From NCBI GenBank assembly GCA_016235595.1, contig JACRJX010000008.1:417092-481091 (forward strand): a DNA stretch of 64,000 bases, written 5' to 3'. The notes under the pieces were generated by a model. That model worked only from the letters and a program-made list of their open reading frames with translations. It had not been told where the DNA came from and did not search any database. The translations under genes and the position numbers were made by a program. Shown here piece after piece: positions 1 through 64,000 of the stretch. The stretch's first letter is position 1; every line of letters begins with the position of its first letter. The stretch comes from Verrucomicrobiota bacterium (GTDB taxonomy: Bacteria; Verrucomicrobiota; Verrucomicrobiia; CAIQCK01).

Positions 1-114
1 AACACGGCGGAGGCAGACAAACCGGATCTGCCCGCTGCGCTCAACGGTTGGCTGGAAAGTTCTGCTCGGATTCGCAAGTCGTTGGAGACTTTGCTCAAGA
101 CATCCAATGGTTGA
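1..114 (+). CDS. C-terminal end of an unidentified upstream protein (partial)
   Basis: Reading frame 1 is open from the left edge to a TGA at 112-114 and encodes the last 37 residues of a protein, hydrophilic and helical in appearance (it ends with KSLETLLKTSNG). Because hsdS and hsdR follow and no hsdM is present in the window, the natural guess is the end of a type I methyltransferase subunit. The tail itself carries no diagnostic motif, so this is inference from position only. Confidence 0.4.
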   Translation, partial: NTAEADKPDLPAALNGWLESSARIRKSLETLLKTSNG

Positions 115-141
115 CCGATCACCACTTGAAACGGAGCTTGT

Positions 142-177
142 TTTTGTCAGAAATATAGGCATCTTTTTCTGACAAAA
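142..177. promoter_or_regulatory. Perfect 12-bp inverted repeat before the AbiE-like pair (probable operator)
   Basis: The arms TTTTGTCAGAAA (142-153) and TTTCTGACAAAA (166-177) are exact reverse complements separated by 12 bp that include a TATAGG word able to serve as a -10 element. The right arm ends three bases before the ATG at 181, so there is no room for a Shine-Dalgarno sequence and the transcript may be leaderless. AbiEi antitoxins of the type IV family are known to repress their own promoter through inverted repeats, which fits this placement. Confidence 0.65.
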
Positions 178-180
178 GTT

Positions 181-792
181 ATGGGTAAACACGCTCAATC
201 CATTGACAGGCGCATCCTTGACCGCATTCGGTCGCAAGGGAAGGGACGTGTCTTCACGCCCGCAGACTTTTTGGATTTGGGCAACCGTGCCGCAGTGGAT
301 CAGGCACTCTCGCGCAATACGCGGGCCGGTATTCTCAGGAAGGTCGGCCGTGGTCTCTACGACCTGCCGCGAAACCATCCTCTGCTTGGCCGGCTCTCCG
401 CTTCCACCGACGCAGTAGCCAAGGCCGTCACAAACCGAGACAAGTCCACGCTCTTGCCTTCGGGAGCGCAGGCCGCCAACATGCTGGGTCTGTCCGACCA
501 AGTCCCCATGAAGCCGGTTTACCTGACCGATGGCCGCAAACGCCGGATTCAAATGGGCAAATTCCCGGTGGTCCTGAAGCACACTACTCCCCGCACCATG
601 AGAACCAAGAATCCCGCGAGTGCGCTGGTGATTCAGGCCCTGCGTTGGATCGGACGAAAACATGTGGACGATGACGTGATCGCCCGGTTACGTCGGAATC
701 TGAAACCTGCTGACCGCGTTGCGTTGGTCAAGGATGCACCTCAGGCGCCGGGGTGGATCGCTGACATTTTTCACCGTCTTGCCAAGGATTGA
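181..792 (+). CDS. AbiEi-like antitoxin / transcriptional regulator (DUF6088-like)
   Basis: 203 aa. The N-terminal ~70 residues look like a winged helix (segments FTPADFLDLGNRAAVDQAL and GILRKVGRGLYDLPR), the arrangement of AbiEi-type antitoxins. The rest (PSGAQAANMLGLSDQVP, later VIQALRWIGRK) matches the C-terminal part of DUF6088-like proteins. The ATG at 181 abuts a perfect inverted repeat and has no ribosome binding site. The AbiEii-like nucleotidyltransferase begins 12 bp after the stop, giving the standard antitoxin-toxin order of a type IV system. Expected role: cytoplasmic DNA-binding autorepressor that counteracts the toxin without binding it. Family assignment is from recognised motifs and context. 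Confidence 0.75.
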   Translation: MGKHAQSIDRRILDRIRSQGKGRVFTPADFLDLGNRAAVDQALSRNTRAGILRKVGRGLYDLPRNHPLLGRLSASTDAVAKAVTNRDKSTLLPSGAQAANMLGLSDQVPMKPVYLTDGRKRRIQMGKFPVVLKHTTPRTMRTKNPASALVIQALRWIGRKHVDDDVIARLRRNLKPADRVALVKDAPQAPGWIADIFHRLAKD

Positions 793-804
793 CCGCCATA
801 ACCA

Positions 805-1878
805 ATGGACGCCTACCTTCATCTTTTGCCAAAGGACCAGCTTGCAGCTTGCACCGAAAGCGGTCGTCGGCTTTCTCTGCAACCCGCGAGCATCGAGAAG
901 GACTTCTGGGTTTGCTGGACACTGCGCGAACTCTTCACGCTGCCGCAGTCCGGCCCGCTGCTCACCTTCAAGGGCGGCACGTCGCTCTCCAAAGGCTGGA
1001 AACTCATCCAGCGCTTCTCCGAGGATATTGACGTGGTCATGGATCGCGACGCCCTCGGCTTTGGTGGCGACAAGGCTCCGCAGCAGCCTGGCATCAGCAA
1101 CAAAGAACGCGACCGCCGGTTGGAAGCTCTGCGCACCGTCTGCCAGAACTACATTCGCAACGTTCTCGCGCCAGAGCTGCGCGGGCGTCTTGAAAGCCGC
1201 CTGCCCGGACTCACTTGGAACCTTGCCGATGACCCGGCCGACAAGGACGGCCAAACGCTCCTCTTCCAGTATCCTACCGTTTTTCCCGCCAGCGCCTACC
1301 TCCGGCCTGTCGTGAAGATCGAACTCGGTGCCCGTTCCGACACCGAGCCGGTCATGCAACCCCAAATCCAGCCCTACATCTGCGAAGCACTACCGGAAGT
1401 TCTCGGCGACGGCAAGTTTAGTGTTCGCACCGTGGCCCCTGAGCGCACTTTTTGGGAAAAGGCCATGCTGCTGCACGAAGAAACCTTTCGGGGTGGCGAT
1501 GGGCCGAAGGTTCGGCTGGCTCGCCACTACTACGACCTCTATCGCCTCATCCAAGCCGGTGTGGGTGATCGCGCTGCCGCCGACCGCAGCCTCTTTGATC
1601 GCGTTGCAGCGCACCGCGCAGTGTTCTTCCGCAAGAAGAGAGAAGCCCAAGAATCCCTCCGTCCCGGTTCGCTTCGCCTCGTCCCCACAGCCGAACAAAT
1701 TCCGCTCTGGAAACACGATTACGATGCCATGTCAGAGACAATGTTCTTCGGCGATGTCCCCGACTTCGACGAAGTTCTTCGCATCGTCGGAGATTTCGAG
1801 CGGCGGTTTAACGAAACGGCAGCAACGGCAACTACTCCAACCCCGGCACCGGCACCACCACCAGCACCAGCAGAATGA
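805..1878 (+). CDS. AbiEii-like nucleotidyltransferase toxin
   Basis: 357 aa. It carries the nucleotidyltransferase signature GGTSLSKGW near residues 53-61, followed by the paired aspartates of FSEDIDVVMDR (about 71-81), the classic GGTxxxK...DxD arrangement of AbiEii/MenT-type toxins. A later EKAMLLHEE segment is also typical. These enzymes transfer nucleotides to RNA (tRNA in characterised cases) and act in phage abortive infection. The C-terminus ends in a low-complexity Thr/Pro/Ala tail unlike the rest of the protein. The stop overlaps the next start (ATGA at 1875-1878), so the PIN-like gene is translationally coupled to it. Confidence 0.82.
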   Translation: MDAYLHLLPKDQLAACTESGRRLSLQPASIEKDFWVCWTLRELFTLPQSGPLLTFKGGTSLSKGWKLIQRFSEDIDVVMDRDALGFGGDKAPQQPGISNKERDRRLEALRTVCQNYIRNVLAPELRGRLESRLPGLTWNLADDPADKDGQTLLFQYPTVFPASAYLRPVVKIELGARSDTEPVMQPQIQPYICEALPEVLGDGKFSVRTVAPERTFWEKAMLLHEETFRGGDGPKVRLARHYYDLYRLIQAGVGDRAAADRSLFDRVAAHRAVFFRKKREAQESLRPGSLRLVPTAEQIPLWKHDYDAMSETMFFGDVPDFDEVLRIVGDFERRFNETAATATTPTPAPAPPPAPAE

Positions 1879-2855
1879 GCGGCAACAGCAAGAGCAGCAG
1901 CGGCGGCGACGGCACCGGCGCGGGCGTAGGCGCTGGCTCGGCAGCAGTGGCAGATGGTGTGCCAACTCCGCAACCAAACCTTCCGCTCGGCACGAAGAAG
2001 GTTGTTATCTTCGATACGAATGCCTACCGCCGTTTGGGTCGTCACAAAGTTCAATCATTAAGACAGCGCGAGATTGAGTGCAATGTGTGCGCCTTGGCTC
2101 ACCCTGTAGTCATGTTGGAGTTGGCAGCGCATCTCGCAGATGAGAATGATCCTCACTACAGCCCCTGTATGTCCGCCATGACGGCACTGGCCGAGCACAC
2201 TTTATCGCCAACAGGCTCGGGCGGATTATCCTTATGTGCTGAGCCACGGTCGGAAGTATGCCATCAACTTTTCCAGTCAGTCAGGGCTGAAGATGAGCAA
2301 CTTGTAAAAGACCTCAGCATGTTGCCGCGCTACGTGAGGCAATATGCTCCAGATATCACAGACCCGGATGTGATCGAGAAGTTCAGAAAGTGTGCAGATC
2401 AGGTCATGCGACTGGAAGCTCAGTGGAAGGAGAGTATGAAACGCCTTCTACGCCAACCGCCGGATTTGCAGCGCTGGCAAGATTTTCTCGCAATAAGGAC
2501 CGTTGACGAGTGCGCGAGAATGGCCGGTCGGAGGCTTGGTATTTACGAGACTTACCGCAAGATGAGCGTCATCCAAAATGTCTATCCAACGCCATTTCGA
2601 ATGATGTCGATATTGTTGCAAATGCTCGCCTCGGCATCACCTGATAGCATCGACAACCATAAAAAGAAATGGGGTAACTACTTATGGGATTATTTGATTT
2701 GTTTCTCCGTTGGCAGTTCTCACTCAATTGAAGACGCGAAGGTTTTCTTGGTTACCGGCGACCATGACATTGAGAAAGCTTCAATTGCTGCTGAGTGTGG
2801 TGATAGAGTCATTTCACTTCAGGACCATATGAATAGCGTTGGCTTGTCGTTATGA
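1875..2855 (+). CDS. PIN-like domain protein of unknown role
   Basis: 326 aa. The first ~35 residues are a Gly/Ser/Ala-rich low-complexity leader. The folded part then starts with KKVVIFDTNAYRRL, the first beta-strand and acidic residue of PIN-type nucleases, followed by a conserved glutamate in VVMLELAAHL. It ends with VFLVTGDHDIEKAS, matching the last acidic strand of a PIN domain. The long helical centre is larger than in a VapC toxin, so it resembles the large PIN-like proteins found in defence loci. The gene overlaps abiEii by 4 bp and hsdS follows at once, so the group is probably one operon. RNase activity is inference. Confidence 0.5.
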   Translation: MSGNSKSSSGGDGTGAGVGAGSAAVADGVPTPQPNLPLGTKKVVIFDTNAYRRLGRHKVQSLRQREIECNVCALAHPVVMLELAAHLADENDPHYSPCMSAMTALAEHTLSPTGSGGLSLCAEPRSEVCHQLFQSVRAEDEQLVKDLSMLPRYVRQYAPDITDPDVIEKFRKCADQVMRLEAQWKESMKRLLRQPPDLQRWQDFLAIRTVDECARMAGRRLGIYETYRKMSVIQNVYPTPFRMMSILLQMLASASPDSIDNHKKKWGNYLWDYLICFSVGSSHSIEDAKVFLVTGDHDIEKASIAAECGDRVISLQDHMNSVGLSL

Positions 2856-2862
2856 GCAATTG

Positions 2863-4077
2863 ATGAATCTTCACGCCATAGACATCATGACTCCGCTCTC
2901 GGTGAATCCCCACTGGGCCAGGCTGCCGCTCTTTGACCGCAAGGGGTGGCGGACGATGGCGTTTGGCGAGTTCGCGGAGAGCGTCAATGAGCGCGTCGAG
3001 CCGAGCACAGCGGCGGAGGAGATTTACGTGGGGCTGGATGACCTCGATTCCGGCAGCCTGCACATCCGGTGGTGGGGCAAGGGCAGCGATGTCATCGGCA
3101 CGAAGCTGCGGTTTCGGAAGGGCGACATCATCTTTGGGCGCCGCCGGGCCTACCAGCGCAAGCTGGCGGTGGCGGAGATGGACGGCATCTGCTCGGCGCA
3201 CGCGATGGTCGTGCGGGCGAAACCGACGCTGGTGCTGCCGGAGTTCCTGCCGTTCCTGATGATGAGCGACCGGTTCATGAACCGCGCCGTTGAGATTTCG
3301 GTCGGCTCGCTCTCGCCCACCATCAACTGGACCACGCTCAAGCACGAGCCGTTCACCCTCCCGCCGCTCGACCAGCAGCGCCGCATCGCCGAAATCCTCT
3401 GGGCGGTGGATGAAGTTAAGCAGGCATTCGAAAAGTCCTCGCAGGCCGCAATAGTCGTGCGCCGGACCAGGATGCAGGAAGCTTTCTCGGATCGAAACTA
3501 TCCAACTGTCACGATCAAAGAGAGCGGTGACGTCCAACTTGGCCGCCAACGTGCGCCGAAGTATCAAACCGGCGCATTTACCAAGCCCTACCTTCGGGTC
3601 GCGAATGTCTTCGATGGATTCATTGATTACAGCGACGTTCTCGAAATGGACTTCGACAAGCGAGATTTTCAGACCTACTCCCTGAGCCCGGGAGACATTC
3701 TTCTAAACGAGGGCCAAAGCCGTGAACTGGTGGGACGTTGCGCCATCTACGATGGCAAACTTACTGGATGTTGTTTTCAGAACACGCTCATTCGCTATCG
3801 GGTCGGGGAGGAAGTGCTGACAGATTACGCCTTCGCCTTTTTTCAGCATTGCTTTCACACTGGCGTCTTTGCGGCCATTTCGAGCCAAACCACATCGATT
3901 GCCCATCTTGGTGCAGACCGATTCGCGAAGTTAAAGATCCCGATTCCGCCAAAACGAGAGCAGCAAAAGATTGCGGACACATACGCCAGAATCAGAAAGG
4001 CAGAACTCGCAAACTTGGAACACCTCTCGAAGATCGGTGAGCTTCAGTCATCAATCCTGAACGCGGTTACATCATGA
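2863..4077 (+). CDS. hsdS: Type I restriction-modification specificity subunit HsdS
   Basis: About 404 aa with two target-recognition halves. The first contains DIIFGRRRAYQRKLAVAE, a later SPTINWTTLKHEPF, and the conserved helix entry LPPLDQQRRIAEILWAVDE. The second contains PGDILLNEG and IPIPPKREQQKIADTYARI. Each half therefore ends in the usual P-L-x-x-Q/E-Q-x-x-I-A spacer helix. HsdS sets the bipartite DNA sequence recognised by the methyltransferase and restriction complex. The frame is open from a TTG at 2839 that overlaps the preceding gene. ATG 2863 is preferred and ATG 2887 is possible. The stop overlaps hsdR by 4 bp. Confidence 0.9.
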   Translation: MNLHAIDIMTPLSVNPHWARLPLFDRKGWRTMAFGEFAESVNERVEPSTAAEEIYVGLDDLDSGSLHIRWWGKGSDVIGTKLRFRKGDIIFGRRRAYQRKLAVAEMDGICSAHAMVVRAKPTLVLPEFLPFLMMSDRFMNRAVEISVGSLSPTINWTTLKHEPFTLPPLDQQRRIAEILWAVDEVKQAFEKSSQAAIVVRRTRMQEAFSDRNYPTVTIKESGDVQLGRQRAPKYQTGAFTKPYLRVANVFDGFIDYSDVLEMDFDKRDFQTYSLSPGDILLNEGQSRELVGRCAIYDGKLTGCCFQNTLIRYRVGEEVLTDYAFAFFQHCFHTGVFAAISSQTTSIAHLGADRFAKLKIPIPPKREQQKIADTYARIRKAELANLEHLSKIGELQSSILNAVTS

Positions 4078-7061
4078 GCTTCAATGAATCCAACACCGTC
4101 GAGCGAATGATCCTCGAAGCGCTGTCGTCTCACGGTGGCGGGAGCGGAGGCGCGTTGGTCCTGCGCGAAAGCCCACCCGGATGGGGCGGTTCGCTCGGCG
4201 GGGATTTGCGTCCCGCCAAGTGGGAATACGTGCCGGCCACGGATGTTCCGCGTCAGCCTGGCGACGTGATGGTGGAGGCGTGGTTGCGGCTGGCGCTCAT
4301 CCGGCTCAATCCCGAAATCGCGTCCCAGCCCGACCGCGCCGACGAGGTCATCTACGCGCTGCGGGCGATTCTGCTATCCGTGCAGGCCGATGGATTGGTC
4401 CGGGCCAACGAGAATTTCATGGCCTGGCTGCGTGGCGAGAAAACGATGCCGTTCGGCCCGAACGGCGAGCATGTGCCGGTGCGCCTAGTGGACGCCACCC
4501 CAGCCGGCAACCAGCTCGTGGTCACCAACCAGTGGATTTACCAGGCCGGCGCGGTGGAAAAGCGCTTCGATGTGGTGTTCGTGGTCAATGGTCTGCCGCT
4601 GGTCATCGGCGAGGCCAAGACACCCACGCGCAGCGCGGTGACGTGGTTCGATGGCGCGTTTCAGGTGAACGAGATTTACGAGAAGCAGGTGCCGGCCATG
4701 TTCGTGCCGAACGCCTTTTCATTTGCCACCGAGGGGAAGCTGTTCCGCTACGGCTCCATTCGCATGCCGATTGACATCTGGGGTCCGTGGCGAACGCGGG
4801 AGAACGAGCCGGAAGGTTCGCTGGCCGACGTGCGCCGGACAGTGGAGAGCATGCTTCAGCCCGGCGTGGTGCTGGACATTTTGCAGAACTTCACGGTATT
4901 CGCCACGGACAAGAAGCACCGGCGCATCAAAATCATCTGCCGTTACCAGCAGTATTTCACCACGAACCAGCTCGTGGAACGCGTGGTGAAGGGTTACCCA
5001 AAGAAGGGTCTGATCTGGCATTTTCAGGGGAGCGGCAAGTCGTTGCTGATGGTCTTCGCCGCGCAGAAGCTGCGACTACATCCGAAGCTCGGCAATCCCA
5101 CGGTGATGATTGTGGTGGACCGCATTGACCTCGACACGCAGATCACCGCCACGTTTAACGCCGCCGATGTGCCGAACATGGTCGGTGTGGCGGATCGCAA
5201 AGAATTGCAGACATTGCTTGGGCAGGACGTGCGCAAGGTGCTCATCACCACGATCCACAAGTTTGCCGAAGCGGGCGGAAAACTGAACGAGCGGTCGAAC
5301 ATCATTGTGATGGTGGACGAGGCGCATCGCACGCAGGAAGGCGACCTCGGCCGCAAGATGCGGGAGGCACTGCCGAATGCGTTCCTGTTCGGCCTCACTG
5401 GCACGCCCATCAACCGGGCGGACAAGAACACGTTCTGGGCCTTCGGCGCAGACGAGGACGAGAAGGGCTACATGAGCCGCTACTCGTTCCAGGATTCCAT
5501 CCGCGACAAGGCGACGCTACCGCTGCATTTCGAAGCGCCGGAGGTGAAGCTCAAGATCAACAAGGCGGCGATTGACGAGGCGTTCAAGCAAATCACCGGC
5601 GAGCTGAGCGAACAGGACCGCGACGATCTCGCCAAGCGCGCCGCCAAGATGGCCGTGCTGGTGAAGAACCCGGAGCGCATCCGCGCCGTGGTGCAGCACA
5701 TCGTGAAGCACTTCCAGCAGAAGGTGGAGCCGAACGGGTTCAAGGCGCAGGTGGTGGTTTTCGACCGCGAGTGTTGCGTGCTCTACAAAGCGGTGATGGA
5801 TGAACTGGTTGGTCCGGAGGCGAGCGCCATTGTGATCAGTGGTGCGCAGAACGATCCGTCGGAGTGGAAACAGCACGTCCGCGACAAGGACGCTGAGGAG
5901 AAGCTGCTCGACCGCTTCCGCGACCCGGCTGACCCGCTGAACTTCGTCATCGTCACCAGCAAACTGCTGACCGGTTTTGACGCGCCGATCCTTCAGGTGA
6001 TGTATCTCGACAAGCCAATGAAGGATCACAATCTCCTGCAAGCCATCTGCCGGACGAACCGCACGTTTGGCCAGGAGAAGACGCACGGCTTGATCGTGGA
6101 TTACATTGGCATTTTCGACGACGTGGCGCGAGCGCTGGCTTTCGATGAGAAAGCCGTTCAACAGGTGGTGAGCAACATCGAGGAGTTGCGCAAGGCGTTG
6201 CCGGTGCAGGCGCAAAGATGTCTCGCGTTCTTCCCCGGCGTGGACAGAAACGTCGGCGGCTACGAGGGATTGATGGCAGCGCAACAATGCCTGCCGAACA
6301 ACGAAGTGCGCGACAGGTTCGCTGCCAATTATATCGTGCTCGGCACGATCTGGGAGGCGTTGTCACCCGACCCGTGCCTCAGCCCCTACGAGAAAGACTA
6401 CCGCTGGCTCACGCAGGTTTATGAATCGGTGAAGCCGCCGAGCGGCAACGGCAAACTGCTCTGGCACGCGCTCGGCGCGAAGACAGTGGAATTGATCAAC
6501 GAGAACGTCCACGTCGAAGCCGTTCGCGACGACTTGGATACGCTGGTGCTCGACTCGAAGGTGTTGGAGGAAATCATCCACGACGCCGACGCGGTGAAGA
6601 AAGGCAAAGAGATCGAGATCAAGCTCATCGCCCGGCTGCGGAAGCATCTCGGCAATCCGAAGTTCGTCGCACTTGGCGAACGGCTGGAGAAGATCAAGGA
6701 ACGTCACGAGCAAGGCTTCTTGACCAGCTTGGAGTTCCTGAAAGAAATTCTCGAACTGGCCAAAGATGTTGTGGAGGCCGAAAAGCAGGCCGACCCGAAG
6801 GATGAACGCGACCGGGCCAAGGAAGCCCTGACCGAGTTGTTCAAGGAAGCAAAGGGCAAGGCCACGCACATCATCGTCGAACGCATCGTCACCGACATTG
6901 ACGAGATTGTGAAGAAGGTGCGTTTCCCGGACTGGCAGCACACGAGTCAAGGCGAGCGATTGGTGCAGAAAGAGCTGCGAAAGACGCTGCTCAAATACAA
7001 GCTCCACACCGACCAAGAGCTGTTCGACAAAGCTTACGGCTACATCAAGCAGTATTATTGA
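4074..7061 (+). CDS. hsdR: Type I restriction enzyme motor/nuclease subunit HsdR
   Basis: 995 aa. The N-terminal nuclease core shows LPLVIGEAKTP (about residues 175-185), the E-x-K of the PD-(D/E)xK fold. The superfamily 2 translocase follows: Walker A in QGSGKSLL (about 318), DEAH box in VDEAHRTQEG (about 416), motif III in FGLTGTPI, and motifs V/VI in TGFDAPILQVMYLDKP and LLQAICRTNR. A long helical C-terminus should bind HsdS/HsdM. It pumps and cleaves unmodified DNA. Overlap with hsdS (ATGA) indicates coupled translation. hsdM is not visible and may lie left of the window. Confidence 0.93.
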   Translation: MSFNESNTVERMILEALSSHGGGSGGALVLRESPPGWGGSLGGDLRPAKWEYVPATDVPRQPGDVMVEAWLRLALIRLNPEIASQPDRADEVIYALRAILLSVQADGLVRANENFMAWLRGEKTMPFGPNGEHVPVRLVDATPAGNQLVVTNQWIYQAGAVEKRFDVVFVVNGLPLVIGEAKTPTRSAVTWFDGAFQVNEIYEKQVPAMFVPNAFSFATEGKLFRYGSIRMPIDIWGPWRTRENEPEGSLADVRRTVESMLQPGVVLDILQNFTVFATDKKHRRIKIICRYQQYFTTNQLVERVVKGYPKKGLIWHFQGSGKSLLMVFAAQKLRLHPKLGNPTVMIVVDRIDLDTQITATFNAADVPNMVGVADRKELQTLLGQDVRKVLITTIHKFAEAGGKLNERSNIIVMVDEAHRTQEGDLGRKMREALPNAFLFGLTGTPINRADKNTFWAFGADEDEKGYMSRYSFQDSIRDKATLPLHFEAPEVKLKINKAAIDEAFKQITGELSEQDRDDLAKRAAKMAVLVKNPERIRAVVQHIVKHFQQKVEPNGFKAQVVVFDRECCVLYKAVMDELVGPEASAIVISGAQNDPSEWKQHVRDKDAEEKLLDRFRDPADPLNFVIVTSKLLTGFDAPILQVMYLDKPMKDHNLLQAICRTNRTFGQEKTHGLIVDYIGIFDDVARALAFDEKAVQQVVSNIEELRKALPVQAQRCLAFFPGVDRNVGGYEGLMAAQQCLPNNEVRDRFAANYIVLGTIWEALSPDPCLSPYEKDYRWLTQVYESVKPPSGNGKLLWHALGAKTVELINENVHVEAVRDDLDTLVLDSKVLEEIIHDADAVKKGKEIEIKLIARLRKHLGNPKFVALGERLEKIKERHEQGFLTSLEFLKEILELAKDVVEAEKQADPKDERDRAKEALTELFKEAKGKATHIIVERIVTDIDEIVKKVRFPDWQHTSQGERLVQKELRKTLLKYKLHTDQELFDKAYGYIKQYY

Positions 7062-7388
7062 GAGCGCTAGGCTGAGCAATCGTCAGATCAGTGGGTTCGC
7101 TAGGCAAAGCGGCAGACGGCAGCAACGGCGGCAAAGGAGGGCACACGCAGGACCACGGGTGGACACCTTTGGCAACAGCAACAATGGCTTTCCCGCTTCC
7201 TGCCTCCCTTTTCCTTGCCGGCATTGGTTTACCGCCATACACTCCGCCCCACGATGTTTACAGGCATCCGGGATAATCTCCGTCAGCTCCATCTGGAAGA
7301 TAAGCGACCGTGGCTTGTTGGCTTCAGCGGCGTGATGTTGTGCGCCGCCCTCCCGTGTCGAGATGGTTAAGAACACAGTGGTAAAGGC
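7062..7388. other. 327-bp intergenic stretch
   Basis: Between hsdR and the peptidase-macro gene. Open frames here are short and show no recognisable protein. No terminator hairpin with a T-run, tRNA or repeat was seen. It probably contains the promoter of the following cassette, but I could not single out convincing -35/-10 boxes. Confidence 0.4.
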
Positions 7389-8777
7389 ATGAAGGCTCAC
7401 GCCAGCAAAATCAGTCGGTTTTGGACCCACCCGTCAATCCGCGCGTTGCCGGGCAATGACCCTATTCATGACATTCGTTCACGCGCTAACGCTGTAACCC
7501 TTGAAGCCATGCAGGCCGGATGGTCAGGACCTCCGTTCGATCCTGCGAAACTCGCAGAGCACATGGGGTTTCGAGTTGTTCCTAGTGAAGACGTTACCGA
7601 CGCTCGAATAGTTCCATTGCCAGACCGGCGTTGCCAGATTGAGTTCAATCCTTGCAAGCCGAAAGCACGAATTCGTTTCTCAATCGCTCATGAGTTGGCA
7701 CATACCTTGTTTCCTGACTGTTACGAATCCGTGCGCCATCGGCTCTTGGCAAGCGAGCGCGAAGGGGACGATTGGCAACTTGAAATGCTCTGCAATCTTG
7801 GAGCTGCCGAGTTCCTTATGCCCGTGGGCGCCTTCCAGGAGCTTAAAAGCGGGGATGTCGGCATTGATCGGTTGCTCGAATTGCGAAAGCAGTTCGAGGT
7901 CTCAATCGAAGCCGTTTTGTTGCGTGTGGTGAAGCTGACACAAAACAGTTGTGCGGTGTTCGCGGCCTCGCGCAAGGAACAGGGGCGGCATCCGGACAAG
8001 TTTGTTTTGGACTACATAATTGGCTCACGGACTTGGCCATTGACGACAACAAGTGGCTGTTTGCTCCCGCAGGACACCCACGTGGGTGAGTGTGCTGCAA
8101 TCGGTTACACCGCCAAGGGTGATGAAACGTGGGATGCTGGTTTTGGCCCCGTTCATCTGGAAGCTGTTGGCATTCCTCCATTTCCCGGCGCACGTTTTCC
8201 CCGCGTCGTTGGAATTGTGCATTCCTCTCCTGAAAGAGCAGGCGAAGCGCGAGGTATTCAGTTTCTCGTTGGGGACGCCACAGAACCAAGGGGGAGCGAT
8301 TTGCGTATCATCGCGCACGTCGTCAATGACAAGACGCCGAATTGGGGAGCAGGTTTTGGCTTGGCAGTTCGGAAAAAATGGCCCCATGTGCAAAACGCCT
8401 TTCGCGATTGGGTAATGACCACCCATCGTGCGCTTTCCCTTGGTAATGTCTATCATACGAAACTAGATGAGCAGACGATTGTGTTGCAGATGGTTTGCCA
8501 ACATGGTTACGGTCCTTCCCCAACCCCTCGAATTCGCTACGCCGCCCTCAAAGCGTGCTTGGAACAAATAGCAGAGTTTGCTTTGGATCACCATGCCAGT
8601 ATCCACATGCCCCGCATCGGTGCTGGGCAAGGAGGCGGTGCTTGGACTTTGATTGAGAACCTCATAGATGAGGTTCTTTGTGCTCGCGGCTTAAGTGTTA
8701 CAGTTTACGACCTGCCTAGTCAGCAACTAGCCGTGCGCAAGTTGCAACCCAGCTTGTTTGATTTGAGTGCCAAGTAA
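7389..8777 (+). CDS. ImmA/IrrE-like zinc peptidase fused to a macro domain
   Basis: 462 aa. Residues about 45-200 form an ImmA/IrrE-type metallopeptidase: SIAHELAHTLFPD carries the HExxH zinc motif near residue 101, followed by the helix AAEFLMP. From about residue 285 a macro domain follows, with IIAHVVNDKTPNWGAGFG, a V-N-D-x2-G-x-G-type ADP-ribose pocket, and later MPRIGAGQGGG near residue 415, the catalytic loop equivalent of known macrodomain hydrolases. Macro domains of the DarG type remove ADP-ribose added by a partner toxin. A peptidase-macro fusion as first gene before a DarT-like gene suggests an antitoxin or sensor role. The joint function is inference. Confidence 0.8.
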   Translation: MKAHASKISRFWTHPSIRALPGNDPIHDIRSRANAVTLEAMQAGWSGPPFDPAKLAEHMGFRVVPSEDVTDARIVPLPDRRCQIEFNPCKPKARIRFSIAHELAHTLFPDCYESVRHRLLASEREGDDWQLEMLCNLGAAEFLMPVGAFQELKSGDVGIDRLLELRKQFEVSIEAVLLRVVKLTQNSCAVFAASRKEQGRHPDKFVLDYIIGSRTWPLTTTSGCLLPQDTHVGECAAIGYTAKGDETWDAGFGPVHLEAVGIPPFPGARFPRVVGIVHSSPERAGEARGIQFLVGDATEPRGSDLRIIAHVVNDKTPNWGAGFGLAVRKKWPHVQNAFRDWVMTTHRALSLGNVYHTKLDEQTIVLQMVCQHGYGPSPTPRIRYAALKACLEQIAEFALDHHASIHMPRIGAGQGGGAWTLIENLIDEVLCARGLSVTVYDLPSQQLAVRKLQPSLFDLSAK

Positions 8778-8797
8778 GAACAATCGAAAGGCTCTGT

Positions 8798-10405
8798 ATG
8801 CCAAAGCGAATCGTCATTCTGTCTGGCAACGTTGGTGCCGGAAAGACAACGCTTGCTGACAAACTTGTTCAGCGTTTTGACGTAACGCGCCTAAAGACGC
8901 GCGAATTTCTAAAGAAACGGGGTGCGAGAATTCCCCAGGAGCGAGGAGCTTTGCAGGCGTTTGGTGAACGGCTCGACAAGCGAACAAAGGGTGCGTGGGT
9001 GTGCGAAGATTTGTTGGAAGCCGTAAAGCCGTTGACGGAGGACGCTGTCGTCGTTTTGGATTCGGTCAGAATGCGCGGCCAAGTGGATTCCATTCGTCGG
9101 GCCTATGGGCAGAGGGTGGTCCACGTTCATCTTGATGCGACCATAGATGTTTTACGTGACCGGTATTCACACCGAAAGCCAGACGACATCAGAGAGTTGC
9201 CTTCATACGATGCCGTGCAAGTGAATCGAACCGAGAAGAAAGTTCACACACTACGGCAGATTGCCGATGTGGTCATACAGACAGATCGTTGCACGGAACA
9301 AGACGTTCTCATTCGGGTGGCCAGTCATATTGGCCTTTTCGGGCGCGATCACCTGCGTCTTGTCGACGTTCTTGTCGGGGGCCAGTATGGGAGTGAAGGG
9401 AAAGGCCAAGTAGCTGCATATCTTGCCCCGGAATATGATTTGCTTATTCGAGGCGGAGGTCCCAATGCGGGGCACAAAGTCTGGGAAGAGCCTCGGCCAT
9501 ACGCTTTTCATCAACTGCCTTCTGGGACACGACGATGCGAAGCCCAACTCATGATTGCTGCTGGAGCGGTCATCAATGTCAAGACACTGCTGAAGGAAAT
9601 AGCCGACTGCCAAGTCGATCCTGAGCGACTTTTCATTGACCCACAGGCGATGATTATTACTGAGGCCGACATCAAACAGGAGAAGGATTTGGTCGCGCGA
9701 ATAGGCTCCACAGGTCAAGGTGTTGGCGCTGCGACAGCACGTCGAATTCTACGTGGTGCGGGCGGAAAACAAGTCTTGCTTGCTAAGGACTTCAAGGAAC
9801 TAAGGCCATTCATCCGACCAGGCAGGGAAGTGCTTGAAGATACGTTCCACAAACTTCGCCGTGTTTTGTTGGAAGGCACACAAGGGACAGGGCTGAGTTT
9901 ATACCATGGTTATTATCCGCACGTGACTTCGCGAGATACAACTGTTGCGGGTTCTTTGGCCGAGGCTGGCATTTCTCCGAACCGCGTGAAAAAGGTGATC
10001 ATGGTGTGTCGAACCTATCCGATCAGAGTCCAAGACGGAAACAGGGGGACATCGGGTCCAATGTCACAGGAACTCGATTGGAAAGAGATTGCCCGCCGCA
10101 GTGGATACGCCGAAACAGATCTCCGAGGGGCCGAGATGACTACCACGACACATAAGCAGCGTCGAGTTGCGGAATTCGACTGGAACCTTCTACGGACCGC
10201 GGCAACGTTGAATGCGCCGACGGATATCGCGCTCACGTTCGTTGACTATATTTCCTGCGATAATACCCAAGCGATGCGTTTTGAACAGCTCACTCCAGAG
10301 ACTATCCAATTCATTGAGGAGGTCGAGCGCGTGGCGTCTGCACCTGTCACGCTCGTCTCAACGGGGTTTAATCTTCGGAGTGTCATTGATAGAAGGATGT
10401 GGTGA
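8798..10405 (+). CDS. P-loop nucleoside-monophosphate-kinase-like domain fused to a PurA/PurZ-like adenylosuccinate synthetase
   Basis: 535 aa. Residues 1-175 are a kinase-like P-loop domain with LSGNVGAGKTTLADK as Walker A (9-17) and VVVLDSVRM as the next acidic strand. Residues about 187-535 form a compact adenylosuccinate-synthetase fold: GGQYGSEGKG (194-203), GGGPNAGHK with the conserved His226, LLEGTQGTGL, YYPHVTSRDTT and CRTYPIRV. Cellular PurA has WGDEGKG, and its catalytic Asp is Ser199 here. The synthetase part is about 350 residues rather than 430. Both traits are those of phage PurZ, which uses dGMP for 2-aminoadenine synthesis. Substrate is therefore uncertain. It sits in the same operon as the macro and DarT-like genes. 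Confidence 0.75.
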   Translation: MPKRIVILSGNVGAGKTTLADKLVQRFDVTRLKTREFLKKRGARIPQERGALQAFGERLDKRTKGAWVCEDLLEAVKPLTEDAVVVLDSVRMRGQVDSIRRAYGQRVVHVHLDATIDVLRDRYSHRKPDDIRELPSYDAVQVNRTEKKVHTLRQIADVVIQTDRCTEQDVLIRVASHIGLFGRDHLRLVDVLVGGQYGSEGKGQVAAYLAPEYDLLIRGGGPNAGHKVWEEPRPYAFHQLPSGTRRCEAQLMIAAGAVINVKTLLKEIADCQVDPERLFIDPQAMIITEADIKQEKDLVARIGSTGQGVGAATARRILRGAGGKQVLLAKDFKELRPFIRPGREVLEDTFHKLRRVLLEGTQGTGLSLYHGYYPHVTSRDTTVAGSLAEAGISPNRVKKVIMVCRTYPIRVQDGNRGTSGPMSQELDWKEIARRSGYAETDLRGAEMTTTTHKQRRVAEFDWNLLRTAATLNAPTDIALTFVDYISCDNTQAMRFEQLTPETIQFIEEVERVASAPVTLVSTGFNLRSVIDRRMW

Positions 10406-10412
10406 CCCTCGC

Positions 10413-11078
10413 ATGGATACAGAAACTCTCATCCGCACTTTCCCCAGCGTGTATCACATGGCCCATGAAGATGCTTGGCTTGGGATTCAGCGGCATGGAC
10501 TGCTCAGTGTTTGCGCCCTCTTGGACTTATTCGCAATTCGCGGTGATCAGCGCCAACTCATAGAAGCTCGCCGGAGACCAGAATGTGTAGCGATCGAGCA
10601 CCCGATTCATGGGCGAGCGATCATTCGTGACAATAAGCCAATGGACGATATTGGATTACAGCGCGCACTCAATGGAATCACACCGCAGGAATGGTATCAA
10701 CTCCTGAACGGAAAAGTGTTTTTTTGGCTGACTGAAGAACGCCTGATCACTCTCCTTTCTGCTCGCGCCTACCGAGGTGGAAATCATTGTGTGCTGACAG
10801 TAGATACGCGGGGGTTGGTGGAACGATATAATGACCGGATTACACTTTGCCCTATGAACGCCGGATGCACAAAACCATTTCCCCATCCTAGAGGGAGGGA
10901 TGTGTTTTCGAGTATTGCCGACTACCCGTTTGAATATTGGCGACGGAAGAAAGGCGGTCCTAGGAAAGCAATTGTTGAGTTTGGGATCGAGCGAGGTGTT
11001 CTTGACATCGACGAGCTTGTAACCCAAGTCACAATCAGAAACCAAAATGGCATAGTGAGAACGGTGTTGAACCGTTAA
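10413..11078 (+). CDS. DarT-like putative ADP-ribosyltransferase (DUF7002-like)
   Basis: 221 aa from ATG 10413; the frame is open further upstream inside the previous gene, but ATG 10413, just after its stop, is the sensible start. The beginning, PSVYHMAHEDAWLGIQRHGL, has the Y-H-x-(A/T)-x(5-6)-I-x-x-x-G-L pattern of DarT and other ART-fold proteins. Later FFWLTEERLITLLSA and KAIVEFGIERGVLDIDEL parallel the central strand and the conserved glutamate-containing strand of DarT. Last gene of the macro / PurZ-like cassette. The pairing with a macro domain mirrors DarTG toxin-antitoxin systems, which ADP-ribosylate DNA. Target and activity are inferred. Confidence 0.5.
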   Translation: MDTETLIRTFPSVYHMAHEDAWLGIQRHGLLSVCALLDLFAIRGDQRQLIEARRRPECVAIEHPIHGRAIIRDNKPMDDIGLQRALNGITPQEWYQLLNGKVFFWLTEERLITLLSARAYRGGNHCVLTVDTRGLVERYNDRITLCPMNAGCTKPFPHPRGRDVFSSIADYPFEYWRRKKGGPRKAIVEFGIERGVLDIDELVTQVTIRNQNGIVRTVLNR

Positions 11079-11230
11079 AGGCCACGGCGGCGACGGGCCC
11101 CACAGCCGCATTCTCGTTGTTATTGTCGGTGGCACTGGCAGGCTGCAGAAAGGCTTCCGGAAACTTCACAGCATGAATGATAACGAAAGCAATCAGTCTT
11201 CAGCTTTCAACCGGTAAAGGCAGCAGTGTT

Positions 11231-12715
11231 TTAGAGCCGGAACAAAGTGAAACTAGGGCCTTCGGCGGGTTGCGCCTTACACTTGCAGGGAAGTGAAGCT
11301 CTGTCTCCACGCGCATAAACGCCATGCGAGCTTGTATCGCAGTGAAGGCAACCAGTGTCAGCACGACATTCAGTCGACCGCCAAGTCCTTTCGCAGGGAT
11401 AATGCATGAGGTAGCCGAGCCTTGCGTGTGTGTCATCAAACAAACCGAGGAAGTGGAATAGGAAATCATTTGTGGCTTGAGCAGTTCCTACCGCATTAAG
11501 CGTGATGACACTCGGAGCGTTTACGAGTTGGTCTTCGACATAGCGTTGTCTGTGTCGCTCCTCGGGACTTAGAGCTTCGTCTTGAAGCTTTGCGGCTGGA
11601 ATCAGTTCATTGCAGAGAAGGCACCCGCCGCCGCGAAAGGGCAAAATCAGCCTCGCAGCACTGAAGACATTACCGAGGTTGCCGGTCGTCTTGTTCGTCG
11701 GAACTTTGGAGCCGATTTGAATACCGGGGATGAGGTATTGGTGAACGAGTGCATTGAAGACGAGGCGGCTTTGCATCGAGTCGGCGCACAGAAAAAGGAA
11801 GTCGGTGTCTCGAAACGCACGAGCGATGTTCAACTCCGTCACGTCACCAACTAAAGCTTGAAAGTTGATGTTCGGGTTTGCTTCTTTCGCAACTCTCTCG
11901 GCAATCCTGACCTTCTGTTTCGCCAGGCGATCACCGAGGCGGCGCAGGGGACGAAAACTGGAGTAGCGTAGCCAATCGCATGAATCAGCACAGCGCGAGT
12001 TGACGATTCGAGATCGATTGCTACGTTCCACTTTGTCAAAGTCTACGGCGACGATTTCCCCGACCCCAAGGCGGGCGAGATACTCGTTCACCAATGAGCC
12101 AACCCCACCAAGGCCGATGATTCCAACCTTTGACTGGGCGAGGTAGTGTTGACCGACCGCGCCGAACATCAATGACTGGCGGTGATAGGTCTCGTCACAG
12201 ATACCACGCGGTTTTGGCAGATGTGGGTAAAGGCACCGACTGTTCAGTCCAATCACGGTCATGCTATCGAGTTTGTTGACCCCAGTGGATGTCCATATCT
12301 CCCCGGCGACAGCATTGCGTGCAAACACAAGTGCACCAACAGGACCGCCGTTAGTGATGTCGAGGAGGGCCGGGTAACCACGTTCGTGTGATTCGGTGTC
12401 GGTGCTAGAAAAACTAACCGAATCTTGCCCTCCATGACAATGCACCGCGAAGTAGCCTAACCGTTCACGCGCGCAGTGGTTTGATGCACGGGCCACGAAC
12501 TCGCCAGTTAATGCACGATAGCCGAACCTGCCCGGAACGTAGTCCACTCCATCGCGTGCGAGGATGACCTCGCGAGCAAGGCAGCGCGTTCCGTGCTTCG
12601 TTTCGGCAACACTTGCCGCGATCACGGCGCCGTGTTCGTCATGATCCCCAGGAAAGAGATGACGCTCAAGCCGATCGAACAATGGGGCACTGATACGAAA
12701 TGTAGTCCTCTTCAT
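11231..12715 (-). CDS. JAB isopeptidase fused to ThiF/E1-like activating enzyme
   Basis: 494 aa. The N-terminal JAB/JAMM domain has Glu27, His92, His94, Ser103 and Asp106 in the zinc pattern HxH-x8-SxxD (FAVHCHGG then SSTD). The C-terminal E1/ThiF Rossmann domain begins with VGIIGLGGVGSLV (197-209), followed by VAVDFDKVERSNRSR. Paired cysteines (GGGCLLC and the C-terminal CRADTGCLHC) probably bind zinc. E1 adenylates a ubiquitin-like protein and the JAB domain trims or removes it. Third gene of a leftward operon with an E2-like and a multi-Ubl gene, the start overlapping the E2-like stop by 4 bp. The Cys-rich tail looked like a frameshift at first but is characteristic of such E1 proteins. 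Confidence 0.85.
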   Translation of the reverse strand: MKRTTFRISAPLFDRLERHLFPGDHDEHGAVIAASVAETKHGTRCLAREVILARDGVDYVPGRFGYRALTGEFVARASNHCARERLGYFAVHCHGGQDSVSFSSTDTESHERGYPALLDITNGGPVGALVFARNAVAGEIWTSTGVNKLDSMTVIGLNSRCLYPHLPKPRGICDETYHRQSLMFGAVGQHYLAQSKVGIIGLGGVGSLVNEYLARLGVGEIVAVDFDKVERSNRSRIVNSRCADSCDWLRYSSFRPLRRLGDRLAKQKVRIAERVAKEANPNINFQALVGDVTELNIARAFRDTDFLFLCADSMQSRLVFNALVHQYLIPGIQIGSKVPTNKTTGNLGNVFSAARLILPFRGGGCLLCNELIPAAKLQDEALSPEERHRQRYVEDQLVNAPSVITLNAVGTAQATNDFLFHFLGLFDDTHARLGYLMHYPCERTWRSTECRADTGCLHCDTSSHGVYARGDRASLPCKCKAQPAEGPSFTLFRL

Positions 12716-13107
12716 CGTGAACGAATCCAGTCGAGCACTTTGGCGAGTTTTAACGCGGCAGTTTCGGTTGCTGGGTTCCGGCGATTCGACTTGCGCGAGA
12801 CCATCGTCGCCGGCTCAACACTTCCCGGATGCTGCCATTGTTTGTTTAGGTGAAATGCCTCACCCAAGGACTTGCCATCCTTACGCCGGAGATTTGGCAA
12901 GAAGAAGTGCGGATAGATATCGGCGAACGGGTATTGAAAGGTAATTCGGAACGCGCTCCACGACCGCTCTTGCTCATACTGATGGCCGAGGTGGAAATCG
13001 TGCGCTTTCACGAAAGCGCCACCTTCCGGATCTGGTTCGACTTCAAGCATCACGCCAGGAAATGCGTTCCGAATCTCTTCAATGGCCTGCTGGACTTCCA
13101 GCTTCAT
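12712..13107 (-). CDS. E2-like conjugating-enzyme-fold protein lacking cysteine
   Basis: 131 aa. The pattern FRITFQYPFADIYPHFFLPNL followed by HPGSVEPATMVSRK resembles the central strands and the Y-P-x2-P...P loop of ubiquitin-conjugating folds in prokaryotic E2 families. The whole protein contains no cysteine, so a canonical thioester intermediate is impossible. It could be an inactive UEV-like scaffold or use another nucleophile such as serine. It lies between the multi-Ubl gene (stop 2 bp before this start) and the JAB-E1 gene (overlap), so it is certainly part of the conjugation operon. Confidence 0.65.
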   Translation of the reverse strand: MKLEVQQAIEEIRNAFPGVMLEVEPDPEGGAFVKAHDFHLGHQYEQERSWSAFRITFQYPFADIYPHFFLPNLRRKDGKSLGEAFHLNKQWQHPGSVEPATMVSRKSNRRNPATETAALKLAKVLDWIRSR

Positions 13108-13109
13108 GA

Positions 13110-13853
13110 CTACGAGTTGTCGTCCGGCGCGACGCAGTTGAACGCGTCGCCGTGCTTCAGCACAACTGGTTCATCGTCTCGAATCGCTGGCCCCAAGCTG
13201 CCGTCCGGCTTCAACCGGTAGAGAACGCACCCGATGTCAATTTTGACGCCTTGCTCGATCGCGGTCTGCTTGATGTTCAGCCCCGTAACCCGCCGCGTGG
13301 TGAAATGAACGGGCTGATTGTTAACCTTCACGGTGAGCGTCAGTCGACGTGCCGTGAACACCGGCCCGTCGGCGAACATGGTAGTCTCTTCGTCGCGGAT
13401 TGGTTGGTCGTTCGGCGACTCGAAATCTCGAAGCAATTCCGCATCGTCCGGGAGACCGAGCAACCGCTTGAGGGAATGCCCGGTTTGTTGCCCGATAAGC
13501 GTTACCTCCCACAGGTCGTCACAAACAAAGGCGAGCTTGGCTGGTGCTGCGCAGTGCCGCTGGGGTGTGGCCTCACACCTTGGGGTGGGCAGAAAAACAT
13601 TACCGTCGGCCAAGTCCACCAGCGCGTTGTCATCGAAGGCGACGTCATGCGGGCTCTCATAATCACGCACTAGTACAAACTCTTTGGCGGTGCCTGTTTG
13701 GTCGAGGATGTCGCGGGCTGTGAGTTTACGACGCGGCATCGGGAAGAGCCGGTCACCAAGGACAATCGCCCATTTTGACGCAGGGTGGCATTCAGGCGCA
13801 TGTTTCGCCACAGCATCGCTGTGGCCTGACTGGTGTTTATTCTGTGTATCCAT
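13110..13853 (-). CDS. Multi-ubiquitin-like domain protein
   Basis: 247 aa with repeated beta-grasp-like units. After a ~30-residue polar leader come three comparable segments beginning WAIVLGDRLFPMPRRKLTARDIL, KLAFVCDDLWEVTLIGQQTG and LTVKVNNQPVHFTTRRVTGL. Each is a hydrophobic strand, a turn, a second strand and a helix, followed in the first two by a D-F/Y-E-S-P-(H/N)-D tract. This is the layout of bacterial multiubiquitin proteins encoded beside E1/E2/JAB genes. The C-terminus ends PDDNS, with no exposed Gly-Gly, so processing or a non-canonical linkage is needed if it is conjugated. First gene of the leftward operon, divergent from the sigma-like gene. Confidence 0.75.
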   Translation of the reverse strand: MDTQNKHQSGHSDAVAKHAPECHPASKWAIVLGDRLFPMPRRKLTARDILDQTGTAKEFVLVRDYESPHDVAFDDNALVDLADGNVFLPTPRCEATPQRHCAAPAKLAFVCDDLWEVTLIGQQTGHSLKRLLGLPDDAELLRDFESPNDQPIRDEETTMFADGPVFTARRLTLTVKVNNQPVHFTTRRVTGLNIKQTAIEQGVKIDIGCVLYRLKPDGSLGPAIRDDEPVVLKHGDAFNCVAPDDNS

Positions 13854-13998
13854 TATGAATTACGGTAGAAACGGTTACGGGCCGTTCTTGCCGTCAATTT
13901 ACTTGGCTGGTGAGTCAGCTTGTTTTGGAAAAGAATGTTGATAATTCTTCTCCGAATTCGCATGTGTCACCAGCCATTACCTATGGCCACCTTGATGT

Positions 13999-14592
13999 AT
14001 GACTGAAGACCAGCTGGAACATCTGAGACAAAACCAAGAGCGACTAGCTTTGGTTATGCTGCGGCATTGCATGATCCTTGCCGCGCGTCGCTACCGGTGG
14101 TCGGAGAGCCACCCTCTGCCGGAAGGCACGGATCCAGAAATCATTGTTGAAGAGGTGATACAGGCATACCTCGCCGGTGATCGCAACTTCGACGCGAAAT
14201 ATCCTATCGAGGCACAGCTGAAGAAGGGCATCGAAAGCCGGCTTTGGGCGCTGCATCAGAGGAAAGGAGCTAAAGCAGCCTCCGTGGAGGCGATGACAGA
14301 TGCCGTCGGCGACTTCATTGCTGCGGACGATCCTACGCCTGATTTCGACGTCGCGAACAATCATGATGCAAAGCTTTTATTTGGGCTTCTGTTGGAGGCC
14401 CCGGAAGTTCAAAAGAGCGAAGAACTGCAGTTTTTGGTGATGGCAATCGAGGATGGAGCTGATGACGTGAAGTCCCAATCGCAAGCGACCGGGTTTCCGG
14501 TCCCGAGAGTTTACGAACTGCGAAAGAAACTGAAGGCCGTTGTGCCGACGGTCTTGGCCGAGTTCAACAAAGGAACAGTGCAATCCACATGA
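13999..14592 (+). CDS. Sigma-70-like / ECF-like DNA-binding protein
   Basis: 197 aa. The N-terminal half (LRHCMILAARRYRW, later DPEIIVEEVIQAYLAGDRNF and LKKGIESRLWALHQRKG) follows the helix pattern of sigma region 2, where D-x-x-D/E-L/I-V-Q/E-E-V is usual. The C-terminal part (LQFLVMAIEDGADDVKSQSQ, PRVYELRKKLKAVVP) fits a region-4 helix-turn-helix. It starts an operon whose three genes overlap by 4 bp each (starts 14589 and 15002). Could be a genuine sigma factor, possibly for the phage-like RNA polymerase in this window, or a regulator derived from one. The similarity is at pattern level only. Confidence 0.5.
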   Translation: MTEDQLEHLRQNQERLALVMLRHCMILAARRYRWSESHPLPEGTDPEIIVEEVIQAYLAGDRNFDAKYPIEAQLKKGIESRLWALHQRKGAKAASVEAMTDAVGDFIAADDPTPDFDVANNHDAKLLFGLLLEAPEVQKSEELQFLVMAIEDGADDVKSQSQATGFPVPRVYELRKKLKAVVPTVLAEFNKGTVQST

Positions 14593-15005
14593 GCAAAGAT
14601 TATCACAAAGCCGTCCGAGCACTGGACGTACTTCTGGCTGACGATGCGGATATGTCCGTGACCGAACTTCGTGCTGAACTTGCGGCTCAAGGGGTGAACG
14701 TTGACGAATTCCTCGCCAAGTTCTCCAAAACAGTCCGCAAAGGCTATCAGCAGCAGATTCGTTTGGCGGCTGACAAGGCCAAAGAGCAAACTCAGTTTGC
14801 AGCGGCGACCTTGTTCGGAGACCTGCGTCAGAAGACAATGGTCGAACTTCTTGCGATTCGCGAACAAGTAGCAAACGGAGTGTTTGGTGTGGCATTGCAG
14901 AAGACCGCCCTCGCTCGCTGCCGCAACCAACAAGGCACCGAGCTCTCGGAAAATGAACTCAGGTCATGGCTTGAGGACATTTCCAGGTCCGCTTCAGAAA
15001 AGTGA
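14589..15005 (+). CDS. Hypothetical helical protein of the sigma-like/ImmA triad
   Basis: 138 aa, not recognised. The sequence is predicted to be mostly alpha-helical (VTELRAELAAQGVNVDEFL, later MVELLAIREQVANG) with no membrane segment or cysteine pattern. It overlaps the sigma-like gene upstream and the ImmA-like peptidase gene downstream by 4 bp each, so the three products are made together. By analogy with sigma/anti-sigma/peptidase switches it could be the regulator cleaved by the peptidase, but nothing in the sequence proves it. Confidence 0.6.
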   Translation: MSKDYHKAVRALDVLLADDADMSVTELRAELAAQGVNVDEFLAKFSKTVRKGYQQQIRLAADKAKEQTQFAAATLFGDLRQKTMVELLAIREQVANGVFGVALQKTALARCRNQQGTELSENELRSWLEDISRSASEK

Positions 15006-15823
15006 ATGCGTTCGGAAACATTCGACAGCAAGGGTTGAGCAGTGTCCGGCAGGCACACTGCAAAGCCCAAGCATATGAACTGTTGAAACAGTTGTGGGTA
15101 GAGTCGCCGGACGAAATCGACTTGCTGACTCTCGCACATCAAGCCGGCTCACTCCGAATCGAAGACGGTGGTCTCGACAATGCGGAAGGCCGTATCGTCG
15201 CCCCTGGCGCCACGGGCGGGACGATACGTGTCAAGGCCGGCATGAACCGTGGCAGGCGCCGCTTCACGATTGCACACGAGATCGGGCACTACATTTTGCA
15301 TCCACGAGAGGGACTTGATCGCGACGACACGGCAAAGAACTTCACGGTCTGGAATGATCCTGGCGAGGAGGCCGAGGCCAACTTGTTTGCCGCAGAGCTG
15401 TTGATGCCAGAATTCCTCTTTAAGCCGAGAATCCAGAAACCGGTTCCATCATTGGCGTTCATTGATCAGTTGGCGAGCGAGTTCTCGACAAGCACAATGG
15501 CGACAGCTTTTCAGTATGCGAACTACACGATTGAACAGGTTGCGCTCGTCGTTAGCATCGGCGGAAAGGTGAAGTGGTTTCACCGTGCGAAAGACTTTTG
15601 GCCACAAATCCGAACTGGCACGCTTCATCCGCATTCTGGTGCTGGTGAAATCGTCGCGGGCAAGTCGACTGACACGAAGAAAATGGTGAGAAGTCCGGCC
15701 TATGCCTGGCTTTCGCAGTTCGAAAATGACACGGAGAAAGAAATCATGGAGGACAGCCGATACCTCGACTGGTATGACTGTGTTGTGACGCTTCTTTGGC
15801 TTTACGACGATCTTGAGGAATGA
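15002..15823 (+). CDS. ImmA/IrrE family metallopeptidase
   Basis: 273 aa. RRRFTIAHEIGHYILHPREG contains the HExxH zinc site (HEIGH, about residue 95), followed 35-40 residues later by EAEANLFAAELLMPE, the glutamate-bearing third-ligand helix of ImmA/IrrE peptidases. The remainder (IDQLASEFSTSTMATAFQYANY) is the usual helical domain that precedes the variable C-terminus. Such enzymes cleave a repressor or regulator and so switch on mobile-element or stress genes. Last gene of the triad with the sigma-like protein; the likely substrate is a partner in the same operon (inference). Confidence 0.85.
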   Translation: MNAFGNIRQQGLSSVRQAHCKAQAYELLKQLWVESPDEIDLLTLAHQAGSLRIEDGGLDNAEGRIVAPGATGGTIRVKAGMNRGRRRFTIAHEIGHYILHPREGLDRDDTAKNFTVWNDPGEEAEANLFAAELLMPEFLFKPRIQKPVPSLAFIDQLASEFSTSTMATAFQYANYTIEQVALVVSIGGKVKWFHRAKDFWPQIRTGTLHPHSGAGEIVAGKSTDTKKMVRSPAYAWLSQFENDTEKEIMEDSRYLDWYDCVVTLLWLYDDLEE

Positions 15824-16061
15824 CGTTGTCGAGGGAAAATGTGCGATTAGTATTCGGACTCCGCGAAGGCATTGAATGATTGTCGGCAAAAACGACTCCT
15901 GAAACCCGCGCGTAAACATTACGCGCAATGCCAACTTCGACCGACTGCCGATGCTCACAATTCCAGGGCAATAGTGATTCCGCCACAGCAAAAGAAGCAG
16001 AAGCCCACTTGAACTGATCGCTAAAGAAAAGAAACCCCGGAGGACTTCTTCTCTTTACCGG

Positions 16062-17561
16062 TCAAGCCGCAATCTTCCGCAGCCTAGTTTCGGATTGAGA
16101 CGTGGAAGTTGCCATTTTCGCCCTGCCCTTGGCCCATTGTCTCAGGCCGTTGATCTGTTCGCTCATCAGTTTCGACAACGGCACGAAGTCATTGAGCACC
16201 TGGGCAATCGTCAGGTCTGTGGGTTCACGATCATCTGCAAATGCCTGATACAGCGCATCCACGAATACGCCTTCGATCTCGGAGCCGGTCAGACCAGCAG
16301 TGGCCTTCGCCAGTTGCACCAGATCGAACTCTTCAGGCTTGCGGCCGTATTTGATGATCTGAATGCTCCAGATGGCTTCGCGCTCTTCCTGATTGGGCAG
16401 GTCGCAGAAGAACAGGTCATCCCACCGGCCTTTACGCAAGAACTCCGGCGGCAACTGCGACACATCATTGGCCGTGGCGACGATGAACACAGGTTTGGTC
16501 TTTTCCTGCATCCACGAGATGAACGATCCGAAGACACGGGATGATGTTCCGCCGTCAGTCATCCCGGAGCTTTTGCTGCCGTTGAACGATTTCTCCAACT
16601 CGTCAATCCAGAGACAACAGGGTGCAATGGCTTCCGCAGTTTGGATCACCGACCGGAGATTGCTTTCACTCTGACCGAGCAGGCCACCGAAGATCCGTCC
16701 AGCATCGAGCTTGAGCAGTGGCAGCCCGAACACCTTGGCCGTGGCCTTGGCAGTGAGGGATTTACCAGTGCCGGGGATTCCGATGATGAGCAGCCCTCTC
16801 ATCACCGGTAGGCCATACTTCTTGGCTTTATCCGAGAACCCTTCCTTGCGTTGGATCAGCCAGTCCTTCAGCACGTCCAGACCACCGATGGAATCCAACG
16901 ACTCCTTGGTGTTCACGATCTCCAATAAGCCGTTCTTTTTGATCGTCAGAGCTTTCTCTCTGGCAACAACGGCCGGATCGAGCTTGCCGGTTTCAACAAC
17001 CGACAAGGCAAACGCATTCTCTGCCTCCTGCGTGGTCAACCCGGTGGCTGCGTCAATCAGACAAGCCCGGTCCCTGTTCTCCAACTTCTTGAGTTTGGCG
17101 GACTGGACGATCCCTTCCAGAACGTGATGAATCTCCTCACGTCCTGGCAGTGCGAACTCCACCACGGTCATTTCACGTTCAAGTTCCGCTGGAAGCTTCA
17201 ACCGGCAGGCGAGCACGCACAGCGTTACGCCTTTGGTTTTAGCTGAGAGCAGTTCGTCTTTGAATGTCCTCACGGTCACTGGATTGGCTTCCTCGAAGAA
17301 CAGGTGGTAGTCCCTCAAGAGCACGATGCTGTTCTCAGGCAGCCCGGATATGGCCGCCAGGGTATCCACGGCGTCATGGCAGTCGGTGACGTTTCCTGTA
17401 GCCGTATCCACCATGCCGTCCGTGATGCTCCAGGCATACAGCTTGTGCTTCAGCTCTTCGGCGACGGCCTTCAGTTCGGCTTCAACCCGGGCTTCCTCAT
17501 GCGAAACGATGTAGAGGCCCGGATACCCTGCCCGGATATAACGCTTCAGTTGTTCTTTCAT
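16062..17561 (-). CDS. Ycf46-like AAA+ ATPase
   Basis: 499 aa. The N-terminal ~200 residues (LKRYIRAGYPGLYIVSHEEA, later NSIVLLRDYHLFF) match the domain that precedes the ATPase in Ycf46 of cyanobacteria and plastids. The AAA+ module has Walker A GIPGTGKSL (261-269), Walker B CLWIDELEK (Asp319-Glu321), sensor 1 VIVATANDV-like FIVATANDVSQLP and the arginine-finger region RKGRWDDLFF. Function in the source family is poorly known. Last gene of the leftward cluster, 24 bp after the 78-aa gene. Association with DUF2997- and DUF1257-like genes repeats the cyanobacterial Ycf46/Ycf35 neighbourhood. Confidence 0.85.
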   Translation of the reverse strand: MKEQLKRYIRAGYPGLYIVSHEEARVEAELKAVAEELKHKLYAWSITDGMVDTATGNVTDCHDAVDTLAAISGLPENSIVLLRDYHLFFEEANPVTVRTFKDELLSAKTKGVTLCVLACRLKLPAELEREMTVVEFALPGREEIHHVLEGIVQSAKLKKLENRDRACLIDAATGLTTQEAENAFALSVVETGKLDPAVVAREKALTIKKNGLLEIVNTKESLDSIGGLDVLKDWLIQRKEGFSDKAKKYGLPVMRGLLIIGIPGTGKSLTAKATAKVFGLPLLKLDAGRIFGGLLGQSESNLRSVIQTAEAIAPCCLWIDELEKSFNGSKSSGMTDGGTSSRVFGSFISWMQEKTKPVFIVATANDVSQLPPEFLRKGRWDDLFFCDLPNQEEREAIWSIQIIKYGRKPEEFDLVQLAKATAGLTGSEIEGVFVDALYQAFADDREPTDLTIAQVLNDFVPLSKLMSEQINGLRQWAKGRAKMATSTSQSETRLRKIAA

Positions 17562-17585
17562 AGTTTACGATGATTCTCCTGTGGT

Positions 17586-17822
17586 TTACGGCTTGATGAG
17601 GTTTTCCAGTTCCCAATCGAGGCAGGTTTGGCGTGAAGGCGATGAGAACAACACCGTCCTCACCCGGTCCTTCACTTCCCATTCCTGCTTACGCTGGTTG
17701 AACTGGATGGATGTAGCCCGGAAGATTCTTAACCGGCCCAGAACCCGAAGGTCGAAGCACTCGGTGTAGATTCCCCAGACCGTTCCCGATGGATGGAAGT
17801 TTAAGACGGACTTGGTCTTCAT
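17586..17822 (-). CDS. Small hypothetical protein between the Ycf46-like and DUF2997-like genes
   Basis: 78 aa, start ATG at 17822 preceded by GGAGGTAGGAG. Sequence features are a beta-rich pattern (SVLNFHPSGTVWGIYTECF, later IQFNQRKQEWEVKDRV) and no known motif. The start overlaps the stop of the DUF2997-like gene (ATGA at 17819-17822), and the ATPase begins 24 bp downstream. A longer frame continues upstream inside the neighbour but lacks its own ribosome binding site. Conserved-cluster membership suggests it serves the same complex, but I do not recognise the family. Confidence 0.7.
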   Translation of the reverse strand: MKTKSVLNFHPSGTVWGIYTECFDLRVLGRLRIFRATSIQFNQRKQEWEVKDRVRTVLFSSPSRQTCLDWELENLIKP

Positions 17823-18010
17823 GCTCCTACCTCCTGTTGATTGCTGGTTGCGACTTGGCTGTATTCGGGCTTCTTCACCCGATGCCAGACAGCTCCCAAG
17901 GCTTCCTCGATGTAGCGAGTCGCCTTTTCGCAACTGCTGCCCTTGAAGCCCACGCCCTCGATCAGAATTTCTCCCTTGGGGCCGATGATGATGACAATAG
18001 ATCGGTTCAT
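17819..18010 (-). CDS. DUF2997-like small protein
   Basis: 63 aa. The compact sequence beginning MNRSIVIIIGPKGEILIEGV, then GSSCEKATRYIEEALG, is the DUF2997 pattern (beta-hairpin, then Cys and a helix with E-x-ALG). Its ATG overlaps the TAA of the DUF1257-like gene (TAATG at 18008-18012), so translation is coupled. In cyanobacteria DUF2997 genes sit beside ycf35 (DUF1257) and ycf46-type ATPases, exactly as here. Molecular role unknown. Confidence 0.75.
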   Translation of the reverse strand: MNRSIVIIIGPKGEILIEGVGFKGSSCEKATRYIEEALGAVWHRVKKPEYSQVATSNQQEVGA

Positions 18011-18387
18011 TAGCATCCCTGGATAACGAGCTTGATGGAGCCGTCCTGTTGGTTCTGACGTTTCACCAGATGGCCTTTCTTCCTGGCTTCCCGGATGGCC
18101 TTGTGGACCGCGTAGAGTTGGATCAACTTGCAGTAATCCTTGCCGACTTCCTTCTCGACATGCCCATCCCACCAATCGGTTGAGAGGGCGAAGCTCCCGT
18201 CCTTCTGCTGGTTGAGGGCAACGTCATACGGGCCTTTGAGCTTGATGACGTGATCGGCCTGAACTTCCGTGCCGCCAAACCCTCTGGCCTTGGCGTTTTG
18301 CAGGACTGTGAGGCCCAGCTCCTGACATGTGGACTTCAGGGCTTCGATGTCCTTTATCTGCGTTTTGATGGTCACGAAGTGACTCAT
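18010..18387 (-). CDS. DUF1257 (Ycf35-like) protein
   Basis: 125 aa. It begins MSHFVTIKTQIKDIEALKST, continues with the helix CQELGLTVLQNA, and later has YDVALNQQKDGSFALSTDWW with a helix ending CKLIQLYAVHKA, the signature order of DUF1257/Ycf35 proteins. Strong ribosome binding site CGAAAGGA sits before the ATG. Part of the Ycf46-like / DUF2997 / DUF1257 group. Plastid and cyanobacterial homologues have no established biochemical function; here the neighbours are replication-type genes. Confidence 0.82.
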   Translation of the reverse strand: MSHFVTIKTQIKDIEALKSTCQELGLTVLQNAKARGFGGTEVQADHVIKLKGPYDVALNQQKDGSFALSTDWWDGHVEKEVGKDYCKLIQLYAVHKAIREARKKGHLVKRQNQQDGSIKLVIQGC

Positions 18388-18424
18388 GGTTATTCCTTTC
18401 GTTGTGGTTGATGTGGAAATGGGT

Positions 18425-18468
18425 AGGGAGCCGCACCTCAGGTTCTATCCCGTTCGATGCGGCTCCCT
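18425..18468 (-). terminator. Intergenic hairpin 1 (11-bp perfect stem)
   Basis: AGGGAGCCGCA (18425-18435) pairs with TGCGGCTCCCT (18458-18468) across a 22-nt loop. On the minus strand it follows the DUF3150-like gene and precedes the ribosome binding site of the DUF1257-like gene. There is no good T-run, so it could be a weak terminator or an mRNA-processing/stability hairpin. One of at least nine similar hairpins in this cluster. Confidence 0.55.
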
Positions 18469-18491
18469 GTCTGTCTGGCGTGAGTTGTTGC

Positions 18492-19508
18492 TCAGGCCGC
18501 GAGATGAAGCCTTCGGCGACCAAGCTCGCCGAACCGTTGCACAAGTTCAGTAGCGTCCTGTGTGGCCAAGATGCGGGCCGTGTTCCTGAGTTGGGCGATG
18601 CCTTGGGTCAGTTGCTTGTGGGCCGTGGCATCATCCCGGTATTCCTGGGCCGTCTTGGAGAGGAGTTCTTTGCGAACGTTCTCCAACTGTTCTTCCATCT
18701 CGGAATCGTTGGCGAAGTTGAGCGACTTGAACTGCTCGATGAACTTCACCAGCCGGTTGAGCGTCTTCTGATGCACGCCTTCGGTTTTGCCGGAGCCGAT
18801 GCTCTGGATGATCTCGTCACAGAGCTGGGCTGTTTGTTCCCGCAATGAAGCGATGCTCTCGGCGACGAACCTCTCGGTATCATGCCGGATCTTCACGGCG
18901 GCTTCCGAAGCAGCTTTGTCACGAGCTTTGATAACGGCTCGCTGGTCAGCCAGGTTGAGCACTTCCAGCGACACCTTCTTCGGCACCGTGATCTGGAACA
19001 GTTGCGTGTCGAAGCTGAAGAACCTGCTCATGTTGTCGGGATCGGGAAATGACGCTTCGATGGTGGCCAGCAGCCGTTCCGGGTCCTTCACCAGCTTGTC
19101 GGCCATCTGACGCCACTCCTGGGCCGCATCCCGACGGAGCTTGGCGTAACGCTGGAGGAAGTGGTTCTTGGCATCCCAGAACTCAAGTTCCATGTCCTTG
19201 AGCTTCTGGGTGACCTCCTCCAGTTTCGGATTCGGCAGGAAATGGCCAACACCGCTCAAAAACGGAAACGTGTTGGCCTCGATCAGAGCGTGGGCACGGC
19301 CTTCGATGAGCGAGAGGTCTGCCATCGCATCCTTCGGCAACAATCGCTTGTGACCCATGCTGATGAGCCTGTCGGACACATCATCGGGATTGAGACCGAC
19401 ATCTTCAGGGCGGAGCTTCTTGCAGCCCCGCCAGTAGCGGACGGAGACGTTGATGAGAACGCCTTCGCGGGTAAGAACGTCGAGCAATTGATTCGAACCG
19501 TTATTCAT
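18492..19508 (-). CDS. DUF3150-like protein
   Basis: 338 aa, ATG at 19508 with GAGGAA upstream. The start, LTREGVLINVSVRYWRGCKK, then DRLISMGHKRLLPKDAMADL and LIEANTFPFLSGVGHFLP, follows the DUF3150 family seen in plasmids, phages and bacterial accessory clusters. The second half is strongly helical with long charged repeats (coiled-coil likely, about residues 190-320). No enzymatic motif is visible. In related clusters DUF3150 accompanies AAA+ ATPases, and here it lies upstream of the DUF1257/DUF2997/Ycf46-like genes, suggesting it belongs to that complex. Confidence 0.55.
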   Translation of the reverse strand: MNNGSNQLLDVLTREGVLINVSVRYWRGCKKLRPEDVGLNPDDVSDRLISMGHKRLLPKDAMADLSLIEGRAHALIEANTFPFLSGVGHFLPNPKLEEVTQKLKDMELEFWDAKNHFLQRYAKLRRDAAQEWRQMADKLVKDPERLLATIEASFPDPDNMSRFFSFDTQLFQITVPKKVSLEVLNLADQRAVIKARDKAASEAAVKIRHDTERFVAESIASLREQTAQLCDEIIQSIGSGKTEGVHQKTLNRLVKFIEQFKSLNFANDSEMEEQLENVRKELLSKTAQEYRDDATAHKQLTQGIAQLRNTARILATQDATELVQRFGELGRRRLHLAA

Positions 19509-19535
19509 GTGGTGTATTCCTCTTGAAACGAATCG

Positions 19536-19561
19536 GGGCTGCCCCGGTGAAGGAGCAGCCC
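19536..19561 (-). terminator. Intergenic hairpin 2
   Basis: GGGCTGC (19536-19542) pairs with GCAGCCC (19555-19561), with a further G-T pair outside. It lies after the clamp gene and just before the ribosome binding site of the DUF3150-like gene on the minus strand. Confidence 0.5.
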
Positions 19562-19589
19562 TGACTCATTATGATGGGTTGCGGCGAGG

Positions 19590-19808
19590 CTACAGTTGGA
19601 TCTTCTGCAACGACTTGATCGTGCTCTTCACCGAGTCGATCTCCTTGTCTGCGACCTTCCGTTCCTTCTGGGCCAGCTTGAGGCTGTCTTCCACGTCGTT
19701 GAGGCCACGGATTGCTTCACGCAGGGCATCCTTGACCGCATCGACCTGCTGAATGGCCTTGGTCAAAGCCGATCCATTCTCCGATGTCTTGGTTTCGCTC
19801 TTGGGCAT
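19590..19808 (-). CDS. Possible internal in-frame product: 72-aa helical protein
   Basis: ATG 19808 (Met426 of the clamp fusion) is preceded by CCGAAAGGAAAACCATC, the same strong ribosome-binding-site type that starts other genes in this cluster. The product begins MPKSETKTSENGS and continues as a charged coiled-coil-like helix (VDAVKDALREAIRGLNDVED). It may be translated separately as well as being the clamp tail, or it may be a formerly separate gene joined to the clamp by loss of a stop. No independent evidence of expression. Confidence 0.45.
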   Translation of the reverse strand: MPKSETKTSENGSALTKAIQQVDAVKDALREAIRGLNDVEDSLKLAQKERKVADKEIDSVKSTIKSLQKIQL

Positions 19809-21083
19809 GATGGTTTTCCTTTCGGTGGTTGTTGGGGTTGAGGGTTGAGGTTGAGGTTGAGGTTGAACGGCCGGTGGTTTTGGTTCACTGGCTGGATTGG
19901 TAGTGGGCGGCGGGTCGGTTGTGGGCGGCTTCGCCTGAGCTTGTGCCGGAGGAGTGCCTTCCACGTTGACAGGCATGACGATCATCTGCCTGCCCTGATT
20001 ACGGAATCGCATGGCAGAGAGACTGTCCTGTGCTTCGAACTGGGTCAGACCGAACTCCATCGCTTGAAACAAGTAGGTCCGGTTGAGATGGATCGTGACG
20101 GGCTTGCCTTCGATCTTCACCGAAGGCACCGGAATCACCGTCCAATCGTCCTTGTGGTCCTTGCGGGCCTTCAGCTCCAGGTTGTTGCCCTTCACTGACA
20201 GGCCGATGGGCTGGTTGACGTGATCGAATCCCGGCATCCTGGGAGCGACCTGTTTGATGAGCTGCACCGCTTCAGGACCAAACTCGACCTTCAGAACCAT
20301 GTCCTGCTGGTTGGGAACGACGTTTCTCCAACGGGGGAATTCTCCCTCGGTCATCTTGACGGTGAAATCCCAGTGGTCGGACTGGAACCGGATGTCGATG
20401 CGTTTCTCCTTCGATCCCATCACACCCAGCGTCCAATCACCGTCTTGCGTGAATCCCGGCCAGTTGAGGAACTTCGTGTTGGGGATGATGAGAGACTGCT
20501 TCAGCGGCAGGCTGAACGAGTTGGCCGCGAACAGATGACGGCCATCGGTGCCCACGACGTAGTTGAGCTTCTTGTCCGACACGTCAATGAACGCGCCGTT
20601 AATGACGTAGCGGGTTGGATCATGACTGGAGCATTGCATGGCTTGAAGCAGCGCATCGCGCATCCCGTTGGGCAGGAGGAGGGTTTCTCCCAAGGTCTCC
20701 GGTGCCGTGGGCCATTCCGACGACTTGAACGACTCGACCTTCTGCTGCATCGGAGTCGAACCGATGCCGTAGCGAATTACAGCCTGATTGGCCGTGGCTT
20801 GCTCGACGCCAATGCTCTCGCTGCCGGAGCTGTTCTTGATGACCGCCACCAGTTCCTTGAACGGAACGATGACAGTCAGCGGTTTAGATTCCTGGGGTTT
20901 CTCCAGCCTGAAGGTGGCAAAGCTGTCCAGATCGGTTGTTTGCAGGGTCACTTGCCCGGCCTTGTCCCTGGCTATCTTCACAGATTGGACGATGGGCAAT
21001 GAGTGAGTCCTGCTCACCACCTTGCCAAGTCCGGTAAGGGCCGCTTTGACTTCAGTGAGCGGCAATGTGATTTCGTTGTTCAT
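19590..21083 (-). CDS. DnaN-like DNA polymerase III beta sliding clamp with a C-terminal extension
   Basis: 497 aa from ATG 21083 (CACAGGAGAACTAC upstream); the frame is open further upstream but without a ribosome binding site. Residues 1-375 show the three-domain clamp pattern: an early LPIVQSVKIARDKAG segment, the diagnostic YVVGTDGRHLFAAN (near 160), EGEFPRWRNVVP, and an end MIVMPVNVE that corresponds to the M-P-x-R/N terminus of DnaN. A Pro/Gln/Thr-rich linker (about 378-424) leads into a 72-residue helical tail. A separate clamp on an element beside its own ligase and nuclease suggests autonomous DNA replication or repair. Confidence 0.85.
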   Translation of the reverse strand: MNNEITLPLTEVKAALTGLGKVVSRTHSLPIVQSVKIARDKAGQVTLQTTDLDSFATFRLEKPQESKPLTVIVPFKELVAVIKNSSGSESIGVEQATANQAVIRYGIGSTPMQQKVESFKSSEWPTAPETLGETLLLPNGMRDALLQAMQCSSHDPTRYVINGAFIDVSDKKLNYVVGTDGRHLFAANSFSLPLKQSLIIPNTKFLNWPGFTQDGDWTLGVMGSKEKRIDIRFQSDHWDFTVKMTEGEFPRWRNVVPNQQDMVLKVEFGPEAVQLIKQVAPRMPGFDHVNQPIGLSVKGNNLELKARKDHKDDWTVIPVPSVKIEGKPVTIHLNRTYLFQAMEFGLTQFEAQDSLSAMRFRNQGRQMIVMPVNVEGTPPAQAQAKPPTTDPPPTTNPASEPKPPAVQPQPQPQPSTPTTTERKTIMPKSETKTSENGSALTKAIQQVDAVKDALREAIRGLNDVEDSLKLAQKERKVADKEIDSVKSTIKSLQKIQL

Positions 21084-21106
21084 GTAGTTCTCCTGTGGAA
21101 ATGAAA

Positions 21107-21138
21107 AGCCGGACACACCGTTGAAGGCATGTCCGGCT
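21107..21138 (-). terminator. Intergenic hairpin 3
   Basis: AGCCGGACA (21107-21115) pairs perfectly with TGTCCGGCT (21130-21138), loop 14 nt. On the minus strand the stem is followed by TTTCATTTCC and then the ribosome binding site of the clamp gene, so it could act as a weak intrinsic terminator after the 64-aa gene. Confidence 0.55.
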
Positions 21139-21168
21139 CTCCGATTGTTGATCTTGTTGGTTTGGGGT

Positions 21169-21363
21169 TTAGAGGATGGTTTTGCCGACGCAGGGCAGAC
21201 TGTGGATCTGATTGCGGATGAATTGCCGCAGGTTGGCTTCGCACTTGATGTAGAACTCGCCACCAACCCGCGTGAACTTGTGGGCCCGAGACTTGGCTGC
21301 ATCCAGTGCGAACTTCCTGACCTGGTTCCTGTTAATGAGCGGGGTCTTGATTTCGATGGTCAT
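21169..21363 (-). CDS. Small basic hypothetical protein
   Basis: 64 aa, ATG 21363 overlapping the stop of the preceding gene (ATGA at 21360-21363) with GAGGAACTCGCC upstream. Basic N-terminal half (INRNQVRKFALDAAKSRAHK) then a beta-like segment (FTRVGGEFYIKCEANLRQF). The coupling and ribosome binding site argue that it is real. Family not recognised; nucleic-acid binding would fit the charge but is unproven. Confidence 0.65.
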   Translation of the reverse strand: MTIEIKTPLINRNQVRKFALDAAKSRAHKFTRVGGEFYIKCEANLRQFIRNQIHSLPCVGKTIL

Positions 21364-21584
21364 GGCGAGTTCCTCATGTGGATGGCCAGTTCTGCCAAGG
21401 CGGATGACAGACGGCAGACTTCACGCCGATTGAGTTTTCCAGCGATCAGCGGAATCTCTGGATATGCCTCGTCGTAAACCGACAAGAGAGCTTGTTCCTT
21501 GTGAACCAGCCGCAACTTGATTTCCGTGATGTCGCCCTGCATTGGCCTCAGTTCTTTTTCCAGCTTCCTGACGCCGGTGTTCAT
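21360..21584 (-). CDS. Small helical hypothetical protein
   Basis: 74 aa. Starts at ATG 21584, overlapping the end of the ligase gene by 4 bp, and itself overlaps the next gene by 4 bp, so it is embedded in a translationally coupled run. The sequence is two amphipathic helices (RKLEKELRPMQGDITEIKLR, RREVCRLSSALAELAIHM) and is probably a small coiled coil. No family recognised. Confidence 0.65.
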   Translation of the reverse strand: MNTGVRKLEKELRPMQGDITEIKLRLVHKEQALLSVYDEAYPEIPLIAGKLNRREVCRLSSALAELAIHMRNSP

Positions 21585-22753
21585 GGCTTTCTCGCAGTTA
21601 CACCGGCAGACAGACTCCGCTGGTATGCTTCGTCATCTTCGTCACCAACCGATTTGTATTTCAACTGGTCCACCGTGCATTCGGCCGGGTCAATGTCGTC
21701 ACGCTCTCCCAGATACACCGGCTGATAGATGCAGCCGCTCTCCCTGTAGGCATACAAGTAGCGACATTCTACGATGGCTCCCACTTGCGGGATCTGCTTG
21801 TTGGCGGGGATGGTGACGTTGCCAGAATTGAACAGCATCGAGCCGCTGTAGAGCTGCAACATCACACTTCGCTTGTCGTTGATCCTGCCAACGATGAATG
21901 AGGCCGTGGCGTAGAACTTGTATTTGAGCTGGGGACCACCGCTGTTGGGGCGGCCTGCCGTGTAGGGAGCATCAAGTCGCTTGAATACGATGCCTTCCTT
22001 GTTTTTTCGACGCAGACGCTCAAACAGTGCTCTCTTCTGCTGCGGCTTGAACGCTGTCTCAGCGAGTTCAATGTGAGGATGCTGGGCAGAGGCCAGCAGG
22101 TTCATCAACTCCAAGTAACGCTCGCAGTAAGGCCGATTGCGGATGTCCTTGCCATTGACCATGAGGAGGTCGAAAGCAAACAGCACATCGGCTACAGCCT
22201 CGTCATCCATGATGAAGACACCGGGGATGTTTCGAACCTCGTGAAGCACAACTGAAGGCAACCCGATGATGAGACCTTTTTTGTTGATGCCGTGACAGGC
22301 CACTTCCTGCTTCTGGACCAGCACATGTCGCCCATCGTATTTCTCCTGGGCACAGTGCGTGGTGTTGTTGATGAACTGCTCCACGTCAGCTTCCTCTATG
22401 GGATTGAGCAACTGTGGCTGGATGCCCGACACCTGCTGGGCCTTGTCGCTGTGTTGATACGGCGTTCCGTTGGGGCCGGGCGTGTAGCCCTTGGCCATCT
22501 TCTCCTTCACCAGCTTGTCGAATATCTTCTTGGCCGTGGCATAATCCACCGGGCTGGAAGTCTTCGTGCCGGTTTGGAGGGTGCTGTTCCGGCGTCCGTA
22601 GGCGAAGTTGACGACGAACAAACTGCCCTTCGGCTCGATCATCGCCACATATTCCTTGTCCGACGACCCCTGCCTGAAAAACAGGTGGGCTTGATCGGAC
22701 TGTGCCGCTGAACCCGATTCAATGGCCGGGCCGCTTTGTGTCATGACTAACAT
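21581..22753 (-). CDS. ATP-dependent DNA ligase with N-terminal WGR-like domain
   Basis: 390 aa, ATG 22753 with AAAAGGAGAACATC upstream. Residues about 22-95 resemble a WGR domain (GSSDKEYVAMIEPKGSLFVV, FAYGRRNSTLQTGTKT). The nucleotidyltransferase core has motif I EKYDGRH with Lys about 140, motif III FAFDLLMVNG, motif IV EGIVFKR and motif V LKYKF, followed by an OB-like C-terminus (VGRINDKRSVMLQLYSG). It should adenylate itself and seal nicks. Most bacteria use NAD-dependent LigA, so an ATP-type ligase here points to element-specific DNA metabolism. Downstream small genes are coupled to it. Confidence 0.88.
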   Translation of the reverse strand: MLVMTQSGPAIESGSAAQSDQAHLFFRQGSSDKEYVAMIEPKGSLFVVNFAYGRRNSTLQTGTKTSSPVDYATAKKIFDKLVKEKMAKGYTPGPNGTPYQHSDKAQQVSGIQPQLLNPIEEADVEQFINNTTHCAQEKYDGRHVLVQKQEVACHGINKKGLIIGLPSVVLHEVRNIPGVFIMDDEAVADVLFAFDLLMVNGKDIRNRPYCERYLELMNLLASAQHPHIELAETAFKPQQKRALFERLRRKNKEGIVFKRLDAPYTAGRPNSGGPQLKYKFYATASFIVGRINDKRSVMLQLYSGSMLFNSGNVTIPANKQIPQVGAIVECRYLYAYRESGCIYQPVYLGERDDIDPAECTVDQLKYKSVGDEDDEAYQRSLSAGVTARKP

Positions 22754-22777
22754 ATTGATGTTCTCCTTTTTGTGAGA

Positions 22778-22834
22778 GCCGGAGCCAAGACACAGCCCCA
22801 GCGTTGTTGCTGGGAACTGTATCCGGGCTCCGGC
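22778..22834 (-). terminator. Intergenic hairpin 4, with a nested hairpin
   Basis: GCCGGAGCC (22778-22786) pairs perfectly with GGCTCCGGC (22826-22834). Inside the loop CCCAGC and GCTGGG form a second 6-bp stem around GTTGTT. It lies between the 262-aa gene with its short trailing frame and the ligase ribosome binding site. Confidence 0.5.
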
Positions 22835-22861
22835 GGGGGGTTGTTGGGGTGTGCTGTTGCG

Positions 22862-22951
22862 TCAATACTTGGCCATCCAGCACGGCTGGCCGTTGAGTGG
22901 ACTCGGCTCCAGACGGGTTTCGTCTTCGCCTTCCACGTCGTCGTCGATCAC
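22862..22951 (-). CDS. Very short reading frame ending in a PSPLNG-CWMAKY motif
   Basis: Immediately after the 262-aa gene, in another frame, the minus strand is open for about 40 codons and ends ETRLEPSPLNGQPCWMAKY at 22862. A GTG at 22951 could start it (29 aa); the frame opens about 30 bp further upstream. The ending is nearly the same as that of the 227-aa protein at 23822 (IKPSPLNGELCWMARY), so the sequence is under selection as protein. It may be a tiny gene, the frameshifted tail of the neighbour, or a tail reached by programmed frameshifting. Confidence 0.45.
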   Translation of the reverse strand: MIDDDVEGEDETRLEPSPLNGQPCWMAKY

Positions 22952-22964
22952 CAAGATCTCGACA

Positions 22965-23753
22965 TCAGGCGGGTGTTGCCTTGCTCACCTGTTTGATGAG
23001 TTGGGCAAGCTCATTGATTTGAGGCGGCAGTTGATTCTGCCCGGCGGCTTCGAGTTGTTCGAAGTTCGGGAACTCATGGATGGCTGATACAATACCATCG
23101 CCCACCATGTCTTTGAGTTTGCCGCCGAGGGCCGCGAGCATCTGATTCCAAGAGCCGATCTCCTTGACCAGAGCTTCCACAATCCGGTTGTCCCAGAACT
23201 TGCCTTCATCGCTGACCTCTTCCAGACAACCCACTTCCTTGGCTTTATCGAGAAGTGCGATGACGGCAAGATGGCAACGCAAGAAGTTGGCGACACCGCC
23301 ACAATCAGGATTGCTCGCATACTGGGTTTTACAGAACGAACTCCATTGCCAGCCGGACAGTTTGGTTTTCAATGTCCCGAACCGTGGGTGGACGATTTCA
23401 GACGGATAGTGACAGAGGCCAATGTTGGATTCTTCGCAACCGTCACCAGGCCAGGCCGTGAAGGCGATGATATGAGTCGGCACAACACTGACGGATGAGC
23501 TGCCCATCACGCCGTCAGGCATGGTGTGCGTGTCTTTGAGATGCACTGAACCTAGGGCCTGACACAACAACCAGTGCAACGGATCTTTCCGGTCGCGGAG
23601 GTTGAAGTCACACGCTTCACCCGACAAGTCCACGATGTCGCCAATCTCTTTGAAGGGCAGATCGTGCGCTGCTTGATGAAGTGCGGTGATGAGTTTACGG
23701 GCCTTGGCTTCCGTGCCTTTGGCGCGCAACGAATAATGGATGGTGAGTCCCAT
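22965..23753 (-). CDS. Hypothetical 262-aa protein of the element cluster
   Basis: Starts at ATG 23753 with TGAAAGGAGAACAAC upstream. No family recognised. The N-terminus (MGLTIHYSLRAKGTEAKARK) is beta-alpha with a helix reaching AAHDLPF; the centre has several His/Cys/Trp residues (HWLLCQALGSVH, GWQWSSFCKTQYASNP, NFLRCH) that could bind metal; the C-terminus is helical. MGLTIHYSL openings occur in hypothetical proteins of plasmid-like clusters. It is followed by the short frame at 22862 that duplicates the C-terminal motif of the neighbouring 227-aa protein. Confidence 0.7.
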   Translation of the reverse strand: MGLTIHYSLRAKGTEAKARKLITALHQAAHDLPFKEIGDIVDLSGEACDFNLRDRKDPLHWLLCQALGSVHLKDTHTMPDGVMGSSSVSVVPTHIIAFTAWPGDGCEESNIGLCHYPSEIVHPRFGTLKTKLSGWQWSSFCKTQYASNPDCGGVANFLRCHLAVIALLDKAKEVGCLEEVSDEGKFWDNRIVEALVKEIGSWNQMLAALGGKLKDMVGDGIVSAIHEFPNFEQLEAAGQNQLPPQINELAQLIKQVSKATPA

Positions 23754-23821
23754 GTTGTTCTCCTTTCAGTTTATTTGAGGTTTGAGTTGAGCACGATAAG
23801 AATCGAGTGTGCCGCTTTGAT

Positions 23822-24505
23822 TCAATACCGGGCCATCCAGCACAACTCGCCATTGAGTGGGCTTGGCTTGATTCGTTCGCAGTCCTGAGAATCCACGTCG
23901 TAATCGAGAACGACTACGCTGACGCCAGCGGGGATGTTCTCGACGTTTTGCACCACACCGCCTTCCACGCTGACGTAGATCGGACGTTTGCCTTCCTTCG
24001 GGTTGGTCAGCTTCACCTGAGCGACCAGATGGTTCTTCACGTTCAGCACGGCCTCCGCCAATTCCTTCAGACTGGCGAAGTGGAAGCACCAGGCTTTGTG
24101 CCATTCGTGCAGGTAGCAGACGGGCAGGTTGTAATCCACGATGACGACGTGGCTCGCATCATCGAAACAAGGCTCGATGACGGGACAGAAGCTGAACTGC
24201 CCAAACTGCGTGAAGCCCTGCTTGGTGAGTTCCTGGTCAGCCAATTCGACGCCAACGCAGAACACGGCACTGAACTTCCTGCGGATGGTTTCGAGAATGT
24301 CGCCGTCGAACTCCTCGGGCGGAATGCTGCTCTCGCAGAACTTGAGCAGATTCAACGATGTGCTGATTTCCTCGTCGGTGGGATCTTCGCTGAGAGGGAA
24401 GTCACTGAGGTATTCTACCACCGCTTCCACGGCTTCCCGCTGTTCACGGCTCAAGGTGTTGAATTGCTCGACCGTAAACGGATAGTTGATTGTTTGCGTT
24501 TCCAT
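23822..24505 (-). CDS. Hypothetical acidic protein ending in PSPLNG-CWMARY
   Basis: 227 aa from ATG 24505 with CGAAAGGAACCAC upstream; a longer frame to 24565 lacks a good start site. Acidic helical N-terminal half (SREQREAVEAVVEYLSDFPL, DPTDEEISTSLNLL), then a beta-rich half (HVVIVDYNLPVCYLHEWHKA, RPIYVSVEGGVVQNV). The last residues, IKPSPLNGELCWMARY, recur in the short frame at 22862. Family unknown. Placed between the Api92-like gene and the 262-aa gene in the same direction. Confidence 0.7.
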   Translation of the reverse strand: METQTINYPFTVEQFNTLSREQREAVEAVVEYLSDFPLSEDPTDEEISTSLNLLKFCESSIPPEEFDGDILETIRRKFSAVFCVGVELADQELTKQGFTQFGQFSFCPVIEPCFDDASHVVIVDYNLPVCYLHEWHKAWCFHFASLKELAEAVLNVKNHLVAQVKLTNPKEGKRPIYVSVEGGVVQNVENIPAGVSVVVLDYDVDSQDCERIKPSPLNGELCWMARY

Positions 24506-24530
24506 GTGGTTCCTTTCGTGATGATGACGC

Positions 24531-24980
24531 TCAGAGGGTGATGCAGTGATCTTCGAGTTGTTCACCCTGAGCTTTGGCGATTCCCTTGAAGGCCATACCC
24601 AGTTCCTCGTATTCCAAGAGGAGCGTCAGCGTAGGCCACAGCTTTGCCGCTGTTTCAATGAACTCCACCGGCGGGCACCAGGCAGAATCGAAGTTATAGA
24701 CGATCCGCCCGGCGTCCTCGTCCACGACCTGGCAATTGCAGGCTCCCCATTTGCAGCCCCAGTTGAGTTTCTCCCAGTCGTAGCCGGCTTTGTCATACCC
24801 GGCTTCGAGCACTTCCTTTGGAACGGGCACGATGCAGTGGAGGTTGAGCGGGTTGGGTTGTTCGGATACGAGTTCTGCGGCCGTAAACCACGGTGAATGG
24901 CCCACGGCTTGTTTCCTGAATGCTTGAACGTCTGCTTCTGGGCCAAAGACGGTCAGGATGTTGTTCGTCCAGTTCGGCAA
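24531..24980 (-). CDS. Api92-like (DUF1281-type) protein
   Basis: 149 aa with a TTG start at 24980 placed after GAAAGGAGTCAACA; no ATG in frame fits as well. The opening LPNWTNNILTVFGPEADVQAF is the hallmark of Api92-like ferredoxin-fold proteins (P-N-W-x-x-N-x-L-x-V-x-G). The core has WEKLNWGCKWGACNC and DSAWCPPVEFIETAAKLWP, also typical. Such proteins are common in phages and integrative elements, with no established activity. The upstream hairpin 5 separates it from the RecB-like gene. Confidence 0.68.
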   Translation of the reverse strand: MPNWTNNILTVFGPEADVQAFRKQAVGHSPWFTAAELVSEQPNPLNLHCIVPVPKEVLEAGYDKAGYDWEKLNWGCKWGACNCQVVDEDAGRIVYNFDSAWCPPVEFIETAAKLWPTLTLLLEYEELGMAFKGIAKAQGEQLEDHCITL

Positions 24981-25006
24981 TGTTGACTCCTTTCTTGAAA
25001 ATGAGA

Positions 25007-25038
25007 AGAGCCAGCCCCGAATCATCAGGACTGGCTCT
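25007..25038 (-). terminator. Intergenic hairpin 5
   Basis: AGAGCCAG (25007-25014) pairs perfectly with CTGGCTCT (25031-25038), loop 16 nt. On the minus strand it is followed by TCTCATTTTC and the ribosome binding site of the Api92-like gene. Confidence 0.55.
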
Positions 25039-25067
25039 CTCGTTGGTTGATGTTGGCTTGTTTGTTG

Positions 25068-25886
25068 TCAGTGCCAGCTTCTGCAGTTATCGAAAAACTC
25101 GCAGGATTGGCAGTGGAGACCCGGTGATGGCACGAAGTCCTCACGGTCCAGACCGGAGACGTAGGACTCAATGCCCTTGAACAACCGTGTCTGTTGGTTG
25201 TCCGTCATCGGTCCAAACGGCGTGACCACGATCTTCGGCTTCTTGAGCTTCACCAGATGATGCAGCTCAATCCCGGTCTCTTTCCTGCCTGTGGATTCCC
25301 GATACATGATCGCATAGCAGGAGGTCTGGGCTTCGTGGAGATGCTGGGCTTTCTTGACCGTGGGTGTCTGGCTCGCTGTCTTGAAGTCCACGATCCGCCC
25401 GCCGGCTCTCACCAGGTCAATGACGCCAATGAGCTTGGGCAAACCGTGTTCCGACAAATCGGCTTCCACGGAGACTTCGACCGCTTCCGGTTTCTCATCC
25501 AATGTGATGGGCGTTTCCCTGAAGTAGGTCTCCAGCAAAGCCCAGCCTGTCGTTTGCTCCGCTTCTTCCTCACCCTGCCAGTTGATGACCGCCTCGGCCT
25601 GCTCCTCCTTCCAATTCTCATGGAAGGTTTGCTTCAAGGCTTCGATGTCCACGGTCTTGTGTCTCCACCGTCCCAGATTCCACGACTGCAACACCGAATG
25701 AACGATGCTGCCGACGTAGAGTGCCGGAGGAGAAGGCTTGGGCAGTCGCAGAACGTAGCGGAACCAGAACTTCAGCCGGCACAGTTGCCAGCAGTTGAGC
25801 CTTGAGGCCGAGATGGTCTCCATCAACACATCCAGCCTGTCCTTGATGCCGGACTGTCTGGGTGGAGCCGCTGCCGGTGCGATCAC
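25068..25886 (-). CDS. RecB/Cas4-type PD-(D/E)xK nuclease with a four-cysteine Fe-S signature
   Basis: 272 aa, GTG start at 25886 overlapping the upstream stop (GTGA). LNCWQLCRLKFWFRYVLRL near residues 30-50 carries an N-terminal cysteine. The nuclease core follows with GSIVHSVLQ, IGVIDLVRAG (metal-binding Asp), RIVDFKTAS (D-x-K) and AQTSCYAIMY (the Q-x3-Y motif of the RecB family). The C-terminal CQSCEFFDNC supplies three more cysteines, as in AddB/Cas4-like Fe-S nucleases. Expected function is DNA end processing in recombination or replication of the element. It partners with the ssDNA-binding-like gene immediately upstream. Confidence 0.86.
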   Translation of the reverse strand: MIAPAAAPPRQSGIKDRLDVLMETISASRLNCWQLCRLKFWFRYVLRLPKPSPPALYVGSIVHSVLQSWNLGRWRHKTVDIEALKQTFHENWKEEQAEAVINWQGEEEAEQTTGWALLETYFRETPITLDEKPEAVEVSVEADLSEHGLPKLIGVIDLVRAGGRIVDFKTASQTPTVKKAQHLHEAQTSCYAIMYRESTGRKETGIELHHLVKLKKPKIVVTPFGPMTDNQQTRLFKGIESYVSGLDREDFVPSPGLHCQSCEFFDNCRSWH

Positions 25887-26404
25887 TTGGCACTCCCCGG
25901 CTGGAATCGGCGGGCCGGATAGCGACGTTGAGTGCGGCTGGGCTTCTCAGCGTATTTCTCCAGCAGTTCCTCAATCAGGCCGGAGGCTTCCAGCCGGTTG
26001 AGCTTCTTGACGCCCTGGCCGAACCGCTCCAGAGCCAGCGATTCAATCTCCTGCTTGTCGAGGTTGTTCTCGCTGACGATCTTCAGGATCAGGTCCTTCT
26101 GCTTGTCCGAGCATTCCCAGGTGTCGTCGTGACCGTTGCCGTTGTCCCCGCCGTTCGGTGCGGGCTTGTCGTGGCCGTTGCCGTTTCCATTGCCTCCGTT
26201 GCCATTGCCGTTCTTCGGCAGGAAGCCGGTGTTCTGGATCTCCTTGTCCACGGCGTCCTGCAACAGCTTGTAGATGCGGTTGCTCTCGGTGGGCACTTGT
26301 TTGATGTCGGTCACTTCACTGCGGACGGTGACCGAGTATTGATGTGACGAGTAGCCGGGCAGTCCCAGCTTCTTCGAGTAGTTGGCTTCAAATACAATAG
26401 CCAT
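25883..26404 (-). CDS. Possible single-strand-DNA-interacting protein with Asn/Gly-rich linker
   Basis: 173 aa from ATG 26404 (CGAAAGGAAACACACATC upstream). The N-terminal ~65 residues (EANYSKKLGLPGYSSHQYSV, VTVRSEVTDI) match a small domain common in phage and plasmid clusters. A linker of N-G repeats with His/Asp (about 67-98) follows. The C-terminal domain (KQKDLILKIVSENNLDKQEI then RLEASGLIEELLEKY) is the helical module often attached to recombination and annealing proteins. The stop overlaps the RecB-like nuclease start, so the two are co-translated. ssDNA binding is inference. Confidence 0.55.
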   Translation of the reverse strand: MAIVFEANYSKKLGLPGYSSHQYSVTVRSEVTDIKQVPTESNRIYKLLQDAVDKEIQNTGFLPKNGNGNGGNGNGNGHDKPAPNGGDNGNGHDDTWECSDKQKDLILKIVSENNLDKQEIESLALERFGQGVKKLNRLEASGLIEELLEKYAEKPSRTQRRYPARRFQPGSAK

Positions 26405-26457
26405 GATGTGTGTTTCCTTTCGTTTGGGTTGTTTGGTTGCGGGTTGACGGAAAGACT

Positions 26458-26513
26458 CCTGGCGAGCCCTGCTGAGGCGGGTAGTGGTTGAGGCGCAGGA
26501 CAAGAACGCCAGG
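26458..26513 (-). terminator. Intergenic hairpin 6 (long loop)
   Basis: CCTGGCG (26458-26464) pairs with CGCCAGG (26507-26513), extended by G-T pairs on the outside, around a 42-nt loop. It lies between the small membrane protein gene and the 173-aa gene. Confidence 0.4.
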
Positions 26514-26515
26514 GG

Positions 26516-26740
26516 TTAAGACTTTTTCTTGAAATGGACGATGGCGGCAATCACGCCGGCGACAATCAGGATCGGATACGTCGCCTTGATCAGCTCCCAG
26601 ACCAGCGCGGCGAGAATCAAAAGTCCTGCGCCTATGCCGATGACTTGAGGCAAATCCCAGTTGTTTGCTGGCTGGCCGTTTCGATGAACGTGAATCCATT
26701 CGTCGGGCTTGGCCCGGATGTGACGACGTTTTCTGAACAT
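26516..26740 (-). CDS. Small membrane protein
   Basis: 74 aa, ATG 26740 with CTGAAAGGAAACCGC upstream. Basic, polar N-terminus (FRKRRHIRAKPDEWIHVHRN), then about 40 hydrophobic residues (VIGIGAGLLILAALVWELI and YPILIVAGVIAAIVHF) forming two short or one long membrane segment, ending in KKKS. Topology suggests both ends cytoplasmic. No family recognised. Confidence 0.7.
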   Translation of the reverse strand: MFRKRRHIRAKPDEWIHVHRNGQPANNWDLPQVIGIGAGLLILAALVWELIKATYPILIVAGVIAAIVHFKKKS

Positions 26741-26780
26741 GCGGTTTCCTTTCAGATGAGGTTGTTGGGAAAAACAACAA

Positions 26781-26811
26781 AGCCCGGCGCCTCACAAACG
26801 AGGGCCGGGCT
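26781..26811 (-). terminator. Intergenic hairpin 7 with T-rich tail (probable intrinsic terminator)
   Basis: AGCCCGGC (26781-26788) pairs perfectly with GCCGGGCT (26804-26811). On the minus strand the stem is followed by TTGTTGTTTTTCC, which makes this the best intrinsic-terminator candidate of the hairpin set, located after the 63-aa gene. Confidence 0.65.
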
Positions 26812-26830
26812 GTTGGAACTTTGGGTGGGG

Positions 26831-27022
26831 TTACTGCTGAGGATACGGACTGGCGGGCTTCTCTTGGACGGATGCGGCTGGCTCGGGCTGCTTCATGCCC
26901 AACCCGGCTGACATGATTTCATCAGCAAGAACCGTCATGGGCACTTTCTTCTCCTTGGCGGCGTGATACAGTTTCGACACAAGCGGGCGGGACAGCTTGG
27001 GTGAGTAGTGACCTCTGCACAT
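26831..27022 (-). CDS. Small ribbon-helix-helix-like protein
   Basis: 63 aa, ATG 27022 with CACAGGAGGTCCCA upstream, an almost ideal ribosome binding site. The segment VSKLYHAAKEKKVPMTVLAD followed by EIMSAGL has the spacing of the two helices of ribbon-helix-helix regulators (L-x3-A-K-E-x2-V-x-M-x2-L-x-D/N). The tail is Pro/Ala/Glu-rich and disordered. First gene after the promoter at 27.12 kb, so it could be the autoregulator of the leftward cluster. Confidence 0.6.
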   Translation of the reverse strand: MCRGHYSPKLSRPLVSKLYHAAKEKKVPMTVLADEIMSAGLGMKQPEPAASVQEKPASPYPQQ

Positions 27023-27058
27023 TGGGACCTCCTGTGGTGGTGGGTGAAAGCAACACGA

Positions 27059-27088
27059 CCCGGCACCTCTGTTGATGAGAGGCCCGGG
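27059..27088 (-). terminator. Intergenic hairpin 8 (bulged)
   Basis: CCCGGCACCTCT (27059-27070) pairs with AGAGGCCCGGG (27078-27088) with one bulge. It is in the leader of the 63-aa gene, between the promoter and the ribosome binding site, so it may control readthrough into the cluster. Confidence 0.45.
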
Positions 27089-27093
27089 CCGTT

Positions 27094-27128
27094 GGAAAGC
27101 TATTTAGCTTTCCTTTCAAAAAATTATA
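27094..27128 (-). promoter_or_regulatory. Promoter-like TATAAT and leader hairpin for the leftward cluster
   Basis: On the minus strand TATAAT (27128-27123) is a perfect -10 box preceded by TTCACA 14 bp upstream as a possible but short-spaced -35. About ten bases downstream GGAAAGCT (27094-27101) and AGCTTTCC (27106-27113) form a perfect 8-bp hairpin with a 4-nt loop, at the predicted 5' end of the transcript. On the plus strand the same hairpin is followed by TTTC and could be a weak terminator. Confidence 0.5.
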
Positions 27129-27174
27129 CCACCGAAGAGGGCTGTGAATCAGGAGGGGGGAGGGCTGTCGATCT

Positions 27175-28056
27175 TCAGTTCTGCTGATTTCGAAGCAGAC
27201 CGTCAAGAACACCAGCGCCAAAACCGACTGCAAAGTCTTTCAGGAAGTTACCAACGTCAGAATTGGTGGTTCCGTTAGTCTTCTCGATTTCGTTGGTATA
27301 TCTTTCCGTCTCGCAGTCGTAAAAAGACTTAACCTTGGTCCAACCATCTTTTGTTATGGGGCTTTCCCAGTAGAGCGTAAACCTGATCGTGACGCCTGTA
27401 ATTTTGTCGCCATTCTTCTGGCGCTTCACCTCGTAAACCTTGATTTTTTTCGCCGTGCCAATTGGATGCAGAAAATCAAACCACTTTTGAGGACGTCCAT
27501 TTGCATTCAAATCGCGCTCAATGCTTTCCTCTATTTCCTCACGTGTGATGCTCGCTAACATGGGTTGAGCGTTCGCATTCAACTCCTTCAGAATCATATC
27601 CGTGAAGTCGAGCTTCTCTTCCGCATAGATAGCCATCGGAATGCTGGCAACGGTGCCGAACCCTGACGAGTCCACGATCACGGTGTAGCCGTCGTCGCGG
27701 CCTTTCTTGCGAATCGCTTTCAGAATCTCGCTCAGGATGGCGTCGTTCTGGCGGCGGCGGAGATCATTCAAGTATTTTTGACTGTTCTGTTCAAATTCCT
27801 TCAAGGCATCGAGTGATTTGTTGTCGTTGACGCGCTGCTGGTAATCCTTGCGGTAGGCTGCAACACTTTCGTCGAAACTGCGCTGCGCTAACTTGGTCTT
27901 GTAGAACTCCTCGTAAAGCCTGCGCATGTTCACGGAGCCAAACTTCACATCGTCCATCTGGGCGTATAGCGCTTGCCCCGCCAACACCAAGGCCAAGCCA
28001 AAACCAAATAGCAGCCGGCTCACCGCGATTGCTTGCCTGATAGCAGAAATGTTCAC
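27175..28056 (-). CDS. Secreted OmpH/Skp-like protein
   Basis: 293 aa. A signal peptide (hydrophobic ~16-30, cleavage after ALYAQ) is followed by VKFGSVNMRRLYEEFYKTKL, the start pattern of OmpH/Skp periplasmic chaperones (V-x-V-x-D/N-x-x-x-L/V-x(3)-Y). A long charged coiled coil follows (about 45-115), then VIVDSSGFG and the L-D-x-T-D-x-I-L-K-x-L helix typical of the family. The C-terminal ~130 residues are an extra domain. It probably acts in the periplasm. It runs leftward but is separated from the cluster by the 27.1-kb promoter. Confidence 0.7.
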   Translation of the reverse strand: MNISAIRQAIAVSRLLFGFGLALVLAGQALYAQMDDVKFGSVNMRRLYEEFYKTKLAQRSFDESVAAYRKDYQQRVNDNKSLDALKEFEQNSQKYLNDLRRRQNDAILSEILKAIRKKGRDDGYTVIVDSSGFGTVASIPMAIYAEEKLDFTDMILKELNANAQPMLASITREEIEESIERDLNANGRPQKWFDFLHPIGTAKKIKVYEVKRQKNGDKITGVTIRFTLYWESPITKDGWTKVKSFYDCETERYTNEIEKTNGTTNSDVGNFLKDFAVGFGAGVLDGLLRNQQN

Positions 28057-28275
28057 CGCAATCCACCTTTCACAAACCGCTCAATTCCCAAAGCTGTTTT
28101 GCGCCCGTCTTCCGACACGTCCTGCCATTCGAAGCTGGACAGCTCATGCAGTTTCCGTTCATTTGATTCCGCTCCAACGGCAGGCTGGAGTTTGAACCTC
28201 GGCACGTTCAGGCGCAATAAAAATACAAGCTATAGGCGGTGGAGCTGTAGACTGGATTTTGTTCCGCTATGCTCC

Positions 28276-28496
28276 GTGCCGACAATCCCAAAGCATCGAA
28301 AGCTACTCGGTGAAAACGTCCGCACCTGCCGAAAGCAGGCGAAGCTGACGCAGGAGAAGTTGGCTGAACTCGCTGATCTTCACACGAACTACATCGGCGA
28401 GGTTGAACGGGGTGAAAAGACGATCTCCGTTGACGCCTTGTTCCGAATTGCAAAGGGCTGGGTGTCAAAGTGAGCGACTTGGTGGACGGGTTTTGA
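28276..28496 (+). pseudogene. XRE-family HTH regulator with a one-base frameshift near the end
   Basis: From GTG 28276 the frame encodes LLGENVRTCRKQAKLTQEKL, then AELADLHTNYIGEVERGEKT and ALFRIAKG, a standard XRE helix-turn-helix, and stops at 28473. In the next frame the sequence continues LGVKVSDLVDGF to a TGA at 28494-28496, exactly the ending expected of XRE proteins (R-I-A-K-A-L-G-V-K-V-S-D-L). Loss of a single base near 28456-28459 accounts for this. The product as read is 65 aa and may still fold, so it is a broken gene or a sequence error. Confidence 0.65.
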
Positions 28497-28550
28497 GGAT
28501 TTCTTGCGTTGACGGGTGGCGGAAGCGGTGTAGTCTGCCACCGAAACGCC

Positions 28551-29447
28551 ATGAATATCCTGAAGCGGCTGATCCCCTTGCTCTTCCTCACGATAGCTGC
28601 ATCATTCGCGGTTGCTGCGGAGAAGAATCCGGTCTTCGCCAAAGGCGGGAATATTTTCTACACCAACGGAAAGCAGACCATCCAGTTGACCCGTTCCAAA
28701 AAGGACGACAGCCCCGTGCTCAGCCCCGATGGAAAGATTGTTGCCTTCACCCGAAAAACCGCAAGGGAGTCTTTCGCCCCATGCGAAGGTGAGCCTGGAC
28801 GCACTCAGCAGCTTTGGCTGGTGAATGTTGATGGAAAACACGAGAAGATGCTTGTTCGAGACAGAAGGGGCGAACCCCAAAATCAAATCGACCAGATTAC
28901 GGGAATTGAATTCTCCCTGGATGGCAGGAAAATCTATTTCAACACCGATGGATGGATAATGTCCGGTGCTCTTCATTGCGTGAACATTGATGGCTCGCGA
29001 GAGCATTTCGTCATAGACGCGGATTACTCGGAGGTGATCGAAAAGGGTGAATACAAAGGGAATCTCATCGTTTCCAGGCACAAGTATTTCTTTTACGGCC
29101 CCAGCTACGATTGGTTTTATATCGTCACGCCCCAAGGGAAGGAGATCGGGCCTTTAGCCGATGACGAGAAGAACATTCCGTGGGAGCGGCTTTACGGAAA
29201 GAAGATCAACAACATAGACAAGAAGCCGTCACCATCCCCTTACGTCAAGGTAATCGAAAAGGGCGAATACAAGGGGATGTTGATCATGTCGCAGCGCCGG
29301 TATTATCTCTGTGGCGGTAGCTACGACTGGTTTTATGTTTTTAATCGGAATGGCGAAGAAATCGGACCGCTAGCCGATGATGAGAAAAATATTCCGTGGG
29401 AGGATCTCTACAAGGAGCCAGTGCCGACCCAAAAAACCGCCAAGTGA
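28551..29447 (+). CDS. Secreted TolB/PD40-like protein with a duplicated C-terminal unit
   Basis: 298 aa from ATG 28551; the open frame begins at 28509 without a better start. Signal peptide KRLIPLLFLTIAASFAVAA. Residues about 40-150 contain PD40/TolB-like beta-propeller blades (DDSPVLSPDGKIVAFTRKT, IEFSLDGRKIYFNTDG). The remainder has two copies of a ~54-residue unit, each VIEKGEYKGxLI...YDWFY...GPLADDEKNIPWExLY. Periplasmic or outer-membrane location expected. No partner identified. Confidence 0.72.
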   Translation: MNILKRLIPLLFLTIAASFAVAAEKNPVFAKGGNIFYTNGKQTIQLTRSKKDDSPVLSPDGKIVAFTRKTARESFAPCEGEPGRTQQLWLVNVDGKHEKMLVRDRRGEPQNQIDQITGIEFSLDGRKIYFNTDGWIMSGALHCVNIDGSREHFVIDADYSEVIEKGEYKGNLIVSRHKYFFYGPSYDWFYIVTPQGKEIGPLADDEKNIPWERLYGKKINNIDKKPSPSPYVKVIEKGEYKGMLIMSQRRYYLCGGSYDWFYVFNRNGEEIGPLADDEKNIPWEDLYKEPVPTQKTAK

Positions 29448-30388
29448 GCTGGCAAAAGCCTTAACCCGTCCTTAACAGAAACTGACCGTGAGGCTTGAAC
29501 CTCCTGACGCCAGCATGTGACAGGGCCGCCACGACTCACTTCCTTGCTTTTCCTGTGGCCATGGACTTGAAGACTATCTGGGCCAACTGAGGCATTATCC
29601 GTTGAAATTCTCTTGTTCCCGGCTTCAAGTGCGTGGAGGCAGCAGGAGAACACTAACGTAGGTGATGCGCGATGGAGGACTTTGATCTGTCGCTGGAAGA
29701 GCAAGACCGTCGAATTCGTAGGAAAACGCACAAAACGCATATTCAGCGCTTTGTCAGATCACGTCAAAGTCACGAGGTCAAATTACTGCCTCTATATGGC
29801 CTCTGGTTCGCGCTAGGATGCCCCAGGACGAGCCGGGATATTTGGATGACAAAAGTTACACCCCTCTGAAAGTTGATATTATTGGTCGGGAGTGGGACCG
29901 CTGCACTTTTCGACCGCCGCTCACATCTGGGTCGTTATCCTGGATATGCACTTTACCCTGAAATCCTTCACATTCAAGGCTGCGCCCAGAATGCCGGGGA
30001 TGAAAGGGGCCAGTGGATGAGTAGATAGCCGACCGGGGCGAGGGGAAGCCTGAATCTTGACGGATTTCAACGCCAATGAGCCGGTCAACTACCCCGGAAT
30101 CTCGAATACTTGAAGAAACGAACAAGGGAGGCTTCAACCGGGGCATCAACGCCTGAACAAGGATTCGAAGATGGCGGGATCTTGGCCAACAGCAAGAAAT
30201 CATCAAGGTGGGCATCTTGGCGAGCAACTTGAATCCTTGAAGGCCGGCAACATCCAAACATCAAGGAATCGAGTTGGCGGGGATTAAGGATTCCATCTTC
30301 CACCCTTGATGAATCCCAGATGAACCGGATGTAGCCGGCCAGCAGCGAATCTTCTTAGCGGGGAGAGCGGAAACAGAAACCGGATGAC
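29448..30388. other. 940-bp intergenic region rich in inverted repeats, with one doubtful small frame
   Basis: No convincing gene. A frame at 29672-29869 (MEDFDLSLEEQDRRIRRKTH...) looks coding for its first ~40 codons but has no family. From about 30050 to 30340 words of the type TCAAGGAATC / GATTCCTTGA recur in both orientations, for example 30228-30240 against 30260-30272 (11 of 13 positions) and GGATTC / GAATCC around 30287-30316. It lies directly behind the replication-initiator gene and could be an origin, partition or transfer site. Confidence 0.4.
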
Positions 30389-32296
30389 CTAGCGCGCCTT
30401 GACCAGCTTCTCCTCCTCGACTGGCTCTGGCAGCGGCACCCAGTCATTCAAGACCGTCAGGCCATACTCCCCGGCGATCTTGGATGCGTGCTTGAGGAAG
30501 AAATCCAGCATGTAGCCTTGGCGAGCGTGGAACTTCTCATCCCAAACCGACTTACCCAGCACCACAGCGTAAATGTGGGTCTGCACGCACTTGTCGATGA
30601 CCTCAAGGAGTTGGCCCACGCAAAAGCCCCGATTCAGTTCAAACAGCTTCTCCGCCACCTCCAAATCAGCCGGGCAATAGACGACGACTCCCTTGTCCAC
30701 GAACTCGCCGGTGTGGTCGATGTATCCCCAGGCATTGCGGGCTTGGAGGGCATTGCGAAGCACACGGGCTTTTTCGGCCGGGGCGAGGTCTGGATCGGAT
30801 TCCTTGGCCTGGTCGACGCTGGCGTGTTGTCTCTTATTCTCCTCGTACCGTTCCCGCATCAGGGTTCCGTTCTCCTCGTAGAGCCGGCCGAACATCACCA
30901 GTTCCAAGTCATAGATGAATGGGCTCAGATTATCAATGGAATGACAGCAAAAAACAGTATCCTTCCGCAGTGCCACAATCGAGTTGACCACGAATTCCAA
31001 AGAGGCCCGGAAGAAAGTCGGTTTGGCGGTCTTGAAAAACGGAGGAGCTTTGGAATCATGTTGTTGAACGGTAGACTGGAAATGGGGCAGGAACAGGATT
31101 CTGACCTCGGCAACAAGCTGGTCCATGTCCTTGATGACCGCGAAGGCCCGAATGGTGGCATTGGGCAGGGAATCAACGAATGAGCGGGACAGCCTTCGGA
31201 CGATTGACACGGAAATTGAGCCAGGGTCAATCTTGGGTTGATCCCCGTAGCGAATGCTGGGGTCTCTGTATTGAAATAGAGCCTGCTGTTCCCCGTTGAT
31301 GGCCTTGAGTTGCTTGTAGGTCAAGGGGGCATCCATTTCGTCTCCTGCATCTCTCTTGTCCCCGGAATCCGTCGCATGTCCGGCGCAGCCCTTGATGCCG
31401 GTGGATGAAGGGGAACAGAGATGACTGTCTTGAGGAGAAGCCGGTCCCCTTGCCAGGACATTGTCATCCGTCTGTCCGGAGTTAGATTCAAAAACAGGAG
31501 CAGGCGAAGCCTGCGCTTCTTCTTTGAATGGCTTTCCAAAGGGGCTTCCAAGGGTTTCCAAAGGTTTACAATGGGTAACGTCGTCCGGTTTTGTCCACTT
31601 TTCATCCGGTTCTGTCCTCTTCCCATCCGGTTTTGTCGCCCTGTCGTCCGGTTCTGTCCTCTTGATATCCGGAATTGTCCCTTTGGTGTTGAGCAGCTCG
31701 GGCAGGGTGTAAGTCAGCTTCCGGGTAGGATGCTTGACGACCCATCCATCCAGCTTGTCCAAGGTCCGCTTGATGGTCTTGGCGTCAAAAGGGATGCTTC
31801 GAGCCAACATGGCCGGTGACATCGCTATGTAGATGTCCTTGAGAGGCTTATTGGTTTTGGCTGGCTTCTCTAGCAACTCGAACCGCATGTGAGCGATCAA
31901 TACGCCTGCGCAGATGCTGATGTTGGCCGCGTCCAGGTCAACTCGGATCAGGGGATTCTTTTCCACGGCATCGTTGACCTCCTGCGGAACCGTGTACCAC
32001 CGCGTCTGATCGCGCTTCCGAGTGTTGTAGTTGCCCACCTGGATCAGCTTCTTGGTCTCCAGTCGCTTCAACGTATCTGCCAGTGCTGACCTCTCGAAGT
32101 AGGGAAACTTCTCGGCCACTTTGGTGATGGGGTTAAAAAACCAGTATTTCCCATCTTGGAAGGTTTTCTTACTCTTGCGCTTCTCGGCTTTACGAACCTT
32201 GTGGGCGATGAACTTTGCTACGATGGCTTCCGGGACACCGTGTTCAATTGCGAACGCACGGGAGAAACGATGGCTAACGGAGGGTTTTGTGCTCAT
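30389..32296 (-). CDS. Plasmid-type replication initiator-like protein (winged helix)
   Basis: 635 aa from ATG 32296; the frame is open to 32347. The N-terminal ~200 residues show two winged-helix units: FFNPITKVAEKFPYFERSAL then LADTLKRLETKKLIQVGNYN, and AMLARSIPFDAKTIKRTLDK with LDGWVVKHPTRKLTY. This is the pattern of replication-initiator and helper wHTH proteins. A disordered middle contains five 7-residue repeats of type K-R-T-E-P-D-D (about 245-280), encoded by exact 21-bp repeats. The C-terminal half (from about 340) is a separate globular domain without a known motif. RepA-type initiation is inferred from fold pattern, the repeats and neighbouring ParB-like and integrase genes. Confidence 0.55.
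   Translation of the reverse strand: MSTKPSVSHRFSRAFAIEHGVPEAIVAKFIAHKVRKAEKRKSKKTFQDGKYWFFNPITKVAEKFPYFERSALADTLKRLETKKLIQVGNYNTRKRDQTRWYTVPQEVNDAVEKNPLIRVDLDAANISICAGVLIAHMRFELLEKPAKTNKPLKDIYIAMSPAMLARSIPFDAKTIKRTLDKLDGWVVKHPTRKLTYTLPELLNTKGTIPDIKRTEPDDRATKPDGKRTEPDEKWTKPDDVTHCKPLETLGSPFGKPFKEEAQASPAPVFESNSGQTDDNVLARGPASPQDSHLCSPSSTGIKGCAGHATDSGDKRDAGDEMDAPLTYKQLKAINGEQQALFQYRDPSIRYGDQPKIDPGSISVSIVRRLSRSFVDSLPNATIRAFAVIKDMDQLVAEVRILFLPHFQSTVQQHDSKAPPFFKTAKPTFFRASLEFVVNSIVALRKDTVFCCHSIDNLSPFIYDLELVMFGRLYEENGTLMRERYEENKRQHASVDQAKESDPDLAPAEKARVLRNALQARNAWGYIDHTGEFVDKGVVVYCPADLEVAEKLFELNRGFCVGQLLEVIDKCVQTHIYAVVLGKSVWDEKFHARQGYMLDFFLKHASKIAGEYGLTVLNDWVPLPEPVEEEKLVKAR
31584..31688 (-). repeat. 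Five 21-bp direct repeats inside the initiator gene (iteron-like)
   Basis: On the plus strand TCCGG recurs at 31584, 31605, 31626, 31647 and 31668, exactly every 21 bp. The first four units share the core TCCGGTTYTGTC and the fifth is TCCGGAATTGTC. The spacing equals two helical turns, as in replication iterons, and the array also encodes a 7-residue protein repeat. Either selection could maintain it. Confidence 0.75.
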
Positions 32297-32412
32297 GAGT
32301 GTGTTTTCACTTTTGTGTGTCTTGCTCGTGGTTTGCGGAGCCTCCATCGCGGTTCACGCAACGAAGGCTCCGCACCACGCATCAGATGGCTACGGCCTAC
32401 TGCCGTTGCCCT

Positions 32413-33222
32413 TCAGGTTTGTATGCTGTGTGCGCCACACAAACTGTTCATCCTCAACGGAGACCAATCCTCGTGCCGTTGTTCACGCCACTCCTTGGCG
32501 CGCCTCGTCCCCTCGGCGATTTGATCCGCCAGCACGTCTTGCGGCGTCATCTTGACCATGTATTGCGCCCGCTTATCGCCCCGCTTGGCGGCCAAGATTG
32601 CCCATTTGTAAGCTTCCGCCCAATCCCGCGTCACACCCTTGCCGTTGGCGTAGCAAACACCCAGGATGCTTTGAGCTTCGGAGTCGTTCTGCTCAGCGGC
32701 TTTGTGCCACCATTTTGCCGCCTCCACCTCGTCCTCCTCCACGCCTCGGCCCTGTGCGTAGCAGAGACCCAGGTTGTATTGAGCAGCGGCGAAATTCTGC
32801 TCGGCGGCTCTACGAAACCATTCTGCCGCCTCTGCCATGATCTTTATCGAGTAGTTCGAGTATCGGATCCCATAGTAATGGACGCCTAGCCAGAATTGCG
32901 CCTTGACCTCATTCTGCTCAGCGGCTTTGTGCCACCATTTTGTCGCCCCTGCCTTGTTCTTTCTTACGCCCAAGCCTTCAGCATAGCAGGCACCCAGAGT
33001 GAATTGAGCCTCGGCGTGGTTTTTCCTGGCGGCTCTACGAAGACATTCTACCGCCTCCACAAGATATTTCTTAGGCCTACGATACCCGCGGCCGAGCTTG
33101 ACACGGCCCCGAAAGAATAGGGTGTCGGCACTTAGCGCGTTTAGCTCGGCATAAACATGTTTGTCTTTTGCTGCGGAGTTTTTGGTTTTTGTCGACAGGG
33201 AATGTTTTTGGATCTTCTTCAT
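32413..33222 (-). CDS. Sel1-like repeat protein
   Basis: 269 aa. Four to five Sel1/TPR-like repeats of about 36 residues, for example AEAQFTLGACYAEGLGVRKN, AAAQYNLGLCYAQGRGVEED and SEAQSILGVCYANGKGVTRD, each followed by A-x-K-W-W/F-x-K/R-A-A-E-Q-N. No signal peptide: the N-terminus is Lys-rich (MKKIQKHSLSTKTKNSAAKD). Such alpha-solenoids mediate protein contacts. The last ~35 residues are unrelated to the repeats. Located between the initiator and the ParB-like gene, same strand. Confidence 0.85.
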   Translation of the reverse strand: MKKIQKHSLSTKTKNSAAKDKHVYAELNALSADTLFFRGRVKLGRGYRRPKKYLVEAVECLRRAARKNHAEAQFTLGACYAEGLGVRKNKAGATKWWHKAAEQNEVKAQFWLGVHYYGIRYSNYSIKIMAEAAEWFRRAAEQNFAAAQYNLGLCYAQGRGVEEDEVEAAKWWHKAAEQNDSEAQSILGVCYANGKGVTRDWAEAYKWAILAAKRGDKRAQYMVKMTPQDVLADQIAEGTRRAKEWREQRHEDWSPLRMNSLCGAHSIQT

Positions 33223-33319
33223 ATAAAAATGTTCCTTTTTCAGAGTTAACTGCTTGTTTGTCGGCTCGTGATGTAGCCGGCATAACTTTCTAGTTCGATT
33301 GTTCGTGGTTTGAAGGGGT

Positions 33320-33355
33320 GTCCGGCCGCCAGGTTGTTACGCCCGGCGGCCGGAC
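33320..33355 (-). terminator. Intergenic hairpin 9 (11-bp perfect stem)
   Basis: GTCCGGCCGCC (33320-33330) pairs perfectly with GGCGGCCGGAC (33345-33355), loop 14 nt. It lies just behind the ParB-like gene on the minus strand, followed by CCCCTTC rather than a T-run. It resembles the hairpins of the 17-27 kb cluster in stem length and GGCCGG-type sequence. Confidence 0.55.
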
Positions 33356-33372
33356 TGTTTGAGGAACTGTTC

Positions 33373-34446
33373 TTACGCTTCGAATTCCTCTCCGTCGCCG
33401 TCGTCCCCTTCGACACAGCCGGGGTCGGTGTCTACCGCCTCCCCGTCCTGGTGCGGATCGTAGTCGAACTCTTCCACCAGATTGCTGCGGAGTTGATCAA
33501 CCAGAAGCAGTGCTTCTTCCATGTTGCTATCGTCTTGGTACTCTTCTTCAATCAGGTGCTTGATTTTCTTCAGAAACCCCATTGCGGATTTCACATCAAT
33601 CACCCCGTCCTCCGACTCCTGTGCTGCAGGGGCCGGATTCACGGCTGGCTTCGCCTCCGCTTGCGCGGGAGCGGCAACCTCCGCCGGCTTCTTGGCAGCC
33701 TTGGGACGTCGACCAACCGCCTTTTGGACGATTGCCGCAGTCAGCGGTTTGTCGCTAGCCAGCTCAAGCGCCTTCTGAAACGCTTCATATCGTTTCTCCG
33801 GAGTCTTGAGTTTGGCGAGCGGGCGGACCACTGATTCACTCGTGAGAGCGAGCGTGTGGCCAATTGGCCACACTTCGTCCTTCTGGTTTTCCGAGGACGT
33901 TTTGGCCTGACGTTCGATGTCATCCACCACACCCGCAGCCCGGATGAGCCGGTAAGCGTGGGTCCTTTCCATCTTCCAGACTTCTTCGCAATAGGCTTCA
34001 AACGACTCGTGCGTCATCCGATAGAGCTTCTTGCCATTGATCGTGGCGAGCGCTCTGCCAACTTCCGTGAAGGAGCGCAGGCCTTGCTCGATGACCTTCT
34101 CGCAGGCCTTCAACTCGTTCGTCTCATCTTCGGTCATCGGCTTGGGCTTGGCCTCGGCCTTGCCACCTGCCGCTTCTTTTGCCGGCTCACTGGCTGCGGG
34201 CTCCTGGGCCTTGGCGAGAATTATGGTCTCGCCTTGCCCCGTCGTGCTAAGACCGTTCCTTGTGCGGGGTCCTGGAGCTGTGCGAGCGCTTGAGGCCCCC
34301 GTCCTGTCCGTTGTTCCCGCAGTTGGTTCGGCCTTGTCCCGACTGGGCTCGCGGCGTTTTACGGGCGGCGCCGCTTCCTGAGTTTCAACCATCTTTTTAT
34401 TTGTTTCGCTCACCATCTGAACTACAGGCACTTGACTTGTGGTCAT
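33373..34446 (-). CDS. ParB-related DNA-binding protein
   Basis: 357 aa. The N-terminal ~105 residues are disordered, rich in Ala, Pro, Thr, Lys and Glu. The central part (VIEQGLRSFTEVGRALATIN, LYRMTHESFEAYCEEVWKME, RTHAYRLIRAAGVVDDI) is the helical DNA-binding segment found in ParB-related phage and plasmid proteins. It is followed by LALTSESVVRPLAKL, which resembles a ParB helix-turn-helix entry. The C-terminus is strongly acidic (DPGCVEGDDGDGEEFEA). A nuclease or CTPase motif of classical ParB is not visible, so a role in partition, replication control or transcription is open. Confidence 0.6.
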   Translation of the reverse strand: MTTSQVPVVQMVSETNKKMVETQEAAPPVKRREPSRDKAEPTAGTTDRTGASSARTAPGPRTRNGLSTTGQGETIILAKAQEPAASEPAKEAAGGKAEAKPKPMTEDETNELKACEKVIEQGLRSFTEVGRALATINGKKLYRMTHESFEAYCEEVWKMERTHAYRLIRAAGVVDDIERQAKTSSENQKDEVWPIGHTLALTSESVVRPLAKLKTPEKRYEAFQKALELASDKPLTAAIVQKAVGRRPKAAKKPAEVAAPAQAEAKPAVNPAPAAQESEDGVIDVKSAMGFLKKIKHLIEEEYQDDSNMEEALLLVDQLRSNLVEEFDYDPHQDGEAVDTDPGCVEGDDGDGEEFEA

Positions 34447-34602
34447 TGTTTTACTTTCTACTTTGACTGCATTAAGGCGGATGATTTCCGCAGATCGTCA
34501 TCAGTTCCGCCGTTTTGACCGATGGTCTTGAATAGATCCGCGTTTTTCTTGTAGCCCACCATGAAATGGACCCCAGTAAAACAGGGTCGCTAGTAATGCC
34601 GC

Positions 34603-34791
34603 TTAAAGACGTTCCGCTGTGGTTTTCAGGAACGTGTCTATTTGCTCCACCGAAATCCTCAGGTGACGCAAAGCCCGTGAGGGTTGGAAGAACCCGCGCC
34701 GGATCAGATCGCGCACTGAACTCACGCTGACGTTGAGTGCGGTCGCAGTTTGCTTCACGGAATAGCAGCGGAGAGGTATTGACGATTGCAA
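34603..34791 (-). CDS. Excisionase-like helix-turn-helix protein
   Basis: 62 aa. CYSVKQTATALNVSVSSVRD then LIRRGFFQPSRALRHLRIS is the MerR-like winged-helix layout of excisionase-family proteins: helix-turn-helix, then a basic wing ending in R-I-x-x-x-x-I-D-x-F. No ATP or metal motif. A recombination directionality factor would fit an integrated element whose integrase lies 6.5 kb away, but it could also be a transcription regulator. Confidence 0.75.
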   Translation of the reverse strand: MQSSIPLRCYSVKQTATALNVSVSSVRDLIRRGFFQPSRALRHLRISVEQIDTFLKTTAERL

Positions 34792-35095
34792 ATCAGTATC
34801 CCTTTTTCGCGTATAGATGGCCTGGCATTCCGGTAACGCGATCCGAAAGCAGGGCAGATTCCTGGCTGGAATCTGACAGTTGCGAAGCTAATGCGTGTTA
34901 AGTAATGAGGTTGGATCAGAAGCGATCAAATACACCGTCGCGTCCCATTGCGGGACTTAGAAGAATCGAACGAAGAACCAATCGAGGCGATTGGTTTTTG
35001 GGCAGGTTTCAAAGGAGCACGAACCATGCAACTCGGCTCCATAATATGTTTGCAAGCCCCAAGCGGCTCCGGAGTCGTAGCACATCCGAGACGCA
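34792..35095. other. 304-bp intergenic region between the RNA-polymerase operon and the excisionase-like gene
   Basis: Short overlapping open frames on both strands show no protein signature. No strong hairpin or repeat recognised. It may hold the end of the polymerase operon transcript and the promoter of the excisionase-like gene. Confidence 0.35.
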
Positions 35096-35770
35096 CTAAC
35101 TGCAAGCAGGGGCAGTGGGCGCGCTGCTGTTTGCCGGGTCGTGGCTTTGAGAATGAAGCATCTTGTCGCCATATTCTTTCAGCACGTCTTCCCACCGAAA
35201 GCGAACCTTCTTGCTGAGCGGCACTCCTTGCACTTGGATTTTCGGAAGCAACATCTTTAGCGTCTCTTCCGTGATGGGCTCGCTAGATTTCGGCACAAAG
35301 TGGGTCACAGCGCGTGCCACCCAAGCCAGTTTCGCCTCGTGAGAAAACAGAATTCGGACCGGCGCCACTCCATCGGGCCACACCAATTCGCACTCGTCAA
35401 GAAACCTGGAAAAGCTCGACGCTTCCAACTCGGCATCAAGCGTCAGCATTTGCAGGAGATCCTGCTGAAGAACCGAACATCCTCGATCCAGTTCGCTGGC
35501 GTTTGCTGGCCCAAGATCCCACCAGTCGCGGCCCCCCAAGAAAGAACTCCTTTCTCTGGTCAGCCACTTCGCGAGGGCCTTGTAGGTGCGATACCTTGGG
35601 TAGGAAGCTGTTCGCACCGGCGTGGTAAAAGAGCAGCGCCCGTCAATTATCATCAACTCATGTGAGTTTTGCGTGAAAGGATCGGCACCACTCAAGTCCG
35701 ATGGCTCATCCGACTGGCGGATAGTGGCCGGCAATAGTATTTCGTCAGCTGATTGATCGGCATGTGTCAT
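35096..35770 (-). CDS. Hypothetical protein coupled to the fused RNA polymerase
   Basis: 224 aa. Its ATG at 35770 overlaps the polymerase stop (ATGA at 35767-35770), so the two are translated together. Not recognised. Visible parts are a disordered acidic N-terminus, a central basic helix (YPRYRTYKALAKWLTRERSS), a Trp-containing stretch (FLGGRDWWDLGP), a helix with LLQMLTLDAELEASSFSRFL, and a C-terminal basic helix (KKVRFRWEDVLKEYG). Constant pairing in one transcript suggests an accessory, assembly or promoter-recognition factor for the polymerase, which is inference. Confidence 0.65.
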   Translation of the reverse strand: MTHADQSADEILLPATIRQSDEPSDLSGADPFTQNSHELMIIDGRCSFTTPVRTASYPRYRTYKALAKWLTRERSSFLGGRDWWDLGPANASELDRGCSVLQQDLLQMLTLDAELEASSFSRFLDECELVWPDGVAPVRILFSHEAKLAWVARAVTHFVPKSSEPITEETLKMLLPKIQVQGVPLSKKVRFRWEDVLKEYGDKMLHSQSHDPANSSAPTAPACS

Positions 35771-38700
35771 GGCCGCACCTCATCGTTTGAGCGGCGGAAA
35801 CCGAAGAGATTGAACAGCACTCGGGATGCGGGTTCCCTGAGTGAACTGGACTTTTTGAAGTAAGCCCCGAGTAATAACTGTCTAGCCTGCGCCTTAAACG
35901 AAATGCGCGTCATCAAGCCTGCAGATTCTGCGGCTGATTCCAGTGATTTCCCGTCGCTGTCATGGATCACACGCCAAAGAATCTGAAAATGCCGATCAAG
36001 CAAACCTTCGTAGGCTTCCAATCCCTGCATTTCCTTGATGAAACTATCCGCGCCATTAACGGTTTTGAAAAAGCGCTTTCTTCCTAGGCTGCCGAGATTT
36101 TGCCTCACACCCTGAATGCTGACGCCCTTTTCCCCCGTGTGAAAACTTTGCATCGACAGTTGCGTGCCGCGTTCCCCAATCGATTGCGCCGCGATCAAGC
36201 CAGCCGGGAATCCCACCGCAGGCTCCAAACCATCAGGCAGTAACCCGTAACACTTGGCACAGAATCCGCCCTGTGCCCCGCACGAGATCAGTTTCAGCTT
36301 GTCCGCAGTATTTCCACAATCAGCGATCACAATCTCCATAGGCCAGAGAGCGGTCACCAACCGACGGGTTAGTGCGCCGGAATCCTTGGTGATGAGTTGC
36401 TTGTCACACATCGAACTGCGGGAGTTCATCGCTGCATAGAAGGCTTGTCCAGGATTCATCCCGCCAACAAGGGGTGTGGGGATATTGAAATTCTCGTCCG
36501 GGATATTGTATCGCTCTTCGCCAGGATCAAGGACACCTCGCGCCGCCACCAGCTGGCGCACCTGTTTTTGGCCACGTGCTCCCGAGATGGCCATGGCTGC
36601 CACGTGAAGCCCGCTTGTTGCAAAGACGACCTTCCCATCCAGCACCTGCCCCATTGATTTCTCAACGACCGACTGCAGGTCATCATCGTTGGTCTTATCG
36701 GGCTTGCTTTGGGCTAGCTCCAAGAGATCATAAAAACCAAAGGAAGCGCCGATTCGCGAGCAGCACTCAAACGCCAAGTTACTCAATTGCCAGATCACAT
36801 CAGGTGCGACTTTCGGATGGTCCACCGCCAAATGCTTCAGCAGTCTGGCACCCTCGGCCCAGACAAGCAGTTTCCCGGAAATGAGATCACGGCAACAAGA
36901 GGAAGGCAGCGCTTGGAGCCATTCATCTCCGAGGTCAGCGTCCTTCCGGCTGAGCCAGTAGAGGCCCAGAACAAAATCCTGCTCATACTGCGGGAGGATT
37001 TCTCCGCTCGCCAGCGAGAGCATGTTGTTCGACGGCAGGAGCCCGATGGCTTCCTTCCTCGCCTCGGCCGAAACAGGGATGTGAATGGCCATTTCGTCCC
37101 CATCGAAGTCGGCTCCAAACCCCTTGCAGGCCAGCGGGCAGAGTTGCAACACATCACCGACCTCTGGTGGTAGTGGGACGGGATGAAACGCCTGCATGTT
37201 ATCGCGATGAAGAGATGGCTGCCGGTTGAGTATGGCCAGTATCCCCGGACGGTCTTTCAGAAACTGGCGAAACAGCTGGTGAACATCCCCAAGCAGTGCC
37301 TCCTTCTTCTTCGATCTCCGCCATGACCAATGTTTTAGAAAGCTGAGCACGGGTTCTCCGCCGCCAACCAGAATCTCTTTGCTGCTGCGTTTGTCTTCTG
37401 CCCAGTTGACCAGTTCGTCGCCGAGCAGTTCAGTCAAGACAGCCGTGGGTATCCCAACCTCATCCCAGCGCAGGGCCGGGTTCGGCGTGATGACCATCCT
37501 CGCCGACCTGTCTACGCGACGGCCCAAACCGTGGCGCCTGATGAGCCCTTTCTTTCCTTTTAATCGACCGACAAGCAATCGGAACAGTTCCCGCACGCTT
37601 TCTTTTATGTCCTTAACTGCTTGCTGCGTTTTCGTCTCATCGTTCTTGGCATTTTCGAATCTGTGACACGCTTCGAGAAGCGGGCCGTAACCGCGCTCCA
37701 CCAAGGGGTCTTGGACGTGCTTGTTGGAGCGGGAACTCGGCATCCGATAGCAGATAGGCAATACGGGAATGTTTTCGACCTGCGGCAGTTTCTTCTCAGA
37801 GATGCCATTATCGTCGACGAATCGCTGAGCCTTCTCTTTTGCCTCCGTTTCTCCTCCGTCAAAAAAAGCATCCAGCGGGTACGGTATCTTCGTGGGCAAC
37901 TTGATGTAAGCCCAACGCGCTTCGTCATCGCTGGAGTCGTCGCTGTTCATGTCCCCAAAGAGACTTCGATCAAAAAGCCCGCCAGGAATGGGTCTTTGTT
38001 GAGTTTTATCGAAGGGGGGATTTGCTTTCAGCGGCGTCACCTTGTGGTTCGGACATGCCACCTGCATTTCCCCAACTCGGCTCCTCCCTCCTTCCTTTTG
38101 AAACTCCGCGATTATCAATTTGCCTTCGACGTTCTTTTCGTTCCCAAGTGTGGCTTGCGTGTAGGCGTATAGCGGGCTCAGTTGCTTCGGCCATTTTGGT
38201 GGGGCATCGTCTTCATCCGGCCCGATCTCAGCCTTGAGGTCCGCGTTGCCTGGAGAAAACTTGATTCTGAGCCTCCCAGCCGGTTTGTCCTCGCTTAGGG
38301 AACAGAGGGCCACATGATAACCCTTGTCAGTTTTGCGCAGCTCACCGTCGATGGTGTAGTCGAGGCTCTCCAGCAGATCCTCAAGCTGGAGAGAGAGCTT
38401 TTTGCTCTGGTTGCGGTGCGCCTTCGCACCGATCCTGGCCTCATCCAGCAAGACAAACGAGCAACTTTTCGGAGCGTTGCATGAAAATGGAGCCCAAACA
38501 ACCTCGCGAAAGCAATCAGCAGACTTCAGTTTCTTGTCGGCACCGACCCGCTTGGCGGCATCGCTGGGTTCAACAAAACCGAGCCTGATTTGTTGGTGGT
38601 CGACTTGAAGATCCATCAGCAGTGCGAAGAGGTGGTCCTTAAGACGTTCTCCAAAACCACCAAGACTGTCGTCTTGAGTTTCATCAGTCGTTCCCCATAG

Positions 38701-41106
38701 CCGCTGTGCCAATATTGAGTTAGCTTTCCGGCCCAGCATTTCTTCCAGGATGTACTCCGCTTGATGTCCTGCGAGAGCCCAGATCTCCATCTCGCCCACG
38801 CGCTGACCCCCTCCAAGAATCCGACCATGTGCCGCTTGGCCCGTTACCAGTGAATACCGCGCGCCTGCACCGCCCCTGCGTGCCTGTGCCTTCAGTTCCG
38901 GAACCTGCCCAAGACGAACGATGTGTTGGAATCCCACGACGACCGGGGAACAAGTCTGGCTGCCATCAGGAAGCAACAGCCGGATTCTGCCGAAACGATC
39001 CAAACCCCTCTTCTCTAACAACTGCTGCACTTTGCCGTGATCCAGTGCGCCCAGAAATGGTTGGGCTAATCCTGCGTCCGGCGAGATTCCGCCGCGCGTG
39101 AAATCCGCTTGTTTGCAACCCGCATGAAGCAGCCAGCCGATGTGCGTCTCCAAGAGCTGGCCCAGATTCATTCGTGAGATGACCCCGTGCGGATTGAGCA
39201 GGACGTCGATCGGCCTGCCGCGCAAGTCCTCTGGCAACGACTCGTCTTGAGGCAAGCGAGGCATCTGATCTGAAGGCACAATGGCCCCGATGACCCCCTT
39301 GTTGCCGTGCCGCCCCATCAGCTTGTCGCCCAGGCCCAGCTTGAGGTCTTTTACCAATTCATACTCCAACACTCCGCCCATCCATTTTGCGCCACGGCGA
39401 AATTCGATGGTTTTGAGCGTCGCTGGGGACCGGTCAAGATAATGCAGTTTAGCGAATTGGTCATTCCGGCCTTCCAGACGGAACGCAGCGATCAAACTGT
39501 TTCCAAAGAGTTTGCCGCCTTCTTTGCCAAAGATGACTGGTACCCATCCAGGCTTCAAGGTTTTGCGATTCCGCTCCCGCATTTCAATGTCCAAGAGGCC
39601 ATCTTCGACCACATGCTGACCAACGACAATCGCATCATCGACGTTCATTCCATACCACGGCAGGTAGGCGACCAAGAGATCCACGCCCAAGGCTAGATTT
39701 CCTCCGTTGTCTGATGCGTCGGGACACATTCCAGTGTGAACCAAAGGCTGGATGAACTTGGCAACGGCTTCCTCCCCTCCTGTCCTCACCGCTGGCTGGC
39801 TGCGTTTCGCCACGGGCACAGCCTGCAGAAGATTCTTTGCACCCATCATGCAACGCGCACCGTCGTTGTGTTCGTAAAAGGGGATGAGGCCAGCCGCATA
39901 GCCGAGCTCATTATGAGGAACACTCTGGTTTGCTGGAGTGATCTTGCCTTCCCAATCCACTTGGGCGCCGCGTGCCAATTGCAAGGTGAGTCCGACCAGT
40001 TCAGATTCCGGTGTTTGAACCGGGCAGATCCGGTCACGGAAGGACGGGTGGTTCTGTCTAGACCTTGCCGGCTTCATTCCCGCCGATTCACGAGTCATCC
40101 GATAGCGGCGAACCTGAGTCAGCAAGGCAGCCATATAAACCGGGTTCTTTGGCTCAACCCATTGCAGCGGCTCAAACCCGTTTTGCGTTTCGCGTGTCTG
40201 GTCGTGCTCCCATCCCCTCGGGAAAAGACGAGCGGCGATCAAATCCTGTTTTTCAATGAGGCGATTCCACAAATCCAACCTCTGTTGCGCATCGGAATCC
40301 TTCGGCGGATTGTTGTTGAAAGCGTCCTCTACGTATTTTACGCCACTCTTCAAAAGGCGATGGATTATCGCTTCAGCAAGCCTTGCCTTGAGCCACACCG
40401 GAAACGTGATGAGGGATCTGTGGTCAAGGTCGTCCTCATCGGTGATAATAGCCTCGGGCGACTTGCTATTCTTTGTGGCGAGATCATGAACTTTCGCCCA
40501 GAACTCATGACGCTTGTCCGTCCCCTCCTTTGGTGGAAGCACAACAGGTCCTTGCTGCTGGCAAACCTCCTGAAGGAATCCGGGCAACAAGTCATACGAA
40601 GGTAGGATTTGAGGCGAATCTGAAAAGACGTCATCCCTCTCTTCTTCCTCATCCTTTTCTTCAGTCAAATCCTCGCACGATTCCCCCGCATAGTTGCCCC
40701 CGGGCAAGCCCAGCCGCCAGGATTCGGCCTTCTTGCCTTTTTCCACCGCCTTCCACAGGTGTCGAAATCCAGGGCGTTCACCCAACCAAGCAGCCCACAC
40801 GGCAAGCCTGGACACAACCGAGTTCTTGCTGCGCTTCACAAAAACGCCGTGGTAGGGCAGAGCGATTTCGAGCCGCAGCGTATCGGGGGAATTCTTCCAA
40901 GTGATGGCAAGCTCGCCGAGGAGATCCAGATTTGCCGCCACTGTTTTCTTGGCGGTCTCGGCGCTCGGCAGCTTCAACTCAACGCGAAACCCTTCGCCGA
41001 AAACCGGACCAAGGCTGTAGTCCAAATGCTGCCCAGCCGCAGCTGCCCAACTCGCCGCGTCTTCTTGACCTAACCAAAAAAGCCCTGGTTGTTGACCAGC
41101 CTGCAT
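35767..41106 (-). CDS. Single-chain RNA polymerase: beta and beta-prime catalytic parts fused in one polypeptide
   Basis: 1779 aa, ATG 41106 after GAAGAGAGGAC. Residues 1-870 correspond to beta: HPSFRDRICPVQTPE (353-367), GLIPFYEHNDGARCMMGA (406-423), MNVDDAIVV with Asp490/Asp491, GDKLMGRHGNKGV with Lys595 and Lys603, LNPHGVISRMNLGQLLETH (637-655) and GGQRVGEMEIWAL. Residues about 1030-1779 correspond to beta-prime: GLGRRVDRSARMVI (1193-1206), LNRQPSLHR, the Mg triad GADFDGDEMA (Asp1333, 1335, 1337), bridge helix SGARGQKQVRQL (1508-1519), zinc cysteines 1597, 1609, 1616 and 1619, and trigger loop GTQLSMQSFH (Met1652, His1656). Cellular RpoB plus RpoC total about 2750 residues. The first beta-prime zinc ribbon is missing and flap and jaw regions are short. 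Expected to be an active element-specific transcriptase. Confidence 0.95.
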   Translation of the reverse strand: MQAGQQPGLFWLGQEDAASWAAAAGQHLDYSLGPVFGEGFRVELKLPSAETAKKTVAANLDLLGELAITWKNSPDTLRLEIALPYHGVFVKRSKNSVVSRLAVWAAWLGERPGFRHLWKAVEKGKKAESWRLGLPGGNYAGESCEDLTEEKDEEEERDDVFSDSPQILPSYDLLPGFLQEVCQQQGPVVLPPKEGTDKRHEFWAKVHDLATKNSKSPEAIITDEDDLDHRSLITFPVWLKARLAEAIIHRLLKSGVKYVEDAFNNNPPKDSDAQQRLDLWNRLIEKQDLIAARLFPRGWEHDQTRETQNGFEPLQWVEPKNPVYMAALLTQVRRYRMTRESAGMKPARSRQNHPSFRDRICPVQTPESELVGLTLQLARGAQVDWEGKITPANQSVPHNELGYAAGLIPFYEHNDGARCMMGAKNLLQAVPVAKRSQPAVRTGGEEAVAKFIQPLVHTGMCPDASDNGGNLALGVDLLVAYLPWYGMNVDDAIVVGQHVVEDGLLDIEMRERNRKTLKPGWVPVIFGKEGGKLFGNSLIAAFRLEGRNDQFAKLHYLDRSPATLKTIEFRRGAKWMGGVLEYELVKDLKLGLGDKLMGRHGNKGVIGAIVPSDQMPRLPQDESLPEDLRGRPIDVLLNPHGVISRMNLGQLLETHIGWLLHAGCKQADFTRGGISPDAGLAQPFLGALDHGKVQQLLEKRGLDRFGRIRLLLPDGSQTCSPVVVGFQHIVRLGQVPELKAQARRGGAGARYSLVTGQAAHGRILGGGQRVGEMEIWALAGHQAEYILEEMLGRKANSILAQRLWGTTDETQDDSLGGFGERLKDHLFALLMDLQVDHQQIRLGFVEPSDAAKRVGADKKLKSADCFREVVWAPFSCNAPKSCSFVLLDEARIGAKAHRNQSKKLSLQLEDLLESLDYTIDGELRKTDKGYHVALCSLSEDKPAGRLRIKFSPGNADLKAEIGPDEDDAPPKWPKQLSPLYAYTQATLGNEKNVEGKLIIAEFQKEGGRSRVGEMQVACPNHKVTPLKANPPFDKTQQRPIPGGLFDRSLFGDMNSDDSSDDEARWAYIKLPTKIPYPLDAFFDGGETEAKEKAQRFVDDNGISEKKLPQVENIPVLPICYRMPSSRSNKHVQDPLVERGYGPLLEACHRFENAKNDETKTQQAVKDIKESVRELFRLLVGRLKGKKGLIRRHGLGRRVDRSARMVITPNPALRWDEVGIPTAVLTELLGDELVNWAEDKRSSKEILVGGGEPVLSFLKHWSWRRSKKKEALLGDVHQLFRQFLKDRPGILAILNRQPSLHRDNMQAFHPVPLPPEVGDVLQLCPLACKGFGADFDGDEMAIHIPVSAEARKEAIGLLPSNNMLSLASGEILPQYEQDFVLGLYWLSRKDADLGDEWLQALPSSCCRDLISGKLLVWAEGARLLKHLAVDHPKVAPDVIWQLSNLAFECCSRIGASFGFYDLLELAQSKPDKTNDDDLQSVVEKSMGQVLDGKVVFATSGLHVAAMAISGARGQKQVRQLVAARGVLDPGEERYNIPDENFNIPTPLVGGMNPGQAFYAAMNSRSSMCDKQLITKDSGALTRRLVTALWPMEIVIADCGNTADKLKLISCGAQGGFCAKCYGLLPDGLEPAVGFPAGLIAAQSIGERGTQLSMQSFHTGEKGVSIQGVRQNLGSLGRKRFFKTVNGADSFIKEMQGLEAYEGLLDRHFQILWRVIHDSDGKSLESAAESAGLMTRISFKAQARQLLLGAYFKKSSSLREPASRVLFNLFGFRRSNDEVRP

Positions 41107-41254
41107 GTCCTCTCTTCTCGGTTCGAGATGACGGTCTCATCACGAATGGAAGATTGGAAGCTGAAAACGCTTTGCAAGACAAGAGTCGACCGCGTTCCAA
41201 CGCCTTGTTGAAAAAATCCTAGCCAACTTTGGTGGCCTTGGCCCACGGCCGCGC

Positions 41255-42385
41255 TTATTTCGGCGGGTCTGGCGGAGGCGTCTCTGGTTTGGACGCAGCG
41301 TCAAAGGTCATCCGCTTGGCCATCAGCGTTGAATGCTCATCCCGCAGGTGGCCGTAGGTCTTGGCCACCAACACGCCACCGTCTTTGTGGCCCAGCCATC
41401 CAGCAATCACTTTGAAGTCAATCCCGGCTTCGATCGCGTTGGAGCAGAAGAAGTGACGCAGGCTGTGGTGGGTGAAGTGGGGCAGCTTGGCGTTGCGACA
41501 GGCGGTGTTCATGGCCTGTTCCGCTTTTGTAATCGAGAACAGTTTGTCTGTCGTTTCTGGGGGGGTGAGCCGCCCGTCACGCATTTCCATCAACAACCGC
41601 TCTAAGGAAGGAAACAGCGGCACCGATCTCGCTTCGTGGTTCTTCGTGCCGGTTTCTCCGCCTGTAACCATGAACGCCTTCTTGTCAAAGTTTACATCGC
41701 CCCATTGCACCTGTATGGCTTCGCCTAATCTGCAGCCGCCATAAGCCAGAAACTCGCACAAATCGGCAGCTTCTTGTGCCTGTGGTTCTGCCCGCAACTG
41801 GTCGATCAGGGTTGTGAACTGTAGCTTGGTCGGAATCACCAAGGGCGGTCTGCTTTCTTTCCTGCGGTGAATTGTTCGAGCTGGATTATCCAGAATCAAG
41901 CCGTGACTTGCGGCGTAGTCCAGAATCTGAATCAGTGTTTCTCGGTCAATGTTGAATGTGCGTGCTGATGCATCTTTCGCCCGTTTCGTCGCCCATTCTT
42001 CCACTTGAAGTTTGCCGATGGATCTGACCGTGGCTTTGAAATGAGGCTCCAACGATGCGATGGAAGTTCTTCGCCGTTCATGCGACGAAGGTTTCAACGC
42101 CCCGGCCTTGGTTTCCAGCCACCGCTTGGCGAGATCTGCAAAAAGCAGATCACCAGCGTCTTTTGTATTGAGCCGCACGACTTTTTGGCGTAATGGTTCC
42201 AATCGCCTTTTGGCTAGTTCTTTGTCGGTGGTTTTGAGCGACTGTTTAATTTGTCGGCCGCCTCGTTTGAAAAGGGCGTAGTAGATTTTGGACGTGGCTT
42301 CCCGGTATAAACACTCGCCGACGTTTTCGAGTTGTTGCCCTTTGCCTGACGATGTTGGATTATTTGTTGTCGGCTTTTTCTTCAT
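41255..42385 (-). CDS. Tyrosine recombinase / integrase
   Basis: 376 aa. N-terminal SAM-like core-binding domain (about 80-170), then the catalytic domain with Arg219 (GGCRLGEAI), His307 and Arg310 (HHSLRHFF), His333 (WLGHKDG) and nucleophile Tyr344 (KTYGHLRDEH). All five signature residues are present, so it should be active. It is transcribed away from the tRNA-Ser gene that begins 105 bp upstream of its start, a common layout for elements inserted at tRNA genes. It most likely integrates and excises the region to its left. Confidence 0.92.
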   Translation of the reverse strand: MKKKPTTNNPTSSGKGQQLENVGECLYREATSKIYYALFKRGGRQIKQSLKTTDKELAKRRLEPLRQKVVRLNTKDAGDLLFADLAKRWLETKAGALKPSSHERRRTSIASLEPHFKATVRSIGKLQVEEWATKRAKDASARTFNIDRETLIQILDYAASHGLILDNPARTIHRRKESRPPLVIPTKLQFTTLIDQLRAEPQAQEAADLCEFLAYGGCRLGEAIQVQWGDVNFDKKAFMVTGGETGTKNHEARSVPLFPSLERLLMEMRDGRLTPPETTDKLFSITKAEQAMNTACRNAKLPHFTHHSLRHFFCSNAIEAGIDFKVIAGWLGHKDGGVLVAKTYGHLRDEHSTLMAKRMTFDAASKPETPPPDPPK

Positions 42386-42489
42386 GGCGAAGAGAATTTA
42401 CAGGGTTACTACTTTGGGTTACAAGCAGTTTTTTTACAGAAACGTCAACATGACGCAAACCACTGAAAAGAAAGTAGTTACAATGTTGC

Positions 42490-42581
42490 GGAGAGGTGCC
42501 TGAGTGGCCGAAAGGGGCGGTTTGCTAAACCGTTGTAGCTGTAAAAAGCTACCTAGGGTTCGAATCCCTACCTCTCCGCCA
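42490..42581 (+). tRNA. tRNA-Ser(GCU)
   Basis: 92 nt including an encoded CCA. Acceptor arms GGAGAGG (42490-42496) and CCTCTCC (42571-42577) pair fully. D-arm, anticodon stem CGGTT/AACCG with loop containing GCT (42524-42526), a long variable arm with stem GTAGCT/AGCTAC typical of serine tRNAs, and T-arm GGTTCGAATCC are all visible. The gene is intact and stands between the integrase and chromosomal genes, so it marks the likely right end of the inserted element. Confidence 0.95.
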
Positions 42582-42637
42582 TCTTTGTTTTCCAAAGGAA
42601 TACGCTGTTTTCAGCAACTCAACGGAGGACCTCCCTC

Positions 42638-44098
42638 ATGATACGCGGAAAATCCACATGCACCCTGGCGGCAATCGGTCTGCTGATGTTCATTGCCGGC
42701 GATTCCCTGGCCGCTGACAGGGGAAAAGATTCGCCGACCTCGTTCCGCGCTGGCACCTGCGTCGTTGATACCACGCCGCCGCAGTTCCCGGTGTCGTTGG
42801 TAGGCAGTTTTACCGACCGGAAAGCCACATCGGCGCACGATCCGCTGGCGGTCCGTTGCCTGGTGCTCGACGATGGGAAACAGCGTGTTGCCATTGCGGT
42901 GGTGGATGTGTGCATCCTGCCGCGCGAGCTTTGTGACGAGGCCAAGCGGCTGGCATCCAAAGCAACGGGGATTCGTCCGGACCACATCCTGATTGCCTCC
43001 ACGCATACGCATTCTGCTCCGCCCACGATGGTGTTGAACGACATCCCGCTGGACCCGGCGTATCCGGAAATGCTCACCCGCAAGATCAGCGAAGGAATTG
43101 AGAAAGCGGCAGGGCGTCTTGTGCCCGTGAAACCCGGTTGGGGTGTGACGCAGGTGCCGGACGAAGTTTTCAACCGGCGCTGGTTCATGAAGGAGGGGAC
43201 CATTCCGCCCAATCCGTTCGGCAAGCCGAGCCAAGTGCAGATGAACCCCGGCGCTGGCAATCCGAATCTTGACCGGCCTGCGGGTCCGACGGATCCCGAT
43301 GTCTCCGTTCTTTCGCTGCAATCGCCCGCAGGCCAGCCGGTGGCTTTGCTTGCGAATTACTCCCTGCACTATGTGGGCGATGTGCCGGCCGGGATGCTTT
43401 CGGCTGACTATTTCGGTGAGTTCTGCCGGCAGATTGAATCGCGGCTGGCAGGAAGCGGGTCGCCGCAGTCGCCGGTGGCGATTCTTTCCAACGGCACCAG
43501 CGGCGACGTGAACAACATCGACTTCCGTTCACCGCGCAAACGAGGCGAAGTGTTCTCACGAATCCGCTATGTGGCTGGGAAGATTGCCGATGCCGCGTTG
43601 AAGGTGTATGGACAGGCCGAGCATCGAGACGGCCTGTCGTTGGTGATGAAGGAAAAGGAAATCGAGTTGGCAGTGCGCAAGCCCAGTGAGGCGGAACTTG
43701 AACAGGCAAAGCGGGTGATCGCCACCCCGGATGACAAGGGCCTGCCGCGTCTTGCGCGATACTACGCCCAGCAGGCAGTCCGCTTGTCGCAGTTCCCCGA
43801 CAAGGTCAAGATCAAGATTCAGGCCCTGCGGATAGGCGAGCTGGGGATTGTGGCAATTCCTTGTGAGGTGTTTGCCGAGATCGGACTGGAAATCAAGCGT
43901 CGCAGCCCGTTGAAGCCGACGTTCATCATTGATCTGGCCAATGGCTATCACGGTTATCTGCCGTCACCGGAACAGCACGCCCTGGGTGGTTACGAGACCT
44001 GGCCAGCCACGAGCAGTTATCTCGAAACAAATGCGTCGCGCAAAATCGTCAGCACGGCGATCGAACTGCTCGATCAAGTGAAGCGCGATTCGAACTAG
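42638..44098 (+). CDS. Secreted neutral/alkaline ceramidase N-terminal-domain protein
   Basis: 486 aa, ATG 42638 after a GGAGG-type site. Signal peptide (LAAIGLLMFIAGDSLAA). FRAGTCVVDTTPPQFPVSL and LIASTHTHSAPP with His123/His125 match the zinc-binding N-terminal domain of neutral ceramidases. Later HYVGDVPAGMLSADYFG and VAILSNGTSGDVNN continue the domain. It is shorter than true ceramidases (about 650-700 aa) and lacks their C-terminal domain, so the substrate may be another amide. Paralogous to the gene at 45880. First host-type gene right of the tRNA. Confidence 0.82.
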   Translation: MIRGKSTCTLAAIGLLMFIAGDSLAADRGKDSPTSFRAGTCVVDTTPPQFPVSLVGSFTDRKATSAHDPLAVRCLVLDDGKQRVAIAVVDVCILPRELCDEAKRLASKATGIRPDHILIASTHTHSAPPTMVLNDIPLDPAYPEMLTRKISEGIEKAAGRLVPVKPGWGVTQVPDEVFNRRWFMKEGTIPPNPFGKPSQVQMNPGAGNPNLDRPAGPTDPDVSVLSLQSPAGQPVALLANYSLHYVGDVPAGMLSADYFGEFCRQIESRLAGSGSPQSPVAILSNGTSGDVNNIDFRSPRKRGEVFSRIRYVAGKIADAALKVYGQAEHRDGLSLVMKEKEIELAVRKPSEAELEQAKRVIATPDDKGLPRLARYYAQQAVRLSQFPDKVKIKIQALRIGELGIVAIPCEVFAEIGLEIKRRSPLKPTFIIDLANGYHGYLPSPEQHALGGYETWPATSSYLETNASRKIVSTAIELLDQVKRDSN

Positions 44099-44135
44099 GG
44101 TTCCGCCGGCTCACGAACGGGGGCGCGTTGTTCGC

Positions 44136-44966
44136 TCAACGATCCAGGAAGCCGAACAACTGTTTTCTGGTCACTGCATTGAGCGGCGATCCATATTCAC
44201 TGCCCTCATAGACCTCGACAAGCTCGATGCGTTTGCCACGACTTGAACCGCAGGCAGCGACCAACTCCGGGCGATAACGGTCTGCCCGGATGCGAATCTT
44301 GTCGATGTACCAACGGCGCAACCACGCGAAGCGTTGGCCCTTGTCCTCGGGCACCTGATCCAACACGCCTTCGAGCCAGGGCAGCCACTCGAACATCTGG
44401 GAACAATGGCATGCCAGCATGGAGACGACCGTGTCGATGTGAGATGTGATGTCCACCACGACATCCGCAGTCAGCGGATTCGGTTTCGTGAACAGGTCCG
44501 GCATGAAAGCGACGACGGGATCGCGCTGCAACACGGGCGCATCAGGCACGACCCGTGGCACTCTCACCAGGAACGAGGCGTCCTGGACCGCCTGACCCAC
44601 AGCGCGATGGTCGGGGTGATAGTCGTTGGTACGGTGCGTCAACACCAGGTCCGGCCGAAAGCTGCGGATTTCTCGAATGATCCGGTGCCGCACTTCGAGT
44701 GTGGCCAGCAAATGTCCATCGGGGTACTCCCAAACGTCGGACTCAGCCCCGATCACAGCGGCGGACGCCCTGGCTTCCTGTCGGCGGATTGTGGCCAGTT
44801 TTTTGGGTTTGCAGTCGTGGTGGCCTGCCGAACCGTCGGTCACAGAGACCATTTTGACCACGTGTCCGAGTTGCCGATAGAGGGTGGCCAGCCCACCGGC
44901 ATGATATTCGGCGTCGTCCGGATGCGCTCCGAGAATCAACAATCGCAACGGGTTCTTGCGGACCAT
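44136..44966 (-). CDS. PIG-L family zinc-dependent deacetylase
   Basis: 276 aa. LLILGAHPDDAEYHAGG near the start holds the zinc motif A-H-P-D-D, and DYHPDHRAVG (about residues 138-147) provides the third ligand H-P-D-H. ATIRRQEARASAAVIGAES is also typical. PIG-L/LmbE enzymes remove N-acetyl groups from amino-sugar conjugates. No signal peptide, so cytoplasmic. Convergent with the ceramidase-like gene. In Verrucomicrobia and Planctomycetes these genes often accompany secreted hydrolases. Confidence 0.9.
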   Translation of the reverse strand: MVRKNPLRLLILGAHPDDAEYHAGGLATLYRQLGHVVKMVSVTDGSAGHHDCKPKKLATIRRQEARASAAVIGAESDVWEYPDGHLLATLEVRHRIIREIRSFRPDLVLTHRTNDYHPDHRAVGQAVQDASFLVRVPRVVPDAPVLQRDPVVAFMPDLFTKPNPLTADVVVDITSHIDTVVSMLACHCSQMFEWLPWLEGVLDQVPEDKGQRFAWLRRWYIDKIRIRADRYRPELVAACGSSRGKRIELVEVYEGSEYGSPLNAVTRKQLFGFLDR

Positions 44967-45037
44967 AAGTGTTTTCGTCCTTTCTGCAGGTTGAGCAACT
45001 TCGCCTGATGCTTCGAGCTTGTGAGAGAAGAAAAACT

Positions 45038-45634
45038 CTAAGACTTGGGACTTTCGGGCAGGCGGATCGCCGGAGTGGACAACACCGTACCCATTCCGGT
45101 AATGGGGATATGAAGACCATCCGACGCAGTGAAATAGCCGACGCGTTCAAGATAGCCACGCGAATTCACGGAAGAAGTGCGAACGTAGATATGCTCGAAC
45201 AACCGTTCGCCCGTGGCACAGTAGTGTCCGATGATGGCATAGACCATCACCTGAACCGGGTGCTTCTCGCTGTCCACGGGAGTCTTGGGAATTAAATGCC
45301 AGCCCGCTTCGCCACGCTCTTTGGCGAAAGGCTCCCCGTTGTACCAAGCGTCCTCGTGTTTGTTGAAGAGCCTGCGCTCCACTCTTCCGCGAATCTCGAG
45401 AATCGACAGCGGAACAACCGCCACGAGGATATGGGTGTCTTTCACTTCGTGGAGCCTGGCCTCGGAAAACGGAATCTCCGAAAGCGCGGCGAGTTGCTCG
45501 AGGGAGGGATTGACCCCAAAATGTTTGATGGCTTCCTCAATGCCGAAGAAGTTCCTGCCCATGATCCCACGGATTCGCAACCAGTGTGAGCTAAGATTCG
45601 CTTTCGATTTATGCGGCATTTCTGCGGAAGCCAT
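45038..45634 (-). CDS. Hypothetical 198-aa protein
   Basis: ATG 45634 with ACCAAGGAACACATC upstream; the open frame continues to 45658. No family recognised. Features: helical start (SSHWLRIRGIMGRNFFGIEE), a hydrophobic strand (DTHILVAVVPLSILEIRGRV), and a beta-rich C-terminal half with HPVQVMVYAIIGHYCAT. No membrane segment, signal peptide or cysteine cluster. Located between the PIG-L gene and the second ceramidase-like gene, on the opposite strand to the latter. Confidence 0.6.
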   Translation of the reverse strand: MASAEMPHKSKANLSSHWLRIRGIMGRNFFGIEEAIKHFGVNPSLEQLAALSEIPFSEARLHEVKDTHILVAVVPLSILEIRGRVERRLFNKHEDAWYNGEPFAKERGEAGWHLIPKTPVDSEKHPVQVMVYAIIGHYCATGERLFEHIYVRTSSVNSRGYLERVGYFTASDGLHIPITGMGTVLSTPAIRLPESPKS

Positions 45635-45879
45635 GATGTGTTCCTTGGTGACTGTCACGCTCGGAATGAGACGAACGTTTGACCTCGTGTTGAGTGGGAC
45701 AAGATGCTCGCGTCAGCAAGTTCTGAGCCTCACACTTGGTCATGCTCGGCTTTATACCGTCGGCGTGGCGGCGGAGCAAGGAGCTTCGACTGCGCCAGCG
45801 CCCATCGCCCGCTTGCGTCGCCGTGAAAAACTTAGGCGTGCCATTGGCTGTGAATCAGGTAAGATGAAGGTCACCCAGC

Positions 45880-47364
45880 ATGAACATGAAAACCTCCCCT
45901 CAACACACCGTCGTGCGTGCCGCCGTTGCATTCACCATACTTTTGGCTCTCGCTTCTGGCTCCGCTGCGGCTGAGCCAAAAGCTCCGCCGCTTCGCGCCG
46001 GGGCATTTGCGATGGATATCACGCCGAAGGAATTCCCGCTCAGCATGCCGGGCCTGTTCACGGCCCGAATGGCGGAAAGCGCGCACGATCCGCTCTACGC
46101 CCGTGCCATTGTGCTCGACAACGGCGTCACGACCGTGGCCCTCGTGGTGGTCGACAATATTGGGATGGTGCAGGAAGTCACTGATGAAGCCAAAGCCATC
46201 GCATCGAAGCAGTGCGGCATCCCCGTGGAGAAGATGCTGGTGTCGGCCACCCATACCCACACCGGCCCACTCACCAATGTCAAAACCGGCCCTGCGCCTG
46301 CCGTAGCCTATCGAAAAGTGCTCGTGAACGGGATCGCGGAGTCCATCGTTCGCGCGCACGCCGCGTTGCGTCCCGCAGGCGTGGGCGCTGCCGCGTGTCC
46401 CCTGCCGGAGGAAGTATTCTGTCGCCGCTGGTTCCTGAAGCCGGGCAAGATGCAGCCGAATCCGTTTGGCCAGATGGACCAGGTCAGGACGAACCCCGGC
46501 ACGAATCCCGCCGTCATCGACCGCCCGGCAGGCCCCACCGATCCCGATGTGACCATTCTCTCGGTGCAGGACGCGAAGTCGGGCAAGCCGCTGGCCGTGT
46601 TGGCCAACTACTCGTTGCACTATGTCGGCGGCGTGCCCGAAGGGATACTTTCTGCGGATTACTTCGGTGAGTTTGCGCGAGTGATGCAGGCCCGCATGGG
46701 CGGCGGCGATTTTGTCGCCATGATGTCCAACGGCACCTCCGGCGACATCAACAACAATCCCTTCCTCGTGAAGCGCCCGCCGCGCAAGCCGTTCGAGCAG
46801 ATTCAGGTCATCGCTGGGAAAACCGCCGAGGCCGCGTCACGTGCGCGTGATACGATTGCGACGCATCGTCAGGACGCACGCCTCGCCATGATCCAGCGCC
46901 AGGTGACGCTCAAGCTGCGTCACCCGACGGCCGAACAGATCGCGGCGGCCAAAGCCGTGCTTGCTGTGAAAGACAAGGCCCAGCTCGACAAGCTCCCCCG
47001 TCTGGCTGAAGCTTACGCGAATCGCACGCTGTCGCAGGCGAAAGCTCCCGAGACTGTGACCGTGCTGGTGCAGGCTCTGCAAATTGGTGATCTGGCCATC
47101 TGTTCCCTTCCGTTCGAAGCGTTCGCGCAGATTGGCCTCGATCTGAAGAAACGCAGCCCGCTGCCGCACACTATGGTCATCGACCTCGCCAACGGGACCA
47201 ACGGCTACCTGCCCACCCCCGAGCAGCACAAACTCGGGGGCTACGAAACCTGGCTGGGCAGCAATCGCGTGCAGGAAGACGCCTCCGTCATCCTCACCAA
47301 CAACCTCCTCGAAATGCTCAACGATTTGCAGAAGGCCGCTGCGGAGAACAACGCCGCCAAATAA
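45880..47364 (+). CDS. Secreted neutral/alkaline ceramidase N-terminal-domain protein (paralogue)
   Basis: 494 aa. Signal peptide (VVRAAVAFTILLALASGSAAA). LRAGAFAMDITPKEFPLSMP and SATHTHTGPL with His125/His127 repeat the zinc-site pattern of the protein at 42638, and the two align over their whole length (for example HYVGGVPEGILSADYFG, VAMMSNGTSGDINN and the ending NGYLPTPEQHKLGGYETW). The pair probably arose by tandem duplication with two genes now between them. Substrate specificity unknown. Confidence 0.82.
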   Translation: MNMKTSPQHTVVRAAVAFTILLALASGSAAAEPKAPPLRAGAFAMDITPKEFPLSMPGLFTARMAESAHDPLYARAIVLDNGVTTVALVVVDNIGMVQEVTDEAKAIASKQCGIPVEKMLVSATHTHTGPLTNVKTGPAPAVAYRKVLVNGIAESIVRAHAALRPAGVGAAACPLPEEVFCRRWFLKPGKMQPNPFGQMDQVRTNPGTNPAVIDRPAGPTDPDVTILSVQDAKSGKPLAVLANYSLHYVGGVPEGILSADYFGEFARVMQARMGGGDFVAMMSNGTSGDINNNPFLVKRPPRKPFEQIQVIAGKTAEAASRARDTIATHRQDARLAMIQRQVTLKLRHPTAEQIAAAKAVLAVKDKAQLDKLPRLAEAYANRTLSQAKAPETVTVLVQALQIGDLAICSLPFEAFAQIGLDLKKRSPLPHTMVIDLANGTNGYLPTPEQHKLGGYETWLGSNRVQEDASVILTNNLLEMLNDLQKAAAENNAAK

Positions 47365-47583
47365 AACTCTCTTGAGAACGGAGAATTCCTCCGTGGCTGA
47401 ACACGACGCATCCAGTCTTGCGGGATGCGGGAGAGATGAGGTGCAGCCACAGGAACCGGGATGGACAAACCCAGGACACAAAAGTAGACTCAACAACAAT
47501 GGCCCTCGATTAACACGAGCCTTGGCCCGAAAACCGGACCCGGTGAAGGGCAGAAATAGATTCCAATAATCAGTGGTTCAACT

Positions 47584-48531
47584 ATGAAGACAAACATCAT
47601 CACCGAAGAACTGACAACAAGGCGCGCGTTTCTTGGACGTGCGGCAGCCCTCGCGGCTTGTGCCCTCGTGCCCGGCCGCGTGCTGCAAGCTGCCTCCGCA
47701 GGCAAGCCCAACTCTGTTTTCAACGGGGTGCGCATTGGATGCATCACCTACAGTTACCGCAGTGGCATCAGTTCGGCGGAGGATACTCTCAAGGCCCTTC
47801 TTGAGGACGGGCTCAGCGAAGTGGAGTTGATGGGCGGGCCGATACAAGCGTATGCGGGCATTGCCGGTGGAGGTGGTCGCAAGGCCAAAGGCGCTCCCGC
47901 AGCGCCGCCACCGCCGAAGCCGACCGACGAACAGCGCGAAGCGCAACTGGCGAAATGCCGGGAGCTGCGCAAGATGTACAACGACGCGGGCGTCAACATC
48001 CACATCCACAAGACCGGCTTTGGCGCGTCGGACGAGGAGATCGACTTCAATTTCCGGATTGCGAAGGCGCTGGGCTGTGTGGGCATCACCACGGAGCGTT
48101 CGGAGCCGCTGGCCAAGAAACTTGCGCCGTTCGCCGACAAGCACAAGATCTGGGTCGCTTTCCACAATCACACGAACAATTACCCGGTGATGGACAAGCC
48201 CGATCCGATCCTGGAGTTTGGCCAATATATCGGCTTCAACTTCGACATCGGCCACTACTTCGCCGGCTCCAAGGGATTGTCCCCGATTCCGGTGATTGAA
48301 AAATACCACGATCGCATCGTCAGCCTGCACCTGAAAGACCGGACCGCCGACGGCGGCAACCTGCCTTGGGGTCAGGGCAAAACGCCGATCAAGGAAGTCC
48401 TCCAGTTGGTCAGGAAAGAGAAGTGGACGTTCCCGGCCGACATCGAGCTTGAGTACAAGATTCCCGCGGACTCAAACGCCGTGCTGGAAGTGGGCAAGTG
48501 TGTTCAGTACTGCAAAGAAGCGCTCGCTTGA
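47584..48531 (+). CDS. Tat-exported sugar phosphate isomerase/epimerase-like TIM barrel
   Basis: 315 aa. The N-terminus TTRRAFLGRAAALAACALVP is a twin-arginine signal. The mature part is a xylose-isomerase-like TIM barrel: GVRIGCITYSYRSG, LSEVELMGGPIQAY, IHKTGFGASDEEIDF, VGITTERSEPLAK, VAFHNHTNNYPVM, FNFDIGHYFAG and IVSLHLKDRTADG. The acidic and His residues of the metal site (E, D, H, H-L-K-D) are present. An Ala/Pro/Lys-rich insert sits near residues 98-118. Substrate unknown; often linked to inositol or rare-sugar use. Confidence 0.85.
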   Translation: MKTNIITEELTTRRAFLGRAAALAACALVPGRVLQAASAGKPNSVFNGVRIGCITYSYRSGISSAEDTLKALLEDGLSEVELMGGPIQAYAGIAGGGGRKAKGAPAAPPPPKPTDEQREAQLAKCRELRKMYNDAGVNIHIHKTGFGASDEEIDFNFRIAKALGCVGITTERSEPLAKKLAPFADKHKIWVAFHNHTNNYPVMDKPDPILEFGQYIGFNFDIGHYFAGSKGLSPIPVIEKYHDRIVSLHLKDRTADGGNLPWGQGKTPIKEVLQLVRKEKWTFPADIELEYKIPADSNAVLEVGKCVQYCKEALA

Positions 48532-48668
48532 GCGGCGGCAGATCCTGAAGCGGCTTGGATTCCAGTGGTCGGGACGTTCAGGGGAACGCTCCTGACCACC
48601 GGATCCTTCATCGGTTCTCGCGCTCTGTCCGTGCGGACGGTCTGCGTCGTGGACCCCGACGGATCAGA

Positions 48669-49607
48669 TCAAGCCGCGGCGAGCCAGCCTTTGAGGACGC
48701 GCAGGTTCTGCTGAAGCATCTTCAACATCGCCTCGCGGGTCGTCGCCTGGCCTTTGGGGTGCCACTCATACTCGATGTGCATCGAGAGCGGCGCGGTGAG
48801 GTTCATCTGCTTGAGCCGCTTGAAATAATCGGTCTTGCTGAACTCGCCCTCGCCGAACGGCGTGAGCTGCCGCGGGCGCTTGACGTCCTTCACGTAGGCG
48901 ACCTTGATGTGCGGCTTGAGCTGGTCAAACCGGGCCGTCCAGTCGTCGCCGTGGACGATCAGCGCGTGGCAGAGGTCGAACGCAACACCGATCTCGTCGG
49001 GATTGAAATCTTTCACGATCTCATACATCTCGTTGAGGTCGCCGCCGACGTAGGTGCTGCGGCCGGATGGCGAGTGATTCTGGATCACGCCCGTGAGGCC
49101 AAGCTGCTTGTTCAGCGCCGCCAGTTCGCGCAACTGGGCTTTGATTTCAGGGAGAGAGACCCCGGCAAGCTTTTGTTTGGTGTTGGTGCTGAACCCGAGG
49201 CGGTAGTAGCGGATGCCGAGCTTCTTTGCGGTGCGCAGGACGGTCTCCGCGTGCGGCGAGGAGACGCTGTTGATGCCGGTGGTGATCAACAGCATGTCCA
49301 GCTTGCGCTTGCGCAGCGCTTCGGCGTAACGCGGCATCTCGTCGGCCGCGCGCTCCGGCTCGATCTCGCCCTTGGGCCGCACGGGGCAGTCCACGCCGTC
49401 GAGGCCCGCCTCGGCAGTCAGTTCGGCGGCCTGATCGAAGTCGAGCTTCAGTTCCTGATAAAGTTTGCTGAACACGGGGATCTGCGGCGAGAACTTCCCG
49501 CCGGATGACGCGGCGGAGGCGTCGCGGTGCCAGAGAGCGGCCGCAACCCCGGAGAGCGCGGCGCGGGTGAGGAAATCACGGCGGGAGAGGAGATGACGAT
49601 TATTCAT
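48669..49607 (-). CDS. Tat-exported sugar phosphate isomerase/epimerase-like TIM barrel (second)
   Basis: 312 aa from ATG 49607. The signal LLSRRDFLTRAALSGVAAAL contains twin arginines and ends near DASAASSG. Barrel motifs: AGLDGVDCPVRPKGEIEPE, LGIRYYRLGF, TGVIQNHSPSGR, EIGVAFDLCHALIVHGDDW and IKVAYVKDVKRP. Only distantly similar to the protein at 47584 and transcribed toward it. Likely periplasmic; sugar substrate unknown. Confidence 0.82.
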   Translation of the reverse strand: MNNRHLLSRRDFLTRAALSGVAAALWHRDASAASSGGKFSPQIPVFSKLYQELKLDFDQAAELTAEAGLDGVDCPVRPKGEIEPERAADEMPRYAEALRKRKLDMLLITTGINSVSSPHAETVLRTAKKLGIRYYRLGFSTNTKQKLAGVSLPEIKAQLRELAALNKQLGLTGVIQNHSPSGRSTYVGGDLNEMYEIVKDFNPDEIGVAFDLCHALIVHGDDWTARFDQLKPHIKVAYVKDVKRPRQLTPFGEGEFSKTDYFKRLKQMNLTAPLSMHIEYEWHPKGQATTREAMLKMLQQNLRVLKGWLAAA

Positions 49608-49831
49608 GGCGGACGGAGTCTTCAGCAAAAGCGTGTGCGGTTCAAGAATTCCTTGGCGTGTCCTTAAGTATACCCTTCAGAATGGGTGCTTGTTCCGCGT
49701 CACCCTTGGGAAATGAGCAAGCTGTTTGCCCGAAGGCTTAACTCCCTGATTTTCCGCCATTTGCTCCAAGGCCTGCACGGGTGGTATGCCGTGTTGAATA
49801 GGGCCGGCCACCCAGCGTCCAAGGAGGTGTT

Positions 49832-50350
49832 ATGAAGACATGGAAAACCTCAGCAATCGTCGGATCGTTTTTGGCCGGTGCTCTGGCGACGGCGCTGGGT
49901 GCGGTAGTTACGCTAACCAGCGGCGACATCGTCAGAATGTCAAAAGCCGGCATCAGCGATGACGTCATCGTTCAGACCATTCAATCCACCGGCTCGAGCT
50001 TTCAACTGGCCGCGCAAGATATCGAATCTCTCAAACGCGACGGTGTCAGTGACCGAGTTGTGGCGGCCATGCAAGCCCCTGCTCCAACGGCCCCGCCAGC
50101 CGTCAAGCCCGCCGAACCTGCGCCTCTCGTGACTAACACCACGAGCGGCCGAGAATACGTCGGCGGATTGGCCGACGAGCAAATCGTACGCGCCCTGCCG
50201 GCGACGCCTCCGGTTTACTACGCAGCCCCGCCGCCAACGGTCTACTACTATCCCTATCCGTATTACTATCCTCCTCCTCCGCGCTACTACTACGGGCCGC
50301 CGGTGCGTTTCTATTTCGGTTATGGCGGCTGGCATTATCGCCATCGGTGA
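49832..50350 (+). CDS. Exported protein with Tyr/Pro-rich tail
   Basis: 172 aa, ATG 49832 after CCAAGGAGGTGTT, a very strong ribosome binding site. Signal peptide (AIVGSFLAGALATALGA). A small helical domain follows (LTSGDIVRMSKAGISDDVIV, then IESLKRDGVSDRVVAAM), a pattern common in outer-membrane-associated proteins of this group. The last 50 residues are almost only Tyr, Pro, Arg and Gly (YYYPYPYYYPPPPRYYYGPP), probably an exposed low-complexity tail. Followed by an intrinsic-terminator-like hairpin at 50393. Confidence 0.75.
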   Translation: MKTWKTSAIVGSFLAGALATALGAVVTLTSGDIVRMSKAGISDDVIVQTIQSTGSSFQLAAQDIESLKRDGVSDRVVAAMQAPAPTAPPAVKPAEPAPLVTNTTSGREYVGGLADEQIVRALPATPPVYYAAPPPTVYYYPYPYYYPPPPRYYYGPPVRFYFGYGGWHYRHR

Positions 50351-50392
50351 GACGCGACTGCGGGTGCGGCAACGCGCCCTGCCCTTCTTCAA

Positions 50393-50438
50393 CGAGACCA
50401 GCAACAATGCGAAGAAAGTAGCATTGTTGCTGGTTTCG
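50393..50438 (+). terminator. Strong stem-loop behind the Tyr/Pro-rich gene
   Basis: CGAGACCAGCAACAATGC (50393-50410) pairs with GCATTGTTGCTGGTTTCG (50421-50438) at 17 of 18 positions around a 10-nt loop. The tail TTTAAG is short, so termination may be moderate. Confidence 0.7.
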
Positions 50439-50723
50439 TTTAAGAGAAGCAGGTCAATCACGAATGCCCCTTCGTGAGCACACTTGATGCTTGAGTAGCG
50501 GATGGCCCGCTCGTACGCTCCGCCGGAGTCTGAACCAATCACGCAGGGCATACATGATGGTGGTAAAGACGATGCAAGAGCCGTGCGGCGCGCGCGAGTC
50601 TTCTCTCGCGCCATTGTGCGGCTTGCGAGCGGGCTGTGCCCGTAAGGATCGAAATGCCGGAAGCGAACCGCGAGCCATCCCCTCTGCTCTGGTGGCCTGA
50701 AATCAAAACTGCTATTCCCCCCC

Positions 50724-53042
50724 ATGAACAATTACAGCGTAAGTTTCGACGCGGATCTGAATTTGCTGACGTTTTCTTTCGAGGGGCGCTTCAATAGCGA
50801 GATTTGCACAAAGCTCGACCCCGGGATCGAGGATGAAATCAAGCAGGCACTGTCCAGAAATCCCTCCAAAGAATTGGCCATCGTCTTTGAGATTGGGAAG
50901 GTCGAGTATTTTTCCTCCCTGTTTTTGCGGACCGTGATGAAGTCGGCCAAGAAGGTCAAGAAAGGCAAATTCAAGATCGTCGGCGCGAATCCGTTCCTGA
51001 AAGCCGTCATACAATCATCCGGCCTGGACATGCTGATGTCGGATGCTTCCAGCCAGCTGGACAGCAAAGACATGCAATCGCTGACATTCCAGCCGCCCGC
51101 GCCGTTTACCGCTGCGGCGAATCTCGCGTCGCACTCCGTCTATGAAAGGTCCTATGAGAGGTCCATAGAGGATCCTGAAGGATTCTTTGGCGAAGAGGCC
51201 GCCAAAACCCTTCACTGGAGGAAGAAATGGGACAAGGTTCTCGAATGGAATCCCCCGGACGCGAAATGGTTTGTCGGCGGTAAACTCAATGCTTCGGAGA
51301 ACTGTCTCGACCGGCACCTCGGGACGGTGAGGGCCGACAAGACCGCCATCTTGTGGGAGGGCGAACCTGTCGGCGCCGGCGGTGAACCGGAAATCCGCAG
51401 GCTCTCTTACAGGCAATTGCATGCCGGGGTGTGTCGCTTTGCCAACGGACTCAAATCCCTGGGATTCAAGAAGGCCGACCGGGCGATCATCTACATGCCG
51501 ATGGTGCCCGAAGCCGTCATCGCGATGCTTGCCTGCGCAAGGATTGGCATCGTCCATTCGGTCGTGTTCGGCGGATTCAGCTCTCAGGCCATTGCCGAGA
51601 GAGCCGCTGACTGCGAAGCCTCTCTGATCTTAACCGCCGACGGCGGATACCGCAGGGGCGAGGTCATCCAACTCAAGAAATGCGTGGATGAGGCGCTGAA
51701 TCTCCAATCCGAATCGGATCATCAAATCCTGTGCGCAAGCGTCAAAAAAGTCGTCGTCTTGAAAAGAACCGGGCATGACACGAACATGGTTCCGGGACGC
51801 GATGTGTGGTGGCACGAATTGACTGATTCAGCGCCTGCGGAGTGTCCCGCCGAGGAGATGGACTCGGAGGATCCGCTTTTCATTCTCTACACGAGCGGAT
51901 CGACGGGCAAACCCAAGGGGATCTTCCATACGACGGCGGGTTACATGCTCGGCGTCTCAATGACTCACCGTTATTACTTCGACATAAAGGACCATGACAT
52001 CTTCTGGTGCACGGCGGACATTGGTTGGATCACCGGCCACAGTTACGTCGTTTACGGCCCTCTAGCGAACGGCGCCACCGTTCTGATTTACGAAGGCGCT
52101 CCGAACTTCCCCGACAAAGATCGTTTCTGGTCCATCATCGAGCGCCACAAAGTGACGATCTTCTACACCGCCCCGACGGCGATCCGCAGTTTCATGCAGT
52201 GGGGAGATCAGTTTCCGAAAAAGCATGACCTTTCCTCGTTGCGACTCCTCGGAACCGTCGGCGAGCCCATCAATCCGCAGGCTTGGATGTGGTTCAATGA
52301 AACGATCGGTGGCGGCAAGTGCCCCATCGTGGACACTTGGTGGCAGACCGAAACGGGTTGCATCCTCATCTCGACCTTTCCCGGAGCGATGGCGACAAAA
52401 CCCGGTTCCGCCGGCAAGCCCTTCTTTGGCATCAAAATGGTCGTCGTGGACGACCAGATGCAGAAGGCCGAGACCAACGCCGGTGGACGCCTCTTCATTC
52501 AGAAGCCATGGCCGAGCATGTGCCGGGGTGTATGGGGCGATAGAAGCCGGTTCGTTGGAACCTATTGGTCGGAATCTCCCGGGCAATATTTCACCGGTGA
52601 CGGCGCCAGAAATGATGCCGATGGATATTTCTGGATCGTTGGACGCATTGACGATGTCCTGAAAGTCTCCGGACATCGCATTGGAACGGCTGAAATTGAA
52701 AGCGCTCTGGTCGCGCACCCCGCAGTCGCCGAGGCCGCTGTCGTAGGACGCCCGGACGACATCAAGGAATTCGTGATCGTCGCTTTTGTGACCTTGAAAC
52801 AGGGCGTCGAGCCGGGCAAGGGTCTCAGAGAGGAGCTTCGCAAACGTGTTGCAGCGGACTTGGGGGCTTTCGCAAGACCGGAGGAAATTCGTTTTACACA
52901 GGCGTTGCCAAAGACAAGATCCGGCAAGATCATGAGGCGCCTGCTCAAACAGGTCGCCGCCGGGGCAGAGGAACTCACGGGCGATGTCACCACCCTCGAG
53001 GATTTCAACGTCGTCGCGAAACTAATGTCTGACGAGAAGTGA
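50724..53042 (+). CDS. acs: Acetyl-CoA synthetase with an N-terminal STAS domain
   Basis: 772 aa, about 120 longer than usual Acs. Residues 1-115 form a STAS (anti-sigma-factor-antagonist) domain: [39 protein letters not shown] with the phosphorylatable Ser64/65 position, and [19 protein letters not shown]. The Acs part then has [20 protein letters not shown], the AMP-binding loop [39 protein letters not shown] and the acetylation-site loop [13 protein letters not shown]. It activates acetate to acetyl-CoA in the cytoplasm. The STAS fusion suggests control by an RsbW-type kinase such as the one at 58332 (inference). Confidence 0.92.
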
Positions 53043-53111
53043 TGTCAGGCCGTTTCCCTGACACGTGCGGCACGATCAGCCCGGTTTGATCGCCTGATAC
53101 GAGTGTGGATA

Positions 53112-54059
53112 TCACGCGGGGGAATTCACGGCAGGTTTGAACACGTCGAAGTCACTGCCGTATTGCTGGAGGTAGTAAAGCGAGTAGGAACGCGTAAAAA
53201 CCAGGATGGGCAGAAACATCACCGTGCCGATGTAAGGAATGATCAGCATGCAACAGCCAACCACGCAAAGGCCACAGGTGATAACCAGGAGGAGCAGGAC
53301 GGTCATGCCAATCGCAAGGTGAAGAAGAATCTGGAACAAAAAATACAGAACGAAACGACCCAGGTTCTCGAAAACGAGCGAAAGAAACTCCCGCCAAGCC
53401 GCCACGCATCTGCTGCCCCGCAGAAACATGATTGGCACGACGAAGTCTGCGGTGAGTTTTGTGATTACTAGAGCAATGCAACCCAGAACCATCATCACGA
53501 TAAACACAACGATCAGTTCCATGAGGTCTCCAGCAATGAACTTCCTGGCGGAGATCATTCTGTAGATGGGAAAGAAGCACATGACGAGCAACGGCAATGT
53601 CAGAACGGTTCCGATCATGCTCACCACGAATCGAAACCAAAACAGGCTGTTGCCTTGGAGTTTGAATTTGTTCCAAGGTGCGCTGACCTCGGCCACGTTG
53701 AGGGCTACACAATGCAGGAACATGAATTGTCCGCGGCTGTTAAGCCAGAGGAACACCAGTCCCAACGCGAAGCCAAGGATGATCAGCACGGCCGCCAGGG
53801 GGATGATCCAGCTGAGGTTGCCCATCACAAACGCCTTGGCCTGTTCGAACTGACGATGGATGTCCCCGCCATGCCCGTGCGAAGGCGAATGGAAATTACC
53901 GCCGTTAAACCCGTTCTCCCCAAGGGTGGCCAACCACGCACAGAAACCGATGGTCATCCACTTGGCCAGGTCGAACGGCCGAAACAACATGTTCTTCACC
54001 CGCTCGATTGCCGGGTTGATGGGATCGACGACACTAACGTTTGCCGGGCGAGGCATCAT
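53112..54059 (-). CDS. Multi-pass membrane protein (DUF7544-like)
   Basis: 315 aa with about six membrane segments: WMTIGFCAWLATLG, LSWIIPLAAVLIILGFALGL, FRFVVSMIGTVLTLPLLVMC, LMELIVVFIVMMVLGCIALV, FVLYFLFQILLHLAIGMTVL and CGLCVVGCCMLIIPYIGTVM. The opening VSVVDPINPAIERVKNMLFR plus PFDLAKWMTIGFCAWLA matches a family of uncharacterised inner-membrane proteins in Verrucomicrobia and Planctomycetes. No catalytic motif. Transcribed convergently with the acs gene. Confidence 0.75.
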   Translation of the reverse strand: MMPRPANVSVVDPINPAIERVKNMLFRPFDLAKWMTIGFCAWLATLGENGFNGGNFHSPSHGHGGDIHRQFEQAKAFVMGNLSWIIPLAAVLIILGFALGLVFLWLNSRGQFMFLHCVALNVAEVSAPWNKFKLQGNSLFWFRFVVSMIGTVLTLPLLVMCFFPIYRMISARKFIAGDLMELIVVFIVMMVLGCIALVITKLTADFVVPIMFLRGSRCVAAWREFLSLVFENLGRFVLYFLFQILLHLAIGMTVLLLLVITCGLCVVGCCMLIIPYIGTVMFLPILVFTRSYSLYYLQQYGSDFDVFKPAVNSPA

Positions 54060-54339
54060 GCTAAACCTCCGTGGATGGAATTGATCTTGTCACGAATAAT
54101 AACCCACCTGCCCCGTGAGGGCAACGCCTTAACACTTCACGGCACCGTCTCAAGACCCGTTGAGGGACATATTCCTCAAACACGCTGAGCAGACAATGGA
54201 AGTCTCCTTGTCGCCATCCTGGGCGCGGCAAGAAAGGCTTGATGGCGTCGTCAAAGGTGATACAGAGTTGGCCGGTGATCCTGGGCGGCGCCGCGATGGT
54301 TTGCAGGAGGGGGCATGTGAGAAAGGTCTGCTTGCAGCC

Positions 54340-55731
54340 ATGAAATCAAACCGAAGAACCTTTTTGAAAGCCACCTTGTTGGGCACGGGTGCCATCGTGA
54401 ACGGCATTGCCGGTGCAGCTGCTGTCTGTGAACCGAATCCGAAAACCGGTTCCTCACAGGGAAAACTCCCCAAGCAGCAATTCAATATGTGCGGTTATGC
54501 GGCACCCAGGTTGGACAAAGTCAGGATCGGTCTGATTGGGTTGGGGGCGCGTGGCGCCGCAGCTCTTCGGCGTTTGACCTTGATCGAGAACGTCGAAGTT
54601 GTCGCGCTTTGCGATCAGTACGAAGATCGCGTGGACAAATGTCAGCAGTCGCTTGAGCAGCAGAAGCTGCCCCGCGCAAAAGGTTATTCCGGCAACAAGG
54701 AAATCTGGAAATCTGTTTGTGAACACCCGGATGTTGATCTTGTCTACATCGTCACGCCGTGGGCATGTCACGCATCCATGGCTGTTCATGCGATGGAGTG
54801 CGGCAAACATGCGGCCACAGAAGTCCCGGCAGCCAAGACCATTGATGAATGCTGGCAATTGGTCGAGACCTCGGAACGCACCCGGAAACATTGCATGATG
54901 CTCGAGAATTGCTGTTACGATTTCTTTGAACTGCAGGTTCTGAACATGGCGCAGCAGGGGTTCTTCGGCGAAATCATTCATGGGGAGGGCTCCTATGTTC
55001 ATCACAACAGCCCGGGATATTTGAAGAAGGACGGCTATGCGGAAATGTGGAGGCTGAAGGAAGAAACCCGTAATGGGAACATCTATCCAACGCACGGCAT
55101 GGGACCTATCTGCCAGGTCATGAGCATCAATCGTGGCGACAAGATGGAGTACATGGTGTCCATGCAATCCGCTGATTTCCTGATGGCCGCCCAAGTCAAT
55201 CAGCTGGCTTCCCAGGACCCTTTCTACAAGCCCTTTGCCGGGAAGTCCTATCGCGGGACGGTCAACACCACTGTGGTGCGGACGTTCAAAGGCCGGACCA
55301 TCGTGTCTCAACACGACGTGGCCAGCCCCCGTCCTTATTCGCGCGCTTATCTGGTGAACGGCACGAAAGCCACGGCACAGAAGTGGCCGTTGCCTGCGCG
55401 CATCTCCACCGGACATGATTGGTTGCAGGAAAAGAAAATGAAACAGCTTGAGGAGAAGTACACTCCTGAAATCGTCAAGCGCGTCGGAGAAATGGCCAAA
55501 AAGGTTGGCGGCCACGGAGGCATGGACTTCATCATGGACTGGAGGCTGATCCACTGCCTGCGCCGCGGCCTGCCGCTTGACCAGGATGTGTATGACGCCG
55601 CTTCATGGAGTTCCATAGCCCCCTTGAGCGAACAATCCGTGGCGAACCGTTCTGCTTCAGTGGACATTCCTGATTTCACCCGGGGTGCATGGAAAACCAA
55701 CGCTCCTGTCGATCTGACTCTCAAAGGATAA
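54340..55731 (+). CDS. Tat-exported Gfo/Idh/MocA-type protein, GH109-like
   Basis: 463 aa from ATG 54340; the open frame starts at 54160 but the upstream part is not coding-like. Twin-arginine-like signal SNRRTFLKATLLGTGAIVNG. The Rossmann domain has VRIGLIGLGARGAAALRRL, VVALCDQYEDRVDKC, DLVYIVTPWACHASMAVHAM and HAATEVPAAKTIDECW. Then HGEGSYVHH, NIYPTHGMGPICQVMSINRG and HGGMDFIMDWRLI follow the GH109 pattern of NAD-dependent glycosidases. It probably acts on N-acetylhexosamine glycans in the periplasm. Next gene in the same direction is another glycosidase. Confidence 0.85.
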   Translation: MKSNRRTFLKATLLGTGAIVNGIAGAAAVCEPNPKTGSSQGKLPKQQFNMCGYAAPRLDKVRIGLIGLGARGAAALRRLTLIENVEVVALCDQYEDRVDKCQQSLEQQKLPRAKGYSGNKEIWKSVCEHPDVDLVYIVTPWACHASMAVHAMECGKHAATEVPAAKTIDECWQLVETSERTRKHCMMLENCCYDFFELQVLNMAQQGFFGEIIHGEGSYVHHNSPGYLKKDGYAEMWRLKEETRNGNIYPTHGMGPICQVMSINRGDKMEYMVSMQSADFLMAAQVNQLASQDPFYKPFAGKSYRGTVNTTVVRTFKGRTIVSQHDVASPRPYSRAYLVNGTKATAQKWPLPARISTGHDWLQEKKMKQLEEKYTPEIVKRVGEMAKKVGGHGGMDFIMDWRLIHCLRRGLPLDQDVYDAASWSSIAPLSEQSVANRSASVDIPDFTRGAWKTNAPVDLTLKG

Positions 55732-55791
55732 AACCCTCAACCTCAGTCCACCAAGACCGTGACAACCCAATCGTGGCATGAAGGTCAACCT

Positions 55792-57714
55792 ATGAACCAT
55801 CCCGCAAAGCAATTCCTCGTCACCTTGATTATTCTATCGTTAAACGTTCAGGCGGGAAGTCCGGGTCATACGGAACCCCCGCCGAAAGTCGCCGTCGCGA
55901 AAGCTTGCGCTTCGGAAATCGGCGACAAGAACATCTACTACTGTTACCGCTCTTTTTGGCCCGAATTGGATATGACCCGCACGTTTGCGAAGATGGGCAT
56001 CAATACGCGGGCTTTTTTTGCGGCCAACGCCGTCAATTCCATCGGCTTTGAGTACTGCAAGTACCCTTTGATCTGGAAGGGAATCAAGAAATACGATTTT
56101 GCCGCTTACGACAAACAGGTCGAGGATTTGTTGGGAGCCAATCCAAACGCAACGTTCCTTTGCATGATTGACCTTAACACTCCCTACTGGTTGACGCGCC
56201 GGTTCGCTTTGGATTCCTTTGCGGATATCAGCCATGCGGCTGCTGATCCCGACTGGGTCAAGGTTACGACGCAGTGGATGGTGGACTTCATCGCTTACTC
56301 CGAAAAGAAATACGGCGACAAGATCAAAGCCTACATTCTCTCCGGCGGGGGAACGTCTGAGTGGTATGAATACGATCGGGGGCGTTCCAGCCGCGTCAAG
56401 AACGCTGCGTGGAAGGCCTGGTGTTCAGACAAGGGTTTCCGTTTCGATGCCGACGTGCCGGGTGAAACCAAGCTGGCCAAGGCTGCTCACGAAAACGTCA
56501 TCTATGATCCCGCGACCGAGATGGACAAGATTCAATACTGGCGTTTCCACAACGAGGTCATTGCGTCGGCGATTCTACAGTTTGCAAAAACAGCCCGGGA
56601 GAAGATTCCGGCTCAAAAGGAGATAGGAGTCTTCTTTGGATACTATCTGGTGAGCGATTCGAAGCTCACCTCGTTTGGCCATCAGGATTATGAGCGGGTC
56701 ATGGCCAGCCGGGACATCGATTTCTTCATCAGTCCCGGCACGTACAATGACCGGCAGATTGGGGGCGGGTCTGGCCCCCAACTTGTTCACGGGACCCTGC
56801 TTCGTTACGGGAAACGTTATCTGCACGAGATTGATCATCGAACACACGTGGTGACCAAGGAATCCTGGAAGACACAGGAGGATGACAACGCGGGACTAAA
56901 ACGCGAGGCGGCCTTTGCTTTGATCAACCATTGTTCCCTTTGGTGGTTCGATATGTGGGGAGGTTGGTATAGAACGCGGGAGACCCGGGACGTCATTCAG
57001 CGATTGAAGGAAATTTCCGACAAGTACATCAGCGACAAATCCCCGTCTGCTGCCGAGGCGTTGTTGATTGCCGATCCGCAAAGTGTATTCGGTGTCAACG
57101 AGAAGATGCCCGAGGCTTCTTCAATGGCCCGGCGATTCAGGGACACCCTCAACAAGACGGGGACGACGTTTGACGTCTATTCGTTCAACGATATCCCGTT
57201 CATCAATCTCTCCCGCTACAAGGTCGTCTTCCTGCCGGCCACCATTCTGATTACGCCCGAAAGAGCGGAGATACTGAAGAAGCATGTCTGCAAGAGCGGC
57301 CGGACGCTTGTCTGGGTTTACGCTCCCGGTATTTCGGACGGCAAGACACTGGACATCGCCCGAATCAAGCAATGGACGGGATCGGAATACAAAACGCCGG
57401 GACCGGCAACCGTCGACATGGGAGGGTGGAAATCCGTCTATGCTTACGAATACAAAACGATGACTTCCGCCGTCATGAAAAAAATCATGAAGGATGCGGG
57501 GGTCCATCAATATACCGACGAGGAGAATCCCGTTTACTGCAACGGCAAATTGCTGGCCATTCACTTCAAAGAAGGCGGGCCGAAAAAGGTTTATCTGCCG
57601 AAAACGTGCCGAAGGGTCATTGACGTGTTCAACGACAAGGTCGTGGCCGAAAACGCCAGGGAATTCACGTATGGATTCCAGACGCCGGATACGGCGGTCT
57701 TTGAACTGAAATGA
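55792..57714 (+). CDS. Secreted TIM-barrel glycoside hydrolase, beta-galactosidase-like
   Basis: 640 aa from ATG 55792. Signal peptide (FLVTLIILSLNVQAG). Barrel parts: FAKMGINTRAFFAANAVNS, TFLCMIDLNTPYWL, KIKAYILSGGGTSEWYEYDR, where the Glu of GGGTSEW is a catalytic-acid candidate, WRFHNEVIASAILQFA and KRYLHEIDHRTHVV with Glu as possible nucleophile. The C-terminal part (EALLIADPQSVFGVNEKMPE, YKVVFLPATILITPERAEIL, CKSGRTLVWVYAPGISDG) resembles the GH42 trimerisation domain. The exact GH family is uncertain. Likely co-transcribed with the GH109-like gene 60 bp upstream. Confidence 0.75.
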   Translation: MNHPAKQFLVTLIILSLNVQAGSPGHTEPPPKVAVAKACASEIGDKNIYYCYRSFWPELDMTRTFAKMGINTRAFFAANAVNSIGFEYCKYPLIWKGIKKYDFAAYDKQVEDLLGANPNATFLCMIDLNTPYWLTRRFALDSFADISHAAADPDWVKVTTQWMVDFIAYSEKKYGDKIKAYILSGGGTSEWYEYDRGRSSRVKNAAWKAWCSDKGFRFDADVPGETKLAKAAHENVIYDPATEMDKIQYWRFHNEVIASAILQFAKTAREKIPAQKEIGVFFGYYLVSDSKLTSFGHQDYERVMASRDIDFFISPGTYNDRQIGGGSGPQLVHGTLLRYGKRYLHEIDHRTHVVTKESWKTQEDDNAGLKREAAFALINHCSLWWFDMWGGWYRTRETRDVIQRLKEISDKYISDKSPSAAEALLIADPQSVFGVNEKMPEASSMARRFRDTLNKTGTTFDVYSFNDIPFINLSRYKVVFLPATILITPERAEILKKHVCKSGRTLVWVYAPGISDGKTLDIARIKQWTGSEYKTPGPATVDMGGWKSVYAYEYKTMTSAVMKKIMKDAGVHQYTDEENPVYCNGKLLAIHFKEGGPKKVYLPKTCRRVIDVFNDKVVAENAREFTYGFQTPDTAVFELK

Positions 57715-57975
57715 CCTTGGTTGTGCAGCCAGTTCCCCGGCGCAAAAAATGTTCAGCGCCTTGTAGCTGTGTTTGACACATCGGCGGCGTGAAGATAGCC
57801 TCTGCCCCCGAAAACAGGTTGGTTCGCTTCAGCTGGACCAAGGCAGGTTCAGGCAAAGGAGAGCGTTTGACGCGGAAATCCGGCGTGACCGCAAAGGAAC
57901 TGAAGCGTCTGCAACCATGAGCCAAGAACAACTGCGAACGAATGTTCGCAATTATACGAGAGGAAATCCAGCGCC

Positions 57976-58302
57976 ATGAAACTGACGTGTTCCAAATCGG
58001 GTGCCGCGTCTGTCATCAAAGTTGAAGACCGGATGGATGCTCAATCCTGCCCTGATTTTGAAAAGGAGTGCCAGCGTCTCATCCAGGAGGGTGAGAAACA
58101 ACTGGTGGTCGATCTGGGGGCTCTCCGCTATATTTCGAGCGCCGGGCTTCGGGCTTTTCTCGTGGTGGGCAACCGCCTCAAGGAGACGGGTGGTTCACTA
58201 CGCATCTGTTGTTTGGATGGCCTCGTGAAACAGGTGTTCCTCGCTGCCGGCTTCACATCCATCTTCCCCATCTTCGATTCGGTCGACGCAGCCACCAAGT
58301 AG
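57976..58302 (+). CDS. STAS-domain anti-sigma-factor antagonist (RsbV-like)
   Basis: 108 aa, ATG 57976. VEDRMDAQSCPDFEKECQRL and LVVDLGALRYISSAGLRAFL contain the conserved Ser in the S-S-A/S-G-L loop phosphorylated by RsbW-type kinases; LRICCLDGLVKQVFLAAGFT completes the fold. It lies 29 bp before the kinase-GNAT gene, the standard RsbV-RsbW order. It should be dephosphorylated by a PP2C-type phosphatase not seen here. Confidence 0.88.
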   Translation: MKLTCSKSGAASVIKVEDRMDAQSCPDFEKECQRLIQEGEKQLVVDLGALRYISSAGLRAFLVVGNRLKETGGSLRICCLDGLVKQVFLAAGFTSIFPIFDSVDAATK

Positions 58303-58331
58303 CCTGAACCACACAAAAATCATCTGGAGAA

Positions 58332-59837
58332 ATGCTAGTGAACACGAATGAAACGGTTGAATTGACCCTGCCCAACCAACTTTCCTATCTGCCGGTTGCG
58401 CAAGCGGTGGTGCGAGAGGCGGCGCGGAACTGCGGGTTCGCTGACGCGACCCTGAGCGAGATTGAGTTGGGCGTCGAAGAGGCGGTGACCAACATCATGA
58501 AGCACGCCTACGACATCGAAGAGAATCCAACCTTTGACATCGTCTGCACGCGCCTCCCGGAGGGCCTTCAAATCATCCTGCGGGAGAAGGGAATCCCCTT
58601 CGATCCCAAACTCATACCCCACTACAAGCCTGAAGAGATGGACCTCGAAAGCTCGTCAGCCGGCATGGGCTTCCATCTGATGAAATCAATGATGGACGAC
58701 GTCCAGCTCGTCAACCTTGGCCCCGGAGGCAAGGAGACCCGCCTGCTGAAGTTGTTCAAGGACGCAGCCGGCGCCGGCAAGACCGGCGGTCCGGCCACCC
58801 CCGTCGTCGCCGAGCCAAAAGTAATTGAGGAGAAGATCGCGTACGACGTTCGTTTGATGGCCGAGAATGAAGCCATTGAGGTTTCCAAGTGCGCCTTCAA
58901 ATCGCACGGATACAGTTTCTTCGATGACCACATCTACTTCCCGGAACGGCTGGTCGAGCTGAACCAGAACGGCACGATGATCTCGGCGGTGGCCGTCACC
59001 AAGGACAACGTCTTCATGGGGCATGCGGCCCTGCTGTACCAGCATCCTGAGGACCGCATCCCGGAGCTGACCTTTGTGTTCGTCAACGTCGAGTACCGCG
59101 GCCAGGGCGCCTTCAACCGGCTCAACGAGTTTCTCATGAAGACGCCCAAGAAGCGTGAGTGCGCGGGCATTTACGCTTATGCGGTCGCGAACCACACCTT
59201 CACGCAGAAGACCATGGCGCGCTACGGCATCAATGACTGCGGCATACTGCTTGCCACGAGCCCGCGAACCTGGAAGTTCAAGGGCATCCCCGGTGATCCG
59301 ACGCAGCGCATCAGCGTCATCCTGGCGTTCAGGTACATGGACACGCCCAAGCCGATCACGATCTATGCCCCGCCGCACCATCAAGAGATGATTGCCAAGC
59401 TCTACAAGAACCTGGGAGCGACTCCTGTTTGGGGCACGGCAGCCAGCACGCCCGCGCCGCTTCCAGAGGCAGCCCCGGAAATCCTGACTGAAATCAACGA
59501 GTCCGAAAGCTGCGCCGAAATCTACGTCAAACGATTTGGCAAGGACGTTGTCCGCGAAGTTCACAAGCAGTTGCGCCGTTTCTGCATCCAGCAGACAGCC
59601 TGCATCAACCTGTTCCTGAACCTCGAAGACCCCGTCACCCAGGCCATGACCGCGGAGTTCGAGAAGCTGGGTTTCTTCTTCGCCGGCATTCTGCCCTGCG
59701 GACAGGTCGGTGACACGTTGATCCTCCAGTACCTGAACAACGTCGATCTTTCCTACGAGAAGATTTCAGCCTACTCCGAGATGGCCAAGGAGTTGCTTGA
59801 GTACATCCGCGCACACGACCCGAACGCTTCGCTATGA
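58332..59837 (+). CDS. RsbW-like serine kinase/ATPase domain fused to a GNAT-like acetyltransferase domain
   Basis: 501 aa. Residues 1-140 are a GHKL ATPase: ELGVEEAVTNIMKHAYDIE is the N-box, and SSAGMGFHLMKSMMDDV the G-box. After a linker, residues about 165-350 look like a GNAT acyltransferase (AVAVTKDNVFMGHAALLYQH, LTFVFVNVEYRGQGAFNRLN with the acyl-CoA loop R-G-Q-G-A, and AYAVANHTFTQKTMARYG). The C-terminal ~100 residues repeat a similar topology (IQQTACINLFLNLEDPVTQA, FEKLGFFFAGILPCGQ). Partner of the RsbV-like protein just upstream; possibly links acetylation state to sigma-factor control. Confidence 0.85.
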   Translation: MLVNTNETVELTLPNQLSYLPVAQAVVREAARNCGFADATLSEIELGVEEAVTNIMKHAYDIEENPTFDIVCTRLPEGLQIILREKGIPFDPKLIPHYKPEEMDLESSSAGMGFHLMKSMMDDVQLVNLGPGGKETRLLKLFKDAAGAGKTGGPATPVVAEPKVIEEKIAYDVRLMAENEAIEVSKCAFKSHGYSFFDDHIYFPERLVELNQNGTMISAVAVTKDNVFMGHAALLYQHPEDRIPELTFVFVNVEYRGQGAFNRLNEFLMKTPKKRECAGIYAYAVANHTFTQKTMARYGINDCGILLATSPRTWKFKGIPGDPTQRISVILAFRYMDTPKPITIYAPPHHQEMIAKLYKNLGATPVWGTAASTPAPLPEAAPEILTEINESESCAEIYVKRFGKDVVREVHKQLRRFCIQQTACINLFLNLEDPVTQAMTAEFEKLGFFFAGILPCGQVGDTLILQYLNNVDLSYEKISAYSEMAKELLEYIRAHDPNASL

Positions 59838-60528
59838 GAAGGGGCAGGACAGCCTGCTCTTTCCGGGCCTGGCGGGCACAACGGTGACGCGGGTCAATCT
59901 GGACACCGAGCAATTCGCCTTCGCGCGGCGTCACCCGGAATTCTACACGAACCCGGCGGTCAATCCGTTGCTCGACCCGCGCATCTGCCAGCAGATGGTG
60001 CATGAAGTTCACGCCACCCATGGCGTGGACTGGTCGTATGGCGGCTATCTCGAGGACCGGCGGCACCTTTGGCGGGGGTCGTACCTCGATGCCAAGGGCG
60101 CATACCTGCACCTGGGCGTTGATCTTAACGTGCCGCAGGGCACCCAAGTAGCCGTGGTGGAGGATTCCGTCGTGATACTGGTCGATGTGGACACTGACTA
60201 CGACGGCGGTTGGGGCCCGCGTGTCTTCCTCAAGGCATCAATTGCGCATCGCTTGAAAATCGTGCAGATCTTCGCCCACCTTCAGGAGGTGCGTGTTCAA
60301 CCAGGGGACCGGCTGCCAGCGGGCACCGTTTTCGCCGAAGTCGGAGGTCCCCCGCACAACGGAAACTGGCATCCGCACCTCCACATTCAGGCCATCCGGG
60401 AACCGTACTTTCAGGAAGTTCTGATCGAGCGCTTTAGCGAGTTGGACGGCTACGGGCACCGTGACGAGATATCCATACTGCGCCGCGAGTTCCCCAATCC
60501 CCTGCGCCGCATTCCCGGGCTTGCGTGA
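59797..60528 (+). CDS. M23-family-like peptidase domain protein
   Basis: 243 aa if the TTG at 59797 is used; it overlaps the previous gene by 41 bp and no ATG fits before residue ~70, so the start is uncertain. LHLGVDLNVPQGTQVAVVED and later NWHPHLHIQ carry the H-x3-D and H-x-H zinc motifs of LytM/M23 endopeptidases, with IVQIFAHLQEVRVQPGDRLP between them. No signal peptide is visible, so either export is unconventional or this is a cytoplasmic homologue. Translationally linked to the kinase-GNAT gene. Confidence 0.75.
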   Translation: MSTSAHTTRTLRYEKGQDSLLFPGLAGTTVTRVNLDTEQFAFARRHPEFYTNPAVNPLLDPRICQQMVHEVHATHGVDWSYGGYLEDRRHLWRGSYLDAKGAYLHLGVDLNVPQGTQVAVVEDSVVILVDVDTDYDGGWGPRVFLKASIAHRLKIVQIFAHLQEVRVQPGDRLPAGTVFAEVGGPPHNGNWHPHLHIQAIREPYFQEVLIERFSELDGYGHRDEISILRREFPNPLRRIPGLA

Positions 60529-60640
60529 CGCTAGTGCCGGCGTTCCTTCTTGGCGTCTGACAACCAACTTGTCCCCTTTGAAGAGCTCGCGTGTAAACGC
60601 GGAGCCATGCATGAAGTGTTGTGCGCTTCTGCTACGGCAC

Positions 60641-60679
60641 GCGCTTGTAGCTCAGAGGACCAGAGCAGGAGTTTCCTAA
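60641..60679 (+). tRNA. 5' half of a tRNA-Arg(CCU) gene (truncated, nonfunctional)
   Basis: GCGCTTG (acceptor), TA, D-arm GCTC-AGAGGACCA-GAGC, A, anticodon 5' stem GGAGT and loop TTCCTAA with CCT at 60675-60677 follow tRNA numbering exactly up to position 38. The next bases TCAAAACAGG do not pair with the stem, and no T-arm or matching 3' acceptor (CAAGCGC) occurs before the LacI gene. A break at the anticodon loop is where many tyrosine recombinases cross over, so this is probably an integration scar. Confidence 0.6.
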
Positions 60680-60795
60680 TCAAAACAGGTTTTTTCCTGA
60701 ATCCTCCCCAGTCTTTATCACTCAGCAACCGCTGAACAGGTTTGCTTATCTGTCATCCTGAGTCATTAGCAGTCAGCGCAAATTTTGCCGAAAGG

Positions 60796-60821
60796 TTGCA
60801 AGTCCGGGTTGCAATTTTTTT
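60796..60821 (+). terminator. Small intrinsic-terminator-like hairpin
   Basis: TTGCAA (60796-60801) and TTGCAA (60809-60814) are self-complementary around a 7-nt loop and are followed at once by seven T residues. It could end the transcript from the STAS/kinase/M23 cluster. The stem is only 6 bp, so strength is uncertain. Confidence 0.45.
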
Positions 60822-60907
60822 CGCTCACACCGCTTGGCTTGAAATAGCGAGGTCACGTCCATTCTACACAAGGGATTGCGGAAACCCAGTTTGACGAACA
60901 TCTGAGT

Positions 60908-61936
60908 TCAATGGCAAGTCGCCCCAGGGTGCCAGACGCCGGGCAACAGGATGCGGCGGGGACAGGCGGGGATACCGGATCGCCCTTGTTCAACGGAGGC
61001 TACTAGGGTCTCCACCACGCCATAGGCGATCAGACGGTCACGCTGATCCACGCCGGACCAGTCGTCGTTTGGGTTCACGGCCGGGAAGGCCAAGCCAATG
61101 TCATCGGGCAGGCTATAGCCGCAGGTCTCCAACAGTTCGCGCATGCCGTGCGCAGAGGAAACCACACAGTCCACACGATGGCGTTTGATCCACTTTTGAA
61201 TGATAGGCACCGCAGCTTCGCTGAGTTTGGCCGGCAGACACGGCTCGAACATCGGATGATCGGGATGCAACCGCGCGAAAAGGTCGCCCGCTGCACTGAG
61301 AGTGTGGTTCAGAGATTGTTCAATGTTCAGTTCCGTGGCGACCCCGATGCGGCGATAACCATGTTCGGCCAGCGTTTTGTAAAGAAGAAGGCAGTTCGCA
61401 AAGTAATCGGCGTCCACCATGTCGAAGCTGGGTCTGGTGGGAATCGTGCCGGAGTAAACCAAGGCAAAACGGTCCCAGTCCCAGCGCCATTCGTCTGGAT
61501 TCACAGGACGAAAGAAAAACATCAGCGCAATGCCACGGATACCGCGCGCCTCCAGAGTGTGCGCGAGGTGGGGTGCGTCGGCGGGAGTGACGCGGGTAAA
61601 AGGCTCCAGTTTGTAGCCAAGTTCGTCGGCGCGCTCAAAGGCTGGGCCGAAATTGAAATTCTGCAGCCACCGATGATACTCGCTGCTCGGATCCAGGTCC
61701 GTGATCCACGCCAGCGTGCCGTAGAACGCGCGTCGTTTGGAGCCACGGAGGTGGGTCATCAATTCAGCCAGCTTGGGATCGCGACGATAACCAAGCTTCC
61801 GTGCAGCCTGCCGTACGCGTTGCCGCACGGCTTCGGTGATGCGGGGGTCGTTCCGCAACGCGCGCGAGACCGTAGCGTGAGAGATGCCGAGATGCGCTGC
61901 CACGTCGCGCTGAGTGCAAGAAGTTGTCTTTTTCAT
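60908..61936 (-). CDS. LacI-family transcriptional regulator
   Basis: 342 aa. The N-terminal helix-turn-helix CTQRDVAAHLGISHATVSRA plus LRNDPRITEAVRQRV and the hinge QAARKLGYRRDPKL are textbook LacI. The effector domain (GTLAWITDLDPSSEYHRWLQ, LEARGIRGIALMFF, HGYRRIGVATELN, VDCVVSSAHGMRELLETCG, DDIGLAFPAVNPNDDWSGVD) is of the periplasmic-binding-protein type, matching LacI proteins common in Verrucomicrobia. Divergent from the secreted protein gene at 62084 with 147 bp between, so it may control that gene. Confidence 0.92.
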   Translation of the reverse strand: MKKTTSCTQRDVAAHLGISHATVSRALRNDPRITEAVRQRVRQAARKLGYRRDPKLAELMTHLRGSKRRAFYGTLAWITDLDPSSEYHRWLQNFNFGPAFERADELGYKLEPFTRVTPADAPHLAHTLEARGIRGIALMFFFRPVNPDEWRWDWDRFALVYSGTIPTRPSFDMVDADYFANCLLLYKTLAEHGYRRIGVATELNIEQSLNHTLSAAGDLFARLHPDHPMFEPCLPAKLSEAAVPIIQKWIKRHRVDCVVSSAHGMRELLETCGYSLPDDIGLAFPAVNPNDDWSGVDQRDRLIAYGVVETLVASVEQGRSGIPACPRRILLPGVWHPGATCH

Positions 61937-62083
61937 GGGCGTGCAACTGGTGCATAGAATTGCGCTTGATGCGCTTCAGTCAAGTTGAAATCGTGCAAAG
62001 TGCGAGTGTGTGCGTCCGGCCATCCAAGACTGGCAGAGACACGCGCTGCGAGAGAGTTGTGAACAGGATTTTCAGGAAGGCTA

Positions 62084-64000
62084 ATGAGAGTTGGAACCAA
62101 TCTGATGCGAGGTCGTGCTGCGATGCTATGGGCGTTGCTGGCGCTGTTGGGCTGGGCGCCGGTGGCATGGGCGGGCGGCGGCGGCGAGAACATGCTGTTG
62201 ATCGTCAACCCAGAGGACGAGAACGCAGTGCGCATCGCGCAGGAATATCAGCGACTCCGCGGCATCCCCGACTCCAACATCATCTTCATCACGCCGCCGA
62301 AGGGGTTTGGCAACATGTTCACGGCGGTACCGACAGAGGCACAGTGGAAGTCCACCTACGTTGATACAATTCTCAACACCATCCAGGCGCGCGGGCTAAA
62401 CAACCAGATTGACTACATCTCCGAACTGGGCCAGCCGTATGCCTTCTCCGGCGGGCCTTACGGACGGCAATCGGCGGGCTATGCGCTGGCCAACCTGCGC
62501 CAGTGGGCCACAGGATACACCTCAACCAATTTGAACTTGGTTAGCCTCCCGCTCTACGACGTCAACAGCTACTCGCTCGGGGCCAACGACGCGATTCATT
62601 CTTCACGTGTCTATACCAACTGGTCCGTCTCTGGCGCGACGGTCACCAACGCGCAGTTCTTCATGGGCGGCCAACTCGGTTGGTCGGGCTTCGGGGGCAA
62701 CTCGGCGGCGCAGATCATCAGCAACCTCAACTACACCTTCAGTGGCGACGGCATGAAGCCCGTCGGTACCGTCTATCTGGAGACTAATAGCGACATTCGC
62801 ACCACCACGCGCATGTCTCAGTTTCCCGGTGTGACCAATCAACTGGCCACTCGCGGCATCACGGGAATCATTGAGGCAGGTAACACGCCGGTCAACCGGA
62901 CGAACGTGTTGGGCACGACGGTGGGTTACGCGGGCATGGTGTTGCCGAACGGCTCGACGTATCTGCCCGGCTCGTGGGGCGACAACCTCACCAGCAACGG
63001 CTCGCAGTTCGACACGCTGGCGCAGACCAAGTCCACCATGTTTATTGCATCGGGCGCCGCCGGCACCAGCGGCACGGTGACGGAGCCGTATGCAATCGCA
63101 GCGCGTTTCCCGAACGCGATGATCCATGTCTTTAACGCGGACGGTTCGACATTGGGCGAGGCGTTTTACAAGTCATCGCAATCGCCCGACCTGCTGCTGT
63201 TCACCGGCGACATGCTGGCGCAGCCGTTCGCGGACATCCCGACGGTGATGTTCACCTCCGGGCCGTCGGAAGGCGGCAGTGTGAACGGGTCCATCTCATT
63301 GGGCGCGCGGGCGAACGTGACGCCAAGCGCCACCACGACTGGCATCAAGCAGATTGAGTTGTATGTGGACGGAAAGCTCTTCTCGACGATCACCGATAGC
63401 AACGGCACGTTCAACCTCGACACGACGACACTGAGCGACGGTCGCCATCAGTTCCGCGTGGTGGGCGTCAACAACTCGCAGGCCGAGTCCGAGGGCTACA
63501 CGCTGCGAAACCTCTTCGTAAGCAATCACGGCCGCTCGATGGACACGCCGACGAACCTGTGGTTGCAGGCCGGCGAGACGGTGTCCGTGTCTGTCAACTC
63601 GGTGGCCGGTGACGGCACCGTGGACCACGTTGAGTTGCGCCAGATGGGACGCACTATTGGGCAAGTGTCCGGCGGCAGCGGCAGCATCAACCTGGCCGCC
63701 ACCAGCATCGCCTATGGCACCAACGCAGTTGTGCCCGTGGCGGTCTTCACCGACGGCACGGAGGTGGCGGGGACCGCGTTCAACGTCGCCCGTCAACCAA
63801 ACTATCTGGCGGGCGCTCGCGTCACGAGCCTTGATGACCGTGGCGGCGGGTTGCTCGGCCAGTATTTTCTCGGCAAGGGCAGCAACTCGATCGCCAACAG
63901 CGATTTTTCCGGCTTGGCTGACATTACCAGGCTGCAATCCAATTCCGCCTTCGCGGCGCCCACGGGCCTGACCGGATTCACCAACTACGGCAGCCCACCC
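62084..64000 (+). CDS. Large secreted protein with TIGR03790-like N-terminal domain (partial, runs off the window)
   Basis: At least 639 codons are open from ATG 62084 (CAGGAAGGCTA upstream) to the right edge. Signal peptide (AAMLWALLALLGWAPVAWA). The start of the mature protein, GENMLLIVNPEDENAVRIAQ then EYQRLRGIPDSNIIFI, follows the opening of TIGR03790-type proteins of Planctomycetes and Verrucomicrobia (V-N-x(n)-S/D-x(3)-I-A-x2-Y-x3-R-x-I-P). Later parts are Ig-like beta-sandwich repeats (IKQIELYVDGKLFSTITDSN, VDHVELRQMGRTIGQVSGGS), expected in a cell-surface or extracellular protein. Function unknown. Confidence 0.82.
   Translation, partial: MRVGTNLMRGRAAMLWALLALLGWAPVAWAGGGGENMLLIVNPEDENAVRIAQEYQRLRGIPDSNIIFITPPKGFGNMFTAVPTEAQWKSTYVDTILNTIQARGLNNQIDYISELGQPYAFSGGPYGRQSAGYALANLRQWATGYTSTNLNLVSLPLYDVNSYSLGANDAIHSSRVYTNWSVSGATVTNAQFFMGGQLGWSGFGGNSAAQIISNLNYTFSGDGMKPVGTVYLETNSDIRTTTRMSQFPGVTNQLATRGITGIIEAGNTPVNRTNVLGTTVGYAGMVLPNGSTYLPGSWGDNLTSNGSQFDTLAQTKSTMFIASGAAGTSGTVTEPYAIAARFPNAMIHVFNADGSTLGEAFYKSSQSPDLLLFTGDMLAQPFADIPTVMFTSGPSEGGSVNGSISLGARANVTPSATTTGIKQIELYVDGKLFSTITDSNGTFNLDTTTLSDGRHQFRVVGVNNSQAESEGYTLRNLFVSNHGRSMDTPTNLWLQAGETVSVSVNSVAGDGTVDHVELRQMGRTIGQVSGGSGSINLAATSIAYGTNAVVPVAVFTDGTEVAGTAFNVARQPNYLAGARVTSLDDRGGGLLGQYFLGKGSNSIANSDFSGLADITRLQSNSAFAAPTGLTGFTNYGSPP

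Follow-up and report, generated by a model that had tools for sequence, protein, structure and literature searches.

A single-chain beta/beta-prime RNA polymerase and a likely sigma54-derived companion gene on a tRNA-integrated element of a Verrucomicrobiota bacterium

A 47.2-kb element inserted in a tRNA-Ser(GCT) gene of a Verrucomicrobiota bacterium, with 41-bp repeats at both ends, carries the gene of a single-chain beta/beta-prime RNA polymerase, directly followed by a small gene of likely sigma54 ancestry. Since the element encodes both a polymerase and a sigma54-like partner, it would probably transcribe its own genes with its own machine, the pair forming a private enzyme. On our best reading, this private polymerase and its sigma54-derived starter would, in some lineages, be gated by a sensor of RNA damage. 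Coordinates refer to the 64,000-nucleotide stretch analysed (the window) or, where stated, to its contig (C38).

The polymerase gene (35767..41106) is a single open frame of 1779 codons that exists on the minus strand only, the plus-strand reading being interrupted by stops. Its beta half matches the Pfam families Rpb2_3 (7e-7), Rpb2_6 (6e-38) and Rpb2_7 (2.5e-6, below its cut-off), while its beta-prime half matches Rpb1_2 (7e-27), Rpb1_5 (5e-15) and, weakly, Rpb1_3 (0.02). The domains run from beta to beta-prime in the order listed, except that Rpb1_3 usually lies ahead of Rpb1_5. A sequence search of the PDB returned 203 matches (top E 2.6e-48), and all of the best 60 listed are RNA polymerase subunits. 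The single 1779-residue beta/beta-prime frame of the original prediction is thereby confirmed. The beta catalytic domain (Rpb2_6, residues 578–762) is located by Pfam at 38821..39375, the beta-prime double-psi barrel with the Mg triad D1333/D1335/D1337 (Rpb1_2, residues 1195–1356) by Pfam and alignment at 37039..37524, and the region of the bridge helix, second zinc site and trigger loop (Rpb1_5, residues 1549–1688) by the same means at 36043..36462, all on the minus strand.

Residue conservation was assessed in an alignment of 114 sequences, comprising the window protein and 113 relatives of at least 1500 aa drawn from the 120 relatives listed. The beta lysines K595 and K603, as well as D1333 and D1335, are conserved in all 114 sequences, D1337 and the trigger-loop M1652 in 113, and H1656 in 109; the beta-prime residue numbers originally assigned were correct. 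Each of the four second-zinc-site cysteines is conserved in 109–110 of the 114. A likely further zinc site, predicted from the alignment, lies in the stretch between the two halves (residues 876–1021; 38044..38481, minus strand), where C876, C882, C1018 and H1021 are conserved in 112, 110, 112 and 105 sequences, respectively. The trigger-loop position equivalent to E. coli beta-prime R933 is occupied by Gln in the window polymerase, as it is in 87/114 sequences. Structure prediction, proposed earlier as a check, yielded a model of residues 520–1700 (mean pLDDT 84.2, pTM 0.78) whose top Foldseek match is T. thermophilus beta-prime (E 1.6e-27). The protein has both double-psi barrels, the Mg triad and the beta lysines of a two-barrel (multisubunit-type) RNA polymerase, and would be expected from these residues to catalyse RNA synthesis.

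The element spans C38:412385–459619, so that its left end lies 4.7 kb beyond the window. Its target, tRNA-Ser(GCT), remains intact at the right end (42490..42581, plus strand). Repeat comparison places the 41-bp attR core, which covers the 5′ tRNA half as far as the anticodon, at 42488..42528 (plus strand), and the identical attL copy at C38:412385–412425. A 22-bp repeat inside the right end (42401..42422) recurs inside the left end (C38:412553–412574) and is likely an integrase arm site. The integrase, the att repeats and an empty integration site seen in two congeners identify a tRNA-integrated mobile element. Genes identified on its minus strand are the tyrosine integrase directly upstream of the polymerase gene (41255..42385; PF00589, 7e-19), an excisionase-like HTH_17 protein (34603..34791; PF12728, 7.4e-10), a DNA polymerase III beta-type sliding clamp (19590..21302; PF02767, 1.3e-8), an ATP-dependent DNA ligase with a WGR domain (21581..22753; PF01068, 5e-11), a PD-(D/E)XK nuclease (25068..25886; PF12705, 1.3e-28) and an AAA ATPase without a Sigma54_activat match (16062..17561; PF00004, 3.5e-26). 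The first four had been named as neighbours in the original prediction and are supported by Pfam, whereas its “replication initiator” (30389–32347) finds no counterpart in Pfam and, in NCBIfam, nothing beyond a non-significant match. The gene at 13999–14592, tried as a sigma factor, found no match in profile searches, and 10212–11078, tried as DarT, is assigned by Pfam to DUF7002. Among the 20 element ORFs other than the polymerase that were run against Pfam, no relaxase, secretion or capsid gene that would mark an integrative conjugative element or a prophage was recognised, nor any gene for an alpha or omega subunit.

The companion gene (35096..35770, minus strand; 224 aa) overlaps the polymerase stop by 4 bp. 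It was absent from the earlier account of this locus. The same position directly after the polymerase is found in 13/13 companion-bearing sister-family genomes and in one further genome (G514), and in G139 the companion is apparently fused to the polymerase. Residues 32–199 (35174..35677, minus strand) align structurally with sigma54 residues 271–467, in a model with a pLDDT of only 59.6, and sigma54 accounts for 14 of the 34 Foldseek rows and 25 of the 29 VIA rows. A joint companion profile lands on the same half of sigma54, and two family members match Sigma54_DBD in Pfam. Structure, profile and Pfam, each weak alone, agree in place on the DNA-binding half (ELH-HTH/RpoN), and the companion is likely derived from it. 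Window-type or sister-type companions alone gave no clear match to sigma54. Region I was detected in the companions by neither hhalign nor HMM searches; a likeness seen by eye in the sister companions was dropped after profile comparison lent it no support. The core-binding domain was not detected in the companion by profile search, and its presence in the polymerase N-terminus is unsupported (profile E 0.14). The sister companions have a long acidic N-terminal stretch, and the window companion has a short N-terminus. No sigma54-type promoter was found at a threshold of at least 9/11 positions with GG and GC fixed; since shuffled sequences also yielded almost none, this search is sensitive only to strong sites.

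In Kiritimatiellae-type relatives, the polymerase–companion pair occurs with an RtcR-type activator gene, which lies downstream on the opposite strand in 10/11 sister-family polymerase loci. One member scanned against Pfam contains CARF (PF06956) and Sigma54_activat (PF00158) domains, the other nine being assigned by BLAST clustering to it, and its NCBIfam RtcR match is 319 bits against an equivalog cut-off of 650. In most cases, a polymerase-linked copy has a clearly higher score than the remaining RtcR-like copies in its genome. Co-occurrence is incomplete: G393 and G084 contain the polymerase-type RtcR and lack both polymerase and companion, and G416, G431 and G452 contain polymerase or companion and no RtcR copy above 600 bits, a line set after the scores were known. 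The linked copy of G452 scores 442 bits, and the short polymerase contig of G416 has no RtcR-cluster gene. An ECF-like gene (cluster c3) found in 5/13 loci gave only weak SigE matches (0.02 and 0.0043) in the one member scanned. The window genome has nine PF00158 matches, none of them inside the element. The earlier proposal of a dedicated transcriptase of an integrative element fits the window; in the sister-family loci, no integrase was found among the nine ORFs run against Pfam.

These observations suggest how the pair could operate. The polymerase would provide both catalytic barrels in one chain and, as neither an alpha nor an omega gene turned up among the 20 other element ORFs run against Pfam, would function without these subunits or with those of the host. 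The companion would use a helix-turn-helix of the sigma54 type to bind promoter DNA and set it onto the polymerase. RtcR acts on sigma54 promoter complexes in response to cleaved RNA; in the Kiritimatiellae-type relatives, the RtcR-type protein may likewise open the promoter complex once its CARF domain senses cleaved RNA. Given the short companion N-terminus and the lack of an activator gene on the window element, the window pair may initiate unaided or use a host activator. That these parts form a self-contained, signal-gated system, with a one-chain polymerase, a miniature sigma54-derived initiator and a CARF-AAA+ activator triggered by RNA cleavage, is possible, and we advance it tentatively.

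A decayed or recent copy of the host rpoB-rpoC is a very improbable source of the gene, even though profile comparison finds its nearest cellular sequences to be bacterial. The frame is intact, its catalytic residues are conserved across the 114 sequences, and the host retains its own separate rpoB and rpoC. In two trees (22 and 12 sparse rows left out), the host polymerase falls among those of other bacteria, whereas the fused family stands apart from cellular and phage polymerases at 100% support, with long phage branches and a long-branch artefact as the caveat. The original view of a very divergent enzyme, distinct from a sole host polymerase and from a recent copy of one, is borne out, and a host copy or decayed gene was rejected on these grounds. 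A phage origin was also rejected. The phage polymerases kept lie outside the family in both trees, and no full-length relative was found in the viral, phage and plasmid collections searched: two exact peptide patterns recovered only 20 partial matches (23–32% identity) from IMG/VR viral contigs, and none of the 45 phage and 66 plasmid records matching had one place covering 80%, several of those listed being annotated as ordinary rpoB/rpoC. Among the 80 loci listed in a search of genome contigs, strong matches were confined to two fragment contigs, L004 and, from a Hydrogenedentota MAG, L005; most of the others are archaeal.

Two further explanations concern the partners. The set of polymerase, companion and RtcR could be a defence or RNA-damage response carried as cargo by mobile elements. 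The RtcR-type gene near the sister-family set points this way, as do two sister-family genomes in which the set stands behind AAA_5 (a PADLOC PDC-M26A match) and PDDEXK_7-like genes, the defence-type genes on the window element, and the binding of cyclic-phosphate tRNA halves by the RtcR CARF domain, as described in PMC7790460. We consider it unlikely: in the window, the defence cargo lies 19 kb from the pair, whose immediate neighbours are the integrase and excisionase-like genes; G139 likewise has an integrase directly upstream of its polymerase; and PADLOC models match neither of two companions scanned. It is also rather improbable that the polymerase is active and private and the companion is another subunit, such as an assembly factor or acidic regulator, with a merely sigma54-like fold. 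The low model confidence, the undetected region I and core-binding domain, the unclear matches of either companion type alone and the acidic stretch of the sister companions would suit such a subunit; set against these are the convergence of structure and joint profile on the same sigma54 half, the two Sigma54_DBD matches and the adjacent AAA+ protein, of the class that acts on sigma54.

If the preferred reading of a private polymerase with a sigma54-derived starter is true, mobile DNA in bacteria need not be viral to bring along a two-barrel RNA polymerase of its own, together with its own start mechanism. This suggests orthogonal transcription, which neither the host nor its phages would easily shut off. 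For structural work, the enzyme would be a compact single-chain relative of the cellular polymerase; it would also add a new branch to the study of two-barrel polymerase diversification and provide a natural test of the minimal requirements of a sigma54 factor. To our knowledge, no bacterial-type RNA polymerase with its own enhancer-dependent start is yet known from a non-viral mobile element, and the signal-gated system, if real, would be the first.

Among known systems, the RpoB-RpoC fusions of Helicobacter and Wolbachia (NCBIfam models PRK09603 and PRK14844) likewise join beta and beta-prime in one chain in the same order. However, their model lengths are 2890 and 2839, against 1779 aa here, the window polymerase reaches 299.5 bits where PRK09603 requires 5372 and 276.3 bits where PRK14844 requires 4632, and the window host retains separate rpoB and rpoC. 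The polymerases of jumbo phages and mReC Caudovirales (PMC7598289, PMC7481178) are similarly divergent two-barrel enzymes of mobile genomes, although the two subunits of the Yersinia phage examined are separate genes. The crAss-like fused polymerase, which joins beta and beta-prime, and YonO are also single chains, whose divergence, according to PMC7481178, makes their homology to cellular subunits difficult to recognise; by that description they differ from the window polymerase, which Pfam readily recognises (~1e-38). The companion resembles sigma54 (RpoN) in the low-confidence alignment of its DNA-binding half and differs in its small size and undetected remaining domains. RtcR is a CARF-AAA+-HTH activator of RNA repair operons; the sister-loci protein shares its domains and its NCBIfam match, and differs in scoring below the equivalog cut-off and in being encoded near the polymerase pair.

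The polymerase is encoded by a single open reading frame on the minus strand (35767–41106) in which Pfam domains of the beta subunit precede those of beta-prime. Searching 5.8 billion proteins gave 524 matches (E ≤ 1e-3); among the matches listed, two relatives bear the organism names Kiritimatiellae and Verrucomicrobiota. The best 120 of the 524 supplied an alignment of 114 polymerases, all of at least 1500 aa and including that of the window, with a median length of 1798 aa. The catalytic residues are near-invariant over this alignment, and a C876-C882-C1018-H1021 set, located in the stretch linking the beta and beta-prime halves, is also conserved. The predicted core model (residues 520–1700, 51 aligned rows; pLDDT 84.2) matches RNAP beta-prime chains. 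The open frame, domain order and conservation over 114 sequences uphold the original prediction of one fused beta/beta-prime frame with its catalytic residues.

An exact 41-bp repeat, equivalent to the 5′ half of tRNA-Ser(GCT), is found at positions 412385–412425 of contig C38 and at 42488–42528 of the window, and a 22-bp repeat lies directly inside each element end. Two congeners have an empty site, in which the flank outside the left repeat continues straight into an intact tRNA; a third also has an intact tRNA, but with different upstream sequence. The empty site shows that the element is inserted at tRNA-Ser(GCT). Measured between the repeat cores, the insertion is 47,194 bp long, and 4.7 kb of it lie left of the window. 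With an integrase gene directly upstream of the polymerase gene, the 41-bp repeats and the empty site in two congeners bear out the predicted tRNA-associated mobile element. At 42380–42490, the element puts its own DNA in place of the sequence that originally lay upstream of the tRNA, so that transcription of the tRNA is probably driven from element DNA. The left part of the element (−2884 to 15823; locus L128 and window) reads as defence cargo. By reading only, it includes type I restriction-modification genes; further members are AbiEii (PF08843), IrrE-type peptidases, a fusion of AAA_18 with adenylosuccinate synthetase, a DUF7002 gene and a ThiF gene that PADLOC matches to E1-E2. Directly left of attL, the left 41-bp repeat, and outside the element is a likely type III restriction-modification pair (L128 2411–6738, by reading).

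With the family profile at a cut-off of E 1e-150, six genomes, three of congeners and three others from the order, lacked the polymerase (1 of 7 positive). Over overlapping samples, it was detected in 14 different genomes: 5/387 of the phylum, which is most likely the Verrucomicrobiota as defined by GTDB, 1/384 of the window's own class, 6/240 of the class of genome G139, and 11/96 of the Kiritimatiellae-type sister family that includes G282.

The companion gene (35096–35770; 224 aa) starts within the polymerase stop, with a 4-bp overlap, and clustering detected a gene of this kind in 10 of 13 polymerase neighbourhoods. When the 96 sister-family genomes were searched with a profile, 13 companions emerged: one in each of the 11 polymerase-positive genomes, and two in genomes whose polymerase is truncated at the end of a contig. 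In the latter two, the family profile confirms the C-terminal part of the polymerase, which overlaps the companion frame. Adjacency in the sister family is thus 13/13. The window companion shares 14–28% identity with the sister companions, and 56 and 63% with two metagenome proteins. A profile made without window-type companions recovers it at 3.8e-7, and by this sequence evidence it is a distant member of the companion family. In G514, from another family, a 196-codon frame begins 9 bp after the polymerase frame. Among the frames searched, the C-terminal motif of this one matches that profile at 1.5e-4, scoring 14.6 bits where none of 2000 shuffles exceeded 5.1. Like the window's, the G514 companion (L147, 5135 onward) extends past the shared C-terminal motif, and this stretch, judged by eye, may be what is left of the sigma54 RpoN domain. 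In G139, a separate companion was not detected; its 2013-aa polymerase has an extra tail. Scored with either companion profile, this tail outranks all shuffles, 2000 of them full and 2000 local, by a narrow local-shuffle margin with one profile (10.0 vs 9.8 bits) and with a plain E-value that is not significant. Protein P0188 joins a companion homologue to PF18174 and PF18175 domains, of HU-CCDC81 type; its contig is possibly chimeric.

Ten of 13 neighbourhoods (10/11 in the sister family) carry an RtcR-type gene (CARF plus sigma54-activator AAA+) downstream of the polymerase and on the opposite strand, at a distance of 0.7 to 5.0 kb. Oligomerisation of RtcR follows once its CARF domain binds 5′ tRNA halves with cyclic phosphate (PMC7790460). 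A linked-type profile scored a copy above 600 bits in 12 of the 96 genomes and the remaining copies at 204–520; having been made from eight linked genes, it inflates their own scores, and the 600-bit line was set after the scores were seen. Ten of these 12 genomes also carry the polymerase or companion (Fisher 1.6e-9). The linked copy of G452 reaches only 442 bits. RNAP-type RtcR genes with neither partner detected occur in two draft genomes (G393:C78:3406-5253 and G084:C61:7384-9216). The sigma54-contacting loop is near GAFTGA in 7 of 10 linked proteins and lost in those of G198, G282 and G424. A PF00158 search of the window's genome found no RtcR-type activator gene in the element; the host genome has nine matches (six strong) plus a sigma54 gene on contig C47. 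By reading, the sigma54 proteins of G000 and G465 (L164, L165) have a ~65-residue insertion with CxxC pairs in the DNA-binding domain, ahead of the VSR motif.

Sequence, conservation, adjacency and co-occurrence are established directly. In the mechanism proposed, the polymerase would make RNA, the companion would bind both polymerase and DNA, an RtcR-type protein would drive the polymerase in the sister lineages, and the genes served would be those of its own element. Among neighbouring genes, 5 of 13 loci (L112 12145–12852, L133 3779–4744, L137 11836–12633, L139 14786–15577 and L109 9296–9712) have a weakly ECF-sigma-like gene close to the polymerase; in G433, it is directly upstream. In G452 and G461 (L130 11737–15643; L132), two genes oriented like the polymerase come ahead of it: an AAA_5 gene that matches PADLOC PDC-M26A, and one that matches PDDEXK_7 weakly.

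Searches of an open-access literature collection, judged by titles and abstract openings and with few subscription papers included, listed no report of a fused RNAP that has a sigma54-like partner or that sits on a non-viral bacterial element. That the polymerase is the host's own RNAP is ruled out by the host rpoB (contig C12; 1287 aa) with its adjoining rpoC, and by two trees. The first, from a concatenated beta/beta-prime core alignment (631 columns), drew on 32 family members, five bacteria, 11 of the archaeal loci retrieved, and phage and viral sequences; of 72 rows, 50 were kept, and 22 sparse phage or viral ones were dropped, two viral rows being retained. A 100% split separated all 32 family members from the bacterial, archaeal and retained viral rows, and the host RNAP grouped with bacteria. 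The split recurred at 100% in a beta-prime tree that combined 14 of the 32 members with additional phage sequences (41 rows kept and 12 dropped). In the tree comparison suggested with the original prediction, the family stands apart from host rpoB/rpoC. The phage branch adjoining the family is very long, and the exact attachment point of the family is not fixed by the trees. By profile score, bacterial RNAP is nearest to the family, with beta at ~154 bits vs at most 83 for archaea.
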